From: Lachnospiraceae bacterium
GTDB lineage: Bacteria > Bacillota > Clostridia > Lachnospirales > Lachnospiraceae
Reading direction: 5' to 3'
Length of the DNA stretch: 64,000 nt
Assembly: GCA_017434885.1 (NCBI GenBank)
Contig: JAFSGE010000035.1
Span: 1 to 64,000, forward strand
Shown: one piece after another, positions 1-64,000 of the stretch
Position numbering within the stretch: the first letter of the stretch is position 1
Layout of the letters: each line of letters starts with the position of its first letter
Position numbers and translations under genes: made by a program
The notes under the pieces: model-generated
The model's database searches: none
What the model was told of the DNA's origin: nothing
The model's input: only the letters and a program-made list of their open reading frames with translations

Positions 1-19
1 ATCGTAAGAATTTTGCCAT
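1..19 (-). CDS. 5' end of a leftward gene cut by the window edge
   Basis: An ATG reads leftward from position 19 and is preceded, four bases away, by AGGAGA on the minus strand (24-29), a good ribosome site. Only six codons are visible (Met-Ala-Lys-Phe-Leu-Arg), so no product can be named. It lies downstream of groEL in the same direction, but a strong terminator (338-401) and about 300 bases separate them, so it is probably its own transcription unit. Confidence rests only on the start codon and ribosome site. Confidence 0.4.
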
Positions 20-337
20 AGTGTCTCCTTTCCCCACCGACTGATTCCACTATAACACAAAAGACAGACGGTTTTGCTCCATCTGTCTTTGTACTGCCAG
101 TTTCTCCGACTCATCTTATTCTGTTTGTAATTATCTTTCCCTCTCAAACGGGAATTTCATTTTTCTATTAAATAAAGGGGGGGGTTGACAGGCGTATATA
201 TTTATATTTAATTGAAACTATAGATGAAATAGGTTGCTTACAAGAAAAACAAATGCCGCTTCGCGTCGCTTATATCCTATGGCTCGCTTAGCCTGTAAAC
301 TCCTACGGAGTCCACAGGCTACCGCTTACAGCGGTAT
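20..337. other. Structured non-coding interval, no gene seen
   Basis: This 318-base gap holds no convincing reading frame. It contains three hairpins: 60-90 (nine-base arms AAAGACAGA/TCTGTCTTT), 290-320 (outer arms AGCCTGT/ACAGGCT with inner arms ACTCC/GGAGT) and 321-335 (ACCGC/GCGGT). An eight-G run at about 177-184 precedes a TTGACA on the plus strand (185-190), but no well-spaced -10 box follows. The closely packed hairpins at 290-335 look like an intergenic repeat or structured RNA; this is inference. Confidence 0.4.
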
Positions 338-401
338 GTCAGAAATAGAAAAGGCGCTTGGCTTCAAGTAAACTTGAGCCAAGTGCCTTTTTATTTCTGA
401 C
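338..401 (-). terminator. Very long terminator hairpin after groEL
   Basis: An inverted repeat with arms of about 30 bases and a tiny loop. The outermost ten bases, GTCAGAAATA and TATTTCTGAC, match perfectly, and the core pairs AAGGCGCTTGGCT with AGCCAAGTGCCTT. It begins 20 bases beyond the groEL stop. The stem is much longer than an ordinary intrinsic terminator. Confidence 0.75.
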
Positions 402-420
402 GCATCGCCTGTTTATACGC

Positions 421-2043
<1,623 letters not shown>

Positions 2044-2064
2044 TTATTCTCCTTCTTTCTTTTA

Positions 2065-2349
2065 TTACTGAATAATAGCCAGAATATCACTCTGTCTTAC
2101 AACAATGTATTCTTCATCATCAAGCTTTACATCTGTTCCTGCGTATTTGGAATAAATAACCTGGTCTCCCACTTTTACTTCCATCTTAATTTCTTTTCCG
2201 TCTACCACACCGCCGGGGCCCACTGCCACTACTTCAGCCTGCTGGGGTTTTTCTTTGTTTTGTCCGGGTAATACAATACCTGACTTGGTAGTTTCTTCTG
2301 CAACTAACTGCTTCAGTACAACTCTGTCTCCTAAGGGTACTAACTTCAT
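2065..2349 (-). CDS. groES: Co-chaperonin GroES (Hsp10)
   Basis: A 94-residue GroES, the lid of the GroEL chamber. It starts MKLVPLGDRVVLKQL, carries the mobile-loop region around ETTKSGIVLPGQ (residues 19-30) and the conserved GDQVIYSKYAGT stretch. The ATG at 2349 has an AAAGGAGG ribosome site ten bases upstream. It is the first gene of groES-groEL and is read from a SigA-type promoter overlapped downstream by a perfect CIRCE element. Length and sequence are ordinary for a Firmicute GroES. Confidence 0.97.
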   Translation of the reverse strand: MKLVPLGDRVVLKQLVAEETTKSGIVLPGQNKEKPQQAEVVAVGPGGVVDGKEIKMEVKVGDQVIYSKYAGTDVKLDDEEYIVVRQSDILAIIQ

Positions 2350-2398
2350 GGATAATGCCTCCTTTATAAATAGTTAAAATTGTTTGTTTTTTCCTTTG

Positions 2399-2425
2399 TT
2401 AGCACTCTTTTGATTCGAGTGCTAA
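2399..2425 (-). promoter_or_regulatory. CIRCE operator of groESL (HrcA site)
   Basis: A perfect CIRCE inverted repeat: TTAGCACTC, nine bases, GAGTGCTAA. It lies just downstream of the groESL -10 box and 49 bases before the groES start, the standard position for repression by HrcA. hrcA itself is not in this window. Confidence 0.96.
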
Positions 2426-2437
2426 TCGTTAAAACTT

Positions 2438-2466
2438 ATATTAATTTCATATGCAACTCTTTGCAA
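2438..2466 (-). promoter_or_regulatory. SigA-type promoter of groESL
   Basis: On the minus strand TTGCAA (2461-2466) and TAATAT (2438-2443) are spaced by 17 bases. Transcription would start at about 2431, directly before the CIRCE operator. Confidence 0.7.
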
Positions 2467-2583
2467 ACGCTATCACAGCTGTATTTCCTTTGGTTTTCTC
2501 TCATTTTCTCTTTTTTTCTTTTGTTTTCTCCTATTATCTCATTTTTACCATATTCTGACGATTTAATAAATAGTTTATTTTTT

Positions 2584-2612
2584 TTCACAGATATTTATAT
2601 TTATGATATACT
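2584..2612 (+). promoter_or_regulatory. SigA-type promoter of the acyltransferase/zinc-ribbon pair
   Basis: TTCACA (2584-2589), a 17-base spacer and TATACT (2607-2612), placed about 44 bases before the TTG start at 2656. The surroundings are very AT-rich. It is divergent from the groESL promoter. Confidence 0.65.
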
Positions 2613-2655
2613 AATAAAAAAATCTACTAATTATATTGCAGAAAGGATTTTTCCT

Positions 2656-3984
2656 TTGAAAACATCCCCTCAAAAAGAAAAAAGCAAAATACAAATTAAG
2701 GATTTATTTGACCGGAAAGTATGGTACAAGCTGGATTTGTCAGCCATTGTGTATCCTACTCTGCAGCGCAAGGATTTTTCTTCCGTGTACCGTTTGTCTG
2801 TGCTTCTCAAAGAACCGATAAAACCGGATATTTTGCAACAGGCCGTCAATATGGCCCTGCCCCGCTTTCCGACTTACAAAACCGCTATCCGGAAAGGTCT
2901 GTTTTGGCGTTACTTAGAACCAAATCAGCGTCCCGGTCCCTTTGTTCAAAAGGACATCCGCAATTTCTGTATGCCCATGCCCTTCAAAGCAAATAACCGC
3001 TATCTGCTGAGATTTTATTATTATGGTTGCCGTATTTCCTTAGAAGCCCACCACAGCTTAGGAGACGGCACCGGTTGCATGCATGTGCTTAATACCATTA
3101 CTGCCGTTTATTTGCGCTTACTGGGACATGAAATTTCTGACGGCTATTATGTAAAAGATATTGAAGAGACACCGCATCCCGAAGAGTTGGAAGACGCATA
3201 CATGAGGTATGCCAACGCAAAGGTAAGTCCCAAACGTCCCGGCGAAAAGACATACCGTGTGCGCGGCACAAAAGAACCCTTTTATACATTTAATGTGATA
3301 AACGGTATTTTACCGGTTCAGGATGTACTAAAAGCTGCCGCTTCTTATCATGTAAGCATTACAGAATATTTGAATGCCGTTTTAATTTATGCATTGATGA
3401 AAAAACAGGAAAGTGAATGGCACTTTCGCTTAAAGCCGGTCAAAATTGCCATGCCCGTTAATTTGCGACGGTTCTTTCCTTCCAAAACACTACGCAACTT
3501 CATTACCATGGTATATCCCGGTATTGATCCCCGGCTTGGTGAATATACCTTTGAAGAAATTGTTACTCAGGTACATCACTATATGCGCTACTACATTAAC
3601 GAAAAATTTCTTAGAGGCGACATTACCACCAACGCCAACACCCAACGGCATCCCCTGATTCGTATTGTGCCGTTGTTTATCAAAGACTTTGTGGTACGCC
3701 AGTTCTATACCAAGGTACAGGACCGCAACTCTTCCGCAGGACTTACCAATATGGGAGTTTTGAAGGTACCGGATGATATGAAGCCCTTTATTGAACGCTT
3801 TGATATTTACATGGGACAGCCTTTTTCTTCCCGTACCAACTGTGCCATCATCAGTTATGAAGACACCATGACCATTAATTTTGCCAGCAGCATTGTAGAA
3901 AGTGATGTGGAACGGTATTTCTTCCAAAAACTGGTACAGGACGGTATTCATGTATTAATAGAAAGTAACAGAACTACCTCTTAG
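2656..3984 (+). CDS. HHxxxDG acyltransferase (alcohol-acetyltransferase/condensation-like)
   Basis: A 442-residue protein of the CoA-dependent acyltransferase/condensation-domain superfamily. The diagnostic HHxxxDG catalytic motif appears as HHSLGDG at residues 132-138, after an N-terminal segment resembling alcohol acetyltransferases (LSAIVYPTLQ). The TTG at 2656 is preferred: AGAAAGGA lies seven to eight bases upstream, and the frame upstream is a run of low-complexity AT-rich codons that crosses the promoter. No signal peptide or membrane segment is apparent, so it should be cytoplasmic. The acceptor substrate is unknown. It is followed after 16 bases by a zinc-ribbon membrane protein, and the two probably form an operon ended by the hairpin at 4731-4760. 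The superfamily is clear; the reaction is not. Confidence 0.75.
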   Translation: MKTSPQKEKSKIQIKDLFDRKVWYKLDLSAIVYPTLQRKDFSSVYRLSVLLKEPIKPDILQQAVNMALPRFPTYKTAIRKGLFWRYLEPNQRPGPFVQKDIRNFCMPMPFKANNRYLLRFYYYGCRISLEAHHSLGDGTGCMHVLNTITAVYLRLLGHEISDGYYVKDIEETPHPEELEDAYMRYANAKVSPKRPGEKTYRVRGTKEPFYTFNVINGILPVQDVLKAAASYHVSITEYLNAVLIYALMKKQESEWHFRLKPVKIAMPVNLRRFFPSKTLRNFITMVYPGIDPRLGEYTFEEIVTQVHHYMRYYINEKFLRGDITTNANTQRHPLIRIVPLFIKDFVVRQFYTKVQDRNSSAGLTNMGVLKVPDDMKPFIERFDIYMGQPFSSRTNCAIISYEDTMTINFASSIVESDVERYFFQKLVQDGIHVLIESNRTTS

Positions 3985-4000
3985 CAGAAAGGAATCAGAT

Positions 4001-4705
4001 ATGTCATATTGTGTAAATTGCGGTGTGGAGCTGGACGCTTCTTTAGAATCCTGTCCCTTATGCCACACCCCGGTTATTAATTTAAGTGACCTGCAAAAAT
4101 TCAAAAAGACCACTCCTTATCCCACACAGACCGGTCAGGTAGATAAAGTGCGCAGAACAGACATGGCAATCATTGCATCCATTGTTTTATTCGCCACTTC
4201 ACTCTCCTGCCTTTTGTTGAATCTCCTTGTTTTTTCGGCAAATATGTGGTCTCTTTTTGTTATCGGTGTCTGCATTATTCTTTATGTTTTAATGCTGCCG
4301 GTGATTGTATATACTAAATTTCCGATTTATATTTCACTTTTGTTTGACGGCATTGCTGTAGGATTTTTTCTGTATCTGATTACCTTTAACACACCTGATA
4401 AGGAATGGTTCACTCGACTGGCACTTCCCATTGTTGTTCTTGTGACGATTCTGGTAGAAATATTTGCATTACTGCTTCGTTCTTTCCGAATCTCTTTTGT
4501 CACAACGGCACTTTACTTTTTTATTGAAATCGCCCTTCTTTGTGTAGGATTGGAATTACTTATCCTGCATTATCACGGTGAACAGCTGCACCTTGTCTGG
4601 TCTGCAATTGTCCTGACGGTTTGTGTCGTTATCTGCACCATGCTGATTACCTTGCTTTGCATGAGACGGCTACGTGAAGCAGTGCGCAGAAGACTTCATT
4701 TTTAA
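4001..4705 (+). CDS. Zinc-ribbon, multi-pass membrane protein (DUF6320-like)
   Basis: A 234-residue protein starting with a zinc ribbon: CxxC at residues 4-7 and CxxC at 18-21 (MSYCVNCGVELD, then CPLCHTPV). A linker of about 35 residues leads to five or six hydrophobic segments between about residues 55 and 225 and a basic tail (RRLREAVRRR) that is probably cytoplasmic. The ATG at 4001 has an AGAAAGGA site upstream. It follows the HHxxxDG acyltransferase by 16 bases; I recall this pairing from related Clostridia, which suggests a shared membrane or lipid-linked task. No enzymatic motif was seen and the function is unknown. Confidence 0.7.
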   Translation: MSYCVNCGVELDASLESCPLCHTPVINLSDLQKFKKTTPYPTQTGQVDKVRRTDMAIIASIVLFATSLSCLLLNLLVFSANMWSLFVIGVCIILYVLMLPVIVYTKFPIYISLLFDGIAVGFFLYLITFNTPDKEWFTRLALPIVVLVTILVEIFALLLRSFRISFVTTALYFFIEIALLCVGLELLILHYHGEQLHLVWSAIVLTVCVVICTMLITLLCMRRLREAVRRRLHF

Positions 4706-4730
4706 ATCACTTTATATCATGACACTAAAA

Positions 4731-4760
4731 GAGCGTGTGCCATTTCCTGACACACGCCTT
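4731..4760. terminator. Bidirectional terminator between convergent genes
   Basis: Seven-base stem GCGTGTG (4733-4739) and CACACGC (4751-4757) with an 11-base loop. It has T-rich sequence on the plus side and CTCTTTT on the minus side, and lies between the zinc-ribbon gene and the leftward GGDEF-like gene. Confidence 0.7.
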
Positions 4761-4785
4761 ATTTATTTCTTTCATATCAACTTTT

Positions 4786-5712
4786 TTAGATTCCTTTGGA
4801 AAGCCGCTCTCTGTAACCGGGAGCATTTTTAATTTCAAATTTGTTATTGAACATTTCGTATTCCGCATCGGACATTCTCTCTTCCAATGTTTCTTCCACA
4901 TTGGTCTTATAAACAACACCCACTGCCACAGAAGGTGCTAAAACAGGGTCTTCATAATTCATGCATCTGTCCTGAATCCGGGAAGCAAATTCCTCTGCTT
5001 CACCTGCCTCTGCGAGGGAAATCAATACGCCGAACACATCCCCGTCTATTCTGCCGATTACATATTCCGGTCTGCTCTCCTCTTTCAGAATGCCTGCAAC
5101 TACCTGTATAAGTCTGTCACTCTCATCGTCCCCGAAATGGTCATTGACAAATTTCCAATCGTTTATATTTACATTTACCACTGCAACCGGAACTATTTCA
5201 GAACGGTCAATTACGTTCATTCTTGTTTCAAAATAACTCTTGTTAAACACACCTGTAAGAATATCTTCTTTTTCCTGCTGACTGCTCTTGCGTTTCTTTT
5301 CTTCTAACTTTCTCTCTAACTCTTCCAGATAGATATTACTCTCTCTGTGCAGGTATGCTTCTTCACCAAGCTTTTCAAGAAGTAAAACAGCCGCATCCAC
5401 CATTTCATTCATCTGCTTACTACCCTTACCGGGGTCTAACTCTGCTATGTATAAATGTCCCACAGTACGATTCTGGATACGTAATTTCCTTCCCGGTTCC
5501 CCTACCACATCCGGATGAAATCCAAGGAAGCTGTCACCGATTACTATTTCTTTTTCTCCATGTCTGTCTGTGAGCAAAATATTAATCTCTAAAATGCCTG
5601 CCAGATTCTCCAAATATGCCTTGAGCATCTCTGTATCATACAAATTGGAAAGCGCATAATTTTTAATGTTTTCTTTGATTCGTTTTTCAAAAGGTACTGT
5701 CTGATAGCTCAT
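4786..5712 (-). CDS. GGDEF-domain protein with a degenerate active site
   Basis: A 308-residue protein with an N-terminal sensory-like domain (about residues 25-120), a coiled-coil linker rich in Glu/Lys (about 122-146) and a GGDEF-type domain from residue 149 (EDILTGVFNKSYFETRM). Diguanylate cyclases make c-di-GMP from two GTP using a GG(D/E)EF loop. Here the loop reads DGDVF: the first Gly is Asp and the catalytic fourth residue is Val, so cyclase activity is doubtful and a receptor or regulatory role is more likely. No membrane segment was seen. The ATG at 5712 follows GAGGACAACAT, and a TTGATA/TATACT promoter lies at 5752-5780. Domain assignment is firm; loss of activity is inference. Confidence 0.75.
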   Translation of the reverse strand: MSYQTVPFEKRIKENIKNYALSNLYDTEMLKAYLENLAGILEINILLTDRHGEKEIVIGDSFLGFHPDVVGEPGRKLRIQNRTVGHLYIAELDPGKGSKQMNEMVDAAVLLLEKLGEEAYLHRESNIYLEELERKLEEKKRKSSQQEKEDILTGVFNKSYFETRMNVIDRSEIVPVAVVNVNINDWKFVNDHFGDDESDRLIQVVAGILKEESRPEYVIGRIDGDVFGVLISLAEAGEAEEFASRIQDRCMNYEDPVLAPSVAVGVVYKTNVEETLEERMSDAEYEMFNNKFEIKNAPGYRERLSKGI

Positions 5713-5751
5713 ATGTTGTCCTCGCTTATTTGCAGTCTTTTTCTTCTTTTA

Positions 5752-5780
5752 AGTATAACTTTTTTACCGCTTTTTATCAA
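5752..5780 (-). promoter_or_regulatory. SigA-type promoter of the GGDEF-like gene
   Basis: Minus strand TTGATA (5775-5780), 17-base spacer, TATACT (5752-5757), about 40 bases before the ATG at 5712. Confidence 0.65.
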
Positions 5781-5801
5781 GTAATACTTATCCTGATCTG
5801 C

Positions 5802-6461
5802 CTAGTCTTTTTGCTCTGTGCTCCTCTGTGTTTTGGGTTTCTGATATGTAAGATTTTCCTGAATCTGACAGTACCGCCCCGTTTTATTGTATGAATCCAT
5901 CAAATGTTCATTTACGGGCTTTGCCGCAAGAATTTCTTCTTTTTTATTTTTTTCCTTGCTACGGGGGTTTTTCTGACCGAAAGACATATTGCCACTCATC
6001 AACGCCCCAAAAGCTTCCTTGCCTTCTCCTAATTTTCTGGTTGCTGCCGCCGGTAAAGCCTTTGCCTTTTCTTTAATTACCGCTACTCTGTTTACCACTT
6101 TTTCCGAAAAGAATGTTTGTATCGCCGCCGCTGCCCCGTGAACACCATTCATAACCGATTTGCGGATATCAAATGTCTCCTGTCCGTTTCCATCTTCTCC
6201 CAGTGAATCCCAAAATCCCTTAAAGGTTCCAACTCCTGCAGACTTCTTCTGAGGTCGGACTTCTTCTACGGAAAAGGACGCAATATATTCCACTGCTGCT
6301 TTTGCTGCATCACCTTTTTGATAAGAAGACTTCAAGGTACTTCCCGTATTTTCTTTTTGCTTTTTTACCCCTTCATCATGCATGCACTCTGTAATATGGT
6401 GAGTATGCGACTGCCCATAACTATGACTTTGCCGTCCGCTGTAATCACTGTTTATCTGCAT
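5802..6461 (-). CDS. Unrecognised 219-residue protein
   Basis: No family was recognised. The preferred start is the ATG at 6461 because AGGAGG (6466-6471) sits four bases upstream; a longer frame to 6536 has no such site. The product begins MQINSDYSG and has a His/Ser-rich N-terminal patch (HSYGQSHTHHITE, residues 12-24), a Lys/Ala-rich middle with helical character, and a charged, Gln-rich C-terminus. There is no signal peptide, membrane segment or enzymatic motif. It reads leftward, its stop about 20 bases short of the GGDEF promoter, and is divergent from the KdpD-like operon. It could be a lineage-specific structural or surface-associated protein. Confidence 0.5.
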   Translation of the reverse strand: MQINSDYSGRQSHSYGQSHTHHITECMHDEGVKKQKENTGSTLKSSYQKGDAAKAAVEYIASFSVEEVRPQKKSAGVGTFKGFWDSLGEDGNGQETFDIRKSVMNGVHGAAAAIQTFFSEKVVNRVAVIKEKAKALPAAATRKLGEGKEAFGALMSGNMSFGQKNPRSKEKNKKEEILAAKPVNEHLMDSYNKTGRYCQIQENLTYQKPKTQRSTEQKD

Positions 6462-6580
6462 AGTGCCTCCTGTCCCGGAAAACCAACTAATAGCTACACT
6501 TTTTTTATCGTCATAATCTTTCGAAAAATCAACCATTTCTTTCTTTACATTTTCTTAACGGCGTTTTTTCTGCCATTTCA

Positions 6581-6609
6581 TTGCCCCGCTTTCAAGAAAA
6601 CGGTATAAT
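6581..6609 (+). promoter_or_regulatory. SigA-type promoter of the KdpD/KdpE-like operon
   Basis: TTGCCC (6581-6586), 17-base spacer, consensus TATAAT (6604-6609), 40 bases before the ATG at 6650. Confidence 0.7.
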
Positions 6610-6649
6610 CATCTTGTCATAATTGTTAGATATAAAAGGATACAATACT

Positions 6650-7699
6650 ATGAAAAACTGTTTTATTACATTGTTCTTTTTCGGAATTGCCACCTTAATT
6701 GCATTTTGGTTTTTTCATAACGTTCCCGAAAATCCGGCAAATATTGCCTTAGTTTATATTACGGCACTTGTATTGGTTGCCCGTTTTACCACCGGTTACT
6801 TTTTTGGAATTATTGGTTCGCTAATCGGCGTTGTGTGTGTAAACTTTTTATTCACATATCCTTATTTTGCTTTGAATTTCAGTCTTACCAACTACCCTGT
6901 TACCTTTCTGTTCATGCTGATTATCTCCATTACCATCAGTGCCATGACCACCCAGATTAAAACCCAGGGCAAAGTACTTTTGGAACGCGAGAAACTCCTG
7001 ATGGAAGCCGAAAAAGAAAAAATGCGTGCCAATCTCCTTCGCTCTATTTCCCATGACCTTCGCACACCTTTGACAGGCATTATCGGTAATACATCAGCTT
7101 ACATTGATAACAAGGACAAATTAAGTGATGAAGAAAAACTTGATATTGTCACTCACATTAATGAAGATTCCAACTGGCTTTTAAATATGGTGGAAAATCT
7201 TCTTTCTGTCACCAGAATTGATGAGCGTTCCATGAAAATTGCCAAATCAGAGGAATCGGTGGAGGAAGTGGTTGCCGAAGCTTTTTCACGCCTTCAGAAA
7301 CGCCTTCCCCATGCACAGATCTCAGTAAAAGTACCGGAAGACTTTCTGATGATTCCCATGGATGCCATGCTCATTGAACAGGTTATCATTAATCTGCTGG
7401 AAAATGCAGTGGTCCATGCCAACTCAAAAAAACCGATTGAGTTTACTGTAACCGAGAATGCAAACCAAGTCACTTTTCAGGTAAAAGATTACGGTATCGG
7501 TATTGCACCGGAACGCTTATCTACTATTTTTGACGGGACACCTTACACATCCGAACAGGTTTCTGATATGCACAAGGGAATCGGCATCGGACTGTCCATT
7601 TGCAAAACCATTATTGTGGCACATAGCGGCACTATCCATGCCACAAATCATGAAAACGGCTGCATCTTTACTTTTACTTTACCAAAGGAGGGAAAATAA
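6650..7699 (+). CDS. KdpD-like sensor histidine kinase, short form
   Basis: A 349-residue kinase matching the C-terminal half of KdpD: about four membrane helices of DUF4118 type (residues 5-100), a coiled linker, a HisKA domain with phospho-acceptor His135 (SISHDLRTP), and a HATPase domain with N box INLLENAVVHA, G1 DYGIGI and G2 GIGIGLSICKT. The large N-terminal KdpD/Usp region of classical KdpD (about 400 residues) is absent. The ATG at 6650 has AAAGGA nine bases upstream; a TTG at 6623 is in frame but lacks a ribosome site. The response regulator follows directly. No kdpFABC potassium pump genes are in the window, so the input and target may differ from E. coli KdpDE. Confidence 0.85.
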   Translation: MKNCFITLFFFGIATLIAFWFFHNVPENPANIALVYITALVLVARFTTGYFFGIIGSLIGVVCVNFLFTYPYFALNFSLTNYPVTFLFMLIISITISAMTTQIKTQGKVLLEREKLLMEAEKEKMRANLLRSISHDLRTPLTGIIGNTSAYIDNKDKLSDEEKLDIVTHINEDSNWLLNMVENLLSVTRIDERSMKIAKSEESVEEVVAEAFSRLQKRLPHAQISVKVPEDFLMIPMDAMLIEQVIINLLENAVVHANSKKPIEFTVTENANQVTFQVKDYGIGIAPERLSTIFDGTPYTSEQVSDMHKGIGIGLSICKTIIVAHSGTIHATNHENGCIFTFTLPKEGK

Positions 7700-7700
7700 T

Positions 7701-8405
7701 ATGAATCCGAAACCTGCTGTTCTTTTAATTGAAGATGAAGAAAATATCCGTTCCTTCATATCCACCACCATCAAAAACCACGGATACAAAATTATTTCTG
7801 CCTCTTCCGGCATAGAAGGTCTGCATCTATGTGCCTCTCTTTGTCCCGATGTGGTGCTTCTTGATTTAGGGTTACCCGACATTGACGGCATTGAAGTTAT
7901 CAAGCGTATTCGGGAATGGTCCCCTGTTCCCATCATCGTTATCTCCGCAAGAACCCACGAGCAGGAAAAAGCCAAAGCGCTGGATTTTGGAGCAGATGAT
8001 TATATTACCAAACCCTTCGGAACTGTAGAGCTTATGGCAAGAATCCGCACTTCCTTAAGACACGGTAAGCAAATCGGCGGTACCGCCATGCAGTCACAGC
8101 CGCCTTATCACCACAAGGAACTTACCATAGACTATGATAAACATCTTGTGACACTTTCCGGCGAAATGATTCATTTAACGCAAATTGAATATAAGCTTCT
8201 TACACTGCTTTCCCAAAGCAGCGGTAAAGTGCTGACTTATTCCTTCATCATGGAAAAAATCTGGGGTCCTTATGTTGATAACAATAATCAGATTCTCCGT
8301 GTAAACATGGCGAACATCAGACGCAAGATTGAAAAAAACCCTGCCACTCCCGAACATGTTTTTACCGAAATCGGTATCGGCTACCGGATGGCAGAATGCG
8401 AATAA
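7701..8405 (+). CDS. OmpR/KdpE-family response regulator
   Basis: A 234-residue two-domain regulator: receiver (residues 6-118) with acidic pocket EDEE, phospho-acceptor Asp55 (VVLLDLGLPD) and the conserved Lys in TKPFG, followed by an OmpR-type winged helix (about 135-230; LTQIEYKLLTLL, then IGIGYRM). The ATG at 7701 lies one base after the kinase stop, with AAAGGAGG upstream, so the pair is co-transcribed and probably translationally coupled. It should bind DNA when phosphorylated by the KdpD-like kinase. The targets are not visible. A bidirectional hairpin follows. Confidence 0.88.
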   Translation: MNPKPAVLLIEDEENIRSFISTTIKNHGYKIISASSGIEGLHLCASLCPDVVLLDLGLPDIDGIEVIKRIREWSPVPIIVISARTHEQEKAKALDFGADDYITKPFGTVELMARIRTSLRHGKQIGGTAMQSQPPYHHKELTIDYDKHLVTLSGEMIHLTQIEYKLLTLLSQSSGKVLTYSFIMEKIWGPYVDNNNQILRVNMANIRRKIEKNPATPEHVFTEIGIGYRMAECE

Positions 8406-8408
8406 AAT

Positions 8409-8440
8409 AACGCTTGTGCATTTTTTGTGCGCAAGCGTTT
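8409..8440. terminator. Bidirectional terminator
   Basis: Arms AACGCTTG (8409-8416) and CAAGCGTT (8432-8439), extended by further pairing around an AT-rich loop, between the convergent response regulator and endonuclease IV genes. Confidence 0.75.
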
Positions 8441-8463
8441 CTGATTCCCGTACCGGTACTATA

Positions 8464-9300
8464 TCAATCTGCCTTATATAAGCTCCGCAAAAGAAGAATT
8501 TCCTTATGATAACCCTCAATTTCATTAGGTGTTTCCAGATAAAAAGGAAGTTTTCTCAAGCTACTGTGATTTATAATTTGTTCTATAGCCTCAAGTCCGA
8601 TATTGCCCTCTCCGATTTTGGCATGTCTGTCTTTGTGACTTCCGCATCCATTCATGCTGTCATTCAAATGAACCGCCTTTAATCTGTCAAGTCCGATTAT
8701 CTCATCAAACTCATGCAATACTTCATCAAGCTTATTTACAATATCATATCCGCCGTCAAATACATGACAGGTATCCATGCAGACACCCAACTTTTCTTTC
8801 CGTTCTACCCTCTCAATAATCGCTTGCAGTTCCTCAAAGTTCCTTCCCACCTCTGAGCCTTTCCCTGACATGGTTTCCAGCAGCACTGTGGTCTGAAAGT
8901 CTTCCTCAAACAAACGGTTCAAATGTTCCGCAATCAAACGAATTCCTTCCTCCGCCCCCTGACTTACATGACTGCCAGGGTGAAAATTATACATGGCCCC
9001 CGGAATATGTTCAAGCCTACGCAAATCATCCTGCATGGTCGCATATGCAAACTCCCGCAGTCCTTCCTCCTTTGCACAGGGATTTAAGGTATACGGTGCA
9101 TGGGCAAGTATCTTTGTAATTCCGTGCTCCTTTGCATAAACAAGATATTTTTCAATATCCTCTAAATCAAGCGGTTTTGCCTTTCCCCCTCTGGGGTTTC
9201 TGGTAAAAAACTGAAAGGTATTCGCATCAATTGACACTGCTTCCTTTCCCATATTTAAAAATCCTTTTGAGCAGGACAAGTGACATCCGATTCTAATCAT
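8464..9300 (-). CDS. nfo: Deoxyribonuclease IV (AP endonuclease, Nfo)
   Basis: A 278-residue class II AP endonuclease that cleaves DNA 5' to abasic sites in base-excision repair. The zinc-ligand motifs of the TIM-barrel family are all visible in order: [57 protein letters not shown] and a terminal LETPN. The ATG at 9300 is chosen because GGAGGA lies eight bases upstream and the product then begins MIRIGCHLS as usual; the frame continues to 9384 without a ribosome site. It is a stand-alone leftward gene, convergent with the KdpE-like gene and divergent from the DegV gene. Confidence 0.95.
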
Positions 9301-9392
9301 CTTATATTCCTCCGTTTCCATGCCAGTATAGCACAAAATAATGCCGTCTGCAAAACCATGAACTTTTTTAACAGAATTTCCCAAACAGTAAT

Positions 9393-9421
9393 TTGAACTG
9401 CCATGTGAAATGTGTTATAAT
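9393..9421 (+). promoter_or_regulatory. SigA-type promoter of the DegV-family gene
   Basis: TTGAAC (9393-9398), 17-base spacer, consensus TATAAT (9416-9421), 45 bases before the ATG at 9466. Confidence 0.75.
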
Positions 9422-9465
9422 GTTTTCTCACAGTAATAAAGTTACAAAGGAAAGGAACAAACCGC

Positions 9466-10305
9466 ATGATAAAAATTTTCGTAGATTCTTCAGCCGATTA
9501 TGAAACAGCGGAGTTGAAAGAGCGGCAGCTCCATCTGATTCCACTTTCTGTTACCATGAACGGAAAGACCTATGCAGACGGTGTTGATCTGAAAAAAAAT
9601 GAATTTTTTGAGTTGCTGATAAGCAGTGAAGAGTTTCCCAAAACTTCCCAGCCCTCTCCTCAGGATTTTTTATCCGTTTTTGAGGATGCCAAGAAAAACA
9701 AAGACCAAATCATCTGCATTTTGTTATCTTCTGCATTAAGCGGCACTTACCAGACTGCGTTACTTGCCAGAAATATGGTAGACTACGAAGAAATTTATAT
9801 TATAGACTCCCGTTCTGCAACCTATCCAATCCGAATCATGACCGACTATGCCTGTATGCTGGCAAAGCAGGGTCTTATCGCAAAGGAAATTGCAGATAAA
9901 GTCAATGAATTAAAGCCCAGAGTCAAATTACTTGCGGTTTTGGACACATTAGAATATTTAAGCAAGGGGGGCCGTATCCCCAAATCCGTAGCTGCCATCG
10001 GTGAAATCGCCCGGATTAAACCGGTTATCACTCTGACAACTGACGGCGAGGTTGGCGTACTTGCCAAATGCATCGGCAAAAACAAAGCAATGTCTCATAT
10101 CATGAAGGACTTATCTTCCATGAAAGTAGACCCTGCATTTCCCTGTACCACCATTTTCAGTTATGGAACAGAAAACTGCGAAGCATTTGAGGAAAGGCTT
10201 TCCGAAAACGGTTATGCTATCACGGAACGTATGCAAATCGGTGCTGCTATCGGTTCCCACATTGGTCCACGTGCTTATGGTATCGTTTTCGTGGAACAAG
10301 AATAA
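9466..10305 (+). CDS. DegV family (FakB-like) fatty-acid-binding protein
   Basis: A 279-residue DegV protein. The family binds long-chain fatty acids, and FakB members present them to the FakA kinase for phospholipid synthesis. Visible hallmarks are the N-terminal VDSSADY, the TSQPS motif near residue 66, the SSALSGTYQTA stretch and IDSRSAT. The length is normal. The ATG at 9466 has AAAGGAAAGGAA upstream and a well-spaced promoter. It is monocistronic, with a terminator just beyond. No fakA partner is in the window. The family is certain; the bound lipid and any FakB role are inferred. Confidence 0.88.
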   Translation: MIKIFVDSSADYETAELKERQLHLIPLSVTMNGKTYADGVDLKKNEFFELLISSEEFPKTSQPSPQDFLSVFEDAKKNKDQIICILLSSALSGTYQTALLARNMVDYEEIYIIDSRSATYPIRIMTDYACMLAKQGLIAKEIADKVNELKPRVKLLAVLDTLEYLSKGGRIPKSVAAIGEIARIKPVITLTTDGEVGVLAKCIGKNKAMSHIMKDLSSMKVDPAFPCTTIFSYGTENCEAFEERLSENGYAITERMQIGAAIGSHIGPRAYGIVFVEQE

Positions 10306-10315
10306 GACAGAACAA

Positions 10316-10356
10316 AATGTACCCGCCAAATTCTTACAAGAATACGCGGGTACATT
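10316..10356. terminator. Bidirectional terminator
   Basis: Perfect 11-base arms AATGTACCCGC (10316-10326) and GCGGGTACATT (10346-10356), with an inner TTCTT/AAGAA pairing, between the convergent DegV and redox-protein genes. Confidence 0.8.
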
Positions 10357-10363
10357 CAATACT

Positions 10364-10825
10364 TTATTCCTCTTTCAACATTTGTTCCACAATTTCTGTA
10401 GCACATTGAATCATTTTCGGGCAGATGCTTTGAAATAAATCCAGTTCTTTTATCTTATCCATATCTTTTGGCTTTGACACATCATATCCCAGTAATTCCC
10501 TACATACAACAGTATCATTTTTTTCAATAAAACGATTCATAAATTCTTCTGCTTTCTTATATGCATTTCCCTTTTCTTGTGGTGCATTCATATGATAATG
10601 ACCATATTTTAATCCCAATACCATCAATGCTCCCGCAACGGCACCGCACATTTCTCCTTTTCTTGCACCACCACCAAATTGTGTCGCAATCTTAAGAGCC
10701 ATTTCCTCAGATATGCCATAATCAGTTGCAAATGTTGTAAAAACAGCTTGTGAGCAATTAAATCCATTTCTAAAATATGCAGCAGCCTTATCTGATTTAT
10801 TTTCTAATCGTATCTCATTAATCAT
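10364..10825 (-). CDS. C_GCAxxG_C_C family (putative redox) protein
   Basis: A 153-residue small helical protein of the C_GCAxxG_C_C family, thought to be redox or metal related. The motif cysteines are visible in NCSQAVF, GEMCGAVAGALMVLG, a Cys before RELLG, and the C-terminal ICPKMIQCA. The ATG at 10825 has GGAGG nine bases upstream. It overlaps the stop of the preceding MarR gene by eight bases, so the two form a coupled operon, presumably under control of that MarR protein. No signal peptide was seen. The exact reaction is unknown. Confidence 0.82.
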   Translation of the reverse strand: MINEIRLENKSDKAAAYFRNGFNCSQAVFTTFATDYGISEEMALKIATQFGGGARKGEMCGAVAGALMVLGLKYGHYHMNAPQEKGNAYKKAEEFMNRFIEKNDTVVCRELLGYDVSKPKDMDKIKELDLFQSICPKMIQCATEIVEQMLKEE

Positions 10826-11261
10826 ATTCTTTTTCCTCCACTTTTAGGCAAGCCTCGTTATATAATTTCAGTGCTTCTATCACTTGTTCGTGTTTATCCT
10901 TTGGTATTTCTTCAAATACATCTTTAAATTTCAAATACATATCGTGCTCTATCTTTTCAAATCTCTCTTGTCCCTTGGGCAATAAACTCAACGTAACAAA
11001 ACGTCTGTCTTCTTTTGATGTTTTTCTTTCTACAAAACCTGTTTGAACCAGTTCCTCTACCGAACGGCTGACACCACTTTTATCAACGTGAAGAATGTCA
11101 GACAATTCTTTTACCGATATTCCCGGTTTTCTACCAATCTCTACTATCAAAAAACATTGGCTTTTACTGATTCCGCAGCAGCAACAATCTGTATTATTTA
11201 TATTTCCGATATGACATTCCAATTGCCTTGTATACTCACGAAATTGTTTTATTAAATCCAT
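10818..11261 (-). CDS. MarR-family regulator with a cysteine cluster
   Basis: A 147-residue winged-helix MarR repressor. The HTH region runs from about residue 40 to 105 (VKELSDILHVDKSGVSRSVE, then the wing SKEDRRFV). An unusual run of four cysteines (DCCCCGIS, near residues 25-32) plus QC a few residues later sits where the inducer pocket forms and may sense thiol, metal or oxidant stress; this is inference. The ATG at 11261 is chosen because AAGGAGGA lies upstream, and an extra 20 codons to 11321 would cross the promoter. A perfect dyad over the -35 box suggests autoregulation. The redox-protein gene overlaps its 3' end. Confidence 0.88.
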   Translation of the reverse strand: MDLIKQFREYTRQLECHIGNINNTDCCCCGISKSQCFLIVEIGRKPGISVKELSDILHVDKSGVSRSVEELVQTGFVERKTSKEDRRFVTLSLLPKGQERFEKIEHDMYLKFKDVFEEIPKDKHEQVIEALKLYNEACLKVEEKEYD

Positions 11262-11292
11262 ATTTCCGCATCCTCCTTCTTTACACTTATTC

Positions 11293-11321
11293 ATTATATC
11301 TGCAATAGTTGCTTTTGTCAA
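11293..11321 (-). promoter_or_regulatory. Consensus SigA promoter of the MarR operon
   Basis: Minus strand TTGACA (11316-11321), 17-base spacer, TATAAT (11293-11298): both hexamers are perfect consensus. Such a strong promoter fits a tightly repressed operon. Confidence 0.85.
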
Positions 11322-11326
11322 CTATT
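11304..11326. promoter_or_regulatory. Probable MarR operator over the -35 box
   Basis: Perfect inverted repeat AATAGTTG, seven bases, CAACTATT. It covers the -35 hexamer of the MarR operon, where a bound repressor would block RNA polymerase. Confidence 0.65.
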
Positions 11327-11344
11327 TACTTTTACAACAAAAAA

Positions 11345-11384
11345 AGCAAGATATGTCCTCTAAACAGAGTAAACATACCTTGCT
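11345..11384 (-). terminator. Terminator of the uxuAB operon
   Basis: Arms AGCAAG(AT)ATGT and ACATA(C)CTTGCT with one mismatch, followed on the minus strand by a run of seven T. It lies about 34 bases beyond the uxuB stop. Confidence 0.75.
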
Positions 11385-11417
11385 AATTCAAAAGAATCTT
11401 GTCATGTATTAACACAG

Positions 11418-13028
11418 TTAAACATATTTCTCCAATGTCTTGCAAACGGCGCCGGGACCTGCAATCAGCTCTCTGAAATAGCTGCATACCAATTCAGCCA
11501 TTCCCACTTCGTACAAATCCACACCGAAAATTTTACTGTTGGAAAGAACAGGTTTTAAAATAGTTTCTGCATCAACCGATTCGCCCAGCTTGATGCCTTC
11601 TACATAAGGGCATACTTCTGAAAGCAGCGGGTCAGCGCTTAAAGTAAATGCCTTTCCTTCATCATCCACTGCCATTAAATATCGCAGCCATCCTGCAAAC
11701 ACAAGGGGAATCAGCTTCAATGAAGATACCTCAAGTTTATCGGAAGCAGCATAGGCCTTAATAGCATCGCCAAAACGGATTGCAAGCTTCTGGGAAGTAT
11801 CGGTTGCAATTCTCTGAGGCGCATCCGGCATAAAAGGATTAGGGATACGCACGTTTACTACGGTATCGATAAATTCCTTGGGGTCAATAATACCGGGATT
11901 TACCACAACCGGGAGTCCCTCCGCATAACCAATTCCCTCTACTAACTTCTTTAAAGTTTCATCCTTCATTTCTGCCGAAATCAATTCATATCCCAAAAGA
12001 CAACCGTAAACCGCAAGGGCTGTGTGAAGAGGGTTTAAGCAGGTGCAAACCTTCATTTTCTCCACTTTGTCAACCGTCTCTCTCTCCGTAAACATAATGC
12101 CGCCCGCCTCAAGAGCAGGTCTGCCGTTAGGAAACGCATCCTCTATTACCAAATACTCACATTCCTCTGCATTGACAAAAGGTGCCACATAGGTATTCTT
12201 TGAAGTAACCACCGGCTCCAATTCTTCGATACCGTCATCATTTAAAATCTTTTCAACAGACGCGTCCGGTCTTGGTGTAATTTTGTCTATCATACTCCAA
12301 GGGAATGATACCTTGCTCTTATTATTCACATAAGCAATAAATCCTTCTCTTGCAAGACCTCTTTTCTCCCACTCTTTTGCAAAAGTATCCATTGCTGCAT
12401 AAAGTTTATCACCGTTATGAGAGCAATTATCCATGCTGACCATGGCAATGGGCTTTTCCCCTGCAAGGAAACGGGTATACAGCAAAGAAGCCACCTTGCC
12501 GATATAACTTTCCGGCTTTGCAGGACCACTTGCAAAATCTGCCTGTACTGCTGCAAGTAACTCTCCTTTTCCGTCTATCAGACTATATCCTTTTTCTGTG
12601 ATGGTAAAACTTGCCATCTGCAGAGAATCTGCCTCAAAGATTTCTTTTAAACGTCCGTAATGTGTATCATTTGAAGAGTCCAGTATTAAAGACTCTACCA
12701 CACTCCCTATAACTGTTTTTTCCACATTGCCGTCTGCCTTTAAGGTTGCCAGAACAGATAAGCTGTCATGGGGAAGATACATTTTCTCAATAATTTCATA
12801 ATCATACCCTTCCGCTACAACAAGTCCTGTATCAAGCACACCTTCATTCAACAGATTTTGCACCACATTAGCCTGAAATGCACGGAAAATGTTGCCCGCA
12901 CCGAAATGAATCCAGAAAGGATTTTCTTTTGTTTTCTTTGCAACTGTCTCCCTGTCATATTCGGGGAGCTTATATCCTGCATCAAGCCATGCTTCTTTAT
13001 CCTGTAAACCTGCGTTTGTTAATTTCAT
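11418..13028 (-). CDS. uxuB: Fructuronate reductase / mannitol dehydrogenase family
   Basis: A 536-residue polyol dehydrogenase of the mannitol-dehydrogenase family. The N-terminal Rossmann motif is IHFGAGNIFRAF (about residues 40-51), with a helical C-terminal domain. Next to uxuA it most likely interconverts D-fructuronate and D-mannonate with NAD(P)H, the step before mannonate dehydration in glucuronate catabolism. The ATG at 13028 is preferred because AAGGAGGG lies seven bases upstream. It is the second gene of the leftward pair, 70 bases after uxuA, with its own terminator. Tagaturonate reductase or mannitol dehydrogenase are alternatives, but the context favours UxuB. Confidence 0.87.
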   Translation of the reverse strand: MKLTNAGLQDKEAWLDAGYKLPEYDRETVAKKTKENPFWIHFGAGNIFRAFQANVVQNLLNEGVLDTGLVVAEGYDYEIIEKMYLPHDSLSVLATLKADGNVEKTVIGSVVESLILDSSNDTHYGRLKEIFEADSLQMASFTITEKGYSLIDGKGELLAAVQADFASGPAKPESYIGKVASLLYTRFLAGEKPIAMVSMDNCSHNGDKLYAAMDTFAKEWEKRGLAREGFIAYVNNKSKVSFPWSMIDKITPRPDASVEKILNDDGIEELEPVVTSKNTYVAPFVNAEECEYLVIEDAFPNGRPALEAGGIMFTERETVDKVEKMKVCTCLNPLHTALAVYGCLLGYELISAEMKDETLKKLVEGIGYAEGLPVVVNPGIIDPKEFIDTVVNVRIPNPFMPDAPQRIATDTSQKLAIRFGDAIKAYAASDKLEVSSLKLIPLVFAGWLRYLMAVDDEGKAFTLSADPLLSEVCPYVEGIKLGESVDAETILKPVLSNSKIFGVDLYEVGMAELVCSYFRELIAGPGAVCKTLEKYV

Positions 13029-13098
13029 GTTTGCGCCCTCCTTCGGCATATAGCTTTCCTGCTGTTTTATCCTTTGACGGTTGCCTTCCGTCATACAC

Positions 13099-14163
13099 TT
13101 AGTTACTCTTTTCGATTGCTTCCCAAAGACCGTTCAAATAAGCAGCGCCAAGCGCTCTGTCGTAAAGACCGTATCCGGGCATTGCCACTTCATCCCAAAT
13201 CATACGTCCGTGGTCAGGACGGATAGGTCCGGTAAAACCGATATCGTAAAGCGCTTTCATAATTTCATACATATCAAAGCTGCCGTCAGAAGATAAGTGT
13301 GCTGCTTCTTCAAAATCCGTAGGAGAATTGAACTTTAAGTTTCTTACATGGGCAAAATGGATTCTGCCTTTTAAGGAACGAATCATATCCGGCAAATCAT
13401 TCTCTAAATTAGTTCCGTAAGAACCGGAACAAAATGTAATTCCGTTATGCGGATTATCCACCATGCTCATCATTCTGAGAATGTTCTGCTTGTTAATGAT
13501 GATTCTGGGAAGTCCGAATACACTCCAAGCAGGGTCATCGGGATGAATTGCCATGTTAATATCGTATTTGTCACAAACAGGCATAATCTTCTCAAGAAAG
13601 TATTTCAGATTTTCAAAAAGTTTCTCATCATCCACATCCTTATATGCCTCAAACAATTCCTTTACACGTGCCATACGCTCCGGTTCCCACCCCGGCATTA
13701 CCGTTCCGTTCATATCACCGGAAATAGACTCAAACATTTTTTCAGGGTCAATGGCATCAATAGCTGCCTGATTATAAGCAAGCACGGTAGAACCGTCTTC
13801 GCGTTCTCTTGCCAGTTCACTTCTTGTCCAGTCAAATACAGGCATGAAATTATAGCACACCATATGAATATCTTCTTTTCCGAGGTTCTCCAATGTTTCA
13901 ATGTAATTTGCAATATACTGTTCTCTCTCCGGTGCACCTGTCTTGATTGCATCATGAATATTAACACTTTCAATACCTGCCACATGAAGGCCTGCTGCCT
14001 CAACTTCTTCTTTCATGGCACGGATTCGCTCTCTGCTCCACACCTCTCCCGGTGCTGTGTCATAAAGAGTAGTGATTACCCCCTTTACGCCCGGAATCTG
14101 ACGAATCTGCTTTAATGTAACCGTATCAAACTTAGAACCATACCATCTTAATGTCATCTGCAT
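13099..14163 (-). CDS. uxuA: Mannonate dehydratase
   Basis: A 354-residue UxuA, a TIM-barrel metal enzyme converting D-mannonate to 2-keto-3-deoxygluconate. Typical features are the N-terminus MQMTLRWYG, GVKGVITTLYD, the SVNIHDAIK region, MAIHPDDPAWSVFGLPRI and a C-terminal PDHGR. The ATG at 14163 is chosen for the AGAAGG site about nine bases upstream; the frame extends to 14262 through intergenic sequence. It is first in the leftward uxuA-uxuB operon and divergent from an AraC regulator that probably controls it. Its -10 box (TATAAT, 14212-14217) lacks a good -35, as expected for an activated promoter. kdgK and kdgA are not in the window. Confidence 0.94.
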   Translation of the reverse strand: MQMTLRWYGSKFDTVTLKQIRQIPGVKGVITTLYDTAPGEVWSRERIRAMKEEVEAAGLHVAGIESVNIHDAIKTGAPEREQYIANYIETLENLGKEDIHMVCYNFMPVFDWTRSELAREREDGSTVLAYNQAAIDAIDPEKMFESISGDMNGTVMPGWEPERMARVKELFEAYKDVDDEKLFENLKYFLEKIMPVCDKYDINMAIHPDDPAWSVFGLPRIIINKQNILRMMSMVDNPHNGITFCSGSYGTNLENDLPDMIRSLKGRIHFAHVRNLKFNSPTDFEEAAHLSSDGSFDMYEIMKALYDIGFTGPIRPDHGRMIWDEVAMPGYGLYDRALGAAYLNGLWEAIEKSN

Positions 14164-14211
14164 AACAAAATACCTTCTTTCTATCATTTTCAGATTTGAT
14201 TTACTGTTAAA

Positions 14212-14217
14212 ATTATA
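14212..14217 (-). promoter_or_regulatory. -10 box of uxuAB, weak -35 (activator type)
   Basis: A perfect TATAAT on the minus strand, 49 bases before the uxuA ATG. At 16-18 bases spacing only sequences such as TGGTTT are found for -35. A dyad CAAAAG-N5-CTTTTG (14265-14281) farther upstream is a candidate site for the divergent AraC protein. Confidence 0.45.
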
Positions 14218-14359
14218 GTTGACCCCATACAGAAAAACCATTGATGCATTTGTTGTATACATTGCAAAAGTTGCGCTTTTGTGTTATTAATATGTTAAAT
14301 GCAATATGTAAGATATCATTAGATACACCTTAAAAATACCACATTGTCAGGAGATTTCC

Positions 14360-15247
14360 ATGCACAAAAAATTACAAACCGGCTTCAGTACAAGACAATA
14401 CATGCTTTCCAAGGACTTTGAGCTTTATTATTATCACGATACTGTCCTGCGCAAGGTGGCAACACATACCCATGATTACTATGAATTCTATTTCTTTTTG
14501 GAAGGGAATGTCAGTATTCAGATTGATAAAGAACTCTATGATGTTTCCTACGGAGACATCCTTATTATGCCTCCGGGCATCTCCCACCGTCCCATTATCC
14601 ATAATGCGGATGTGCCCTACCGCCGTTTTGTCTTTTGGATTAGTCAGGAATTTTGCAGCCATCTGCTGAGCTTATCCCCCGACTACGGATATCTGATGCA
14701 GCTTGTACAGACACAGAAAAAGTATCTGTTCCATAATGACCGCATCACCTTCCATTCCATACAGTCAAGACTGATTACCTTACTGGAAGAAATGCAGGGA
14801 AACCGCTTTGGAAAGGCTGCCAATATTTCGCTTTGTGTCAATGACCTGATTTTACATGTAAACAGAGTCATTTATGAGCGTTTTCATCCTGTTTCCGTTA
14901 AGGAAACCACCTCCCTATACGAAAATATCTGTAACTTTATTGAAACCCATATAGAAGAGGACTTATCATTAGAACGTCTCGCGGGAGAATTTTTTGTAAG
15001 TAAATATTATATTGCCCACCTTTTTAAAGAAAATCTGGGACTATCCATTCACCAATACATCACCAAAAAAAGACTGGCGTATTGCCGCCAGTCTATCCTT
15101 AGTGATAATAGTATTACCAAAACATATGCTTCCTACGGATTCGGAGATTACTCCAGCTTTTACCGCGCCTTCAAAAAAGAATACGGAATTTCACCAAAGG
15201 ATTTCAGAGATATGAGTTTTATTGATGAAACATCAGAAGCCTGGTAA
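14360..15247 (+). CDS. AraC-family regulator (cupin sensor)
   Basis: A 295-residue AraC/XylS regulator. The N-terminal cupin-like sensor has the characteristic HTHDYYEFYFFLEG (about residues 36-49) and GDILIMPPGISH; the C-terminal double HTH spans about 190-290 (LERLAGEFFVSKYYIAHLFK, then YGISPKDFR). The ATG at 14360 follows CAGGAG at seven bases. It is divergent from uxuAB, about 196 bases away, and probably activates that operon in response to a uronate-derived sugar. Uronate operons are more often governed by GntR or LacI proteins. Confidence 0.85.
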   Translation: MHKKLQTGFSTRQYMLSKDFELYYYHDTVLRKVATHTHDYYEFYFFLEGNVSIQIDKELYDVSYGDILIMPPGISHRPIIHNADVPYRRFVFWISQEFCSHLLSLSPDYGYLMQLVQTQKKYLFHNDRITFHSIQSRLITLLEEMQGNRFGKAANISLCVNDLILHVNRVIYERFHPVSVKETTSLYENICNFIETHIEEDLSLERLAGEFFVSKYYIAHLFKENLGLSIHQYITKKRLAYCRQSILSDNSITKTYASYGFGDYSSFYRAFKKEYGISPKDFRDMSFIDETSEAW

Positions 15248-15272
15248 CATCCGGCTCCGACATCCGGCACAG

Positions 15273-16784
15273 TTATGTCTGCTTTACCGGCTCATATGTC
15301 TGAAAAAAAATATTCTGTTCAATGACATACACATCATGTAAATCATCCTTGCGGACAGCCAAAAAATCTTTTTCCCTGCCAAGCATATATTTTTCTTTGT
15401 CCCAGGCAGTAAACACTTTTACCCTGTGGTCAAGCGCCCTGACATAGACAAGACTTTCTCCCGTTGCCACACATGCCTTTGCATAAGGAACCAGCGAAAT
15501 ATTGATGCCCTCTGCGGCATCCTTTACCGTAGGCGCGTATTCTCCTTCAAAGGTATAGGCCGTCTCAAGAACCCGGTATGTCCGCTCAAACTTTTCCTTT
15601 TTGATTGGATATACTTCTCCCTGTATTCCTATCATAATATAAATATCTGTGGATACTTCGATGTCTAAATCGCCCTCTAACGTACGAACCGTGATTTTTG
15701 TTCCCACCTTAAACACTTCTGCCGCTTTTACAAAACCAACAGGAATATTTTTCTTTCTGCACAGCTGCATTTTAGTTAAGTCTGCCTCGTAATCCTCGGC
15801 ATACAAAATACGGCTGCTCTCAAAATACCGGTCCATACGTTGTCTCAGGAATGTTTTTATATCAGCTTCATTTTTCTCTGCTTCCTGTGTTTTTACAAGC
15901 AGTTCTGCTTTTATAAAACCACCGGCTTTCACAAGATGACCGCCTCCCGAACCGATTCCTTCCGTCAGATATGCCGCCAGTTCACTTGCTTTCACCTCTT
16001 TAATACAGCTGCGGACAGACAGCTTTATACCGAAAGGCAAAACACTGTACACAAGGCAGGTATCCACCATATCTACCTCAAGCATCATATCGCTGATCAT
16101 TCCCAGAATATTCGGGTCACAGGGTTTTGCCTCTGCTACCGCATAACGGTGCTTTTCACTATAATCATAATCAAGAAGTGCCTCGCCGGCAATTTCCAGT
16201 TCTTTCTGTGAAAGATTCATGTTACGGAAACGGATAATTGCTGCATGCTCATAATCGGCATCATCACGCAAATTCTTATCAAGCGGATGGCTGATTTCCG
16301 TAAAATTATTGGTATCCGTCAGCAGTCCGTAGTAAAGTGCCGTTGCCAGCTTCTTATCATCATTTAAGCCGATACCCTCCTGTTGCAACAATTCACGTAC
16401 TAATGTCGCACAGGCACCTAAGTTACTTCTCACCTCACTAAGTCTTGGAAGCTCACGTGCAACCTGGTGATGGTCTATTACCGCAATCTCCTTTGCCGGA
16501 AAATAAGTTACATTTCCCTCTCCATACTGGCAATCCACTGTAAGTAAAAGCTCTGCCTCTTTTAGTTCCTGTACATACTCAATGGGAATTTCCAATTCCT
16601 TTACCATCAAAACCAGATTGGTTTTTTGGATAGGGAAACGCCCTCCGTAAATAAAACGTACCCTTTTTCCCTGCATTTTAAAATAGTGATATATCCCAAA
16701 TCCGCTTGCAAGAGCATCCGCATCCGGATTATCGTGACACTGAATGATAATATTGTCATATTGTAAAAGCTCTTTTAACCGCAT
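15273..16784 (-). CDS. DHH-family phosphoesterase with a two-part C-terminal extension
   Basis: A 503-residue protein. Residues 1-320 are a DHH/DHHA1 phosphoesterase of the NrnA/GdpP class: metal motifs HDNPDAD (17-23), Asp84, DHH (104-106), Asp157 (LLTDTNNF) and the substrate-binding GSGGGH (278-283). Relatives degrade nanoRNA, pAp or cyclic dinucleotides. Residues from about 345 to 503 are an extension that seems to hold two related modules, each ending in a Phe-x-x-Thr-Tyr pattern (FERTY at 399-403, FFQTY at 493-497), the first preceded by QGEVYPI. The ATG at 16784 has AAAGG upstream. It lies 15 bases behind the TIR-WD40 gene and is certainly co-transcribed with it, suggesting nucleotide signal turnover as a partner task (inference). 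Confidence 0.85.
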   Translation of the reverse strand: MRLKELLQYDNIIIQCHDNPDADALASGFGIYHYFKMQGKRVRFIYGGRFPIQKTNLVLMVKELEIPIEYVQELKEAELLLTVDCQYGEGNVTYFPAKEIAVIDHHQVARELPRLSEVRSNLGACATLVRELLQQEGIGLNDDKKLATALYYGLLTDTNNFTEISHPLDKNLRDDADYEHAAIIRFRNMNLSQKELEIAGEALLDYDYSEKHRYAVAEAKPCDPNILGMISDMMLEVDMVDTCLVYSVLPFGIKLSVRSCIKEVKASELAAYLTEGIGSGGGHLVKAGGFIKAELLVKTQEAEKNEADIKTFLRQRMDRYFESSRILYAEDYEADLTKMQLCRKKNIPVGFVKAAEVFKVGTKITVRTLEGDLDIEVSTDIYIMIGIQGEVYPIKKEKFERTYRVLETAYTFEGEYAPTVKDAAEGINISLVPYAKACVATGESLVYVRALDHRVKVFTAWDKEKYMLGREKDFLAVRKDDLHDVYVIEQNIFFQTYEPVKQT

Positions 16785-16799
16785 AATTGCACCTTTCTT

Positions 16800-19700
16800 T
16801 TATTCTACATGGAATCTTACTCTCTCTGCATCGGAAAGCCGCTCATCACCGAACAGGGAAATGGCTTCTTCCTGTAACATTTCTAATGTCATATAGGGGA
16901 ATTGATAAACTGTCTTGTAAGAGCTGCTGTAAATCTTACCGCTCTCCGGTAAATACGCCTTACCACCTTCTACCTGCGCAATTCTCTCATAATCCTCCGC
17001 ATTTACAAGTACCATGTCTGCTGTTGTAATCAAACTTAAGGTTCCGGTCTCATCATCTGCAATTACTTTTTCTATATGATAATACTGCCCTGTGGCAATA
17101 TAACAAAATGCCTGCTCTTCCAAATCATAAACACGCAGATAGTAATCGTCTCCCTGCATCATGATTTGTTTTCCGTCATCACTGAATCTCACAAATCTGT
17201 GATTCATCCCCGTAAAAGGAATTTCTGCCACAGTCTGCATTTCCTGTAAATCCAATACGCGGAGCATACCGTCACTGCAACTGACTGCAAGCAGTCTTCC
17301 GCCCGCTCCGTCTGCAAAGGCATTTTGCACATCCAGTCCCCGCAAAATCTGATATTCTTCCGATGTTACAGGCGTCATTTTTCCGCTTTCTGTATCAAGA
17401 ATACAAAGTCCGTCCTCCTGCGTATTACAATAAGCTTTCTTGCCGTCATCAGAAAGCACTGCCCCGTATAGGTACTGCTCCACTTCCTTTTGAACCAGAA
17501 CTTCCCGTTTCTTCAAATCAACTACAAAATACTCGTTTCCCTTACATCCGATAAGTAGGGAGTTGTCTGCATTCACATCAAATTCGGCCGCATGGGAGCC
17601 CTCTGTCAGTTCCATAATTTCTATTTCTCCGGTTGCAACCTGATAAAAGATAAGACTTCCGTCTGTACTGATTATCATATAAGTCTCATCGTCCACAAAT
17701 CCGGATAACTCTACATATCTCTCCTCATCCAGCCACTGATTTATCTTACTGTTATCATCTGTGCGGTAAAAGCTGATATTGCCGGGTATGTCAAACGCAG
17801 CCACCTCCACGGCATAATAAGTCTCTTCGGGGGATACCTGCATATCCATAACCGTATCATCACACTCATCTACTGTCACCACTTCCGCCGCTTTAGGATA
17901 CTTCATCACTGTCAGCGCCGGAGATTCATAGGAGCGTACCACCAGCATGCCGTTTCGGATGAAAGCCTGTTTGATAAGTTTTCCTGTTTCTATGGTTGCA
18001 GAATCATATCTGGTGCCGCTTTCCATACTTACCACTGCAACTTCCCCGTTATTCTGGGCAAGGTATCCGTAGCTTGCCTGACTTGCGGCCATGAAATCAA
18101 TAATACCGCCGTCCACTGCAACTTCCGCTACTCTCTCACCGGTTTCATTCTTCCATGTATATGCCATGTTATCCACAGAAACCATTACATCATCGTGAAC
18201 CTCTCCTGCATCATCCTGATAATATCTGCAGATAATCTTGGCAGAAACGGCATTTGTTCCCACTTTCTGATAGGTAAAGCTATCTTCCCACAATGTCTCA
18301 TAATTTTCCCAGTCTATCTTCTCAAGCACCTTGATATCTGTCAGTTCGCTACTTTCAAAGTTACCGGAAAAAGGGGAACTTGCCGTAAAAAGGTAGTTTT
18401 CTTTATCAAAATCCATATCTGCGATAAAACTGTTTGCCGTATGTACGGTTGTCACCGTCTTGGTCTCAAAATCATAAATGCTGACAAAGCCATTGGGAAC
18501 TGTTTCCTCTGTGTTTAAATGTGATACGGCAAATTTTGTGTCATCGTCACTAAATACTCTGGAGGATGTATAGGAATGTGGCAGGCTGTTCACCATTCTT
18601 CCCACTTCTGCTCCGCTTACAGCATCATAAAAGAACACAAAATCATTACTGATACAGGCAACCGTCTGCGTATTTTCATTGTACTCACAATAAATCACAT
18701 TCTCATACTCTGCCTGCCATATCTCTTCTCCGTCATAGCTTACGCTTCTGATTTGGTCCTCTTCACATATGATAATTTTCTCTTCACAAAGCAAAGCTTT
18801 TACCGGTTTGCTCAAATATCCGTTTTCATCTGCCTTTGGTCTTATCTGTGCAAGCTTTCTTCCATTTTCCAAATCCCACACATAAACACTTCCACCCCTG
18901 TCAACAGAAACCACTTTTGTTCCATCCTCATGGAAGCTGAAATCATCCACCGGCAAATCATGCGCCAAAACGCGGTCCATCTTCATCTTTGCCCCGGTAT
19001 CATACACATAAAGAGCTTCACTTAAGGCATACTGCGCTTCCGCCACATAAGGTCTGTCATTTTCCTTAGAAGGAAGTGCTTCTAAGGCTACTAGAACAGC
19101 GGCACGCCTGTCTCCGTCCTCCAGCAGGCTTAAAGAAGTGTCCGCCAGATATTTTGACTGATTTTTCTGCTTGCCTTCATAATTCTGCTGAATCAATGCA
19201 GCATTGTAAGCATTATAAGCACCAAACGCAACGGCAAATGCTGCCACAACTGCCGCCGCTGCTGCCATACGCTTAATTTTCCGCTCTCTGTGGCGCTGCT
19301 TCAAATCATCATAGCTGCATCCCAAAAGAGGAGCTGCAAGACGCATAATTTCTGTCTTCATTTTGCGTCCTATTTCACCTTTGGAAGCACCGCGCACATC
19401 AGCTGCAAGCGGTTCCACCGGATTTCCCTCATCATCCGTCAAAAGCTGCGGAGGAAACGATTCATCCGGTTCTCCTTCGATAAGCACAGCAAGCACCTTC
19501 TCTCTTCCGTGCATAGTGATAAACGTATCAATTTCCTTCTGCACCCAGTAGGACTTCGGTGTTCTGGGTGAGCAAATGACAATCAGATACTCTGATTCTG
19601 AAAGCGCAGTTTCTATATTGTCACCTAAGTCACTTCCGATGGGCAGCTCCTCCTGGTCCCGGAACACCCTCTTAATACTCTTTTTTCCTGTTTTCTTTGC

Positions 19701-19805
19701 TACCGCACGCGGCACCTGAAAAGTCTCTAATGACTTGTGAACCTTTTTTGCTATGTACAGGTCTAAATCCGCATGCCGGTAACTGATAAATGCATCGTAT
19801 TTCAT
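16800..19805 (-). CDS. TIR domain - membrane helix - WD40-like propeller protein
   Basis: A 1001-residue protein. Residues 1-170 form a TIR domain starting YDAFISYRHAD, with the conserved SYWVQKEID whose Glu91 fits the NAD-cleaving glutamate of enzymatic TIRs. A basic stretch (RHRERKIKR, 171-179) precedes one membrane helix (180-199). About 800 residues follow with WD40/beta-propeller repeats such as VYVWDLENG, LRVLDLQEM and LRVYDLEEQ. By the positive-inside rule the TIR is cytoplasmic and the propeller outside, a receptor-like layout. The ATG at 19805 follows AAAGG at about eight bases. It is transcribed with the DHH phosphoesterase. A role in NAD-based signalling or defence is inference; the architecture is visible directly. 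Confidence 0.88.
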   Translation of the reverse strand: MKYDAFISYRHADLDLYIAKKVHKSLETFQVPRAVAKKTGKKSIKRVFRDQEELPIGSDLGDNIETALSESEYLIVICSPRTPKSYWVQKEIDTFITMHGREKVLAVLIEGEPDESFPPQLLTDDEGNPVEPLAADVRGASKGEIGRKMKTEIMRLAAPLLGCSYDDLKQRHRERKIKRMAAAAAVVAAFAVAFGAYNAYNAALIQQNYEGKQKNQSKYLADTSLSLLEDGDRRAAVLVALEALPSKENDRPYVAEAQYALSEALYVYDTGAKMKMDRVLAHDLPVDDFSFHEDGTKVVSVDRGGSVYVWDLENGRKLAQIRPKADENGYLSKPVKALLCEEKIIICEEDQIRSVSYDGEEIWQAEYENVIYCEYNENTQTVACISNDFVFFYDAVSGAEVGRMVNSLPHSYTSSRVFSDDDTKFAVSHLNTEETVPNGFVSIYDFETKTVTTVHTANSFIADMDFDKENYLFTASSPFSGNFESSELTDIKVLEKIDWENYETLWEDSFTYQKVGTNAVSAKIICRYYQDDAGEVHDDVMVSVDNMAYTWKNETGERVAEVAVDGGIIDFMAASQASYGYLAQNNGEVAVVSMESGTRYDSATIETGKLIKQAFIRNGMLVVRSYESPALTVMKYPKAAEVVTVDECDDTVMDMQVSPEETYYAVEVAAFDIPGNISFYRTDDNSKINQWLDEERYVELSGFVDDETYMIISTDGSLIFYQVATGEIEIMELTEGSHAAEFDVNADNSLLIGCKGNEYFVVDLKKREVLVQKEVEQYLYGAVLSDDGKKAYCNTQEDGLCILDTESGKMTPVTSEEYQILRGLDVQNAFADGAGGRLLAVSCSDGMLRVLDLQEMQTVAEIPFTGMNHRFVRFSDDGKQIMMQGDDYYLRVYDLEEQAFCYIATGQYYHIEKVIADDETGTLSLITTADMVLVNAEDYERIAQVEGGKAYLPESGKIYSSSYKTVYQFPYMTLEMLQEEAISLFGDERLSDAERVRFHVE

Positions 19806-19976
19806 ATGTTTAACCTTTTCATTTTTATTTTTGTGCTATCTGTTTATTTTTCTTAATTTCTGCCACCTTTTGCAAGTTTTATAACCGTGAATCTATAATA
19901 CCACAGATATCTCAAAGTCGCTACGTTAAAGATGATTTCTCATCCCTGTAAGCCAAACTTAAATCTGATAAAAAAG

Positions 19977-20005
19977 TTGCGCAATTATCATCCCTGTGCT
20001 ATTAT
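19977..20005 (+). promoter_or_regulatory. SigA-type promoter of the Rpn-like gene
   Basis: TTGCGC (19977-19982), 17-base spacer, TATTAT (20000-20005). It predicts a leader of about 128 bases that includes the hairpin at 20101-20127. Confidence 0.6.
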
Positions 20006-20100
20006 CATATCAAAGCATACATGTTTCTGTTTATTCTGAAATCTTTTAGTTTATCTAAAATTCATGAAAATCTATGCTTTGAATTCCAAATTAATGTAAA

Positions 20101-20127
20101 GCAGGAGATTTTCATAAGCGCTCCTGC
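20101..20127 (+). promoter_or_regulatory. Leader hairpin just before the Rpn ribosome site
   Basis: Perfect seven-base arms GCAGGAG (20101-20107) and CTCCTGC (20121-20127). The left arm carries its own GGAG, and the true AAAGGAGG site follows directly, so folding could affect translation. Confidence 0.4.
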
Positions 20128-20139
20128 AAAGGAGGGTAA

Positions 20140-21084
20140 ATGAATAAAAGAAATCAATTTACTCCTGTAAACCGGGAGTACAAGGACACTATGTTCCGCA
20201 TGATTTTCCGGGACAAAAAAGAACTGCTGAGTCTGTACAATGCCGTAAATCATTCTCACTATACCGATGCTGAAATGTTACAAGTCGTTACTTTAGAGAA
20301 TGCTATTTACATGAACATGAAAAACGACCTTGCATTTTTAGTGGACTGCCATTTGTATCTTTATGAACATCAGTCCACTTACAATCCCAACATTCCGCTT
20401 CGGAATCTGTTCTATGTAGCAAAGGAATACGAAAAGTTGGTAACCAATGACACGCTCTATTCATCCAGACTCATCAAAATACCTGCTCCCCACTTTATTG
20501 TATTCTACAACGGAGTACGTACACAGCCGGAAATGAGGGAAATCAAACTGTCGGATGCCTATTATTCCGCAGAAGACGCCCCGGCACTCGAACTCAAAGT
20601 AACTATGTTAAATATTAATTCCGGCAACAATGCAGAGCTTCTTGAGCAATGCGAAACCTTAAGACAGTACATGCTCTATGTGGAACGGGTACGCAAGTAT
20701 GCAAAAGAGCCGGGTTTCAATCTGCAAAAAGCGGTGGAACAGGCAGTAAACGAATGCATTGAAGAAGGCATCTTATCAGATTTTTTAAAGAGAAACAAAG
20801 CGGAGGCAATCAACATGAGTATTTTTGAATACAATGAAGCAGAAGAAAAAGAAAAAATACGCAAAGCTGAATACAGTGTCGGTTGGGACGACGGATGGGA
20901 TGACGGACAATTGTTTACAATAATTAATTTGGCACACAAAAAATATCTCAAAGGCTGTACTATCTGCGAAACAGCCGATATGCTTGAGACAGAACCGGAA
21001 TTAATCAAAAAAATATATGAAACAATTGAAACAACTGAAACAGACGATTTGCAGGAAATTTTCCAAAAATTTACTGCTTCATAA
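20140..21084 (+). CDS. Rpn-family PD-(D/E)XK nuclease/transposase-like protein
   Basis: A 314-residue protein of the Rpn (recombination-promoting nuclease, formerly YhgA transposase-like) group. The nuclease core is recognisable in NREYKDTMFRMIF near the N-terminus and FLVDCHLYLYEHQS (about residues 65-78), where Asp and the E-x-Q pair match the PD-(D/E)XK active site. The C-terminal part (about 200-314) is acidic and helical, with a DDGWDDG repeat. The ATG at 20140 follows AAAGGAGG. It stands alone with its own promoter and terminator. Such genes are often multicopy in Clostridia and are thought to act in DNA recombination; no inverted repeats of a transposon flank it. Confidence 0.75.
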   Translation: MNKRNQFTPVNREYKDTMFRMIFRDKKELLSLYNAVNHSHYTDAEMLQVVTLENAIYMNMKNDLAFLVDCHLYLYEHQSTYNPNIPLRNLFYVAKEYEKLVTNDTLYSSRLIKIPAPHFIVFYNGVRTQPEMREIKLSDAYYSAEDAPALELKVTMLNINSGNNAELLEQCETLRQYMLYVERVRKYAKEPGFNLQKAVEQAVNECIEEGILSDFLKRNKAEAINMSIFEYNEAEEKEKIRKAEYSVGWDDGWDDGQLFTIINLAHKKYLKGCTICETADMLETEPELIKKIYETIETTETDDLQEIFQKFTAS

Positions 21085-21105
21085 CAACTTTCCATAAACC
21101 TAAAA

Positions 21106-21146
21106 AGCAGAACCTTATAGGCTTTAAAAGCCTGATAGGTTCTGCT
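21106..21146. terminator. Bidirectional terminator
   Basis: Arms AGCAGAACCTTATAGGCTTT and AAAAGCCTGATAGGTTCTGC pair around the centre, with six T on the plus side and A-rich sequence on the other, between the convergent Rpn and polC genes. Confidence 0.8.
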
Positions 21147-21151
21147 CTTTT

Positions 21152-24100
21152 TTATACAAAATCAAACAAACTAATCTGATTGGATTCCGGCAGATTTCCT
21201 AAAATTCCCAACCCGTCCATCAAATCAACTACCGTCTTGGATACTTTAGTTCTCGCCCTGAAATCATCTTTGGAAAGGAAAGGACCGTCCTTGGCTGCTT
21301 CTACAATAGCATCTGCCGCCTTCTCTCCCAATCCGTCAATGCTGTTAAAGGAAGGCATCAGCTTACCGTCCACAATCTGAAAATTACGGGAATGTGCCGT
21401 AAACAGGTCAATAGGCGTGAACTCAAAGCCTCTGGCGTACATTTCCTGCACACTCTTCATATCCTTGTAGGAATCCTGCTCCTTCTTGGAAAGTGTGTCC
21501 ATTCGCCGCTTATAGTCTGCCATCACATTTTCCAAATGTTGCTGCCCGCGGCACATGATTTCATAAGAAAATGCAGAGGCACGGATAGAAAAGTACGCCG
21601 CATAATATGCAAGCGGATAATTGATTTTACAGTAAGCAATTCTCCACGCCATCATTACATAAGCCGCCGCATGTGCCTTAGGGAACATGTATTTAATCTT
21701 CTTGCAGGACCCAATATACCAGTCTGGTACGTCCTTTTCCTTCATGGCTTCTTCCCACTCCGGCTTTAGCCCTTTTCCCTTACGCACACTCTCCATGATG
21801 GTAAAAGACAACGCACTGTCCACTCCCTTATTAATCAGATAAATCATAATATCGTCACGACAACAAATACATTCGGAAATAGTTGCCGTTCCCTCTGCAA
21901 TTAAAGTCTGCGCATTACCAAGCCATACATCCGTACCATGACCAAGTCCTGAAATACGAATTAAATCAGAAAGACTCTGTGGTTTGGTATCAAGCAGCAT
22001 CTGAATAACAAAGTCCGTACCGAATTCCGGCACGCCAAGAGAACCTACCGGACAACCGCTAATCTGGTCGGGGGTAATTCCCAGTGCGGAGGTATTCTGG
22101 AACAGGGACATGACCTGCTTATCGTCTAGCGGAATGGTGGTGGGGTCAATGCCCGTCAAATCCTGCAACATACGAATCATGGTCGGATCGTCGTGTCCGA
22201 GAATATCAAGCTTCAATAAGTTATGGTCAATGGAGTGATAGTCAAAATGAGTAGTGACAATATCCGTTGTCATATCATTGGCAGGGTGCTGTACCGGTGT
22301 AAAAGAGTTAATATCCTCTCCCACGGGAAGCACGATAATACCTCCGGGATGCTGTCCCGTACTTCTGCGGATGCCGGTACATCCAAGAACAATACGGTTA
22401 ATCTCACAGGTACGTTTTCTCCTGCCTCTCTCCTCATAATAATTCTTCACATAACCAAAAGCCGTCTTATCTGCCAAAGTACCGATAGTTCCTGCACGGT
22501 AAGTCTGCCCTGCACCGAAAATTACTTCCGTATATTTATGGGCCTTACTCTGATACTCACCGGAAAAGTTAAGGTCGATATCCGGCTCTTTATCTCCTTT
22601 AAAACCAAGGAAAGTTTCAAAAGGAATGTCAAATCCGTCTTTTACAAGCGGTTTGCCGCAAACGGGACAATTCTTATCCGGAAGGTCACAGCCTGCATTA
22701 CCGGCGGATGCTTTTACCTCCGGAGAATCAAAATCATAGTAACGACAATTAGGACATCTGTAATGAGCGCTCAACGAGTTTACCTCTGTAATTCCCGCCA
22801 TAAACGCCACCAGAGAAGAACCTACGGAGCCACGTGAGCCCACCAGGTATCCGTCCTCTACTGACTTCCATACCAGCTTTTGAGCAATGATATACATTAC
22901 CGCAAATCCGTTGTTGATAATAGAATCCAGTTCTTTTTTCAATCTATCCTCTACAATTTGGGGAAGCTCATCACCGTAAAGTTCATGTGCCTTATTATAG
23001 CAAATGTCCTTTAATGTCTTGTCACTGTCAGGAATCACCGGCGGACATTTATCCGGACGCACCGGTGACATCACATCAATTCTGTCTGCAATTTTGTTGG
23101 TATTGGTAATGACCACCTCTTCTGCCTTGTCACTGCCAAGATATTCAAATTCTTTAAGCATCTCTTCTGTGGTACGAAGATATAGCGGTGCCTGGTCATC
23201 TGCATCCGTAAATCCTTTACCAGCCATAATAATCCGGCGGTATACTTCGTCCTCCGGGTCTAAGAAATGAACGTCACAGGTAGCCACCACAGGCTTATTA
23301 AACTCTTCACCGAGTGATACAATTCTGCGATTAAAGTTTTTGATATCCTCCATATCATTTACCGCAGTCACCTTTTCCGACTCTATCATAAACTGATTGT
23401 TTCCCAAAGGCTGTATTTCCAGATAGTCATAAAAATTCACAATTCTCGCAATTTCTGAATCCGGCTTACCGTCAAGCATTGCCCGGTAAAGCTCACCTGC
23501 CTCGCAGGCGCTTCCCACAATCAAGCCTTCTCTGTGTCTCAGCAACAGGCTCTTGGGCACTCTGGGCCGTTTACTGTAATAGGTCACATGGGATTCGGAT
23601 ACCAAGGTATATAAATTTTCCCTGCCGATATTGTTCTGTGCCAAAATGATGGCATGATAAGTAGGCAAACGCTTGATAATGTCTGGACTGGACGCCCCCT
23701 TCTCGTTCACCTTTGCAAGAGTCTCTACTCCTGCCTCTCTCAGCATAGGAATAAATTTTACAAATATTTCTGCGGTTGCCTCAGCATCATCCACTGCACG
23801 ATGATGGTTCTCCAAGGAAATTCCCAAAGTCTTAGCTACCGCATCTAAGGTATGCTTTGCCTGATTGGGCAACAGGATTCTTGCAATTCCTACAGTATCT
23901 ACATAGGTAAACTCCCTGCGGATTCCCTGACGAAGCGCATTTTCCTTAATAAAACTCATGTCAAAGTTTGCGTTATGCGCCACCAGCACCGCATCACCGC
24001 AAAATTCCAAAAACTGCGGTAAAATTTCCTCTATCTCCGGAGAATCCATTACCATGGAATCATTGATTCCCGTCAGCTTCTCAATTTCAAACGGAATGGG

Positions 24101-25834
24101 TGTCTTGGGATTCACAAAGGTAGAAAAACGGTCAACAATCTCTCCTCCTGATACCTTCACCGCACCGATTTCGATAATACGGTTATTTACAGGTGAAAAT
24201 CCTGTTGTTTCGATATCGAATACAACAAAATCGGAGGCAAAATCCTGCCCCTTATCTCCTGTTACGATTTCCTGCAAATCATCTACCAAATACGCTTCCA
24301 TTCCGTAAATGATTTTGAAGAAATCCTGCTTATCCGGGTTTGCGTCCCCGGCTTCTTTCCGTTTATTTTTTTCCTCTTTCCACAAATCCTCCCACACATG
24401 ATTCGCATCCGGGAAGGACTGTACTACGCCGTGGTCTGTTATTGCAATAGCAGGATGTCCCCATTTATAGGCACGCTTTACAATGTCTTTGGCTTCGGAA
24501 ACGCCGTCCATATCACTCATCTTGGTATGACAGTGAAGTTCCACACGCTTTCTGGCACTATTATCCTGTCTGGACACGGTAAAATCAGGAATCTTTTTTA
24601 CCCCTGTTAAGGAACCGATGGTAAGCTCATTGTCAAACTTATCCACCATGGTGATTCCCTTGATTTTCACAAACGCACCTTTTTTGATACCTGCTGTTAT
24701 TTCTGCAACCTGGTCATTACGTGCAAACATTTTAATAGTCATGGTATCCGTAAAGTCTGTCACATCAAACATCAAAATAGTCTTTTCATTTTTAATTTCC
24801 CTGCTGTCAAAGCTGATAATCTTACCGCGGATTACCACCTCACCGATTTCACCGATGATATCCTCTATGGGCATGGCATCCTCTTCAAAATCCCTTCCGT
24901 AAAGCACATCGGGATTGTCGGAGCGTTTCACGGAACGGTTAAATTCACCCTTCTTAAAATCACCTTTTTTGAACTTGCCTCTGAACTCGCCTTTGGACAC
25001 ACCGGTAGGTGCTGCTGCCTTGATACTCCCCTCTGCTGCCTTTAAAGCGCCGCCCTGCATATTACCCGCCTGCGCACTTCCTGCTGTCAAAGCACCACTG
25101 CTGCCCGGCGCACCTTGCAATGCTTCTCCCTGCGCAGAAGTATCTGTCGCGCCTTTCGTCATTCCTGCCGCATCCGCCATCTCGCCTGCTCCCGGCATAT
25201 TTCCCTGCATACCTTCAGGCTGTGCATCTCCAAATTCTCCGCCGGAAGATGCCCCGAAAACTCTTGCTGTAATCTCAGCCACCTGACGGGCAATTTTAAT
25301 ATCATCTTCAGCTTTATATTTTCCTGTTTTCTTTTCCTTGTACTGCATCTGAATACCTACGGAAAAGCCGCAGCGCTCATTGAGTATCTTTTCCAAGATA
25401 CGGGTAAGCTCACCTGACTTGCTTTTGGCAAGCACAGTATCCTCAACGGTTATTATCAACTCTTTTTCGGAAGGATAGGCAAAATCAGCCCCCTTAAACA
25501 AATTGTATTCCACCGGACTGTATTCACGAAGTTCCAGCAAAATACTGTCTCTGTAGATTTCCAGTAAATTCTGCACCGTGTACTGGGCAGATAAGTGAAA
25601 CCGCTCGTACAGCTTCACTCTCACACTATGTCCTGCAAAAAACTGTTTTTTGATTTCCTCTTCCACCTTAAATATAGTTTCTTTCTGAATCAGATACTCA
25701 CAGGATATGGTAACACGAATGAGGTCTCTGCTTTTTGTCGCAGAAACCTTCTCCACCGTTACCTGTTCAAACAAATCCTGATTCTTTTTATCCAACTTTA
25801 AATTGGGAAATACATCAAAAAACTGCTTTGCCAT
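21152..25834 (-). CDS. polC: DNA polymerase III, PolC-type alpha subunit
   Basis: A 1560-residue Gram-positive replicative polymerase with built-in 3'-5' exonuclease. In order: N-terminal domains (1-195), a Gly/Ala/Met-rich linker (about 195-305), an OB fold (330-415), PHP first part (430-520; VELHCHTKMSDMDG), exonuclease (537-700; FVVFDIETTGF), PHP continuation and polymerase core (PDIDLNFSGEYQ in the palm, and a zinc site YRCPNCRYYDFD with CPVCGKP). It is about 100 residues longer than many PolC proteins, accounted for by the linker. The ATG at 25834 has AGAGG upstream. It is last in the leftward cluster, 17 bases after ispG, and ends at a terminator. Confidence 0.97.
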   Translation of the reverse strand: MAKQFFDVFPNLKLDKKNQDLFEQVTVEKVSATKSRDLIRVTISCEYLIQKETIFKVEEEIKKQFFAGHSVRVKLYERFHLSAQYTVQNLLEIYRDSILLELREYSPVEYNLFKGADFAYPSEKELIITVEDTVLAKSKSGELTRILEKILNERCGFSVGIQMQYKEKKTGKYKAEDDIKIARQVAEITARVFGASSGGEFGDAQPEGMQGNMPGAGEMADAAGMTKGATDTSAQGEALQGAPGSSGALTAGSAQAGNMQGGALKAAEGSIKAAAPTGVSKGEFRGKFKKGDFKKGEFNRSVKRSDNPDVLYGRDFEEDAMPIEDIIGEIGEVVIRGKIISFDSREIKNEKTILMFDVTDFTDTMTIKMFARNDQVAEITAGIKKGAFVKIKGITMVDKFDNELTIGSLTGVKKIPDFTVSRQDNSARKRVELHCHTKMSDMDGVSEAKDIVKRAYKWGHPAIAITDHGVVQSFPDANHVWEDLWKEEKNKRKEAGDANPDKQDFFKIIYGMEAYLVDDLQEIVTGDKGQDFASDFVVFDIETTGFSPVNNRIIEIGAVKVSGGEIVDRFSTFVNPKTPIPFEIEKLTGINDSMVMDSPEIEEILPQFLEFCGDAVLVAHNANFDMSFIKENALRQGIRREFTYVDTVGIARILLPNQAKHTLDAVAKTLGISLENHHRAVDDAEATAEIFVKFIPMLREAGVETLAKVNEKGASSPDIIKRLPTYHAIILAQNNIGRENLYTLVSESHVTYYSKRPRVPKSLLLRHREGLIVGSACEAGELYRAMLDGKPDSEIARIVNFYDYLEIQPLGNNQFMIESEKVTAVNDMEDIKNFNRRIVSLGEEFNKPVVATCDVHFLDPEDEVYRRIIMAGKGFTDADDQAPLYLRTTEEMLKEFEYLGSDKAEEVVITNTNKIADRIDVMSPVRPDKCPPVIPDSDKTLKDICYNKAHELYGDELPQIVEDRLKKELDSIINNGFAVMYIIAQKLVWKSVEDGYLVGSRGSVGSSLVAFMAGITEVNSLSAHYRCPNCRYYDFDSPEVKASAGNAGCDLPDKNCPVCGKPLVKDGFDIPFETFLGFKGDKEPDIDLNFSGEYQSKAHKYTEVIFGAGQTYRAGTIGTLADKTAFGYVKNYYEERGRRKRTCEINRIVLGCTGIRRSTGQHPGGIIVLPVGEDINSFTPVQHPANDMTTDIVTTHFDYHSIDHNLLKLDILGHDDPTMIRMLQDLTGIDPTTIPLDDKQVMSLFQNTSALGITPDQISGCPVGSLGVPEFGTDFVIQMLLDTKPQSLSDLIRISGLGHGTDVWLGNAQTLIAEGTATISECICCRDDIMIYLINKGVDSALSFTIMESVRKGKGLKPEWEEAMKEKDVPDWYIGSCKKIKYMFPKAHAAAYVMMAWRIAYCKINYPLAYYAAYFSIRASAFSYEIMCRGQQHLENVMADYKRRMDTLSKKEQDSYKDMKSVQEMYARGFEFTPIDLFTAHSRNFQIVDGKLMPSFNSIDGLGEKAADAIVEAAKDGPFLSKDDFRARTKVSKTVVDLMDGLGILGNLPESNQISLFDFV

Positions 25835-25851
25835 TTTAAAACCTCTGTTCT

Positions 25852-26907
25852 TTATGCCTGCCAGTTATCCAGTTCTTCCTTTAACACTGAAAGCAGCTGG
25901 TTTTCCGGCACCTTTTTCACAATCTCACCTTTTTTAATTAACAGACCTTCTCCGATACCGCCTGCAATACCGATATCTGCTTCCTTTGCTTCCCCCGGTC
26001 CGTTTACGGCACATCCCATAACTGCTACCTTAATATCAAGGGGATACCCTGCCACCATGGTTTCCACCTGATTAGCAAGTCCGATTAAATCAATTTTGGT
26101 TCTTCCGCAGGTAGGACAGGAAACCACTTCAATACCGCCCTTACGAAGTCCCAACGTACGCAGAATTAATTTTGCAGATTTAATCTCCTCTACCGGATCT
26201 CCTGTCAGAGATACGCGGATTGTATCGCCGATTCCCTGATTCAAAATCAATCCAAGTCCGATGGAGGATTTGATATTTCCGCTGATAATTGTCCCAGACT
26301 CGGTAATTCCCACGTGAAGGGGATAATCTGTTTTGTCAGCCAAAAGTTCATGTGCCTTTACACACATCATCACATCGGAAGACTTGATGCTGATTACCAG
26401 ATTGTGATAATCAAGTTCTTCTATCATATGTACCTTGTCAAGGGCACTCTCCACAATTCCTTCCGCGGTTACACCGTGATATTTCTCTACCAGTTCCTTT
26501 TCAAGAGAGCCACTGTTTACCCCTACACGAATGGGAATGTTTCTCTCCTTCGCTACAGAAACTACGGCTTCCACCTTATCTCTTCCGCCAATATTACCGG
26601 GGTTAATCCTGATTTTGTCTGCACCGTTTTCCATGGCTGCAATTGCCATTTTGTAATCAAAATGGATATCTGCCACCACCGGAATGGAAATCTGCTTTTT
26701 TATTTCCGAAAGTGCTTTTGCAGCCTCTAAAGTAGGTACTGTACAGCGGATAATTTCACATCCTGCTTCCTCTAATTTATGAATCTGGGCAACAGTAGCT
26801 GCCACATCTTCTGTTCTTGTATTTGTCATGGACTGAATCAAAATCGGGTTGCCGCCGCCGATTTTTTTATCACCGATTGTAATAACTCTGGTCTGCTGTC
26901 TTGTCAT
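25852..26907 (-). CDS. ispG: 4-hydroxy-3-methylbut-2-enyl-diphosphate synthase (GcpE)
   Basis: A 351-residue iron-sulfur enzyme that makes HMBPP from MEcPP in the methylerythritol phosphate pathway. The [4Fe-4S] cysteines appear in [10 protein letters not shown] and [12 protein letters not shown]. It starts [13 protein letters not shown] at the ATG 26907 with GGAGG upstream. It has its own promoter (26970-26998) overlapping the end of the kinase gene and is followed closely by polC. Together with dxr in the same cluster it shows that isoprenoids are made by this route. Confidence 0.96.
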
Positions 26908-26969
26908 GATTTACCTCCTGTCATGAATTCCTTTTGTACGGTAAGACATTCTTTTATGCCACCTCATTC

Positions 26970-26998
26970 ATTATATCCCAGAACGATTGGAATATCAA
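26970..26998 (-). promoter_or_regulatory. SigA-type promoter of ispG-polC
   Basis: Minus strand TTGATA (26993-26998), 17-base spacer, consensus TATAAT (26970-26975). The -35 lies at the 3' end of the kinase gene. It lets ispG-polC be expressed independently of the inserted kinase/phosphatase pair. Confidence 0.75.
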
Positions 26999-28344
26999 TT
27001 CTTGCTTGTCCCTTCTCTATCTGAAACATCCTGCTCTCTTTCTATCAGAAACACTCTGCTTTCATAAATATCACCTTCTTTTGAGGCTGCCACAATCTGC
27101 AGAGAAAGTATCCCTTCCGGCAAATCCTCCTTTGCAATTTCAAGTCGCAGACAGTCAGTTACTGCATATACCGAATCCTCCTTTAACAACAGCTTACGAT
27201 AATCTTCATCCCGCATTTCCACCCATAGTGCTTTCTGCTTCTCCTGTGCCCTTGCATGAAAAACTGCTCCTGCACTGCCAAGGACATTTCCCAGTAAAAC
27301 AAACTGTAGCAACAAAATCATTAACAGCCCCGGATATTTTTTCTCGGTAAGAAAAATACTTTTTTCACATTTTCTGATTATATGCTTTTTCTTTTTTGTA
27401 AAATAAAAAAGGGTTTGATACAAAAGTGCAATTCCCAAAAACAGCATCGGTTCCTGCAAATATGGAAAGGGGAACTCTTCCTGCCTTACCCCCTTCAAAA
27501 AAGGAAATATTGTCCTGCAGGCAAAGACACACCATAGCAGCACGCCAACTGCCTGGCATAGAAAATAAACAAACCCTCTCACCTTATTAGGTGCACCACA
27601 GACCGCCAGTGCTTCCTTCACCTGTTCCATGGAATGGTATCTGTCACAAACCTGCTCCTTAAGGCAGGTTTGTATCACCGCCTCCAGCTTCCTTGAAATA
27701 CTCCTGTCGTAAAGTCTTACGGGAAGCCTTTTTTCCACACTTTCCTTCTTTCCCGTAAGCATTGTATGCATCAGGGCGCCAAAAGCATAAATATCACTTT
27801 CCTTACATGTCTGTCCGTATCGCCATTGCTCCGGTGCACTATAGCCCGGTGTTCCCATCAGATGATGTTCTTCCGATTGTCCGTATGTAGCTGTGAAGGC
27901 TGCGCCAAAATCAATCAGACGGACCTTTCCGTCCGGCTGTATCATAACATTTGACGGTTTTAAATCCCGGTATATAATTTCCGGCTTCTGCCTATGTAAA
28001 AAACAAATTCCGTCCGCAATCTCCATTCCCCATACAACAGCCTGCCTCTCGTCTGCCTTACCGGCTCTGCGCAGATATTCTTCAAGCGTAATCCCTTCCA
28101 CATATTCCATTACCATGCAACTCTGTCCGTCTTCCTCAAAAAAATCTACAATTCCCGGGAAAAGCGGATGCGCAAGTTTCTTTAAAATTTCCGCTTCCCG
28201 ATGAAACAACTCTTTTTCACATTTGCTGATCTTCAGGACAAATAATCTGTTTAAATGCAAATCCTTTACCAGATAAACAAAACCCATTGCTCCTTGTGCA
28301 ACAGAACGTATCACTTCATATTTCTGACCATAGATTTTCTTCAT
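26995..28344 (-). CDS. Membrane Ser/Thr protein kinase (Hanks type, no PASTA)
   Basis: A 449-residue kinase. The catalytic domain spans about residues 8-250: glycine loop AQGAMGFVY (16-24), catalytic Lys38, catalytic loop YRDLKPSN (125-132, Tyr in place of the usual His of HRD), DFG (145-147) and APE-type APEQW (170-174). Three membrane helices (about 257-283, 299-315, 338-362) would place a C-terminal domain of about 85 residues outside the cell. There are no PASTA repeats, unlike PrkC/Stk1. The ATG at 28344 follows AAAGGGGA. It lies 15 bases after the PP2C phosphatase, its likely antagonist. Substrates are unknown. Confidence 0.9.
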   Translation of the reverse strand: MKKIYGQKYEVIRSVAQGAMGFVYLVKDLHLNRLFVLKISKCEKELFHREAEILKKLAHPLFPGIVDFFEEDGQSCMVMEYVEGITLEEYLRRAGKADERQAVVWGMEIADGICFLHRQKPEIIYRDLKPSNVMIQPDGKVRLIDFGAAFTATYGQSEEHHLMGTPGYSAPEQWRYGQTCKESDIYAFGALMHTMLTGKKESVEKRLPVRLYDRSISRKLEAVIQTCLKEQVCDRYHSMEQVKEALAVCGAPNKVRGFVYFLCQAVGVLLWCVFACRTIFPFLKGVRQEEFPFPYLQEPMLFLGIALLYQTLFYFTKKKKHIIRKCEKSIFLTEKKYPGLLMILLLQFVLLGNVLGSAGAVFHARAQEKQKALWVEMRDEDYRKLLLKEDSVYAVTDCLRLEIAKEDLPEGILSLQIVAASKEGDIYESRVFLIEREQDVSDREGTSKN

Positions 28345-28359
28345 ATACTCCCCTTTCTT

Positions 28360-29073
28360 CTATCTGCACAACAAATACACCGCGGACATATTGTCCCGCT
28401 CCCCTTTCTTAAGACTATAAGCTGCCAGTTCCTTCAGTCTTTTGGCAATCTGCCGCTCTTCCTTTACCTGACCGGGCATAAGACTATCTGCAAACATCTT
28501 ATCGCTTATACACCGGTAGAATCCGTCGCTGCAAAGCAAAAACGCCTTTTTTCCCCTCCTTCTTTTGCATACAACATCCGGTTTTTGATAAGCAAAGCTC
28601 CCCATGCACTTGGTCAGTGTATTATTGCTTCTTCTGTGATCCTTTGTTATCTGCCGTACAGACTTTTTCCCTGCCAGGCAAAATATTCTGCTGTCCCCCA
28701 AGTGTACTGTCATATAGTGTCCTTTCCACAAAAGAAGAACTGACATGGTTGCACCGAGTAAAACTCCTTTCCCCTCTCCATAGCACTGCAAAGCATCATT
28801 TATCTCAAAACAGCAACGTAAAAAGCACTTTTCTATTTTCTTTCTGCTTTTCCCTTTTACCACCAAACCGATAAGCTCATCATAAAAAACTTCTCTCAGC
28901 CTTTCTGCAATAAATCCGCTGGCGACTTCCCCTTCCTTAAGTCCTCCGATTCCGTCACAAACCGCTGCAAGCACCACTCTGCCTTTTTTTGTCAGTACCT
29001 GCTCCAAAATAAGAGAATCCTGATTGGCATCCCGTTTCCCCTTATCCCAGTACACACCTGAAATAACCTTCAC
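28360..29073 (-). CDS. PP2C-family Ser/Thr protein phosphatase
   Basis: A 237-residue metal-dependent phosphatase. The PP2C motifs are RDANQDS, CDGIGG, GATMSVLLLW, HLGDSRIF, LLCSDGF and RDNMSAVYL; the metal-binding Asp residues are present. The start is set at the GTG at 29073 because AAAGGAGG lies six bases upstream; an ATG two codons earlier (29079) directly abuts that site and is less likely. The kinase gene follows after 15 bases, so the pair forms a reversible phosphorylation module. It sits after a large AT-rich hairpin that ends rseP transcription. Confidence 0.9.
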   Translation of the reverse strand: MKVISGVYWDKGKRDANQDSLILEQVLTKKGRVVLAAVCDGIGGLKEGEVASGFIAERLREVFYDELIGLVVKGKSRKKIEKCFLRCCFEINDALQCYGEGKGVLLGATMSVLLLWKGHYMTVHLGDSRIFCLAGKKSVRQITKDHRRSNNTLTKCMGSFAYQKPDVVCKRRRGKKAFLLCSDGFYRCISDKMFADSLMPGQVKEERQIAKRLKELAAYSLKKGERDNMSAVYLLCR

Positions 29074-29146
29074 ACACATCCTCCTTTATCATTTTCTTTC
29101 TTATTCATGGATAATAAATTGAACTTACCTTGAATCATTTTCCGGA

Positions 29147-29163
29147 GTTAATCAACGATTAAC
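29147..29163. promoter_or_regulatory. Palindrome upstream of the phosphatase/kinase pair
   Basis: Perfect inverted repeat GTTAATC-AAC-GATTAAC. A second perfect dyad, AACGCAG-AC-CTGCGTT, lies at 29182-29197. A TATAAT on the minus strand (29208-29213) is the likely -10 of the pair, so both dyads fall downstream of it in the leader. They could be regulator sites or RNA hairpins. Confidence 0.4.
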
Positions 29164-29226
29164 AGAACTCATACGAATACGAACGCAGACCTGCGTTTGG
29201 TATACACATTATAAAAGAACATAAAA

Positions 29227-29288
29227 AAAGAATCCATTATACAAAATTACCAAAAATATATTTTTAGTAATTTTGTACAGGATTCTTT
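29227..29288 (-). terminator. Long AT-rich hairpin ending rseP
   Basis: A near-perfect inverted repeat of about 62 bases: outer arms AAAGAATCC/GGATTCTTT and inner arms ACAAAATTAC/GTAATTTTGT, with T-rich sequence on the minus side. It begins 20 bases past the rseP stop. The stem is long and AT-rich for an intrinsic terminator and could also be a small palindromic element. Confidence 0.6.
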
Positions 29289-29307
29289 ACTCGCTTTTAT
29301 TTTTTCA

Positions 29308-30357
29308 TTAAAAGAATTTCGAAATGTCGTTAAACAGTACGAGTACCATTAATACCATAAGTGCCATCATACCCGCTAAATGCACCATTCCTTCCTTCTC
29401 CGGCGGAATCGGTTTCCCTCTAAGGGCCTCTATCAGCAAAAATACCAAACGTCCACCATCAAGTGCCGGAACGGGAAGCAGATTTAAAATACCTAAGTTC
29501 ACGGAAAGAAGCAGTGCAATGTTCAGCATGGAAAGAATTACACTGGATATTCCGTACTCTTTTGCAACATCATAGGTTTCATCCACAACCTTCACAATAC
29601 CAACAGGACCGGAAACCTCATCCTTAGACACCTGCCCCTGCACTAACATGGAAAGACTCTTAAAGGTGTATTGCACCCAATATTCCATATTGTAAAAAGC
29701 ATACTGAAATACCTGCGGCACGCTGCAGTCCAAAAACTCTCCGCTGGTAATTCCGATGTAATATCTGTTGTCCTCTTCGCTAAACTTGGGATTTACTGTG
29801 ACTGTAAACTCTTCACCGTCTCGTTCGTAAGCAATTTCAATGGCTTCTCCCTTATTGACTGCGGAGAAGAAGTATACCTGATCCTGCAGATGAACATTAC
29901 TTCCGTTCATCTCCGTAATCACGTCTCCGGGCATAAGTCCCACTTCTTCTGCTGCGCCTCCATCAGATACAGTCTGAATCACCGGAAGCTGTACGCCGCA
30001 CGCCCAGACAAGAATAACCGACATCAAATACGCTGTGATAAAGTTAAACAACGGACCTGCAAATACTGTTGCAAACCGCACCCATACAGGTGCATTGGGA
30101 AATGCCCCTTCCGACAGTTCTCCTTTTTCACTCTCTAACCCGTCTTCCCCTTCAAATACACAGGCTCCACCAATGGGAAGCAGTTTCAGGGAGTACTTGG
30201 TATCCCCTTTTACAAAAGAAAATAAAGTAGGTCCCATTCCCACAAAAAATTCCACAACATGAATGCCGTTCTTTTTGGCCACGATAAAATGACCGAATTC
30301 ATGAGAAATCACTACCACACAAAATATTAAAAGAAAACAAATAATTGATACTGCCAA
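29308..30357 (-). CDS. rseP: RIP zinc metalloprotease RseP (site-2 protease)
   Basis: A 349-residue intramembrane protease. The active-site HEFGH is at residues 19-23 in the first membrane helix, a PDZ domain follows around 115-200, and the LLPVPALDGGR motif of the third metal ligand lies near residue 290, with a final helix at the C-terminus. It cleaves membrane-bound anti-sigma factors or signal peptides. The start is a TTG at 30357 with AGGAGG seven bases upstream. It is downstream of dxr with a 22-base gap. Length is normal for the family. Confidence 0.94.
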   Translation of the reverse strand: MAVSIICFLLIFCVVVISHEFGHFIVAKKNGIHVVEFFVGMGPTLFSFVKGDTKYSLKLLPIGGACVFEGEDGLESEKGELSEGAFPNAPVWVRFATVFAGPLFNFITAYLMSVILVWACGVQLPVIQTVSDGGAAEEVGLMPGDVITEMNGSNVHLQDQVYFFSAVNKGEAIEIAYERDGEEFTVTVNPKFSEEDNRYYIGITSGEFLDCSVPQVFQYAFYNMEYWVQYTFKSLSMLVQGQVSKDEVSGPVGIVKVVDETYDVAKEYGISSVILSMLNIALLLSVNLGILNLLPVPALDGGRLVFLLIEALRGKPIPPEKEGMVHLAGMMALMVLMVLVLFNDISKFF

Positions 30358-30379
30358 TTGATAACCTCCTACGCACGCC

Positions 30380-31521
30380 TTATCTTACTGACTTAATATA
30401 CTCATAGGCGTACTGTTCTGCCGCCAGAATCTCTTCCACGGAAGGATTTGCCGTAACATTATGATTTTCCATTGCTCCCTGTATCAAATCATAGATTTCA
30501 AGGAACTTTATCTTTCTGTCAAGAAACAGACTGACTGCCTTTTCATTTGCCGCATTATAGACTGTAGGCATACTGCCACCAACATTAAGCGCCTCATAAG
30601 CCATGGCAAGTCCGCGGAACGTATCTGTATCCGGCTTTCAAAGGTCATAGATGCCAATTCATAAAAATCTACCCGTTTTTCATTCATGGGACGTCTGTCC
30701 GGATAAAAAAGTGCATACTGGATAGGCAGCTTCATATCCGGCATACCAAGCTGTGCCATCACTGCTCCATCCGCGTACTCTACCATAGAATGAATAATAC
30801 TCTGGGGATGTACCACTACCTGAATCTGCTCCGGTTTTACGCCAAAAAGCCATTTTGCCTCAATTACTTCCAGTCCTTTGTTTACCAGCGTGGAAGAGTC
30901 TACCGTTATTTTTCTGCCCATAGACCAGTTTGGATGTTTCAGTGCATCTTCTACCGTAATCTCTGTCAATTCTTCCCTTTTTCTGCCACGGAACGGACCA
31001 CCGGATGCCGTCAGAAGAATTTTACTGATTCTCTCTTTGGGTTCTCCGTTTAAGGATTGGAAAATGGCACTGTGTTCACTGTCCACAGGTAAAATGGACA
31101 CTCCCATTTTTTCAGCAAGAGGCATAATAATATGTCCTGCCGTTACCAGTGTTTCCTTATTGGCAAGGGCAATGGTCTTTTTCTCTTCAATTGCTGCAAT
31201 GGTAGGTCGTAATCCTATCATTCCCACAATTGCCGTAACCAAAACTTCCATTTCCGGAAGTCTTGCCAGTTCCAAAAGTCCGTCCATACCGCTTTTTACC
31301 GTAACGGAAAGGTCGGCCACTCTTACACGCAAATCTGCTGCCGCCTCTTCTGTCCACATGGCACAAAAGGACGGCTTAAATTCACGAATCTGTTTCTCCA
31401 TCAAATCAACATTTGTTCCGGCCGCAAGCGCAATCACCTGCAAATCGGAATTATTTCGTACAATATCCAAAGTCTGGGTACCGATAGAACCGGTAGACCC
31501 CAGAATACCTATTTTCTTCAT
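30380..31521 (-). pseudogene. dxr: 1-deoxy-D-xylulose 5-phosphate reductoisomerase, frameshifted
   Basis: DXR makes MEP, the first committed step of the methylerythritol phosphate pathway. The first frame (31521 down to about 30640) encodes a normal N-terminus ([20 protein letters not shown]) through [10 protein letters not shown]. The rest, [20 protein letters not shown] to the stop at 30380, is in another frame. Adding one base to the short A run at 30636-30638 (T on the plus strand) restores [19 protein letters not shown] exactly as in other DXR proteins. The gene is essential where ispG is used, so a sequencing or assembly error in a homopolymer is most likely; a true mutation is possible. 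The ATG at 31521 follows AGGAGA. Confidence 0.88.
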
Positions 31522-31553
31522 GAATTGTCTCCTAAAACATTATATGCTTATTT

Positions 31554-32372
31554 TTATAACATAATCAAAACCAAAAGATAAATAATCGGTGCAGTGAAAA
31601 TCACACTGTCAAAGCGGTCCATCACACCACCATGCCCCGGTATCAGTTTCCCGTAATCTTTCACTTCATGATTTCTCTTAATCGCTGAGGCTGCCAGATC
31701 CCCCACCTGGGAAATCACTGCTCCCACAGCGCTAATCAATACAAATGCCCAAGTAACATTCTGATCTGCAATCACACGCTCCACAAAGAAATACCCATAC
31801 AGGGCACCTACCACCGCAGAGCCAACCACGCCGCCTATCGCGCCTTCTATGGATTTCTTGGGACTTAGCACCGGTGCAAGCTTATGCTTGCCGAAAAGCA
31901 TTCCCACTATGTATGCACAAGTGTCGCAAATCCAGGAGCTGATAAAAATCATCCAGACAGTATATTCCCCGTAAGGAAGGCTTCTTACCAGATAAATAAA
32001 GGATAGCATTATCGGGCCATATGCTACACAAAAGAAAAAACTCATAATCTGCTCTGCATGGTATTTGGGAAATGTCAACACATACAGAAACATAAATGCC
32101 ACCAAAATCATAATCATGGTCAGAAAAAGAAATTCTCTTTCCTCGGAAAATACCATAAACAGATAATACACGATAATTCCCGCATATCCGATTACTTCCG
32201 GCACAGTTATCCCCTTGGCTTTCCCAGTCAGTTTACAGGTCTGCATCAGTTCCCTAAATGCCACAAGAGAAAGAAAAAGCAAAACACCTGCCAGCAAATA
32301 TCCGCCTGTCAGTAATGTAACAAGGGCTACAATCACCAACACGACCGCACTTATGGTTCTCGTAACAAACAT
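31554..32372 (-). CDS. cdsA: Phosphatidate cytidylyltransferase
   Basis: A 272-residue multi-pass membrane enzyme that makes CDP-diacylglycerol from phosphatidic acid and CTP. It has about eight hydrophobic helices, the SPKKSIEGAIGGV stretch and the CdsA signature GDLAASAIKR followed by KDYGKLIPGHGGVMDRFDS. The ATG at 32372 has AAGGAGGA upstream. It begins three bases after the uppS stop, so the two are coupled, and dxr follows. Identity is certain. Confidence 0.95.
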   Translation of the reverse strand: MFVTRTISAVVLVIVALVTLLTGGYLLAGVLLFLSLVAFRELMQTCKLTGKAKGITVPEVIGYAGIIVYYLFMVFSEEREFLFLTMIMILVAFMFLYVLTFPKYHAEQIMSFFFCVAYGPIMLSFIYLVRSLPYGEYTVWMIFISSWICDTCAYIVGMLFGKHKLAPVLSPKKSIEGAIGGVVGSAVVGALYGYFFVERVIADQNVTWAFVLISAVGAVISQVGDLAASAIKRNHEVKDYGKLIPGHGGVMDRFDSVIFTAPIIYLLVLIML

Positions 32373-32374
32373 GC

Positions 32375-33100
32375 CTATTCCTCCTTAATTCCGCCGTATT
32401 TTCTGTTTCTATGATTATATGCCTCCACAGCTTTTATCAATTCTTCTTTTGAAAAATCAGGCCATGCCACCGGAGTAAAATAGAACTCGGTATAAGCAAG
32501 CTGCCACAACAGGAAGTTTGAAATTCTCTGTTCATTACAGGTACGAATCAACAAATCAGGGTCCGGAATCCCTTTGGTATCAAGAGTATCCGAAATTAGC
32601 TGCTCAGAAATCTCTTCTGCCTTTATAGTGCCGCCCTCCACTTTTTCTGCCAGCTTTTTCACAGCACGGACGATTTCATCTCTTCCGCCGTAATTGATGG
32701 CAATCTGGAAATGCAGACCGTCATTGTCTTTTGTTGCCTCTTCCAGCTCTTCGATTCTTGTGCGGATATCTTCATCCAGTCTTGTCTTATCACCAATGAC
32801 TCTGACACACATTCTGTTTTTCTTTGCGGTTGTCAGACAGGTTTTCATATAATTACGCAAAAGCTTCATAAGTGCATCCACTTCATCCTGAGGTCTGGAC
32901 CAGTTTTCTGTACTGAATGCATAAACTGTCAGATACTGAATGCCCATTCTGTAGGCTTCCTCACAAATTACTTCTACCGTCTTTGCTCCCTGCACATGAC
33001 CGTAATTTCTGGGCATTCCTTTGCTCTTTGCCCATCTGCCGTTACCATCCAGAATAATTGCTACGTGATTCGGTATTTTCAATTCCTGCATATCTGCCAT
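32375..33100 (-). CDS. uppS: Isoprenyl (undecaprenyl diphosphate) synthase
   Basis: A 241-residue cis-prenyltransferase that makes the C55 lipid carrier for wall synthesis. Motif I ILDGNGRWAK holds the catalytic Asp18; later motifs are YAFSTENWSRP, INYGGRDE and LIRTCNEQRISNFLLWQLAY. The ATG at 33100 is chosen because AGGAGA lies seven bases upstream and the product then begins MADMQELKIP; an extension to 33133 has no ribosome site. It is separated from frr by a terminator-like hairpin and followed by cdsA. Confidence 0.95.
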   Translation of the reverse strand: MADMQELKIPNHVAIILDGNGRWAKSKGMPRNYGHVQGAKTVEVICEEAYRMGIQYLTVYAFSTENWSRPQDEVDALMKLLRNYMKTCLTTAKKNRMCVRVIGDKTRLDEDIRTRIEELEEATKDNDGLHFQIAINYGGRDEIVRAVKKLAEKVEGGTIKAEEISEQLISDTLDTKGIPDPDLLIRTCNEQRISNFLLWQLAYTEFYFTPVAWPDFSKEELIKAVEAYNHRNRKYGGIKEE

Positions 33101-33140
33101 TTTTACATCTCCTGTTACTTCTGATTCATACATGAATAAA

Positions 33141-33180
33141 AGGGGGCACTACGATTGTAATTCTGTAATCGCCTGCCCCA
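33141..33180 (-). terminator. Terminator-like hairpin between frr and uppS
   Basis: Imperfect stem GGGGCA..CGATT paired with AATCG..TGCCCC, followed on the minus strand by CTTTTATT. No promoter is evident between it and uppS, so it may reduce rather than stop transcription into uppS. Confidence 0.6.
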
Positions 33181-33212
33181 CCCATTATTTTTGTTTCACA
33201 TTTCTTTCCGGA

Positions 33213-33761
33213 TTATACGGTAAGAACTTCTTTGGATTTTTCTTCCATAATCTTGTCTACATCTTTGATGTATTTGTCTGTCATCTTCTGTAATTCATCT
33301 TCAAGCTGCTTTACTTCGTCCTCGGAAATTTCTTTGGAAAGCTTCTTAAACGCATCATTACCGTCTCTTCTGATGTTTCTGACAGCAACCTTGCAGTCTT
33401 CTGCTTTCTTCTTTACATCCTTCACCAACTCTTTTCTGCGTTCCTCTGTAAGTTCAGGGAACACAAGACGGATTACAGAGCCGTCATTGGAAGGTGTAAT
33501 TCCGATATCGGAAGCAAGAATAGCCTTTTCAATTGCTTTAATCAGGGATTTTTCCCAAGGTGCAATCTGAATCATTCTTGCTTCGGGAACTGTTACATTA
33601 CCCACCTGCTGAATAGGAGTGGGTGTTCCGTAGTAATCTACACGAATCTTGTCAAGAACATGGGGATTTGCACGTCCTGCCCTGATTCCCTGATAATCCA
33701 TCTCAAGATGCTCATATGTTTTTTTCATTTTTTCTTCGTATACTTTTAATCTCTCGTCCAT
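33213..33761 (-). CDS. frr: Ribosome recycling factor
   Basis: A 182-residue RRF that splits post-termination ribosomes with EF-G. Typical features are the helical N-terminus (MDERLKVYEEKMKKTYEHL), RAGRANPHVLDKI and VEYYG-type VDYYGTPTPI, with the C-terminal helices of the coiled bundle. The ATG at 33761 follows AAAGGAAG. It lies 18 bases after pyrH, in the classical pyrH-frr order. Length is normal. Confidence 0.96.
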   Translation of the reverse strand: MDERLKVYEEKMKKTYEHLEMDYQGIRAGRANPHVLDKIRVDYYGTPTPIQQVGNVTVPEARMIQIAPWEKSLIKAIEKAILASDIGITPSNDGSVIRLVFPELTEERRKELVKDVKKKAEDCKVAVRNIRRDGNDAFKKLSKEISEDEVKQLEDELQKMTDKYIKDVDKIMEEKSKEVLTV

Positions 33762-33779
33762 GGCTTTCGCTTCCTTTCT

Positions 33780-34475
33780 TTATACAGTCACTTTTGTTCC
33801 TGTAAATTTACCGTTTACGGCATTTACAATACTGTTTTCTTCGTTAAGACCAAATACCCACATGGGCATCTTATTGTCTCTTGCCAAAATAGATGCAGTC
33901 ATATCAACCACCTGCAGATTCTTGGCAATTACTTCATCAATGGTAACTTCATCATATTTCTTGGCATCCGGGTTTGTCTTCGGGTCAGAATCATAAACAC
34001 CGTCTATGGACTTGGCAAGCAAAATCACTTCCGCTTCCACTTCCACCGCACGAAGGACAACTCCTGTATCTGTTGAAAAATAAGGATGTCCCGTACCGCT
34101 TGCAAAAAATACTACCATACCTTTTTCAAAATATTTGTTGGCGCGATCCTTTGAAAATAATTTTGTAAATGAGCCGCACTCAAACGGGGTTAAAACCGCG
34201 GTTTTCATACCCACGCTTCTGAAAATTTCGGAAACATAAATACAATTCATAACCGTTGCCAGCATACCAATCTGGTCTGCCTTGGTTCTGTCAATGTTCT
34301 CACTGGAACGACCTCTCCAGAAATTTCCGCCGCCGGTCACAATGCCTACCTCAATTCCTTTGTCAACCAGTTGCTTTACCTGCAAAGCAACGCCTTTTAC
34401 GGTTTCTTCATCAAAGCCCGTCTTTTTGTCTCCGGCAAGAGCCTCACCGCTTAATTTCAGTAATATTCTCTGCAT
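33780..34475 (-). CDS. pyrH: Uridylate kinase
   Basis: A 231-residue bacterial UMP kinase of the amino-acid-kinase fold, making UDP from UMP and ATP. Features are KLSGEALAG at the N-terminus, VTGGGNFWRGR, DQIGMLATVMN and the FASGTGHPYFSTDT stretch. The ATG at 34475 gives the usual short N-terminus; the ribosome site is weak (AAAGG at 12 bases). In many Firmicutes it follows rpsB-tsf directly, but here tsf is almost 12 kb away and bactofilin precedes it by 18 bases. Identity is certain. Confidence 0.95.
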   Translation of the reverse strand: MQRILLKLSGEALAGDKKTGFDEETVKGVALQVKQLVDKGIEVGIVTGGGNFWRGRSSENIDRTKADQIGMLATVMNCIYVSEIFRSVGMKTAVLTPFECGSFTKLFSKDRANKYFEKGMVVFFASGTGHPYFSTDTGVVLRAVEVEAEVILLAKSIDGVYDSDPKTNPDAKKYDEVTIDEVIAKNLQVVDMTASILARDNKMPMWVFGLNEENSIVNAVNGKFTGTKVTV

Positions 34476-34493
34476 CCTGTTACCATGCCTTTC

Positions 34494-35213
34494 TTATTTC
34501 ATCTTTTTCAGTTCTTCAAAGAAGGATGTAGGGTTCACCTCTGCATAACACTGTGAACACATACCTTCAATAACAGCACCGTTGTTAATCTGTACGGATT
34601 TTGATTTAATATCACCCATTACAATTGCGGATGAATCCAAAATAACAGGCCCCTTTACATCGATATCACCCTTTACCGCACCTGCAATTACTGCACTGTA
34701 AGCATATATATTTCCGATAATAACGGTGCTCTGTCCAACCTTGATACTTCCGTTACTTCTCAGTTCACCCGTAACCTTTGCGTTTTCCGCATAAATTTCT
34801 GCGGCCTGGGAATTTCCCTGAATGGTACCTGTAATATTCAACTTACCGAGAGCCTCAACATTTCCCACGATACTGCCGCGAACATCAAGTGCCCCTTCCG
34901 TTGCAATGTTACCGTTAATAATCATGCTGTCTGTCAAAACAGAAACTTCATCGCTGGGACGCTTTACGGAAGAAGATGCAAAATCCGCTTTCTTTTCTTC
35001 TGCAACCGGCGCAACATAAATTGACTCTTCCGGCATAGCTGCAGTAACTTCCATGCTGTCAAGCATCTGGCTTAAATCTGCATCAAAACCGTTTACTGTT
35101 TCCTGTTCTGTCACCATCTCCTCAGACTCCTGCATTGTTTCTTTGGAATCCTCCGGCATCAGTTCATTCACTGCCTGTGACAAATCATCCTTTAAATCTG
35201 AAAAAAATCCCAT
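34494..35213 (-). CDS. Bactofilin-family cytoskeletal protein
   Basis: A 239-residue protein. Residues 1-90 are acidic and probably disordered; residues 95-225 are a right-handed beta-helix of the bactofilin (DUF583) type with repeats such as INGNIATEGALDVRGSIVGN and GDIDVKGPVILDS. Bactofilins polymerise at the membrane and help place wall enzymes. The ATG at 35213 is chosen because GGAGGA lies seven bases upstream; an in-frame ATG five codons earlier overlaps that site. A Cys pair near the end (MCSQCYAE) could bind metal. It lies between a polysaccharide deacetylase gene and pyrH, all leftward and closely spaced. Confidence 0.85.
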   Translation of the reverse strand: MGFFSDLKDDLSQAVNELMPEDSKETMQESEEMVTEQETVNGFDADLSQMLDSMEVTAAMPEESIYVAPVAEEKKADFASSSVKRPSDEVSVLTDSMIINGNIATEGALDVRGSIVGNVEALGKLNITGTIQGNSQAAEIYAENAKVTGELRSNGSIKVGQSTVIIGNIYAYSAVIAGAVKGDIDVKGPVILDSSAIVMGDIKSKSVQINNGAVIEGMCSQCYAEVNPTSFFEELKKMK

Positions 35214-35258
35214 TCTACGTTCCTCCATTTTATGTTTATCTTTTGATAATTCATTTAT

Positions 35259-36200
35259 TTATGAATCCGGCTGATTCCCTATGCTCTTTACATGCTGAAT
35301 CAGCGGGGTATCATCTGTGATTGGTAAAAAGCAGGCATCTCCCTGCATGCGCACCTTCGCAATAATTTCCGCAAGTGCTGCAACCGTGGTATCCTTCTCT
35401 GCCGCATCATGCATCAGCACCACACAATCCGTCTGACCGCTTATTCCCGAAATACAGTTAGAAACAATGGTATCCTTGGGAAGCTGTCCGCTTACTGCAT
35501 CTCCCGAAGATACATTCCAATCAAAATATGCAATATCACTGTCATTCAGATAGGCAATCAGTTCCTGCATATCTGCTTTACTGACTTTGTTGGAACTGCC
35601 CCCCGGAAACCGGTAATATCTGGGCCAAACACCTGTTATTTCATATAGATATTCCTGCAATTTCTTTAAATCTTTGACAAAGGCCGCCTTAGATGCGTAT
35701 ATTTCCTCATACTTATGACTGTAGGAATGCATGGCAATTGTATGCCCCTCTGCCACAATTCTCTGATACAGCGCTTTCGATTCCTCGTCAGTCTTACCCA
35801 GCACAAAGAAAGTTGCCTTTACATCATACTGCTTTAAGATGTCCAGAATCTGCGCAGTATTACTACTGGGACCGTCATCAAAGGTCAGGTAAATCCGCTT
35901 GCTATATGAAATTGCCTCTTCCTGTATCTCCTGTTCCGGCTCTGACTGCTCCTCGCTCTCCCGCGGTGATTCCTCAATATGTGCCGTAGTAAAAACACTT
36001 GTTATTTCTTCTGTTTCTGCCTCCAGCCTTGCCTGTTCAAGCATTGTCTGTAATTCCTGCAATTGTCCGTTTAAACCGGATATATGAACAGCAAGTACTA
36101 TGCAAATAATGATTGGAATCAGAATTGCCATTCCCACTGTGCCCAATATCATTTTCTTTAGCCGGTTAATCCGTTTTCTCCGGGCTGTTGCTTCCTCCAT
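35259..36200 (-). CDS. Membrane-anchored polysaccharide deacetylase (NodB)
   Basis: A 313-residue protein: a basic N-terminus, one membrane helix (about residues 18-40), an acidic linker with short coiled coil (45-97), and an extracellular NodB deacetylase domain (100-300). Catalytic motifs are TFDDG (107-111, Asp109 metal ligand), HSYSH (158-162), RYYRFPGG and VVLMHD. It probably removes acetyl groups from peptidoglycan or another surface polymer. The ATG at 36200 has AAAGGAG nine bases upstream; a TTG at 36233 is an alternative without a good site. It is followed after 45 bases by bactofilin, suggesting a shared envelope role. Confidence 0.88.
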   Translation of the reverse strand: MEEATARRKRINRLKKMILGTVGMAILIPIIICIVLAVHISGLNGQLQELQTMLEQARLEAETEEITSVFTTAHIEESPRESEEQSEPEQEIQEEAISYSKRIYLTFDDGPSSNTAQILDILKQYDVKATFFVLGKTDEESKALYQRIVAEGHTIAMHSYSHKYEEIYASKAAFVKDLKKLQEYLYEITGVWPRYYRFPGGSSNKVSKADMQELIAYLNDSDIAYFDWNVSSGDAVSGQLPKDTIVSNCISGISGQTDCVVLMHDAAEKDTTVAALAEIIAKVRMQGDACFLPITDDTPLIQHVKSIGNQPDS

Positions 36201-36338
36201 GGGAATGTACTCCTTTACCACATACTGTCTCAAATTCTTCTATAAGGTATAACAGAAATACCCTTCTTACATCTTACCACAATATAAGATTCTGGGAAAG
36301 AGTTAAATTTATGAAGATATAAATTTACATATATCCTT

Positions 36339-37823
36339 TTAATAACGCTCGTCTCCGTAAATAGCCCTTTCCTCTTCCATCATTTTTTCCTGTTTTTCAA
36401 ATTCCGCTGTATTTTCAGGGGTATACATCGCCCTCCTGTGTTCTTCCATATCTTTCTCTGCCAACTCTTCGCTGATATTCCAGTATGTTTCCGGGGCTCC
36501 GCAAATCCCATCAGACTTCAAATAACTGTCAATCGTCAAATACCTGTCATCAAAGTCCGCTGCATTTCTCGCACCTTTTACTGTCCATCCGCATTCTGCC
36601 ATTGCCGGAAGCCTTGGAAGAATCAGATAAAACACTCTGTCAAGGTCAGAAACTCTTTCCGTCCATAAGGGACACTCCACACCTATAATCGCATTCTCAT
36701 TTTCAAGGTATTCCGGACAAATTTCATAATCAAGAATCTTATGAACATCCCACATAGCGTATGGATAATCCAAATAAAAGCTCTCTGTGGAAGATTGAAT
36801 GATTTTTCCGCCTCTTTTGACAAAATCGGTAATCAGTTCTTTATCCCCCATCCACATCTGTACCACAAAATCCGTAGGCAATTTCTCACCACGCAAAGAA
36901 TCATTCCATACGATAACTTTCTTTCCCTTTTTCTTTAAATATTCCTGCACCTTGATTACAAACCACTGTTGAAGGGCGTTTTCATCCAAAAGTCCCAGTT
37001 CTTTTATCTTTTTTTGGCAGTCCGGACACCTTCTCCATTTTCGTTTGCAAGCCTCATCACCACCGATATGAATCATTTCGTACGGAAACAACTCTGCCAG
37101 TTCATCCAAAATGTGGGTAACAAATGTAAAGCTTTCTTCTTTGCCTGCACAAATAAGATTGTCAAAAATGCCTCCCGTAGTAACCACACTGACCGGCTCA
37201 TTCTGACATCCTATTTCCGGATATGCCGCAAGCATTGCACTTTCATGCCCCGGAATTTCAATCTCGGGAATAATGTCTATCATATGCTCCTTTGCATAAG
37301 TAACAATTTCCCTGATATCCTCTTTTGTAAAATATCCACTGTTATTTTTATATTCATCCACAAGACCGAAATGCGAACGACCTCGTTTTGCTCCGACTTC
37401 GGTCAGTTTCGGATAGGCTGAAATCTCCACGCGAAATCCCTGATCATCTATCAGATGCCAATGCAACTTATTAATCTTAAACAAGGAAATAATATCAATT
37501 ATTTTCTTCACATCATCCTTCGGCAAAAAGTGACGGCTGGAATCCAGCATAAAGCCACGGTATGCAAATCGTGGTGCATCATCTATCTCCATACAGGGCA
37601 TTACATCCTTAAACTGCATTCTTAACTGTTTTAACGTGCAATTTGCATAAAAAATCCCTGCCTTATCACCTTCAATACGGATTTCGTCTTCCGTGATTTT
37701 AATAACATATGCTTCTTTTTTCTGCAGTTCTTTCTCACATGTTGTTATCTTCGCCCCCGGTTGGCAATAACCGCCTGTAAGCTTAACTTTTTCCGGATAG
37801 GGAACCAAATGTAATCTCTCCAT
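36339..37823 (-). CDS. Beta-N-acetylhexosaminidase (GH20)
   Basis: A 494-residue glycoside hydrolase family 20 enzyme that removes terminal N-acetylhexosamines. The N-terminal GH20b domain is residues 1-85; the catalytic barrel starts at RGFMLDSSRHFLP, with HWHLIDDQGFR (121-131), EIEIPGH (187-193) and the catalytic pair Asp256-Glu257 in HIGGDEA. No signal peptide is present, so it acts in the cytoplasm, perhaps on imported chitobiose- or glycan-derived oligosaccharides. The ATG at 37823 has AGGAGG upstream. It follows the acyltransferase-like gene by eight bases, in one operon. Confidence 0.92.
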   Translation of the reverse strand: MERLHLVPYPEKVKLTGGYCQPGAKITTCEKELQKKEAYVIKITEDEIRIEGDKAGIFYANCTLKQLRMQFKDVMPCMEIDDAPRFAYRGFMLDSSRHFLPKDDVKKIIDIISLFKINKLHWHLIDDQGFRVEISAYPKLTEVGAKRGRSHFGLVDEYKNNSGYFTKEDIREIVTYAKEHMIDIIPEIEIPGHESAMLAAYPEIGCQNEPVSVVTTGGIFDNLICAGKEESFTFVTHILDELAELFPYEMIHIGGDEACKRKWRRCPDCQKKIKELGLLDENALQQWFVIKVQEYLKKKGKKVIVWNDSLRGEKLPTDFVVQMWMGDKELITDFVKRGGKIIQSSTESFYLDYPYAMWDVHKILDYEICPEYLENENAIIGVECPLWTERVSDLDRVFYLILPRLPAMAECGWTVKGARNAADFDDRYLTIDSYLKSDGICGAPETYWNISEELAEKDMEEHRRAMYTPENTAEFEKQEKMMEEERAIYGDERY

Positions 37824-37831
37824 AATACCTC

Positions 37832-38656
37832 CTATTCTTTAAACGGTTCTTCTTTCAGGCTGCCAAGTGCAATACCTACTTTTCCTCCCGCAAGTAAAAA
37901 AGTTTTCATTGCCCTTTGAAGCGACGTTTTTTCCGGTAAACTGCCGACATCAATCTGCCCATTCTCCTCAATTCCATATACCCATTCCGCGTAATCGTTT
38001 ACATCAGGTATTCCCTTTTCGATTATAAAGTTTTCCTGGAATTTTCTAATGCGGGAATCTGCCGGAAGCAGTTCTTTCAATGCCGGCGACAACAGCCAGC
38101 TTTCACAGCTCATTTTCACATCTGCGTACTCCGGAAAATACGTTTTCAAAAAATCACGGGCAAGCTCATAAGATTTCCGCAGAGCAACCTTGTTCATATC
38201 CGCATCCGAAGGAATATGAATCGAAACATACTTTTGCGTATCTTTATCTACCAGCTCATACTCCAGTTCACCGATTCGAAAAAGCTGCAAAGCAAGCTGT
38301 CGGGGTGTCCAAAAATCACGGTTAAAATAATATCTTCCGCTTCGCTCCATGCTTTCATTTACAAATCTGGAAAAACATTTCATGGTTGCCACAAAAATTT
38401 CTTCACTGATTCCGGCTTCTTTGTATTTTTCCCATGAAAGCAAAGCTGCCTGGAGCATCACCGTAAGCATCTTCATTCCATCCGAATCCTCGCCAAGCAT
38501 CTTTTTCAAATCAGCGAGCCCTTCGTTCCATGTATTGCGCGAAAACAGTTTACGTACCGCCTCTGCAAGCCGTACATCATCCATATGAATATCCGCATTT
38601 ATTATCAATTCCACGACTTCCCGCGGCAGTTTAATTTTTTCTGCTAGAAATAGCAT
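37832..38656 (-). CDS. Acyltransferase-domain protein (DUF5596-like)
   Basis: A 274-residue cytoplasmic protein, helical in its first 120 residues, with a C-terminal half that resembles the acyltransferase proteins annotated next to sugar hydrolases in Clostridia (features RIGELEYEL, SIHIPSDADM, SCESWLLSPALKELLP). This resemblance is from memory and the reaction is unknown. No signal peptide or membrane segment. The ATG at 38656 follows AAAGGAGA. It is first in an operon with the GH20 gene, behind an extended -10 promoter (38681-38689), and could modify the products of that hydrolase. Confidence 0.6.
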   Translation of the reverse strand: MLFLAEKIKLPREVVELIINADIHMDDVRLAEAVRKLFSRNTWNEGLADLKKMLGEDSDGMKMLTVMLQAALLSWEKYKEAGISEEIFVATMKCFSRFVNESMERSGRYYFNRDFWTPRQLALQLFRIGELEYELVDKDTQKYVSIHIPSDADMNKVALRKSYELARDFLKTYFPEYADVKMSCESWLLSPALKELLPADSRIRKFQENFIIEKGIPDVNDYAEWVYGIEENGQIDVGSLPEKTSLQRAMKTFLLAGGKVGIALGSLKEEPFKE

Positions 38657-38680
38657 TTTAACAGTTCTCCTTTTTTGTAA

Positions 38681-38689
38681 ATTATATCA
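38681..38689 (-). promoter_or_regulatory. Extended -10 promoter of the acyltransferase-GH20 operon
   Basis: Minus strand TGATATAAT, an extended -10 box with no strong -35, 24 bases before the ATG at 38656. Confidence 0.55.
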
Positions 38690-38692
38690 CAT

Positions 38693-38725
38693 CGAAAAAA
38701 AAGCGACCACATATCGTGTGGCCGC
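38693..38725 (-). terminator. Terminator of the opp operon
   Basis: Arms GCG-CCACA and TGTGG-CGC with one mismatch and a five-base loop, followed on the minus strand by eight T. It lies about 25 bases past the oppA stop and directly before the next promoter. Confidence 0.75.
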
Positions 38726-38749
38726 ACATTGCTTTTTTACTTTTAATAT

Positions 38750-40369
38750 TTATTCCGTAATATCTGCATACATGAAATACCAGTGACCGTTAGGTCCATG
38801 CCATGCACCTGTAATCTTATCACTCTGCAACCAGAAGTCATTATAGTATGCAAGAGGGATACAAGCTGCATCTTCCATCATAATATCTTCTGCCTGATGA
38901 AGTGCTGCGGAACGCTCTGCAGGATCCAAGGTTGTTCTGGATAAATCCATAGCTGCATCAAATTCAGGATTGTTGTACTTACCGTCGTTGTTACCGTTGG
39001 TAGAGTAGAACAGGTCTAACATATTGGAAGGATCGCTGTAGTCTCCTATCCAGCCGTTACGCGCGATATCATATTCGCCGTTACGACGCATAGGTGTAAA
39101 GGAAGCCCATTCTACAATTTCAACCTCTAAAGTAACGCCGATTTCTGCCCATGCCTGCTGTAAATATTCAGCAACCACCTTATGATAACCGGAGTCATTG
39201 GTGGAATATGTGATAACAGGAAGTCCTTCACCGTTCGGATAACCTGCATCTGCCAGTAACTGCTTTGCTGCTTCTACATTTGCTTCATGGTTAGTCGTAT
39301 CAATATAAGGTGCGCCACCGTTAGCAGATGCTATGAACTCGCTTCCGTCTGTATCTACCCAGCCGGGTCCCATAAAGTTGCTTGCAGTAGCGTAAGTTCC
39401 CTGCATCAAAGTGCCTGCAACATATTCACGGTCAATAGCAAGATTCAGCGCTTTACGAACATTGATATCTGTAAAAGGTTCTCTTTCCATATTCAGACTT
39501 AAATAGTAAGTACCGATAATAGATTCTACCTTGAAATCAGACTGTCCGCTCAAAGTAGGGATTTCTTCTGTGGGAACGTCCTTAATCATCAGAACTTCAC
39601 CTGTCTGGTAAGCACTGTAAGCTGCGTTTGCATCTTCAATTAAGTTCCACTTAATACCATCAAGTTTAATTGCATCTGCATTCCAGTAATAAGGATTCTT
39701 GCTCATAAGAATATGAGAACCGGGAACCCATTCAGAAATGTAGAAAGGCCCGTTTGTGATATAAGTTTCAGCAGCAGTTGCCCAAGCATCACCGTTTTTC
39801 TCAACAGTTGCCTGCTGAACAGGGCTTAATGTGGAATATGCAATCAGACTTCCAAAGAAAGAACAAGGTGCTGATAAAGTAACAACTACTGTCTTGTCAT
39901 CGGGAGCCGCTACCTGAAGAGCATCCAGATTACCTGCGATTGCATCCTCATAACCTGCTACTACACCAAGTACGGTTTCTGCATAAGGAGCAGCTACCAT
40001 AGGGTCACATACTCTCTTAAAGCTGTACACATAATCATTTGCTGTCAGGTCAGAACCGTCAGACCACTTAAGACCATCTCTTAAATGGAATGTCCATGTA
40101 AGACCGTCTTCAGATACTTCCCAGCTTTCTGCCGCTCCGGCAACAATCTGGTTATTTTCATCTACACTCAGCAAACGTTCAAACGCATGCTCAAGCATAG
40201 TACCGCCGTCAGATGAACTGTTTAACGCGGGATCAATAGTTTCAGGGTCAGGACCTACCTGTACAGATAAAATCTTGCCCTCACCTGCAGGTGCCTCTGC
40301 ACTGCCGCAGGCTACTGCGCCCACTAACATGACAACTACAAGTACGAGTGCAAATACTCTCTTTTTCAT
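38750..40369 (-). CDS. oppA: Peptide ABC transporter substrate-binding lipoprotein
   Basis: A 539-residue SBP family 5 protein. The N-terminus is a lipoprotein signal (MKKRVFALVLVVVMLVGAVACGS) with the lipobox Cys at residue 21, so it is anchored to the outer face of the membrane. The mature part includes LSVQVGPDPETIDPALNSS, the INVRKALNLAIDREYV stretch and NGPFYISEW, as in OppA. It captures oligopeptides for the OppBCDF importer. The ATG at 40369 follows GGAGGA. It is last in the operon, 81 bases after oppF and behind a hairpin (40415-40433) that probably stabilises or sets its separate level. Confidence 0.92.
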   Translation of the reverse strand: MKKRVFALVLVVVMLVGAVACGSAEAPAGEGKILSVQVGPDPETIDPALNSSSDGGTMLEHAFERLLSVDENNQIVAGAAESWEVSEDGLTWTFHLRDGLKWSDGSDLTANDYVYSFKRVCDPMVAAPYAETVLGVVAGYEDAIAGNLDALQVAAPDDKTVVVTLSAPCSFFGSLIAYSTLSPVQQATVEKNGDAWATAAETYITNGPFYISEWVPGSHILMSKNPYYWNADAIKLDGIKWNLIEDANAAYSAYQTGEVLMIKDVPTEEIPTLSGQSDFKVESIIGTYYLSLNMEREPFTDINVRKALNLAIDREYVAGTLMQGTYATASNFMGPGWVDTDGSEFIASANGGAPYIDTTNHEANVEAAKQLLADAGYPNGEGLPVITYSTNDSGYHKVVAEYLQQAWAEIGVTLEVEIVEWASFTPMRRNGEYDIARNGWIGDYSDPSNMLDLFYSTNGNNDGKYNNPEFDAAMDLSRTTLDPAERSAALHQAEDIMMEDAACIPLAYYNDFWLQSDKITGAWHGPNGHWYFMYADITE

Positions 40370-40414
40370 GATTTTCCTCCTAGTAAAAATAAAACATAAA
40401 TTTATAAAATCTGT

Positions 40415-40433
40415 GGGTGCCAAATGCGCACCC
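40415..40433 (-). promoter_or_regulatory. Intercistronic hairpin between oppF and oppA
   Basis: Arms GGGTGC and GCACCC. There is no full T run, so it is more likely an RNA processing or stabilising element than a terminator; such hairpins are common before binding-protein genes. Confidence 0.45.
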
Positions 40434-40450
40434 TCAAATATTTACCATAA

Positions 40451-41440
40451 TTAATTACATTTGTCAATATGATGACATGCCGCAAAATGTCCTTTTTCCA
40501 CTTCCTTCCACTCTGGTACCTCTGATGCGCATCGTTCATCAGCATAAGGACATCTGGTACGGAAACGACAGCCTGAAGGAGGATTTAACGGACTGGGAAC
40601 ATCTCCCTCAAGCACGATTCGCTTGCTCTCCTTTGCCACCTTCGGGTCCGCGATGGGTATAGCTGAGATCAGGCTCTTGGTATAAGGATGAAGGGGTCTT
40701 GTTGTCAAAGTATAACTGTCGGCAAGCTCCACCATTCTTCCCAGGTACATAACACCGATTCTGTTGGAAATATGCTTTACCACAGACAAATCATGGGCAA
40801 TAAACAAATAGGTCAGTCCCATTTCTGCCTGCAAATCTTCAAACATATTGATAACCTGCGCCTGAATGGAAACATCCAGTGCTGAAATCGGTTCATCACA
40901 GACAATAAATTCCGGTCTGACTGCAAGGGCTCTTGCAATACCTACACGCTGTCTCTGTCCGCCGGAAAACTCATGGGGATAGCGGTTTGCGTGTTCGGAG
41001 TTTAAACCTACTCTCTGAAGCATTTCGATAATAATATCGTAACGTTCTTTTTTATTTGCTGCCATCTTATGCACATCAATGGCTTCCCCGACAATATCAC
41101 CAATGGTCATACGGGGATCTAAGCTGGCATAGGGATCCTGAAATACAATCTGCATTTTTTTGCGGTAAGGAAGCATATCTGCGTAAATCTTTTTCTCTAC
41201 GTCAAAAATCACATCATCACCGTAAATAAACTTACCGCCTGTAGGCTCATACAAACGAAGAAGGGTACGTCCTGTTGTAGTCTTACCACATCCTGATTCA
41301 CCTACCAGGCCTAAAGTTTCACCCCTGTCAATGGTAAAGGAAACATCATCTACCGCCTGAATGTATTTCTTCTTTTTGCCGTAACCGCCGGCAGGAAAAT
41401 ACTGACGCAAATGTTCAATCTGCACTAACTTATCACTCAT
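40451..41440 (-). CDS. oppF: Oligopeptide ABC transporter ATP-binding protein OppF
   Basis: A 329-residue ATPase. Walker A is [12 protein letters not shown], the signature [15 protein letters not shown], Walker [11 protein letters not shown], and the C-terminal oligopeptide-type extension has a Cys-rich [14 protein letters not shown] that can bind a metal cluster. It powers the OppBC channel with OppD. The ATG at 41440 ([11 protein letters not shown]) has AAAGGAGC upstream and overlaps the oppD stop as ATGA, so the two are coupled. Specificity for oligo- rather than dipeptides is inferred from family resemblance. Confidence 0.93.
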
Positions 41441-42435
41441 TTGGCTGCTCCTTTCTCCATTTCTTCCTTCTGGTTCAACCAGCACTGGGTATAGTGTACC
41501 TCTCCGAAATTTGTAACGGGAGGCATTTCCCTCAGACAAATCTTCATACATGCCTCACATCTGGGTGCGAACGGACAACCCTTAGGAGGATTCAAAAGGT
41601 CAACCGGTGTTCCTTCAATGGGTACCAGTCTCTCATGCTCCTTGGTATCAAGTCTTGGAATGGAACGAATCAGACCTTTGGTATACTGATGCTTCGGATT
41701 GTAGAAAATATCCTCTGTGGTTCCGTATTCAATAATACGTCCGGCATACATTACCGCAATTCTCTCACACATGCTTGCCACGACACCAAGATCATGCGTA
41801 ATCATGATAATGGCCATACCAAGCTTTTCTTTCAGTTCCATCATCAGTTCCAGAATCTGAGCCTGAATGGTTACATCAAGGGCTGTAGTCGGTTCATCTG
41901 CAATCAAAAGCTTCGGTTCACAGGCAAGTGCAATGGCTATCATGACACGCTGCCTCATACCACCGGAAAGTTCATGAGGATACTGTTTCAAACGTTTTTC
42001 CGGTTCATTGATACCTACAAGCTCAAGCAGTTCCTTTGCTCTTTCTTTTGCCTGCTGTTTATTTTTGTCGGTATGCAGAAGGATAACCTCCATAATCTGA
42101 TTGCCGATGGTATAAACAGGATTCAAACTGGTCATGGGATCCTGAAAAATAATGGATACCTCATTACCACGTATTTTGCACATTTCTTTTTCAGTCATAG
42201 TTTCAATATGATGACCGTTAAACTCAAGTGTTCCTCCCAGCAATTTTCCGGGATGTGCGGTAAGTCCCATCAAACTATACGCTGTTACGGATTTACCGGA
42301 ACCACTTTCTCCTACAATTCCCAGTACTTCTCCCTCTTTTAAGCGAATGGAAACATCGTTTAATGCCTTTACTTCACCTGCGGGAGTGAAAAAAGAAAGT
42401 CGTTCATTTTTGATATCAACGAGATATTCTGCCAT
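41437..42435 (-). CDS. oppD: Oligopeptide ABC transporter ATP-binding protein OppD
   Basis: A 332-residue ATPase: Walker A GESGSGKSV, signature LSGGMRQRVMIAIAL, Walker B LIADEPTTALD, and the C-terminal Cys-rich GCPFAPRCEACMKICLREMPP. It pairs with OppF to drive import. The ATG at 42435 follows AAAGGCGGA. It lies 17 bases after oppC and overlaps oppF by four bases. Confidence 0.93.
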   Translation of the reverse strand: MAEYLVDIKNERLSFFTPAGEVKALNDVSIRLKEGEVLGIVGESGSGKSVTAYSLMGLTAHPGKLLGGTLEFNGHHIETMTEKEMCKIRGNEVSIIFQDPMTSLNPVYTIGNQIMEVILLHTDKNKQQAKERAKELLELVGINEPEKRLKQYPHELSGGMRQRVMIAIALACEPKLLIADEPTTALDVTIQAQILELMMELKEKLGMAIIMITHDLGVVASMCERIAVMYAGRIIEYGTTEDIFYNPKHQYTKGLIRSIPRLDTKEHERLVPIEGTPVDLLNPPKGCPFAPRCEACMKICLREMPPVTNFGEVHYTQCWLNQKEEMEKGAAK

Positions 42436-42452
42436 AAATTTGTCCGCCTTTC

Positions 42453-43499
42453 TTAGTTTTTCAGCTTGGGATCAAACGCATCACGAAGACCGTCACCAAG
42501 CAGGTTGAAACTCAAAATAATAAGTGAAATTAAAAGTGCAGGAATGAATAACAAATAAGGATAAGTATTCATACCGTTAATCGCATCACTTGCAAGACTT
42601 CCTAAGGAAGGCAAGGGTACTGCCACACCCATACCGAGGAAGCTTAAAAAACTCTCGGTAAAAATGGATGAAGGAATCTGCAATGTTGTTGTTACAATCA
42701 AAGTACCGATACAGTTAGTAAGCAGATGCTTTCTGATAATCGTGCTACTCTTAACGCCAAGTGCTCTTGCTGCAGTTACATACTCACTTTCTTTCAGCAT
42801 CAAAATCTGACTTCTTACCATACGCGCCATACCAACCCAGTAAAGCAAGGCAAATACAACGAAAATACTAATCAGATTCTCACCTACGATGTTAACCCAG
42901 CCAAAGCCGGGAACGGTTGCCAGCGTACCCAAAGGAGCTTTCAAAGCAAAAGATAAAAGGACAATCAGCAAAATGTCGGGAATGGTATAAATAATATCAA
43001 CCACACGCATCATGATAAGGTCTACCCAACCTCCGAAGAACGCTGCCACGGAACCATATATGGAACCAATAATTAAAATAATACCTGTCGCAATCAAACC
43101 TACCAACAGGGAAATGCGGCTTCCCATCATCACGCGGATTGCATAGTCACGTCCCATTTTGTCAGTACCGAAAATGTGGGGAAATACTTTTTCTCCCGCA
43201 TCAATTCGCGCCTGTTCCTCTGCTGAGTACTCCATAGGTGCCAAATTGTTCGCACCTTTAATCTGCTCCTTATAACTGTAGGGATAAAACATCGGTACAA
43301 TAAAAGAAAATATCATAACAATGATAATTACCACCAAAGATGTCATCGCCACTTTATTTTTCATAAGACGGCGCATACCGTCCTTCCAGAAGCTCACGCT
43401 CTCTCGCATAATAATCTGGCTCTGTTTTTCTTCCTCCGTCGCAGGGAGAAAATCTTCGGGATTTAAATTTAACTGAAAACTTAACGGATTCTGCTTCAT
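42453..43499 (-). CDS. oppC: Oligopeptide ABC transporter permease OppC
   Basis: A 348-residue inner-membrane permease with six helices and a long cytoplasmic N-terminus (about 35 residues). The external loop after helix 1 is about 70 residues with IFGTDKMGRDYAIRVMMG. The ATPase-docking EAA loop is present as AARALGVKSSTIIRKHLLTN. The ATG at 43499 follows AAGGAGA. It is second in the operon, 14 bases after oppB. Confidence 0.93.
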   Translation of the reverse strand: MKQNPLSFQLNLNPEDFLPATEEEKQSQIIMRESVSFWKDGMRRLMKNKVAMTSLVVIIIVMIFSFIVPMFYPYSYKEQIKGANNLAPMEYSAEEQARIDAGEKVFPHIFGTDKMGRDYAIRVMMGSRISLLVGLIATGIILIIGSIYGSVAAFFGGWVDLIMMRVVDIIYTIPDILLIVLLSFALKAPLGTLATVPGFGWVNIVGENLISIFVVFALLYWVGMARMVRSQILMLKESEYVTAARALGVKSSTIIRKHLLTNCIGTLIVTTTLQIPSSIFTESFLSFLGMGVAVPLPSLGSLASDAINGMNTYPYLLFIPALLISLIILSFNLLGDGLRDAFDPKLKN

Positions 43500-43513
43500 A
43501 ATCTCTTTTCTCC

Positions 43514-44431
43514 TTACTTTAATTTAATACGGGGGTCTACCAGCTTGTACACAATGTCTACAACCACGTTCATAATAATAATTAGTGTCGCAAGGAAAAT
43601 GGTAGTTCCCATGATCAGTGTATAGTCACGTCCGTTGATGGCACCGATAAACTCACCGCCAAGTCCCGGAATGGTAAAAATCTTTTCCACAACGAAACTG
43701 CCTGTCAGTGTGTAGGCAAGCATAGGACCTACATAAGTTACTACCGGCAGGATAGCATTACGAAGAGCATGCTTAAACAAAATTACATGTCCTGCAAGAC
43801 CTTTTGCCTTTGCAGTACGCATATAATCCTGTCCCAACACATCCAACATGGAGGAACGCATCAATCTCATAATGTAAGCTGTCGGATAGAAAGACAATGC
43901 CATAACAGGCATAATATAATTTTTCCAGGAACTAAGTCCCATGGTGGGAAGTAATTTCAAATTTACCCCAAGGGTATACATCAGTACAGTACAAATAACA
44001 AAGCTTGGAACTGCGATACCGCAGGTTGCCACCACGCTGATAAGACTGTCCAAAAATTTTCCTCTTTTAAGAGCCGCAATACAACCAAGAGGAATACCAA
44101 GCAATAATGATACCAGTACGGAGATACCGCCCACTTTTGCAGACACCGGAAATTTCATGAGAATGATATCCATAACAGTACGTCCTCTTTGCTTTAGGCT
44201 GTCTCCGAAATCACCGTGCGCGGCATCAATCATATAAGTTAAATATCTCTGAAACAACGGTTTATCCAGTCCATACTTTGCTTCCAACGCTGCTGTCGCC
44301 GCAGGACTGATTGCCTTTTCGGAAAGGAATGGTCCTCCCGGTACCATATTCATCAGAAAAAAGGTAATGGTTGCAACTGCCCAAATCGTTACAATTTCAA
44401 GAAAAACTCGTTTCACGATATACTTTAACAT
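43514..44431 (-). CDS. oppB: Oligopeptide ABC transporter permease OppB
   Basis: A 305-residue permease with six helices. It starts MLKYIVKRVFLEIVTIW, has the LEAKYGLDKPLFQRYL loop and the EAA motif AKAKGLAGHVILFKHALRN. The ATG at 44431 is preferred because AAGGAG lies eight bases upstream; another ATG two codons earlier (44437) sits too close to that site. It is first in oppBCDFA, behind a promoter and a terminator-like leader hairpin. Confidence 0.92.
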   Translation of the reverse strand: MLKYIVKRVFLEIVTIWAVATITFFLMNMVPGGPFLSEKAISPAATAALEAKYGLDKPLFQRYLTYMIDAAHGDFGDSLKQRGRTVMDIILMKFPVSAKVGGISVLVSLLLGIPLGCIAALKRGKFLDSLISVVATCGIAVPSFVICTVLMYTLGVNLKLLPTMGLSSWKNYIMPVMALSFYPTAYIMRLMRSSMLDVLGQDYMRTAKAKGLAGHVILFKHALRNAILPVVTYVGPMLAYTLTGSFVVEKIFTIPGLGGEFIGAINGRDYTLIMGTTIFLATLIIIMNVVVDIVYKLVDPRIKLK

Positions 44432-44464
44432 ACGCATAACTCCTTCGATAAAAATTCAAAAAAA

Positions 44465-44504
44465 GGGAACCATAGTATTTATGTTGCCCAAACACTATCG
44501 TCCC
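44465..44504 (-). terminator. Terminator-like hairpin in the opp leader
   Basis: Arms GGGACGATAGT and ACTATGGTTCCC (two small internal mismatches), followed on the minus strand by seven T. It lies between the opp promoter and oppB, and also past the end of the upstream MCP gene. It may be the MCP terminator, an opp attenuator, or both. Confidence 0.65.
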
Positions 44505-44520
44505 TTTCCACAACGGTTAT

Positions 44521-44550
44521 ATCATAGCAAAAAAGTACCTGTTTTGTCAA
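44521..44550 (-). promoter_or_regulatory. SigA-type promoter upstream of opp
   Basis: Minus strand TTGACA (44545-44550), 18-base spacer, TATGAT (44521-44526). The predicted start (about 44514) is only some ten bases before the terminator-like hairpin. Confidence 0.7.
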
Positions 44551-44603
44551 TTCTCTTTTGCCATATTTCCCGTATTTACTTGTATTTACAATAATTTACA
44601 CTT

Positions 44604-46100
44604 TTATTTTTCTTTTTTTAATTCCTTAACATCTTCACCAAGCTGCTCCATAATACCGGCCATCTTCTCAATACTCTTAAGGTTCAAATTACAGCTCTCC
44701 AAGGTTTCGCTTGCACTTGCCGTAACTTCTTCGGTAACTGCAGAAACGTTATCAATACGCTCTATTACCTGTTTATTTGCTTCCGTAACTTCTTCCACTA
44801 CTTCTTTAAGCTGTCCTGTCTGAGATACAATTTCCTGAGTGCTCTTATGTATCATTTCAAAGTTTGCAGCAGTACTGTCTACATACTGATTCTGCATACG
44901 ATTGCTCTCAAGCAGCTTATCTACTGCGCTGGTTACTTCTTTAATGGACTTGGTAATATTTTCAATCAGTTTATTAATATCTCCGGTAGCATTGTCTGTC
45001 TGTGATGCAAGATTGGAAATTTCGGATGCTACAACAGCAAAGCCTCTTCCTGCTTCCCCTGCTCTTGCCGCCTCAATACTGGCATTTAATGCAAGCAGTC
45101 CTGTCTGACCGGAAACATTCCCAATAAGACCGATAATATCCTGCATCTTGTCTGCATATGCCTTCAATTCGTCCATTTCTCTTGCTACCAAGGAGCCTGC
45201 ATCTTCAGATACCTTAACCTGTGCAAGAAGATCCTTCATAATCACACTGCCACTCTCAAGCTTTTCTTCTGCACTATCAACTTCTGCGATAATGGAATCA
45301 ACAGACTGTCCCACCTTCTGAATATGGGTATTGATTCTGTCTGTACTCTGTTGCTGGGCTGCAATGGCATCTACCGTGTCACTGGTACCGGTAGTCAGTT
45401 CCTCCATTGCATGCTGGGTATCATTAATTGCATCCTTTAAATAATCTGTTTCTTTGGACGCAAGGCCAATATTCTCTGTAATAGACTCAGAAATTGTTAA
45501 AACTGTATTTAATAAAGCTTCTGACTGCTGTTTCTGTACTTCTGCACTATCCACATTTGCCTGATTTAACTGTGTAATCTTGTAAATGGCAAGAATGGTA
45601 AAACCAATGGTCAGAATAATACAGGCAATCATAATCTCTGCATTGGTAAGTGCCACACCTGTCAATTCCCCTGCCATGGCTTTCATTGCAATCTTAATGA
45701 TATTGATAACAAGTGCAAAAATACCCAGACCAAGTGATAATTTAAAGTCCGTAAAGACAATCAAAACACCAAAAATAACGAACACATAACAAAATGTTAA
45801 ATCTGACGATGTAGTCAGCATAACATAGGTATATAACATTCCGAAGAACGCCGTACAGAAATATTTCACAAGATTCGTATCTTTGCGGCGCATGTAAGCA
45901 ATAAATGATAACACAACAGGAAAAACACAAAATGCTGCCACTATCAGATAAGAGCCGATTGTTCTTGCACCTTTAACAACTTCCAAAACGTAAGCAAGTG
46001 CCAAAACCAAATTCATCGTTGTCACACCAATCAGCGCCGTTTTATTTCTTACCTGCATTGCTACCTTTTCATTTGATAAATCTAAATTCTTCTGTGCCAT
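44604..46100 (-). CDS. Membrane methyl-accepting chemotaxis protein without HAMP
   Basis: A 498-residue chemoreceptor. Residues 20-185 hold about six membrane helices with only short loops, so there is no large extracellular sensor; no HAMP domain is evident. Residues 200-498 are the helical signalling domain with the hairpin tip [28 protein letters not shown] (shown here in part: [19 protein letters not shown]). It should form arrays with CheA and CheW encoded about 8-12 kb away. The ATG at 46100 has AAAAGGA upstream and a promoter at 46142-46170. It may sense membrane state or a transporter, possibly the neighbouring Opp system; this is inference. Confidence 0.88.
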
Positions 46101-46141
46101 ATTTATCCTTTTCCTTTCAGGTTTCGTAAAACTCTATTTTT

Positions 46142-46170
46142 ATTATAGAGAAAAAATCGTTTTTTCGCAA
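46142..46170 (-). promoter_or_regulatory. SigA-type promoter of the MCP gene
   Basis: Minus strand TTGCGA (46165-46170), 17-base spacer, consensus TATAAT (46142-46147), 41 bases before the ATG. It does not look like a sigma-28 promoter. Confidence 0.65.
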
Positions 46171-46224
46171 GTAATATATATTAAAAACGATATAAATATG
46201 TCCTCACAATATGCGTATACAAAA

Positions 46225-46253
46225 AAACAGTGTGACAAAACGCCACACTGTTT
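46225..46253 (-). terminator. Terminator of rpsB-tsf
   Basis: Perfect arms AAACAGTGTG and CACACTGTTT with a nine-base loop, followed on the minus strand by T-rich sequence. It lies 12 bases past the tsf stop. Confidence 0.8.
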
Positions 46254-46265
46254 CTTTATCATGAA

Positions 46266-47348
46266 TTATAAACCAGCCTGAGCTGCAACTTCTGCTGCGA
46301 AGTCGTCATTTTTCTTTTCCATACCTTCACCAACTTCGAAACGAACGAACTTTGTGATAGCAAGCGCTTTGTTTACAGACGCAAGATAAGCAGCTACTGT
46401 CTGCTTTCCGTCTTCTGCCTTAACATAAACCTGATCAAGAAGACTGATTTCTTTAACCTGCTTAGAAATACGTCCTTCTACCAGACCTGCAAAAATCTTG
46501 TTATCAACATATGCTGCTTTACCTGCCAAAGCAAGCTCTGCAAGTTTTGCAATCGCTTCTTTTGATAAGAAGTTGTATAAATACTTATCATTCTTCTTTT
46601 CAGCAAGAATTGCAAGGTCTTCTGCTGTAAATAAGTTATCTGCTTCAACCTTTGCATATAATTCGTTCTGAATAGGCTTCGGAAGAGATGCAGGATCATT
46701 CAGTGCACTTTCAACAGTAATATCGCGCATCTTTGCCATTTCTTCTTCAGAAATATCTGCTCTGCTGACATACTGAGGATTCATAGCTGCAATCTGCATA
46801 GCAATATTAGAAAGAGCTTCTTTTGCTGCATCATCACTTGCACCTGTACCTGCTACCAGTACACCAATTTTTCCGCCTGCATGGATATAAGATGCAACAC
46901 AGTCTCCTGTAACCTTTGCAAATCTGCGGACAGATAACTTTTCTCCGATTGTTGCTGTCTTTTCAACGAGAAGATTCTTTAAATCATTCATTTCAAGAAC
47001 AGCTTCAATGTCTTCTCCGTTTGCTCCGCCTTCTAAACCTGAAGCAAGGGCATTATCTGCCACAACCTGAACGAATTCCTGGAATATTTCATTCTTAGCA
47101 ACGAAATCTGTTTCTGAGTTTACTTCCACTACAACTGCAACTGTATCGTTAGCTGCAACACGTGTAATACCTTCAGCTGCAATTCTGCTGGCTTTCTTTT
47201 CCATCTTAGCTGCACCGCTTTTTTTGAGCACATCAACAGCTGCTTCCATATTGCCGTCGGTTTCTGCAAGCGCTTTCTTACAATCCATCATACCTGCGCC
47301 GGTCATTTCTCTTAATTCTTTTACCATTGCTGCTGTAATATTTGCCAT
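46266..47348 (-). CDS. tsf: Elongation factor Ts
   Basis: A 360-residue EF-Ts, the guanine-nucleotide exchange factor of EF-Tu. The N-terminal UBA-like domain (MANITAAMVKELREMTGAGM), MDCKKAL and the TDFVAKNE motif that contacts EF-Tu are visible; the length is that of the longer Firmicute/Clostridial form. The ATG at 47348 is preferred over a TTG three codons earlier that sits too near the AAAGGAA site. It follows rpsB by 36 bases and ends at a terminator, so pyrH is not in this operon. Confidence 0.95.
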   Translation of the reverse strand: MANITAAMVKELREMTGAGMMDCKKALAETDGNMEAAVDVLKKSGAAKMEKKASRIAAEGITRVAANDTVAVVVEVNSETDFVAKNEIFQEFVQVVADNALASGLEGGANGEDIEAVLEMNDLKNLLVEKTATIGEKLSVRRFAKVTGDCVASYIHAGGKIGVLVAGTGASDDAAKEALSNIAMQIAAMNPQYVSRADISEEEMAKMRDITVESALNDPASLPKPIQNELYAKVEADNLFTAEDLAILAEKKNDKYLYNFLSKEAIAKLAELALAGKAAYVDNKIFAGLVEGRISKQVKEISLLDQVYVKAEDGKQTVAAYLASVNKALAITKFVRFEVGEGMEKKNDDFAAEVAAQAGL

Positions 47349-47384
47349 TTTCTTCAATTCCTTTCTATATGAATTCGGTTACTA

Positions 47385-48146
47385 TTATTCTGCGTCAGCT
47401 ACTTCTTCCATATCAGTAGCTTCTACTTCTGCTACACCTGCATCTTCTGCTGTGATAGCTTCTTCACCCTGATTTGCTTCGATAACAGCATCTGCCATCT
47501 TAGCTACGATTAACTTAACCGCTCTGATAGCATCATCGTTACCGGGGATGATATAATCTAATTCTTCGGGATCGCAGTTTGTATCACCGATACCGATTAA
47601 TGTAATTCCGAGTGTATGAGCTTCCTGTACGCAGATTTTTTCCTTCTTGGGATCTACTACAAAGATAGCATCGGGAATTCTTGTCATAGTCTTGATACCG
47701 CCAAGGTTCTTTTCAAGCTTTTCCCATTCTTTCTTAAGAGCAATAACTTCCTTCTTGGGAAGAACATCGAATGTACCGTCTTCAGACATGGCTTCGATTG
47801 CTTTTAATCTTTCAATTCTGCTCTGGATAGTCTTGAAGTTGGTAAGCATACCACCTAACCATCTTTCGTTTACATAGTACATACCACAACGCTCAGCTTC
47901 TGTCTTAACAGCGTCCTGTGCCTGTTTCTTAGTACCTACGAAAAGAATTGTTCCGCCCTGTGCAGCAATTTCAAATACTGCTCTGTAAGCTTCATCAACC
48001 TTACCTACAGACTTCTGTAAGTCGATGATGTGGATACCGTTTCTCTCTGTGAAGATGTAAGGAGCCATCTTAGGGTTCCATCTTCTTGTCTGATGTCCGA
48101 AATGAACACCTGCTTCTAATAACTGTTTCATTGAAATAACGCTCAT
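47385..48146 (-). CDS. rpsB: 30S ribosomal protein S2
   Basis: A 253-residue S2. It starts [20 protein letters not shown], includes [12 protein letters not shown], the signature [12 protein letters not shown] and [13 protein letters not shown], and ends in an acidic tail. S2 is a late-assembling 30S protein near the platform. The ATG at 48146 follows GGAGG at about eight bases. It is first in rpsB-tsf, behind a leader of about 120 bases with two hairpins that may give autoregulation. Confidence 0.97.
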
Positions 48147-48268
48147 GTTTCTACCTCCATTTGGTTATGCTTCCGCGCATCTCACTCTTCTGCCAACTTC
48201 CGCGTTTTGAAGCACCGGCAGACTAAAGTTGCGCGTGATTTATAGTTTCTTTGCGAAATAAACGCAAC
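48147..48268 (-). promoter_or_regulatory. Structured rpsB leader, candidate autoregulatory RNA
   Basis: The predicted untranslated leader of about 120 bases contains a nested hairpin at 48190-48221 (outer CTGCC/GGCAG, inner CTTC/GAAG) and a short one at 48167-48180 (ATGC/GCAT) just before the ribosome site. Ribosomal operons are often controlled by the encoded protein binding such leaders; here this is inference. Confidence 0.4.
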
Positions 48269-48274
48269 GCTAGA

Positions 48275-48303
48275 ATTATAACATAAGAAAACCCCTTACG
48301 CAA
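48275..48303 (-). promoter_or_regulatory. SigA-type promoter of rpsB-tsf inside a terminator
   Basis: Minus strand TTGCGT (48298-48303), 17-base spacer, consensus TATAAT (48275-48280). The -35 lies in the loop of the terminator that ends the flagellar operon. Confidence 0.75.
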
Positions 48304-48311
48304 GGGGTTTT
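48288..48311 (-). terminator. Terminator of the flagellar/chemotaxis operon
   Basis: Perfect ten-base arms AAAACCCCTT and AAGGGGTTTT with a four-base loop, about 20 bases past the last gene of the operon. Confidence 0.8.
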
Positions 48312-48332
48312 CCACAATTTATCACTAATTCT

Positions 48333-48998
48333 TTACCTGAATGTCAGTATCTTTGCAATCTCCTCCGGCTCTGCATCAATAGGCACTTCATAGCTTCCTG
48401 CCCGAAGCTTCTTATCCAAACCTCTGTCACAAAGGTAACCGTCAAAATCTCCTGCCGAAGCAATCAGTCCTTTATCCTCTAATCTTTTGCAAACTGTATA
48501 GGAGCTTTCTCCCGGATTCACTGCTATCGTTATGGTTTCTGTGCCTGCTTCAGTTTCCTTTACCTCTTCCGGTTTTTCGGTCGCTGTGGGCTCCTCTGTC
48601 GCCTTAGGTGCTTCGGTCGCTTTAGGTTCTTCGGTCACTTTAGGGGCTTCAGTCGCTTTAGGTGCTTCGGTCGCTTTAGGTTCTTCGATTGCCTTAGGCG
48701 CTTCGGTCGCTTTAGGTTCTTCGGTTGCCTTAGGCGCTTCGGTTGCCTTAGGCTCTTCGGTTGCTTTGGGTTTCTCTGTCGCCTTAGGGGCTTCGGTCAC
48801 CTTGGGTTCTTCTGCCTTTTCTGTTTCCAAATCAGAAAGAAGTCCTGTACTCTCTTCCACCATTCCCAGCTGCGCTGCCCTTGCTTTTATTTCTGCATCA
48901 CTGAGCTGTTGTTTTCCGTCATTTGCTGACACACTCATAATTACTGCGGTTACCATAATACCGATTCCGAGACCTCTCAGATAGTATTTCAAATTCAT
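48333..48998 (-). CDS. MltG-like LysM-type domain protein with PKATE repeats
   Basis: A 221-residue protein. Residues 8-25 are a membrane helix or signal anchor; residues 65-143 are about 13 tandem six-residue repeats of the form PKATE(E/A/K); residues 155-221 (TITIAVNPGESSYTVCKRL to LRAGSYEVPIDAEPEEIAKIL) resemble the N-terminal LysM-like subdomain of MltG/YceG. The transglycosylase domain of MltG is missing, so it is probably a wall-binding or spacer protein outside the membrane. The ATG at 48998 follows CGGAG. It is the last gene of the flagellar operon, and could help the flagellum pass or anchor in the wall (inference). Confidence 0.7.
   Translation of the reverse strand: MNLKYYLRGLGIGIMVTAVIMSVSANDGKQQLSDAEIKARAAQLGMVEESTGLLSDLETEKAEEPKVTEAPKATEKPKATEEPKATEAPKATEEPKATEAPKAIEEPKATEAPKATEAPKVTEEPKATEAPKATEEPTATEKPEEVKETEAGTETITIAVNPGESSYTVCKRLEDKGLIASAGDFDGYLCDRGLDKKLRAGSYEVPIDAEPEEIAKILTFR
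48570..48806 (-). repeat. Tandem 18-base repeats encoding PKATE units
   Basis: About 13 imperfect copies of an 18-base unit inside the MltG-like gene, coding Pro-Lys-Ala-Thr-Glu-Glu/Ala. They stay in frame and vary mostly at third positions and at the last residue, so they are coding repeats that may expand or contract. Confidence 0.85.
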
Positions 48999-49016
48999 TT
49001 TCTTACTCCGTACCTT

Positions 49017-49925
49017 TTATATTCCTTCAAATAAATCAATTACCAGCTTCACTTCTCCGATTCCCAATCCCAGTTCCTTGGCAATTGCCATATTAGACTT
49101 TCCTGCTTTGTGAAGTTCCAGGATTCGCTCGTTGCTGTTTCTTCCGCCCTTGCCGGGGGAAGCAATACTGCTGATATCTACTTTTCCGGCCTTTTCTGCT
49201 TTTTCAGCCTTTTGTGTCTTATCTGCTTCATCAAGCTTTTCTGCTTTTGCTTCGCCTGATGCCGTATCCGCAGGAGTCACAGTCGTCTTTGCTTTTCTTG
49301 TACTCTTTCTTTTCGGCTTTCCTTCAGCAGTAACTGCCTCTGCTGAGTCAGCCAATGAAGAAAACACCTCTTCAGACACCTTTTCCTCCGCAAGTATCTG
49401 TTCTGCCTTTGCAGCATCTTCACTTGCACTTACCATAGTCATGGTTGATTTTATAATATCTTCCTCTGCTGGCGCTGCTGCATATACTGCTTGCACAGGT
49501 ATTGCCTCTGCCTCTTTGACAGTCTTTTTTACTTCAGACACTGTCTTTGTCGCTTCGCTGACTGTCTCCTTTAAATTCTCATGTTTATCATTTAGCATAT
49601 CATACAGGAATACTACTTCTTTGTGATTTTTGTTAATCTGTTCCAATACAGTATCCGAGTATTCATTCACCGCCATTATTTTCTCATTGGTAAGTCTTTC
49701 CATGGATCGTTCTGTCTTTTCCATGGAATAAGTAATGGTTTCGTCTACAATATCCTGAATCCGGCTTTTTGCATCCGCAACTTCCTTATCAATGATTTCT
49801 TTGATTTCTTCTTCTTTGATTCCGCTATGGGGCTCCGGCTTTGACTTCTTGCCTGCCGGAATTAAAAAACTCAGTATAAACACCAATATTCCCAGAATCA
49901 ATACAATTATTTCTGTTACGTTCAT
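49017..49925 (-). CDS. DUF6115-like membrane-anchored coiled-coil protein
   Basis: A 302-residue protein with one N-terminal membrane helix (residues 5-23), a long charged helical/coiled region (about 35-145), a low-complexity Ala/Lys/Glu-rich stretch (150-255) and a C-terminal HTH-like segment NERILELHKAGKSNMAIAKE (about 264-283) followed by LGLGIGEVKLVIDLF. I recall this architecture as DUF6115, found in clostridial flagellar loci. The ATG at 49925 follows AGGTG. Its place between fapA and the MltG-like gene suggests a flagellar or envelope role; no direct function is known. Confidence 0.65.
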   Translation of the reverse strand: MNVTEIIVLILGILVFILSFLIPAGKKSKPEPHSGIKEEEIKEIIDKEVADAKSRIQDIVDETITYSMEKTERSMERLTNEKIMAVNEYSDTVLEQINKNHKEVVFLYDMLNDKHENLKETVSEATKTVSEVKKTVKEAEAIPVQAVYAAAPAEEDIIKSTMTMVSASEDAAKAEQILAEEKVSEEVFSSLADSAEAVTAEGKPKRKSTRKAKTTVTPADTASGEAKAEKLDEADKTQKAEKAEKAGKVDISSIASPGKGGRNSNERILELHKAGKSNMAIAKELGLGIGEVKLVIDLFEGI

Positions 49926-49945
49926 CTTTTCACCTGTTATACAAA

Positions 49946-50263
49946 TTATATTTTCATGTCAAAGCTACTCTGCCCTTTCAAAATAACTTTGCCATCCGGC
50001 TCCTTCTCCTGTTTTTTCCTTTTTGAGCCACCGTCACCGGAATAAGAACCGTTCCCTTTTTCTTTTGCATCAAAGCGCTTTCCTTCATTTTCTGTTTTAT
50101 CTCCCTGATGCACCTGACGAAGTTTTGTTTCCACGTTTTGCTCAAACTGCCTATGGAAGTTTGTCTGGTCAACAAATCCTTTATTGTCTTCATTATGCTT
50201 AACTGTGGTAAAATCCTGTGCTCTTGTAATCTGTCCCTGAATCTCCACACGACTAATTGTCAT
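49946..50263 (-). CDS. Small unrecognised flagellar-operon protein (105 aa)
   Basis: A 105-residue hydrophilic protein starting MTISRVEIQGQITRAQDF, with a Lys/Gly/Asp-rich, probably disordered second half and a short conserved-looking tail (ILKGQSSFDMKI). No membrane segment or known motif. The ATG at 50263 has AAAGGAG upstream and lies 15 bases after fapA. I recall similar small proteins at this place in other Lachnospiraceae flagellar operons, but no function is known. Confidence 0.65.
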   Translation of the reverse strand: MTISRVEIQGQITRAQDFTTVKHNEDNKGFVDQTNFHRQFEQNVETKLRQVHQGDKTENEGKRFDAKEKGNGSYSGDGGSKRKKQEKEPDGKVILKGQSSFDMKI

Positions 50264-50278
50264 AAGCGCTCCTTTTCT

Positions 50279-51880
50279 TTATAATGCAGTCATTTTTACA
50301 TCACCTTGCTGCTTCACAAACTTACAATACTTCATACTGCTCTTAACAACCATGGAAACATCAGAAATACAAATCTTGGTTCCCGCAAACACTTCTCCCG
50401 TAACTTCTATTCTTGCAGCACCGCTCTCCTCCAATGCATCCTGAAGTATCATAAATTCTTCGGTATCCGCATCAATCAGCTTTTTCAAATCTTTTTCTTT
50501 CTGAATCATTTCCTGTATATTTTTCAGCTGATCCGGTTTCATTTTCACGCCCTGGGCAAGCTTCTGCGTCATGGCAGTCAATACCGGGTGAACCTGATCA
50601 AAGCTCTTATTATTTTCTGCAATCTGTTTTTGAAGCTGCTGCATTCTTTCTTTCTTGCTGGGATCCATTCCCACCTCTACTATTGTATCGGCACCCATGG
50701 ATGAGCCTAATGTCTTTACATTAATCAAAGTACCTGCCGTTACTTTCCCGCCTGTGATAAAGCCTCTTTTTCCGCTTACCGTAATTTCTGTAGCAGCAGA
50801 CACTTCACTGTGCAAAATAGATTCCGTAGAAATATACCCACCGGCAGATGCCTTTGCATTTTCAATAAACTTGGAGATAATATTTCCGTCTGCCTTAAGA
50901 ACACCTTTAGACATTCCGTTCATTCCTCTGGCAATGATAATATTACCGCCGGCTTCCAAAACAGCCCCTTCCACAACACCTTTTACTTCAATATTGCCTT
51001 TCGCCTTTACGGAGAAATTGGTTCCTACATTACCGTTAATGGTAACACTTCCGTCATACTCAATATTTCCGGTAGAGTTATCTACATTTTCCACTTCAAA
51101 AACATTGGACACAAACACCTTATCATCCACCAAAGTAACATGTCCGTCCGTTTCTGCAATCAAAGTAAGTTTATCCTCGGATATATACATATTTCTACCG
51201 GGTTTTAAAGACATACGTCTTACATCTCTTGGTTTAATCTTTTCATCATATACCGAATAGCCATATTCACCGGGATCCTCCGGAAATAATCTGGCAAGTA
51301 CATCACCTTTGCTACAATGGTTAATTGCATTCAGATGAAAGAAATCCACACTTCCGTCTTCATTCAGCGTCGGTTTTGCTTTGATATCCGTTTCAAAATA
51401 ATACTCTATCCGGGCGTCACTGCCGTGTCTGGGAGCCAATCCCTTTGCCACAATAACATCCGCACCGTAAATGGGGGTTTTGAAAAAAGCACGAATAAAT
51501 TTTTCCTGGATTCCGTAAGTAATATTTTTGACTGCAAGGTCTCCCAGAAATTCTTCTGCCGTCATTCTCTCTCCCTTTAAAGACGGGGGATAAAAACGGG
51601 CCACAACAAACATTCTGTCCTGACTCACTGTCATGCGGTAGCTTTCCCTTACCTCCATGCATTTTTCATTATTCAGTGTTATCACAAATTCTTCCTGACC
51701 GGAAGCTGCTGCATCCTGCAGTCCTTTACCTAATGTAACCGTATCGTAAGTAATACCGCGTGCCATCAGATAATCCATGATATCCTTTACATTGACATGA
51801 TTGCCACCGTCCTTCGGCGCCACTATTTTAAGCTCTGTTGTGCTTTCACCGCACATTAACCGAAAATATCCGTTTCTCAT
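50279..51880 (-). CDS. FapA-family (DUF342) protein
   Basis: A 533-residue DUF342/FapA protein. An N-terminal domain (1-200) leads to a right-handed beta-helix (about 250-420; NSTGNIEYDGSVTINGNVG, GNIEVKGVVEGAVLEAGGN), then a helical coiled coil (about 420-490) and a final beta segment. Relatives such as FapA of Clostridia are linked to flagellar assembly or polar positioning. No signal peptide. The ATG at 51880 follows a GGGGGT site. It comes 21 bases after fliA and before the 105-residue protein. Confidence 0.85.
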   Translation of the reverse strand: MRNGYFRLMCGESTTELKIVAPKDGGNHVNVKDIMDYLMARGITYDTVTLGKGLQDAAASGQEEFVITLNNEKCMEVRESYRMTVSQDRMFVVARFYPPSLKGERMTAEEFLGDLAVKNITYGIQEKFIRAFFKTPIYGADVIVAKGLAPRHGSDARIEYYFETDIKAKPTLNEDGSVDFFHLNAINHCSKGDVLARLFPEDPGEYGYSVYDEKIKPRDVRRMSLKPGRNMYISEDKLTLIAETDGHVTLVDDKVFVSNVFEVENVDNSTGNIEYDGSVTINGNVGTNFSVKAKGNIEVKGVVEGAVLEAGGNIIIARGMNGMSKGVLKADGNIISKFIENAKASAGGYISTESILHSEVSAATEITVSGKRGFITGGKVTAGTLINVKTLGSSMGADTIVEVGMDPSKKERMQQLQKQIAENNKSFDQVHPVLTAMTQKLAQGVKMKPDQLKNIQEMIQKEKDLKKLIDADTEEFMILQDALEESGAARIEVTGEVFAGTKICISDVSMVVKSSMKYCKFVKQQGDVKMTAL

Positions 51881-51901
51881 TACTACCCCCGCTAACCGGT
51901 T

Positions 51902-52666
51902 CTATGGAGAAAAAACTCCCATATAATTTCCCATTTTTGTTTTTAATTTCTGTAAGGCTCTCGTATGCAACTGGGAAATTCGCGACTCCGAAACTTCCAG
52001 CACATTACTGATTTCCTTTAACGTCAAGTCTTCATAATAATATAAAAGAATTACTTTTTTTTCTTTTTCTGTCAAAAGCTCAAGTGCCTCTGCCAGTACT
52101 TTCTTGAGTTCATCCTTTTCCACCACTTCCTCAGGGCTGTCGAACCGCCGCTGGGCTGAATGGTCAGCAGGAATGTCACTTCCTGATTCCGTAAACTCAT
52201 CCAAAGACACCACTCCGGTAATCTTCATCTGTGACTGCCATGTACAGTATTCATCCGCACTGATACCAAGACCTTGGGCAATTTCCTCATCTGTTGCCGC
52301 ACGTCCCTTTGTCGCTTCCACTTCTTTCATGACAGCATCTATCTTTTTCTGCTTCTGACGAATGGTTCTCGGAATCCAGTCCATCTTTCGAATCTGATCC
52401 AAAATAGCACCTCTGATTCGCAAACTGGCATAGGTTTCAAATTTAACTTCCTTCATGCAGTCAAATTTATCAATGGCATCAATCAAACCGAATACACCGT
52501 ATCCTACCAAATCATCATATTCAACATTGTATCCCAAATACATACTGAGCCTTCCGGCTACCAACTTAACAAGCGGTGCATACTCCAGTATGATTTTCTC
52601 TCTTATTTCAGGCGATTTCGTCTTTGCATAATCGTCCCAAAGCTTATTTTTGCCTGCTTCGTCCAT
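51902..52666 (-). CDS. fliA: RNA polymerase sigma factor FliA (sigma-28/WhiG type)
   Basis: A 254-residue sigma-28. Region 2 includes YDDLVGYGVFGLIDAIDKFD and FETYASLRIRGAILDQIR; region 3 has RAATDEEIAQGLGIS; region 4 has LTEKEKKVILLYYYEDLTLK and SESRISQLHTRALQKLK. It directs transcription of late flagellar and chemotaxis genes and is normally held by FlgM (not seen here). The ATG at 52666 is preferred to the adjacent ATG at 52669 because GGAGG is then five bases upstream. It lies between a small membrane protein gene and fapA. Confidence 0.94.
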   Translation of the reverse strand: MDEAGKNKLWDDYAKTKSPEIREKIILEYAPLVKLVAGRLSMYLGYNVEYDDLVGYGVFGLIDAIDKFDCMKEVKFETYASLRIRGAILDQIRKMDWIPRTIRQKQKKIDAVMKEVEATKGRAATDEEIAQGLGISADEYCTWQSQMKITGVVSLDEFTESGSDIPADHSAQRRFDSPEEVVEKDELKKVLAEALELLTEKEKKVILLYYYEDLTLKEISNVLEVSESRISQLHTRALQKLKTKMGNYMGVFSP

Positions 52667-52705
52667 CATACCCTCCCCGTTTATCAATCAACTGCATTAA
52701 CGTTG

Positions 52706-53002
52706 TTACTCCTTTGTTTCTGCTTTCACTTCTGCCTTTGCTTCTTCCTCATCAGAAACTGCTTCTTTCTCGATTACTTCTCCCTCTTTTTCGGCTTCCT
52801 CAGCTTCTTTCGCTTTAATCTGATCCATAAAAGAAACTACCCTCTTTTGAATCACAAGACCAATGCAATAGAAAAAAATCATGACACAGAGCAGAATCAG
52901 CAATAACTCTGTTGTGTCATAATTTCCCTTAAACATTACAATACTGGCTACTGCCGCTGCCAAAAGCATTAAAAAGGGAGCAAACAATTTACTCTTTTTC
53001 AT
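52706..53002 (-). CDS. Small membrane protein (98 aa) of the flagellar operon
   Basis: A 98-residue protein with two membrane helices (about residues 8-24 and 32-52) and a cytoplasmic, Glu/Ala/Lys-rich tail. No family was recognised. The ATG at 53002 overlaps the cheD stop by four bases (ATGA), so translation is coupled. Its conserved position between cheD and fliA in this operon suggests a motility role, but this is inference. Confidence 0.65.
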   Translation of the reverse strand: MKKSKLFAPFLMLLAAAVASIVMFKGNYDTTELLLILLCVMIFFYCIGLVIQKRVVSFMDQIKAKEAEEAEKEGEVIEKEAVSDEEEAKAEVKAETKE

Positions 53003-53484
53003 ATTACCTTCTCCGGCATTCCTACTGAACGAATTACATAATCCCCTGTTTTAGGGTAAAAAATAACTGTTCTTCCGTATGTTTCTCCTGTATCTTCCGC
53101 AAGAATCGGTATCTTTAATTCATTCAATTTCTTTTTGCTGGCCAATGCATTTCTTTCACCGACACGAATCAAATCACTTTTTCCGCCAAAGGCAAACATC
53201 TGGGCACCACCTGCTATCTTTGCAACAAGCCTGCTTCTGTTTGCACCTTTTTTGACTACTTCCTTGACAAGATCTTCGATTCCGGTGTCTGCAAACTTTA
53301 ATCTGTTCTCATTATTTCGAATTTCTGTGCTGTCCGGTAACATAATATGTACCAATCCACCAATTCCTGTAGCAGGATCTCTGATTGCAATTCCTATACA
53401 GGAGCCAAGCCCCAGAGTTGTAATTGCGTCATCCGCATTACAAACCGCCAGGGCAGCCATTCCTACTTTAATAACCTCATTCAT
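52999..53484 (-). CDS. cheD: Chemoreceptor glutamine deamidase CheD
   Basis: A 161-residue CheD that deamidates glutamines on chemoreceptors and, with CheC, tunes CheY-P. The catalytic Cys29 is in TLGLGSCIGIAI and His46 in GGLVHIMLP; the Thr of the triad and a GGAQMF stretch are also seen. The ATG at 53484 begins MNEVIKVGMAALAV. It follows cheC by about 30 bases and overlaps the next gene by four. Confidence 0.94.
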   Translation of the reverse strand: MNEVIKVGMAALAVCNADDAITTLGLGSCIGIAIRDPATGIGGLVHIMLPDSTEIRNNENRLKFADTGIEDLVKEVVKKGANRSRLVAKIAGGAQMFAFGGKSDLIRVGERNALASKKKLNELKIPILAEDTGETYGRTVIFYPKTGDYVIRSVGMPEKVI

Positions 53485-53515
53485 CCTTAAAGAAACTCCT
53501 ATCTACTCCCTTAGT

Positions 53516-54151
53516 TTACATTACACCTAATGCTGTCAAAATCTTTTCGTAAGATTCCATATCAGGTATCAATATAAAGTATCCATCCAACTCAATGTCA
53601 TCCGAAAACTGAGTCTGTACCAAAAGAATCTTATCCGCAAATAAGCCGAATTCTATAGCCGGTACACTTAAAAGTGCACCTGCCATATCAATACCCAGCT
53701 GTGGAATAGATGGATATATTTTTAAGTTTGTAAGACTGGATAAAGCATTCAGGTAAGCACCGGTAATGATGTTACCTACTTCCTTCATCGCTGAACATTC
53801 CATTTCTCCAAATTCATGATTGATAATTTCTTCGTTCGTAACCCCGAGCATTCCGCACATTAATTTATTTACCAAATGTGCCGCAGATGACTTCTCTAAG
53901 ATGAACATCATACTTCCCTCGATATCACCCTCTACCTGAAGGTAAATACCAACCATCAGCTGTTCTTCACCACCTACCATAGCACCGAGTTCACTGAATT
54001 CAAGTAATTTTACCTGAGGAACGGACATATCAACTTTACAGCCTATCATCTGCGCCAATGCAGTCGTCGCATTACCGGCACCAATGTTTCCTAATTCTTT
54101 TAACACATCAAGATATTGATTTGTTATCTGTTCCATGCTAAGGTCTTTCAT
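53516..54151 (-). CDS. cheC: CheC phosphatase (CheY-P phosphatase)
   Basis: A 211-residue CheC of the CheC/CheX/FliY family. Two phosphatase motifs of the E-(x)2-N type are present: ELGNIGAGNATTAL near residue 18 and EVGNIITGAYLNAL near residue 120. It dephosphorylates CheY-P and is activated by CheD, the next gene. The ATG at 54151 has a weak, distant site (AAAGG at 15 bases); an ATG five codons later is possible. Confidence 0.92.
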   Translation of the reverse strand: MKDLSMEQITNQYLDVLKELGNIGAGNATTALAQMIGCKVDMSVPQVKLLEFSELGAMVGGEEQLMVGIYLQVEGDIEGSMMFILEKSSAAHLVNKLMCGMLGVTNEEIINHEFGEMECSAMKEVGNIITGAYLNALSSLTNLKIYPSIPQLGIDMAGALLSVPAIEFGLFADKILLVQTQFSDDIELDGYFILIPDMESYEKILTALGVM

Positions 54152-54172
54152 AACGTTTTACTAATACCTTTC

Positions 54173-54646
54173 TTATTTTTCCATTGCTACCGTATTAAGG
54201 TCAAGCAGTGAAATCAGTTCGTCGTTATGCTTACCGATTCCATTGATAAAATTAACTTTTCCTTCCTGGCCGTCATAAGCTACTTTTTCAATTGTAGATG
54301 TTGATAAAGTCACAACTTCTTTTACTTCGTCAACAATAATACCGATGGTTCCGTGCTGTTCTAACTTAAGGATAATAATTCTGGTACTCTTGGTAATCTC
54401 ATCTGCCGGAAGATCCATTTTCAAACGGACACTCATAACAGGGATTACTTCACCACGAAGGTTAATAACACCTTTTAAGTAATTTGCAACTTTGGGAACT
54501 CTGGTAATATGCTGCATACGAACAATATTGTCTATGTATTTAATATCGATACCGTACTGTTCATCACCCAGCTTAATTACAATATACTGTATTGTCTGTT
54601 CAATTTCATTTGTTTCATTTACTTCAGCTACTTTTAATTGTTCCAT
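54173..54646 (-). CDS. cheW: Chemotaxis coupling protein CheW
   Basis: A 157-residue CheW that links CheA to chemoreceptors. The SH3-like fold is recognisable in YIVIKLGDEQYGIDIKYIDN, the ITRVPKVANYLKGVINLRG stretch and VIPVMSVRLKM, with VDEVKEV near the middle. The ATG at 54646 follows AGGGGGA. It lies 17 bases after cheA. Confidence 0.94.
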   Translation of the reverse strand: MEQLKVAEVNETNEIEQTIQYIVIKLGDEQYGIDIKYIDNIVRMQHITRVPKVANYLKGVINLRGEVIPVMSVRLKMDLPADEITKSTRIIILKLEQHGTIGIIVDEVKEVVTLSTSTIEKVAYDGQEGKVNFINGIGKHNDELISLLDLNTVAMEK

Positions 54647-54663
54647 TTGCTTATCCCCCTGTC

Positions 54664-56727
54664 TTAAATCAGTGCATTTGCGTCAAGAATCAGTGCTACT
54701 TCACCGTCGCCAAGAATGGTCGCGCCACTGATAATCTTACATTTACTGATATATTTTCCTAAGGACTTAATAACGATTTCCTGCTGTCCGATTAATTCAT
54801 CTACTACCAAACCGGCCAGTTTTTCACCCTTCTTCACGATAACAACTACCATATTTTCGTCGGGTGCCTTGCTGCTTTCGATATCCAGTTCTTTATTTAA
54901 TCTGATAATCGGGATTACAGTACCACGCAGGTGAATTACCTCGCTGTTCTGAACAAGCTTAATCTCACTGGGACTGATATCTTCAATTGTCTGAATGCTT
55001 CCGAGAGAAATTGCATACTTTTCTCCGCCTACAATTACCATAAGAGCCTGGATAATTGCAAGTGTAAGAGGCAGTCTGATAATCCATGTACTACCTTCAC
55101 CAAGCTTGGACTTCACTTCCACTTCACCGCTTAAGGACTCAATCTTGGATTTTACTACATCAAGACCAACACCTCTTCCGGATACGTCAGAAATCTGCTT
55201 TGCCGTAGAGAATCCTGCATGGAACAACAGATTGATAATATCCTTTTCACTCATGCTCTCGCCCTGTTCGGGAGTGATAACACCACGCTCAATCGCTTTT
55301 CTCTTAACAGCTTCTACATCAATTCCGTTACCGTCATCTCTTACTTCAATAACTACGTTATTACCATCCTGATATGCATCAAGGAAAATAGAACCAACTG
55401 CAGGCTTGCCTCTCTGTGCACGCACTTCTGCGGATTCCAAACCATGGTCAGCAGAATTACGAAGTAAATGCATCAAAGGATCACCGATTTCATCTACCAC
55501 AGTTCTGTCAAGTTCTGTTTCCTCACCGGACATATACAGTTCCATCTTTTTGTTTAATTTCTTGGACAAGTCACGAATCATTCTGGGGAACTTATTTACT
55601 ACACTTTCAATAGGCACCATTCGAACCTTCATAACAGATTCGTGAAGGTTTGTAGTAACGCTCTCCAGATATTCAATCTGCTCATTAAATCCTGCACTGG
55701 AAGAAGCTTCCGTTGTTGATGAAGATACCAGTGAATTCTTTGCGATAATAAGCTCACTTACCAAGTTCATAAGAACATCCAGTTTTTCAATATCAACACG
55801 GACTGTTCTGTTTACAACAGGCTTTCCTGCTTTCTTGTCTGTCTGCTTTGCCGCTGCATTCTGCGCCTGAGCCTGTGCCTGCACTGCAGGTCTTGTTTCA
55901 TCTTTCACTTCCACTTCAGCCTGAACAGCTTCAACTGCCTTTGCATCTACTTCCATAACAGCGCCTGTTACGGATTCGATTTCAGATACATTCTTCGCAG
56001 ATGTAATAATCTGTTCTATAGGATGTTCCGATACCACAATGAGACTGAATTCCAAATCAAACTTTTCATCCTCAATATCCTGTGCGGAAGGATTACATAC
56101 AATAATCTCTGCTTTTTCTTCAATAGCCTTATATACAAGGAATGCTCTTGCTGCTTTCAAAATACAGGTTTCCTGAACCTTGATGTCCAAACCGTATACA
56201 CTCTTGCCATCTTTCACAGCCACCGCAAACACATGCTTTTCATGCTCTCCGAGAGGAATCTGTTTCCATCTTGCCTCTGTAGCTTCCGGTGCCGTTTCTT
56301 CCTTGTCAGCCGCCTTAAGCTCTGATGTTTCTTCCTGCGCACCGCCGCCCTGCAGATAAACGTTGAGCTGGTCAATCAATGCCTGATTTTCATTGGTTCC
56401 TTCATCAGCTGTTTCCTGAATACACCTAGTATATTCTTCTAATGCATCCAAACACTGGAATAAGGTATCAATCATGGCTGAATTAACTTTCATGGAACCG
56501 TTTCTGATTTCGGAAAATACGTTTTCCATATCATGAGTAAGCGCCTGCATACGCTTATAACCCATGGTTCCCGCCATACCCTTCAGTGAATGAGCCGCAC
56601 GGAAGATTTCATTAATGGTATCAGCATCATCAGGTGACTGCTCCAAATTCAGAATCTGCGTATTCAGACTTTCCAAATGCTCTTTTGTTTCATCCAGGAA
56701 AATTTCCAAATATTGATTTACATCCAT
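54664..56727 (-). CDS. cheA: Chemotaxis histidine kinase CheA
   Basis: A 687-residue CheA: Hpt domain (1-115) with phospho-acceptor His46 in AAHSLKG; a P2-like region (about 160-255) that should bind CheY/CheB; an Ala/Gln-rich linker; dimerisation helices (about 300-365, NRTVRVDIEKLDVLMNLVSE); HATPase (370-545; HLLRNSADHGLE, DDGNGID, GRGVGLDVVK); and a CheW-like P5 domain to the end. It is the central kinase of the array. The ATG at 56727 follows a GGGGGT site and begins four bases after the cheB stop region. Confidence 0.97.
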   Translation of the reverse strand: MDVNQYLEIFLDETKEHLESLNTQILNLEQSPDDADTINEIFRAAHSLKGMAGTMGYKRMQALTHDMENVFSEIRNGSMKVNSAMIDTLFQCLDALEEYTRCIQETADEGTNENQALIDQLNVYLQGGGAQEETSELKAADKEETAPEATEARWKQIPLGEHEKHVFAVAVKDGKSVYGLDIKVQETCILKAARAFLVYKAIEEKAEIIVCNPSAQDIEDEKFDLEFSLIVVSEHPIEQIITSAKNVSEIESVTGAVMEVDAKAVEAVQAEVEVKDETRPAVQAQAQAQNAAAKQTDKKAGKPVVNRTVRVDIEKLDVLMNLVSELIIAKNSLVSSSTTEASSSAGFNEQIEYLESVTTNLHESVMKVRMVPIESVVNKFPRMIRDLSKKLNKKMELYMSGEETELDRTVVDEIGDPLMHLLRNSADHGLESAEVRAQRGKPAVGSIFLDAYQDGNNVVIEVRDDGNGIDVEAVKRKAIERGVITPEQGESMSEKDIINLLFHAGFSTAKQISDVSGRGVGLDVVKSKIESLSGEVEVKSKLGEGSTWIIRLPLTLAIIQALMVIVGGEKYAISLGSIQTIEDISPSEIKLVQNSEVIHLRGTVIPIIRLNKELDIESSKAPDENMVVVIVKKGEKLAGLVVDELIGQQEIVIKSLGKYISKCKIISGATILGDGEVALILDANALI

Positions 56728-56728
56728 T

Positions 56729-57337
56729 TTAAACTACCCCCACGTTCTTAATAATTTCGTTTGCAAGTTGTTCCAGCGGTACTTCCTTTTGTGAGAGACC
56801 TGCAACGACTGCGCTCCTCGGCATTCCATACACCGTACAGGTTTCCTCATTTTGTGAAACTACCGTCACTTTCTTTTTTTGTTTTAAATTTTTGATTCCC
56901 GCAGTGCCGTCTGCGCCCATACCTGTCATCACAATGCACACCACTTCATCGTATGCACATTCTGCTAAGGACTCATACATGTAATTGGCACAAGGTCTTA
57001 CCCCTTCCCTCGGTGGTTCATCCGTATACTTAATCACATGTTTGCCGGATGGTTGCTTTACGGCCAGCATATGTCTTCCGCCTTTGGCAAGATATACATG
57101 CCCCGGCACTATCACATCGCCTTCCGCAGCTTCCGATACGGCAAGTTCACTTAGAGTATTAAGCCTTCCTGCAAGTGCTTCCGTAAAACCGGCCGGCATA
57201 TGCTGTACAATCAGTATCGGCACCGCCAAATTTGCCGGGAGCTTGGGAATTACTTGTTGCAACGCTTTCGGTCCGCCGGTAGAACATGCGATTGCAACGA
57301 TTTTGGAACCGGCACTTTTTCCTTCTGCTCTCATCAC
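56729..57337 (-). CDS. cheB: CheB methylesterase without receiver domain
   Basis: A 202-residue protein-glutamate methylesterase consisting only of the CheB catalytic domain. The triad is Ser19 (ACSTGG), His46 (VQHMPAGF) and Asp143 (TGMGADG). Classical CheB has an N-terminal receiver of about 120 residues, absent here, so it would not be activated by CheA phosphorylation in the usual way. The start is the GTG at 57337 with AGGA about eight bases upstream; an ATG next to it (57334) is equally possible. The operon context (PilZ protein before, cheA after) argues for a chemotaxis role. Confidence 0.9.
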   Translation of the reverse strand: MMRAEGKSAGSKIVAIACSTGGPKALQQVIPKLPANLAVPILIVQHMPAGFTEALAGRLNTLSELAVSEAAEGDVIVPGHVYLAKGGRHMLAVKQPSGKHVIKYTDEPPREGVRPCANYMYESLAECAYDEVVCIVMTGMGADGTAGIKNLKQKKKVTVVSQNEETCTVYGMPRSAVVAGLSQKEVPLEQLANEIIKNVGVV

Positions 57338-57407
57338 ATTATGCTTCCTGCTTTTAATATTTTAATAATTATAACACAGCATACTCTTCGCATGAGTGCA
57401 AAGTAAT

Positions 57408-58133
57408 CTAAAGTCCTTTTTCTCTTTTTCTATTTTTTCTTTCCTCTTCAAAAATGAAACGGATAATCTCTTCTCTTTCATAGGTATCAATATTTGCATA
57501 CTTCGCTCTATGCTCATAAAGTCCTTTTCTGCCTTCTACCTCTTTAACTGCAATGATTTTAGCGACCAGCATATACTCTTTATCCCTGCCGTCCACTACC
57601 AAATGATATTTGCAGCAAATCATACTGTCAATCTCATAAGCATAGTCTCCAACAAACCGGATACCGCCTCCGCTGATATCTACAATAATACTTCTTTTTA
57701 AAGGAAGACCGGGTACAAGATATTTATCATTTTTTTCAATCGCCTGAAGTTCTTCTTTTTCAAGAAGTCTTGTGTCCATATCAAGGGCACAGCTTAAACG
57801 GTAATATTCTCTTCTTTGGAATTTTCTCAAGTTACTGACAAGTTCAAGCAAAAGAATAAACTTTCCATCGGATTTGTAACGGTCAATCACCTTTGCAAAA
57901 CATTGATATAAGCCTGACGCTGTATAAAAATACACATCATATTCCACATCTACCGGCAAAAGGATTAATTTGGTTTTTTCCATGGGCATATAAATTTCAA
58001 ACCGGTCTTCTGATAAAACATCATATACCACACTGTCATATACCTTTTTGCTTTCCAGTTCATCCATATTTTTACTTCTGTCCACTGCCTGAATTTCCAG
58101 TTTATTTCCCGGTATCACATATTTTGAAAGCAT
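57408..58133 (-). CDS. YcgR-type PilZ c-di-GMP-binding protein
   Basis: A 241-residue flagellar brake-like protein: N-terminal YcgR domain (1-100) and C-terminal PilZ domain (105-240). The c-di-GMP motifs are present as QRREYYR (106-112, the RxxxR pattern) and DISGGGIRF (about 153-161). It should slow or alter flagellar rotation when c-di-GMP is bound. The ATG at 58133 follows GGGAGGGG. It lies between flhG and cheB; in related species it is called DgrA or YcgR. Confidence 0.9.
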   Translation of the reverse strand: MLSKYVIPGNKLEIQAVDRSKNMDELESKKVYDSVVYDVLSEDRFEIYMPMEKTKLILLPVDVEYDVYFYTASGLYQCFAKVIDRYKSDGKFILLLELVSNLRKFQRREYYRLSCALDMDTRLLEKEELQAIEKNDKYLVPGLPLKRSIIVDISGGGIRFVGDYAYEIDSMICCKYHLVVDGRDKEYMLVAKIIAVKEVEGRKGLYEHRAKYANIDTYEREEIIRFIFEEERKNRKREKGL

Positions 58134-58148
58134 ATTCGGTCCCCTCCC

Positions 58149-59033
58149 TTAAATATTCACTTTTCTACTTGCAACAATATGAGAAAAGAATGCAGCCATT
58201 CCACGTTTGGGTACACTGCTGCTCAGTTCCTTGTTCATCAGTTTTGCCGCAATTGTTTCAAAAGCACGGGCTGACTTTGCCGTCGGTGTTTGTAATGATA
58301 CAGGCATCTGCTGCATAACCGCCTTTGACAACTGCTGATCCTGAGGTACTGTTCCCAAAAAAGTAATAGGAAGTTTCAAATATTTTGATACTACCGTATC
58401 AAGCTTATTAAACAGAACTTCGCCTTCCTCGGAAGCTTCTACTTTATTTGCGATAATTTTTATCTGTGTATCCTGCTCCGAAAATCTGGGATGCCGCTTC
58501 AATGCTTTCAACAACGAATAGGAATCCGTAATTGATGTCGGTTCCGGCGTTGTCACAAGCAAAATCTCTCCGCTTGCCACCAAAAACTCCAGTACTGCAT
58601 CGGCAATTCCTGCTCCTGTATCTACAATCACTACGTCAGCAATTGCATCAAGTTGCGCTAAGTTCCGTATAATATAAGTAAGATAATCCAGACTTAAGTT
58701 TGAAAGTCCGGCAATTCCCGAACCGCCGGAAATAAAACCAACGTCCATTGGTCCCCATGTAATAATATCCGTAATTTTCTTTCCCTGATAAATCAAATCA
58801 CAAAGATTGTGCTTTGGCACGGCGCCAAACATAATTTCTATGTTTGCCAATCCGAAATCCGCATCCAAAATAATCACTCTCTGTCCCATTTTTTTGAATT
58901 GAATTGCAAGATTAATTGCCACATTCGATTTCCCTACGCCGCCTTTACCACTGGTAACAGTAATAACTCTGGCAAGAGGTCTTTGCACATTGCTTGCTTT
59001 AACAATATTACGTAATTGCTGTGCCTGATCCAT
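58149..59033 (-). CDS. flhG: FlhG (YlxH/MinD-type ATPase)
   Basis: A 294-residue MinD-like ATPase that sets flagellar number and position with FlhF. The deviant Walker A SGKGGVGKSN is at about residues 28-37, with DADFGLANIEIMFG and VDTGAGIAD as further motifs. A C-terminal amphipathic segment (MAAFFSHIVASRK) may bind the membrane. The ATG at 59033 has GGAGA upstream. It lies about 30 bases after flhF. Confidence 0.94.
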   Translation of the reverse strand: MDQAQQLRNIVKASNVQRPLARVITVTSGKGGVGKSNVAINLAIQFKKMGQRVIILDADFGLANIEIMFGAVPKHNLCDLIYQGKKITDIITWGPMDVGFISGGSGIAGLSNLSLDYLTYIIRNLAQLDAIADVVIVDTGAGIADAVLEFLVASGEILLVTTPEPTSITDSYSLLKALKRHPRFSEQDTQIKIIANKVEASEEGEVLFNKLDTVVSKYLKLPITFLGTVPQDQQLSKAVMQQMPVSLQTPTAKSARAFETIAAKLMNKELSSSVPKRGMAAFFSHIVASRKVNI

Positions 59034-59064
59034 ATTTATTCTCCATCTGTGATATCACATATTC

Positions 59065-60273
59065 TTAATTTCTTTTTCCACCAAGCAATTGTTTTACTGT
59101 CTTCTGCGGATTAAACCGCTCAATATCATCCGGTACATTCTGTCCGCAGGTCACATAAGACAAATCAGCGCCTGTATATAACTTAATATTCAAAAGATTT
59201 CCCAAAGTAGTAGTTTCATCCAATTTGGTAAATATCAATTTATACTCCGTTAAAATTCCGTATGCATCCACGATGCTGATTAAATCCTTGTATTTTGTTG
59301 TTGCACTGAGTACCAGATATACTTCTTTTTCTGCCACACCATCCACTGAATGGATAAATCCACGCATTGCTTCTCTCTGTGTTTCATTCTGGTGGGAATG
59401 TCCGGCAGTATCTACCATAATAAAATCAAACTCTTTGAATTCTGTCAGTGCCTGCTCCACCTCTTCCTCGGAATAAATAATGCGAAACGGTATTTCCAAA
59501 ATATTGGCATAAGTTCTAAGCTGTTCCGCTGCCGCAATTCTGTATGTATCCGCAGTAAGAAGTGCAACCTTTTTGCCGTTTTCCACGCAAAACTTGGATG
59601 CTATCTTGGCAATCGTAGTCGTTTTTCCCACACCGGTAGGTCCCACAAAGAAAATCACCTTAGGTCCTTTCTGCGCCGGTGTAATTTCACTGGGTTTACC
59701 GAATTTCAAAACCATTTTCTGATACACGTTGGCAAGTACATGGTCAAAAGGTGTATTAGGACTGTTCACCTTTTCCATTTCATCAATCATCTGATTGGCA
59801 TACTTCTCGTTCACTTCATTATCCAACATCGTATTATACAGAAGCTTCATGAAACGGTCCAATTCGCTTTCTTTCTTTTCTTCCCCGTCCTCTTTATCTG
59901 CTTCTTTTTCTTCGTCCGGTTTCTGAAGCTGCTGTTCAAGCAGGGAATGAAGAGAATCCAGCTTTTCCTCTATGGCATTGTTATCGCTTATAGAAACGCC
60001 CTGCGCAATGGCCTCTACAAGCGGCTGCTGCTTTTCTTCACTTTTTTCTTCTTGCACCGGTTTTCCCTCAACATTTTTGGCTGGTACATATCTCTGTTCC
60101 GGTTCTTCCTCCAATGCAACCGTGACTTCCGTAAGCTGCGGCCTTAAAAAACTAAACAATCCTTTTTTCTTCACGCTGCGCACATTCATGATTACAACGT
60201 TGTTGCCCAATTCCTTCTTTGCGTTTTCCACCGCTTCATTTTCCGTTTTTCCTTGAAATTTCTTAATTATCAT
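59065..60273 (-). CDS. flhF: Flagellar SRP-type GTPase FlhF
   Basis: A 402-residue SRP-family GTPase. The N-terminal B domain (1-60; MIIKKFQGKTENEAVENAKK) and an acidic linker (60-140) precede the NG domain with P-loop GPTGVGKTTT (211-220), DTYRIAAAEQLRTYA, DTAGHSHQN and TKLDET. It recruits early flagellar parts to the assembly site. The ATG at 60273 overlaps the flhA stop by four bases (ATGA). Confidence 0.95.
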   Translation of the reverse strand: MIIKKFQGKTENEAVENAKKELGNNVVIMNVRSVKKKGLFSFLRPQLTEVTVALEEEPEQRYVPAKNVEGKPVQEEKSEEKQQPLVEAIAQGVSISDNNAIEEKLDSLHSLLEQQLQKPDEEKEADKEDGEEKKESELDRFMKLLYNTMLDNEVNEKYANQMIDEMEKVNSPNTPFDHVLANVYQKMVLKFGKPSEITPAQKGPKVIFFVGPTGVGKTTTIAKIASKFCVENGKKVALLTADTYRIAAAEQLRTYANILEIPFRIIYSEEEVEQALTEFKEFDFIMVDTAGHSHQNETQREAMRGFIHSVDGVAEKEVYLVLSATTKYKDLISIVDAYGILTEYKLIFTKLDETTTLGNLLNIKLYTGADLSYVTCGQNVPDDIERFNPQKTVKQLLGGKRN

Positions 60274-62303
60274 GCTGTCACCATTCCTACAGACTGTAAT
60301 TCAATATTGTTTTCAATTTCATTGTAAGAGACTACAATTAAATCTCTGTAGTAATCCTCCGTCAGGCGTTTAAAATACATTCTGACAATCGGAGAAGTAA
60401 TGATAATGGGATTTTTGCCGAGGTTTTCAAGCTTTGCCACCTCATTTCCCACTGCTTTCATAATTCCCTTTGTTTTTTCCGGGTCAAGAGTCAGATAAGC
60501 GCCGTTCTCGGTCTGCTTCACATTGGCCATAATTTCCTGCTCCAGTTTCGGGTCAAGGGTCACTACGCTGGTAGTTTCGTTAGCAGGAAAGAACTTGCTG
60601 GAAATAGCGCGTTTTAAGCTTTGTCTGACATATTCCGTTAAAATATCCGTATCTCTTGTGGAGGATGCATAATCCGCCAGTGTTTCAAATATGGTAAGTA
60701 AATCTCTGATAGAAATTCCTTCCCTAAGCAGATTTTGAAGTACTTTCTGCACTTCACCAAGACCAAGCAACTTGGGTACCAGTTCTTCTACCAGTGAAGG
60801 ATTTGTTTCTTTCAGGTTGCTGACCAGATTCTGCACATCCTGTCTGGTAAGAAGCTCTGCAATATGCTGCCTGATAATCTCCGTCAAATGTGTTGCAATA
60901 ATGGAAGGCGGGTCTACTACCGTATAACCCATGCTCTCCGCTCTCTCTCTCTGTCCTTCCGTAATCCAGATAGCCGGCAGATGGAAGGAAGGCTCGAAGG
61001 TGGGAATACCTGTAATCTCCTCTTCAACATAACCGGGATTCATGGCCATATAATGGTCAAACAAAATTTCACCTTCACTGACCTGAATACCCTTAATTTT
61101 AATAATATACTGGTTTGGATTGAGCTGAATATTATCTCTCAAACGGATAATCGGCACTACTGTACCAAGCTCAAGCGCAATCTGCCTTCTGATCATAACC
61201 ACACGGTCAAGTAAGTCACCGCCCTGATTCACATCGGCAAGAGGAATAATTCCGTAACCGAATTCAAGCTCAATGGGGTCAACCTGCAATAAGCTGTTGA
61301 CGTTTTCCGGCTGTCTGATTTCTTCTGCCGCAATTTCCTCTGCATCCACTTCCCCCTCAATCTGTGAGGTTTCGATTTCTCCTGCAATCACTCTGCCGCA
61401 GACAATGAAAATAAGTCCCAATGTAAGGAATACCACTGTCGGAAGAGGTGTAATAATACCAAGCGCAATAATAATCGCACCTACCATGTAAAGTACCTTG
61501 GGTACACCAAACAGCTGCTTAATGAGTACAGAACCGAAATCAGCGTCCTTAGAGCCCTTGGTAACCAGAATACCGGTAGATAATGAAATTAACAGAGATG
61601 GAATCTGGCTCACCAGACCGTCACCAATGGTTAAAATTACATAATGGGAAAGTGCTGTATTTACATCCATTCCCCTCTGTAACACACCCATTGCAATACC
61701 GCCCACAATATTAACTGCGGTAATGACAAGACCTGCCGTGGCATCTCCCTTAACGTACTTCACGGCACCGTCCATGGAACCGAAAAAGCTTGCTTCTTCC
61801 TGAATCTTATCTCTTCGTCTCTTTGCCTCCGCATCATTGATGGCACCGGTATTTAAGTCCGCGTCAATAGCCATCTGCTTACCGGGCATGGCATCCAAGG
61901 TAAATCTGGCCGTTACTTCCGCAACTCGCTCAGAACCTTTGTTGATTACCATAAACTGAATCAATATCAGAATGATAAATACAATACTACCAACAATCAA
62001 ATCACCGCCGCCAACATAATTACCGAAGGTCGCAACCACCTGACCGGGGTCACCGGTTGTCAGTATCAATCTGGTAGAAGATACATTCAGCGAAATTCTG
62101 AATATGGTGGTAAACAGCAAAATGGTAGGGTAAAATGAAAAATCCAAAACTTCTTTGGAAAACATCGTTCCAAAAAGAATCGTAAATGCCACCGCAATAT
62201 TGCACGCCAGCAAAATATCAAGCAACCAGCTTGGAATGGGTACAATTAACATAATAAATGCCGCAACCAGATATGCCGCAACGCCTAAATCCGCTTTTTT
62301 CAT
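60270..62303 (-). CDS. flhA: Flagellar export gate protein FlhA
   Basis: A 677-residue export-gate protein with eight membrane helices in the first 320 residues, the FHIPEP-type loop (KGSERVAEVTARFTLDAMPG, DADLNTGAINDAEAKRRR) and a large cytoplasmic domain that forms the nonamer ring and docks chaperones. The ATG at 62303 follows AAAGGAG. It is between flhB and flhF in the usual order. Confidence 0.97.
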   Translation of the reverse strand: MKKADLGVAAYLVAAFIMLIVPIPSWLLDILLACNIAVAFTILFGTMFSKEVLDFSFYPTILLFTTIFRISLNVSSTRLILTTGDPGQVVATFGNYVGGGDLIVGSIVFIILILIQFMVINKGSERVAEVTARFTLDAMPGKQMAIDADLNTGAINDAEAKRRRDKIQEEASFFGSMDGAVKYVKGDATAGLVITAVNIVGGIAMGVLQRGMDVNTALSHYVILTIGDGLVSQIPSLLISLSTGILVTKGSKDADFGSVLIKQLFGVPKVLYMVGAIIIALGIITPLPTVVFLTLGLIFIVCGRVIAGEIETSQIEGEVDAEEIAAEEIRQPENVNSLLQVDPIELEFGYGIIPLADVNQGGDLLDRVVMIRRQIALELGTVVPIIRLRDNIQLNPNQYIIKIKGIQVSEGEILFDHYMAMNPGYVEEEITGIPTFEPSFHLPAIWITEGQRERAESMGYTVVDPPSIIATHLTEIIRQHIAELLTRQDVQNLVSNLKETNPSLVEELVPKLLGLGEVQKVLQNLLREGISIRDLLTIFETLADYASSTRDTDILTEYVRQSLKRAISSKFFPANETTSVVTLDPKLEQEIMANVKQTENGAYLTLDPEKTKGIMKAVGNEVAKLENLGKNPIIITSPIVRMYFKRLTEDYYRDLIVVSYNEIENNIELQSVGMVTA

Positions 62304-62353
62304 GCACCCAACTCCTTTCTGTCTTTTTTCTGTGTCGTAATCTAATGTCTATC

Positions 62354-63466
62354 TCAGACTTTTCCTTTCAGGTGATATACAAAAGCAAGCACCTCTGCAA
62401 CCGCCTGATAAAGCTCCGGCGGCACCAGTCCGCCGATATCCACATTGGCATAAAGCATACGCGCCAATGGTTTATTTTCTACAATTTCAATGTCATTTTC
62501 TTTTGCAATTTCCTTAATACGCTGTGCCAGAAAATCCTCCCCCTTGGCAAGCACATAAGGCGCATCATACTTATCAGGGTCATACTTAATGGCAACCGCA
62601 TAATGGGTAGGGTTTGTGATAACCACATCCGCCTCCGGCAGCTGCTGCATCATCCTTCGCATGGATGCTTCCCTCATTCGCTGCTTCTGCTTTCCCTTTA
62701 CTGCCGGGTCACCTTCCTGATTTTTGTATTCATCTTTTACTTCCTGCTTGGTCATCTTCATATCTTCATTGAACTTCCACTTCTGATAAGCATAGTCTAA
62801 AAAAGCAATGACCATATATACTGCCGCAATCCGGATTCCCAAATCGGTAACAACATCTCCGATTAAACCGATTGCCTGATTAATTCCCACGTCATACAAA
62901 AGGTAAATTTCTTTTGCCCTGCCGGAGAGATAAGAATATGTCATATAGCCGATGACTCCCAGCTTTAATGCAGATTTCAGTAATTCCATCAGGGAATTCA
63001 TGGATATTATTTTGCTAAACCCCTTCACCGGATTCAGCTTACTGAATTTAGGTTGCAACGGTTTACTGGTGGGCTTCCACTTCACCTGCACCAGGTCACA
63101 GACAAATGCCACAATAAATCCTACCAGAAAAACAGGAAGGCAGAGACTTGCAAGCTGATATGCCATCCCTTTCAGCAACGCAGTAATTGCCGCAATCGGA
63201 ATCATACCGTCATAAAATTTTACAACATCCGGGATTTGATTATAGACTCCCGAAAAATACTCCATCAGACCACTACCGATTGTCCCCACATACACCTTCA
63301 TCAGAATAAAAGCTGCAAGAAGTCCGAATGCCGTTGCTATTTCTTTACTTTTGGCAACCTGACCTTCTTTTCTGGCATCATTTAATTTTTTGGCGGTAGG
63401 CTGTTCGGTCTTTTCACCACCCGGACCGTCCTTTGCAAAAAACTGCAAATTATATTCCAAAATCAT
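62354..63466 (-). CDS. flhB: Flagellar export protein FlhB
   Basis: A 370-residue FlhB with four membrane helices (about residues 45-225) and a cytoplasmic domain cleaved at Asn-Pro-Thr-His (285-288, in VVITNPTHYAVAIKY). The N-terminus has GGEKTEQPTAKKLNDARKEG as in the family. It switches export from rod/hook to filament substrates. The ATG at 63466 lies 14 bases after fliR. Length is normal. Confidence 0.97.
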   Translation of the reverse strand: MILEYNLQFFAKDGPGGEKTEQPTAKKLNDARKEGQVAKSKEIATAFGLLAAFILMKVYVGTIGSGLMEYFSGVYNQIPDVVKFYDGMIPIAAITALLKGMAYQLASLCLPVFLVGFIVAFVCDLVQVKWKPTSKPLQPKFSKLNPVKGFSKIISMNSLMELLKSALKLGVIGYMTYSYLSGRAKEIYLLYDVGINQAIGLIGDVVTDLGIRIAAVYMVIAFLDYAYQKWKFNEDMKMTKQEVKDEYKNQEGDPAVKGKQKQRMREASMRRMMQQLPEADVVITNPTHYAVAIKYDPDKYDAPYVLAKGEDFLAQRIKEIAKENDIEIVENKPLARMLYANVDIGGLVPPELYQAVAEVLAFVYHLKGKV

Positions 63467-63480
63467 TCTTTATCACTCCG

Positions 63481-64000
63481 CTACATCATAGCCTCCACGA
63501 AACTGACTATGGTCCGCTTCATCTGTTCAAAAACCAAATCTGCTGCTCCCGAAAGCATAAAGGTCGTCAGGAACAAAATGCTAAAACCTACAAGCACCTT
63601 CATCTGAATACCAACCGCAAACATGTTAAGCTGCGGAGAAACCTTTGCCAAAACACCGAGCACAGCATTTAAAATAATCATTACCGTAAAAATAGGCAGG
63701 CAGATGCGGAATCCTACCATAATGTAGTTTGCCATAAATTCTGTCATGGTGGCAAACAATTTATCACTGTTAATGATAATTCCGTTTACCGGAATCAACT
63801 GATATGTCTCTGCCAGTGCTTTTATCAGATACCGGTGCATTCCTGCAAGGAACAACATCAACAGCATCATATAATTATAATAAATTCCTGAAATAGTTGC
63901 GGACTGTTTCGTAGTCGGGTCCATCAAACTGGCCATGGAAAGTCCCATTTCCATATCTGCAATATGTCCCGCAAATGTGACAATCGTCGTACAAATATTA
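63481..64000 (-). CDS. fliR: Flagellar export protein FliR (3' part, cut by the window)
   Basis: The last 173 residues of FliR, a multi-pass membrane component of the export gate. The frame is open to the window edge, and upstream of the Met at 63954 it still reads FAGHIADMEMGLSMASLMDP, which matches the conserved FliR core, so the true start is outside. Membrane helices and the C-terminal MKVLVGFSILFLTTFML stretch are typical. flhB follows after 14 bases. Confidence 0.94.
   Translation of the reverse strand, partial: NICTTIVTFAGHIADMEMGLSMASLMDPTTKQSATISGIYYNYMMLLMLFLAGMHRYLIKALAETYQLIPVNGIIINSDKLFATMTEFMANYIMVGFRICLPIFTVMIILNAVLGVLAKVSPQLNMFAVGIQMKVLVGFSILFLTTFMLSGAADLVFEQMKRTIVSFVEAMM

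Follow-up and report, generated by a model that had tools for sequence, protein, structure and literature searches.

A transmembrane TIR protein and a long DHH phosphoesterase encoded side by side in Lachnospiraceae: a possible ADP-ribose-type signal and its eraser

What does a membrane protein with a TIR domain have to do with a phosphoesterase whose gene follows its own almost at once? The question is raised by a locus in the window, that is, the whole stretch of 64,000 nucleotides analysed here (positions 1 to 64,000 of contig JAFSGE010000035.1, Lachnospiraceae bacterium assembly GCA_017434885.1; the assembly is 3.1 Mb long and 94.5% complete, and the pair lies on its contig C30). On the minus strand, a gene for a 1001-aa protein made of a TIR domain, a transmembrane helix and a propeller (TIR-TM-propeller, 16800..19805) is found upstream of a gene for a 503-aa DHH/DHHA1 protein (15273..16784). 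An earlier note, made from the sequence of the window, had described these two reading frames as separated by 15 bases, and the ORF list and the sequence agree with it; by eye, a stretch aaaggtg precedes the second ATG.

The first protein opens with its TIR domain (about residues 1-149, 19359..19805), delimited by Pfam TIR_2 and by a profile of our own over residues 2-149. Residues 6-114 match TIR_2 at 4.8e-11 and ThsB_TIR at 1.2e-8. Compared with solved structures, the TIR profile finds 7uxr, a 'TIR domain protein', at 6e-5, followed by plant ROQ1 at 1e-4; we take 7uxr to be AaTIR, a maker of 2'cADPR. Glu91 (codon 19533-19535), placed by alignment of TIR proteins, falls on the W-x-x-x-E glutamate of solved TIR domains, including a glutamate of the ROQ1 domain that is presumably catalytic, and it is invariant in 31 of 31 aligned proteins, hand-picked to span the variety of the 76 found near long DHH genes. 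The protein has, then, the glutamate that characterizes NAD-cleaving TIR enzymes, and cleavage of NAD is predicted from it. A single hydrophobic helix follows, placed by hydropathy and charge count at about residues 177-199 (19209..19268 for residues 180-199). Seven lysine or arginine residues lie in residues 161-181, on the TIR side, versus three in residues 201-225, and by the positive-inside rule this basic excess would put the TIR domain inside and the propeller outside. At least one hydrophobic stretch is present, as judged by a simple rule, in 70 of the 76 TIR neighbours of long DHH genes. Between about residues 260 and 950 (16956..19028) the protein matches WD40 and PQQ-like propeller families of Pfam, and its profile retrieves solved WD40 proteins, 2ymu being the best at 1.6e-24; the region might be long enough for two propellers. 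The parts that the earlier note had recognized (a TIR domain with Glu91, one membrane helix preceded by basic residues, a WD40-like propeller) are thus all recovered by profile, alignment and hydropathy.

The second protein was called a DHH/DHHA1 phosphoesterase with all metal motifs, and it is one by its domains as by its residues. Its DHH domain (residues 11-153, 16326..16754) matches Pfam at 2.8e-14, and its DHHA1 domain (residues 214-294, 15903..16145), which contains a GGGHxxKAGG motif, at 0.0013, below the cut-off. Each of the two domains is matched in all 33 aligned long DHH proteins (E up to 0.05), where H17, P20, D21, D23, D84, D104, H105 and H106, as well as D157, G280-G282 and K286-G289, are invariant. 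A GGGxxxKAGG motif marks the family, being present in 122 of 123 long DHH proteins, while KAGG occurs in none of the 19 short DHH proteins that we used as controls (called 'NrnA-like' by length and likeness only). The window protein itself scores 25.8 bits with the NCBIfam NrnA equivalog, against a cut-off of 350. Among solved structures, a profile of the 33 proteins retrieves relatives of the DHH part such as NrnA, TmPDE and cyclic-dinucleotide phosphodiesterases, together with pyrophosphatases and proteins related to exopolyphosphatases. At two loci the DHH protein is fused to a HAD phosphatase (L142 9983-12220 and L269 4201-6423); by eye, from the translations, shikimate-pathway-like genes follow the fusion in both.

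The earlier note had overlooked a region added at the C-terminus, about residues 305-503, which the short control proteins (321-364 aa) are too short to contain. Residues 350-417 (copy 1 of a module, 15534..15737) match family phrog_419 of PHROGs (1.6e-8), which groups phage proteins of unknown function. With hhalign, three phage proteins align at 97-98% with copy 1 and at 82% with a presumed copy 2 (about residues 432-500, 15285..15491). This second copy is the less sure, because the two copies align with each other at only 59% over 16 columns, and at 5% when forced into a global alignment. The three phage proteins also hit phrog_4159 (E from 3e-8 to 7e-5), whose label, nucleotide pyrophosphohydrolase, may hint at a link with nucleotides. 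A PGDYG domain (PF14083) was considered for the C-terminus and dropped: the Pfam model finds nothing in this genome at E up to 10, and the phage proteins behind the supposed likeness are in phrog_419, with no Pfam match at E<=0.01. Likewise discarded as phage genes were the matches to the C-terminal region on MT836910 and MT836060 (L268 and L269), scaffolds that are filed as phage and hold bacterial-looking metabolic genes; on the former, a TIR gene, DUF6273-type-like by eye, stands directly before the long DHH gene. Yet another arrangement is that of locus L070 (969-5769), where an HTH-like gene (by eye), a TIR gene, a nucleotide cyclase gene and a 342-aa ORF are found in a row; the latter corresponds to the C-terminal part of the DHH protein and has no recognizable DHH domain.

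Do the two genes belong together? We asked this of a family sample of 200 genomes, in which the TIR-TM-propeller protein is found in 25 genomes and a DHH match in 60 (both at E<=1e-30). Full-length long DHH proteins account for 33 matches in 31 genomes, and all 33 neighbourhoods were read; DHH ORFs below 400 aa were dropped, including a contig-edge copy in L073, with a TIR neighbour, and the matches of about 325 aa in G108 and G128. A TIR gene lies within two genes at 17 of the 33 loci. Counted by gene distance, TIR genes take up 15 of 66 positions at distance one, 2 of 64 at distance two, 0 of 61 at distance three and 1 of 250 at distances four to eight (distance one versus four to eight, Fisher p 2e-10). 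Around the short DHH controls of the same sample no TIR gene is seen, be it counted by locus (0 of 19) or by position up to distance eight (0 of 252); 20 of the 32 short matches had been fetched, one of which yielded no ORF of the length required. Named-genome relatives of the DHH gene, mostly labelled Lachnospiraceae, have a TIR gene within three genes at 57 of 77 loci, a figure drawn from the query's nearest kin, some of whose genomes are also in the family sample (3 of 80 loci, where no DHH ORF reached 400 aa, were left out). As a side observation, in L081 (10458-13559, genome G022) one TAG stop splits the TIR-propeller gene into two ORFs, and the adjoining DHH gene is open.

A neighbourhood might of course be inherited without any functional meaning. 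Many of the pairs do come from close kin with one gene order, and in a FastTree phylogeny of 123 long DHH proteins (5 of 128 having been dropped as exact duplicates) the order labels cluster, near kin sharing their orders. Against this, adjacency persists through changes of order and surroundings. The 17 family-sample loci comprise eight in the order DHH-TIR, six in the order TIR-DHH and three convergent pairs, and the tree, 35 of whose 120 inner branches are weakly supported, counts at least 10 order changes among TIR-bearing rows. It also counts at least 23 changes between TIR presence and absence among 115 judged rows (79 with and 36 without TIR; 8 of the 123, near a contig end and without TIR, were left unjudged). 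Other families behave likewise: a long DHH is found at E<=1e-50 in 18 of 291 genomes sampled across the class, and of 13 loci from 12 genomes outside the family, 6 have a TIR gene at distance one. The pairing is therefore more than chance, and adjacency has been re-formed in different gene orders; the empty controls also speak against passive linkage, and we consider it very improbable. Rare adjacency in relatives came first among the findings that were to refute the earlier note, and the search for co-occurrence that it proposed has gone the other way.

Coupling, as that note called it, is nonetheless a tendency rather than a rule. When G089 is added to the 31 genomes above, 23 of the 32 with a long DHH have a TIR match, versus 64 of 168 others (p = 7e-4, uncorrected for kinship). 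In the remaining 9 of the 32, TIR_2 finds nothing at E<=1e-5, and five of these nine are 96-99% complete, so that the enzyme must be used beyond an encoded TIR protein. The genome studied here tells a similar story, with a second long DHH gene (contig C11, locus L099) that adjoins a GGDEF-EAL gene and is without a TIR neighbour: together with the TIR-less genomes, it implies that the DHH protein is not only the antidote to an encoded TIR. We considered GGDEF-EAL genes as regular partners of long DHH genes, and rejected them. They lie near some loci, but partly within one shared neighbourhood and near the controls too. That neighbourhood, with genes for IMP dehydrogenase, glutamyl/glutaminyl-tRNA synthetase and a DUF2225 protein in L099, has its gene clusters also in L065 and L071, and partly in L061 and L087.

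If the DHH gene has a constant partner, this is the TIR domain and not the sensor to which the domain is joined. Among 31 scanned TIR proteins, Pfam identifies Beta-prop_THOC3 in 19, PQQ_2 in 16 and Trypsin_2 in 2 (that of L152 is the one seen in full). A TIR neighbour has DUF6273 in L095 (that of L063 falls in the same protein cluster) and NPCBM in L160, while that of L069 displays four hydrophobic stretches and no further Pfam domain. Sensors that differ, next to a kept Glu91 and kept DHH motifs, point to the product of the TIR domain as what would link the pair.

The partner, too, varies. In the 25 TIR-TM-propeller genomes, a long DHH gene lies within two genes in 15 (counting a contig-edge copy in G089) and not in the other 10. 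In four of these 10 (G028, G058, G088 and G178), none of which has a DHH match at E<=1e-30, the direct neighbour is a gene with a RyR domain, although the Pfam RyR match of G088 and G178, at 5e-4, is below cut-off. The neighbour in G058 (L076) is a channel-like Ion_trans_2-RyR protein, and that in G028 (L077) a free-standing RyR protein of 82 aa, encoded 83 bases upstream of the TIR gene. Of the other six genomes without a DHH neighbour, three (G136, G167 and G183) encode a longer protein whose TIR is internal, with no DHH or RyR gene nearby, G125 and G187 have their long DHH on a contig other than that of the TIR-TM-propeller gene, and the neighbour in G124 is unproved. The G183 protein (L215 5172-8831), of about 1200 aa, has kinase, TIR and WD40-type Pfam matches; in L213 (7104-10961) and L214 (3224-6829) the TIR domain sits at the same internal place as in this kinase-TIR-TM-WD40 protein. 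The 770-aa neighbour in L078 was taken for a RyR protein by eye only and rejected, having no Pfam match and not being found without its own seed.

RyR and DHH genes are not mutually exclusive by genome, as 4 of the 15 genomes with a DHH neighbour (G004, G049, G089 and G160) have a RyR match elsewhere. Such matches exist in 28 of the 200 genomes of the family sample, none being found in the genome studied here, and in L160 RyR, DHH and TIR genes stand in a row. RyR genes adjoin TIR genes in this family at L076 (5759-9083), L077 (8483-8731), L079 (9926-11785), L080 (6986-9046), L222 (4025-5443) and L223 (9770-12532). Several encode hydrophobic helices and one an ion-channel domain; TIR-RyR pairs may be a module of their own. 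According to a preprint, RyR-domain proteins of phages cleave or bind 2'cADPR and 3'cADPR (PMC13232231), a finding that in our view indirectly supports a cyclic ADP-ribose-type product of the TIR domains considered here. With the kept Glu91 and the differing sensors, this alternative partner favours a TIR domain that would act through a small nucleotide.

The reading that we prefer, to which we give a probability of roughly 0.45, is that an outward-facing TIR receptor produces a signal of the ADP-ribose type and the DHH enzyme breaks this signal down by hydrolysis. Outside the membrane would be the sensor, a propeller here and other domains in some relatives, and inside it the TIR domain; a cue at the sensor would make TIR domains assemble and split NAD, yielding an ADP-ribose-type signal, linear or cyclic. 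The cytosolic DHH protein would then hydrolyse this signal at a phosphate bond, keeping its basal level low and ending the response, while the probable task of the modules added at its C-terminus is to bind the ligand or to control enzyme activity. Topology, cleavage of NAD, identity of the signal and, above all, the TIR product as substrate of the DHH enzyme are steps that we infer. The role of an eraser is suggested by solved DHH relatives that are phosphodiesterases, pyrophosphatases or akin to exopolyphosphatases, and by the fusions with HAD phosphatases. DHH enzymes are known to cut dinucleotides, pAp, polyphosphate or PPi; it counts against an eraser that we know of none that cuts cyclic ADP-ribose, and that the usual remover, were the signal plain ADP-ribose, is a Nudix enzyme. 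The nine long-DHH genomes without a TIR_2 match, the second long DHH gene of this genome and the RyR matches in four genomes with a DHH neighbour count against it as well. The earlier note had the propeller sense a cue outside, the TIR domain make a signal or deplete NAD, and the DHH enzyme clear the signal or serve as antidote: its link between TIR and a small nucleotide has gained from conserved Glu91, varied sensors and RyR partners, but the coupling it assumed is not universal.

The same two proteins could work the other way round, the DHH protein being the effector: the TIR signal would bind its C-terminal modules and turn on a nucleotide hydrolase, causing growth arrest or death, much as ThsA answers ThsB in Thoeris. 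This would account nearly as well for the C-terminal modules, which could be a sensor, and for the exchange with RyR domains, since the DHH gene occupies the place of RyR-domain genes and the channel-like protein of L076 looks like a receiver of signals. The C-terminal part encoded without a recognizable DHH domain in L070, beside TIR and nucleotide cyclase genes, fits as well. In the nine genomes without a TIR_2 match, however, such an effector would be useless unless it answered other signals, and we see it as unlikely, albeit worth keeping in mind. More improbable still is a DHH protein that would remove pGpG, pApA and pAp in general, next to a TIR domain that would be a scaffold without NADase activity, both answering the same stress. 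Kinship of the DHH part with NrnA and PDE-type enzymes would agree with it, and so would GGDEF or EAL genes within four genes at 7 of the 33 family-sample loci, two of which are also beside a TIR-TM-propeller gene. This link is weak, as the same genes occur near short-DHH controls (5 of 148 positions up to distance four); a mere scaffold fits poorly with a glutamate kept in every aligned TIR protein, and a general remover with short DHH genes that are without a TIR neighbour at all 19 loci.

How does the pair compare with what is known? It resembles Thoeris as a two-gene module whose second member presumably receives a signal that the TIR protein derives from NAD, and its TIR domain matches the ThsB_TIR model of Pfam at 35.7 bits versus a cut-off of 21.2. 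Yet TIR_2 scores above ThsB_TIR, the PADLOC match to ThsB is at only 0.0067, the domain is followed in the same protein by a membrane helix and a sensor, and the partner is a DHH phosphoesterase instead of ThsA; ThsA does not appear beside the TIR gene among the PADLOC matches listed for the pair and 10 neighbours (for the kinase, the best 25 of 34). With NrnA, GdpP, Pde2 and TmPDE the second protein shares DHH and DHHA1 domains and metal motifs, and it differs from them by its KAGG motif, its extra C-terminal region and its TIR neighbour. The overall plan, with a sensor that would be outside, one helix and a TIR domain inside, is that of animal Toll-like receptors; here the TIR domain is N-terminal, a propeller replaces the LRR and the catalytic-type glutamate is kept, so that the resemblance is one of plan and not of kinship of the whole. 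As to the phage protein RyDEP, the preprint describes a glycosidase of the ribose-ribose bond (PMC13232231); both belong to protein families tied to TIR signals, but the DHH protein is bacterial, of another family, and would act on phosphate bonds. The literature that we searched, most subscription journals being outside its scope, contains no description of a TIR and DHH pair, in keeping with the remark of the earlier note that it knew of no such described system; in the main text of PMC7159879 and PMC7075850 the term 'DHH' does not occur.

A role in defence, the other possibility raised at the outset, finds no direct support around the pair. Its nearest genes are metabolic or housekeeping ones, matching UxuA, mannitol dehydrogenase, an AraC-type regulator, PolC and GcpE. 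Where PADLOC matches any of the 10 neighbours, it does so through general folds (MarR-like, the PolC exonuclease part, protein kinase), and no defence island is seen in 9466-28344. The kinase gene (26995-28344), a Ser/Thr protein kinase with two hydrophobic stretches that adjoins the gcpE-like gene, is hit by PADLOC kinase models, which is to be expected of many kinases. At 20140-21084 there is a 314-aa ORF with no Pfam match, which by eye we take to be like the Rpn/YhgA-type nuclease family.

Taken more broadly, gut Clostridia might possess a TIR transmembrane system with interchangeable sensors, one cyclic ADP-ribose-type messenger, and, as interchangeable partners that would read the messenger or end its action, dedicated DHH hydrolases with phage-like ligand modules or RyR proteins, one of them channel-like, a generalization that we advance as a doubtful one. 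According to the preprint, hydrolysis of 2'cADPR or 3'cADPR had not been ascribed to any protein before the phage enzyme (PMC13232231). Should the proposal be true, removal of either molecule by a cellular enzyme would be demonstrated for the first time with the DHH protein, and a bacterial DHH enzyme with this activity would be an off-switch as well as a reagent. RyR domains would then be tied to TIR receptors in cells, and TIR signalling would be an ordinary form of receptor signalling in gut bacteria.
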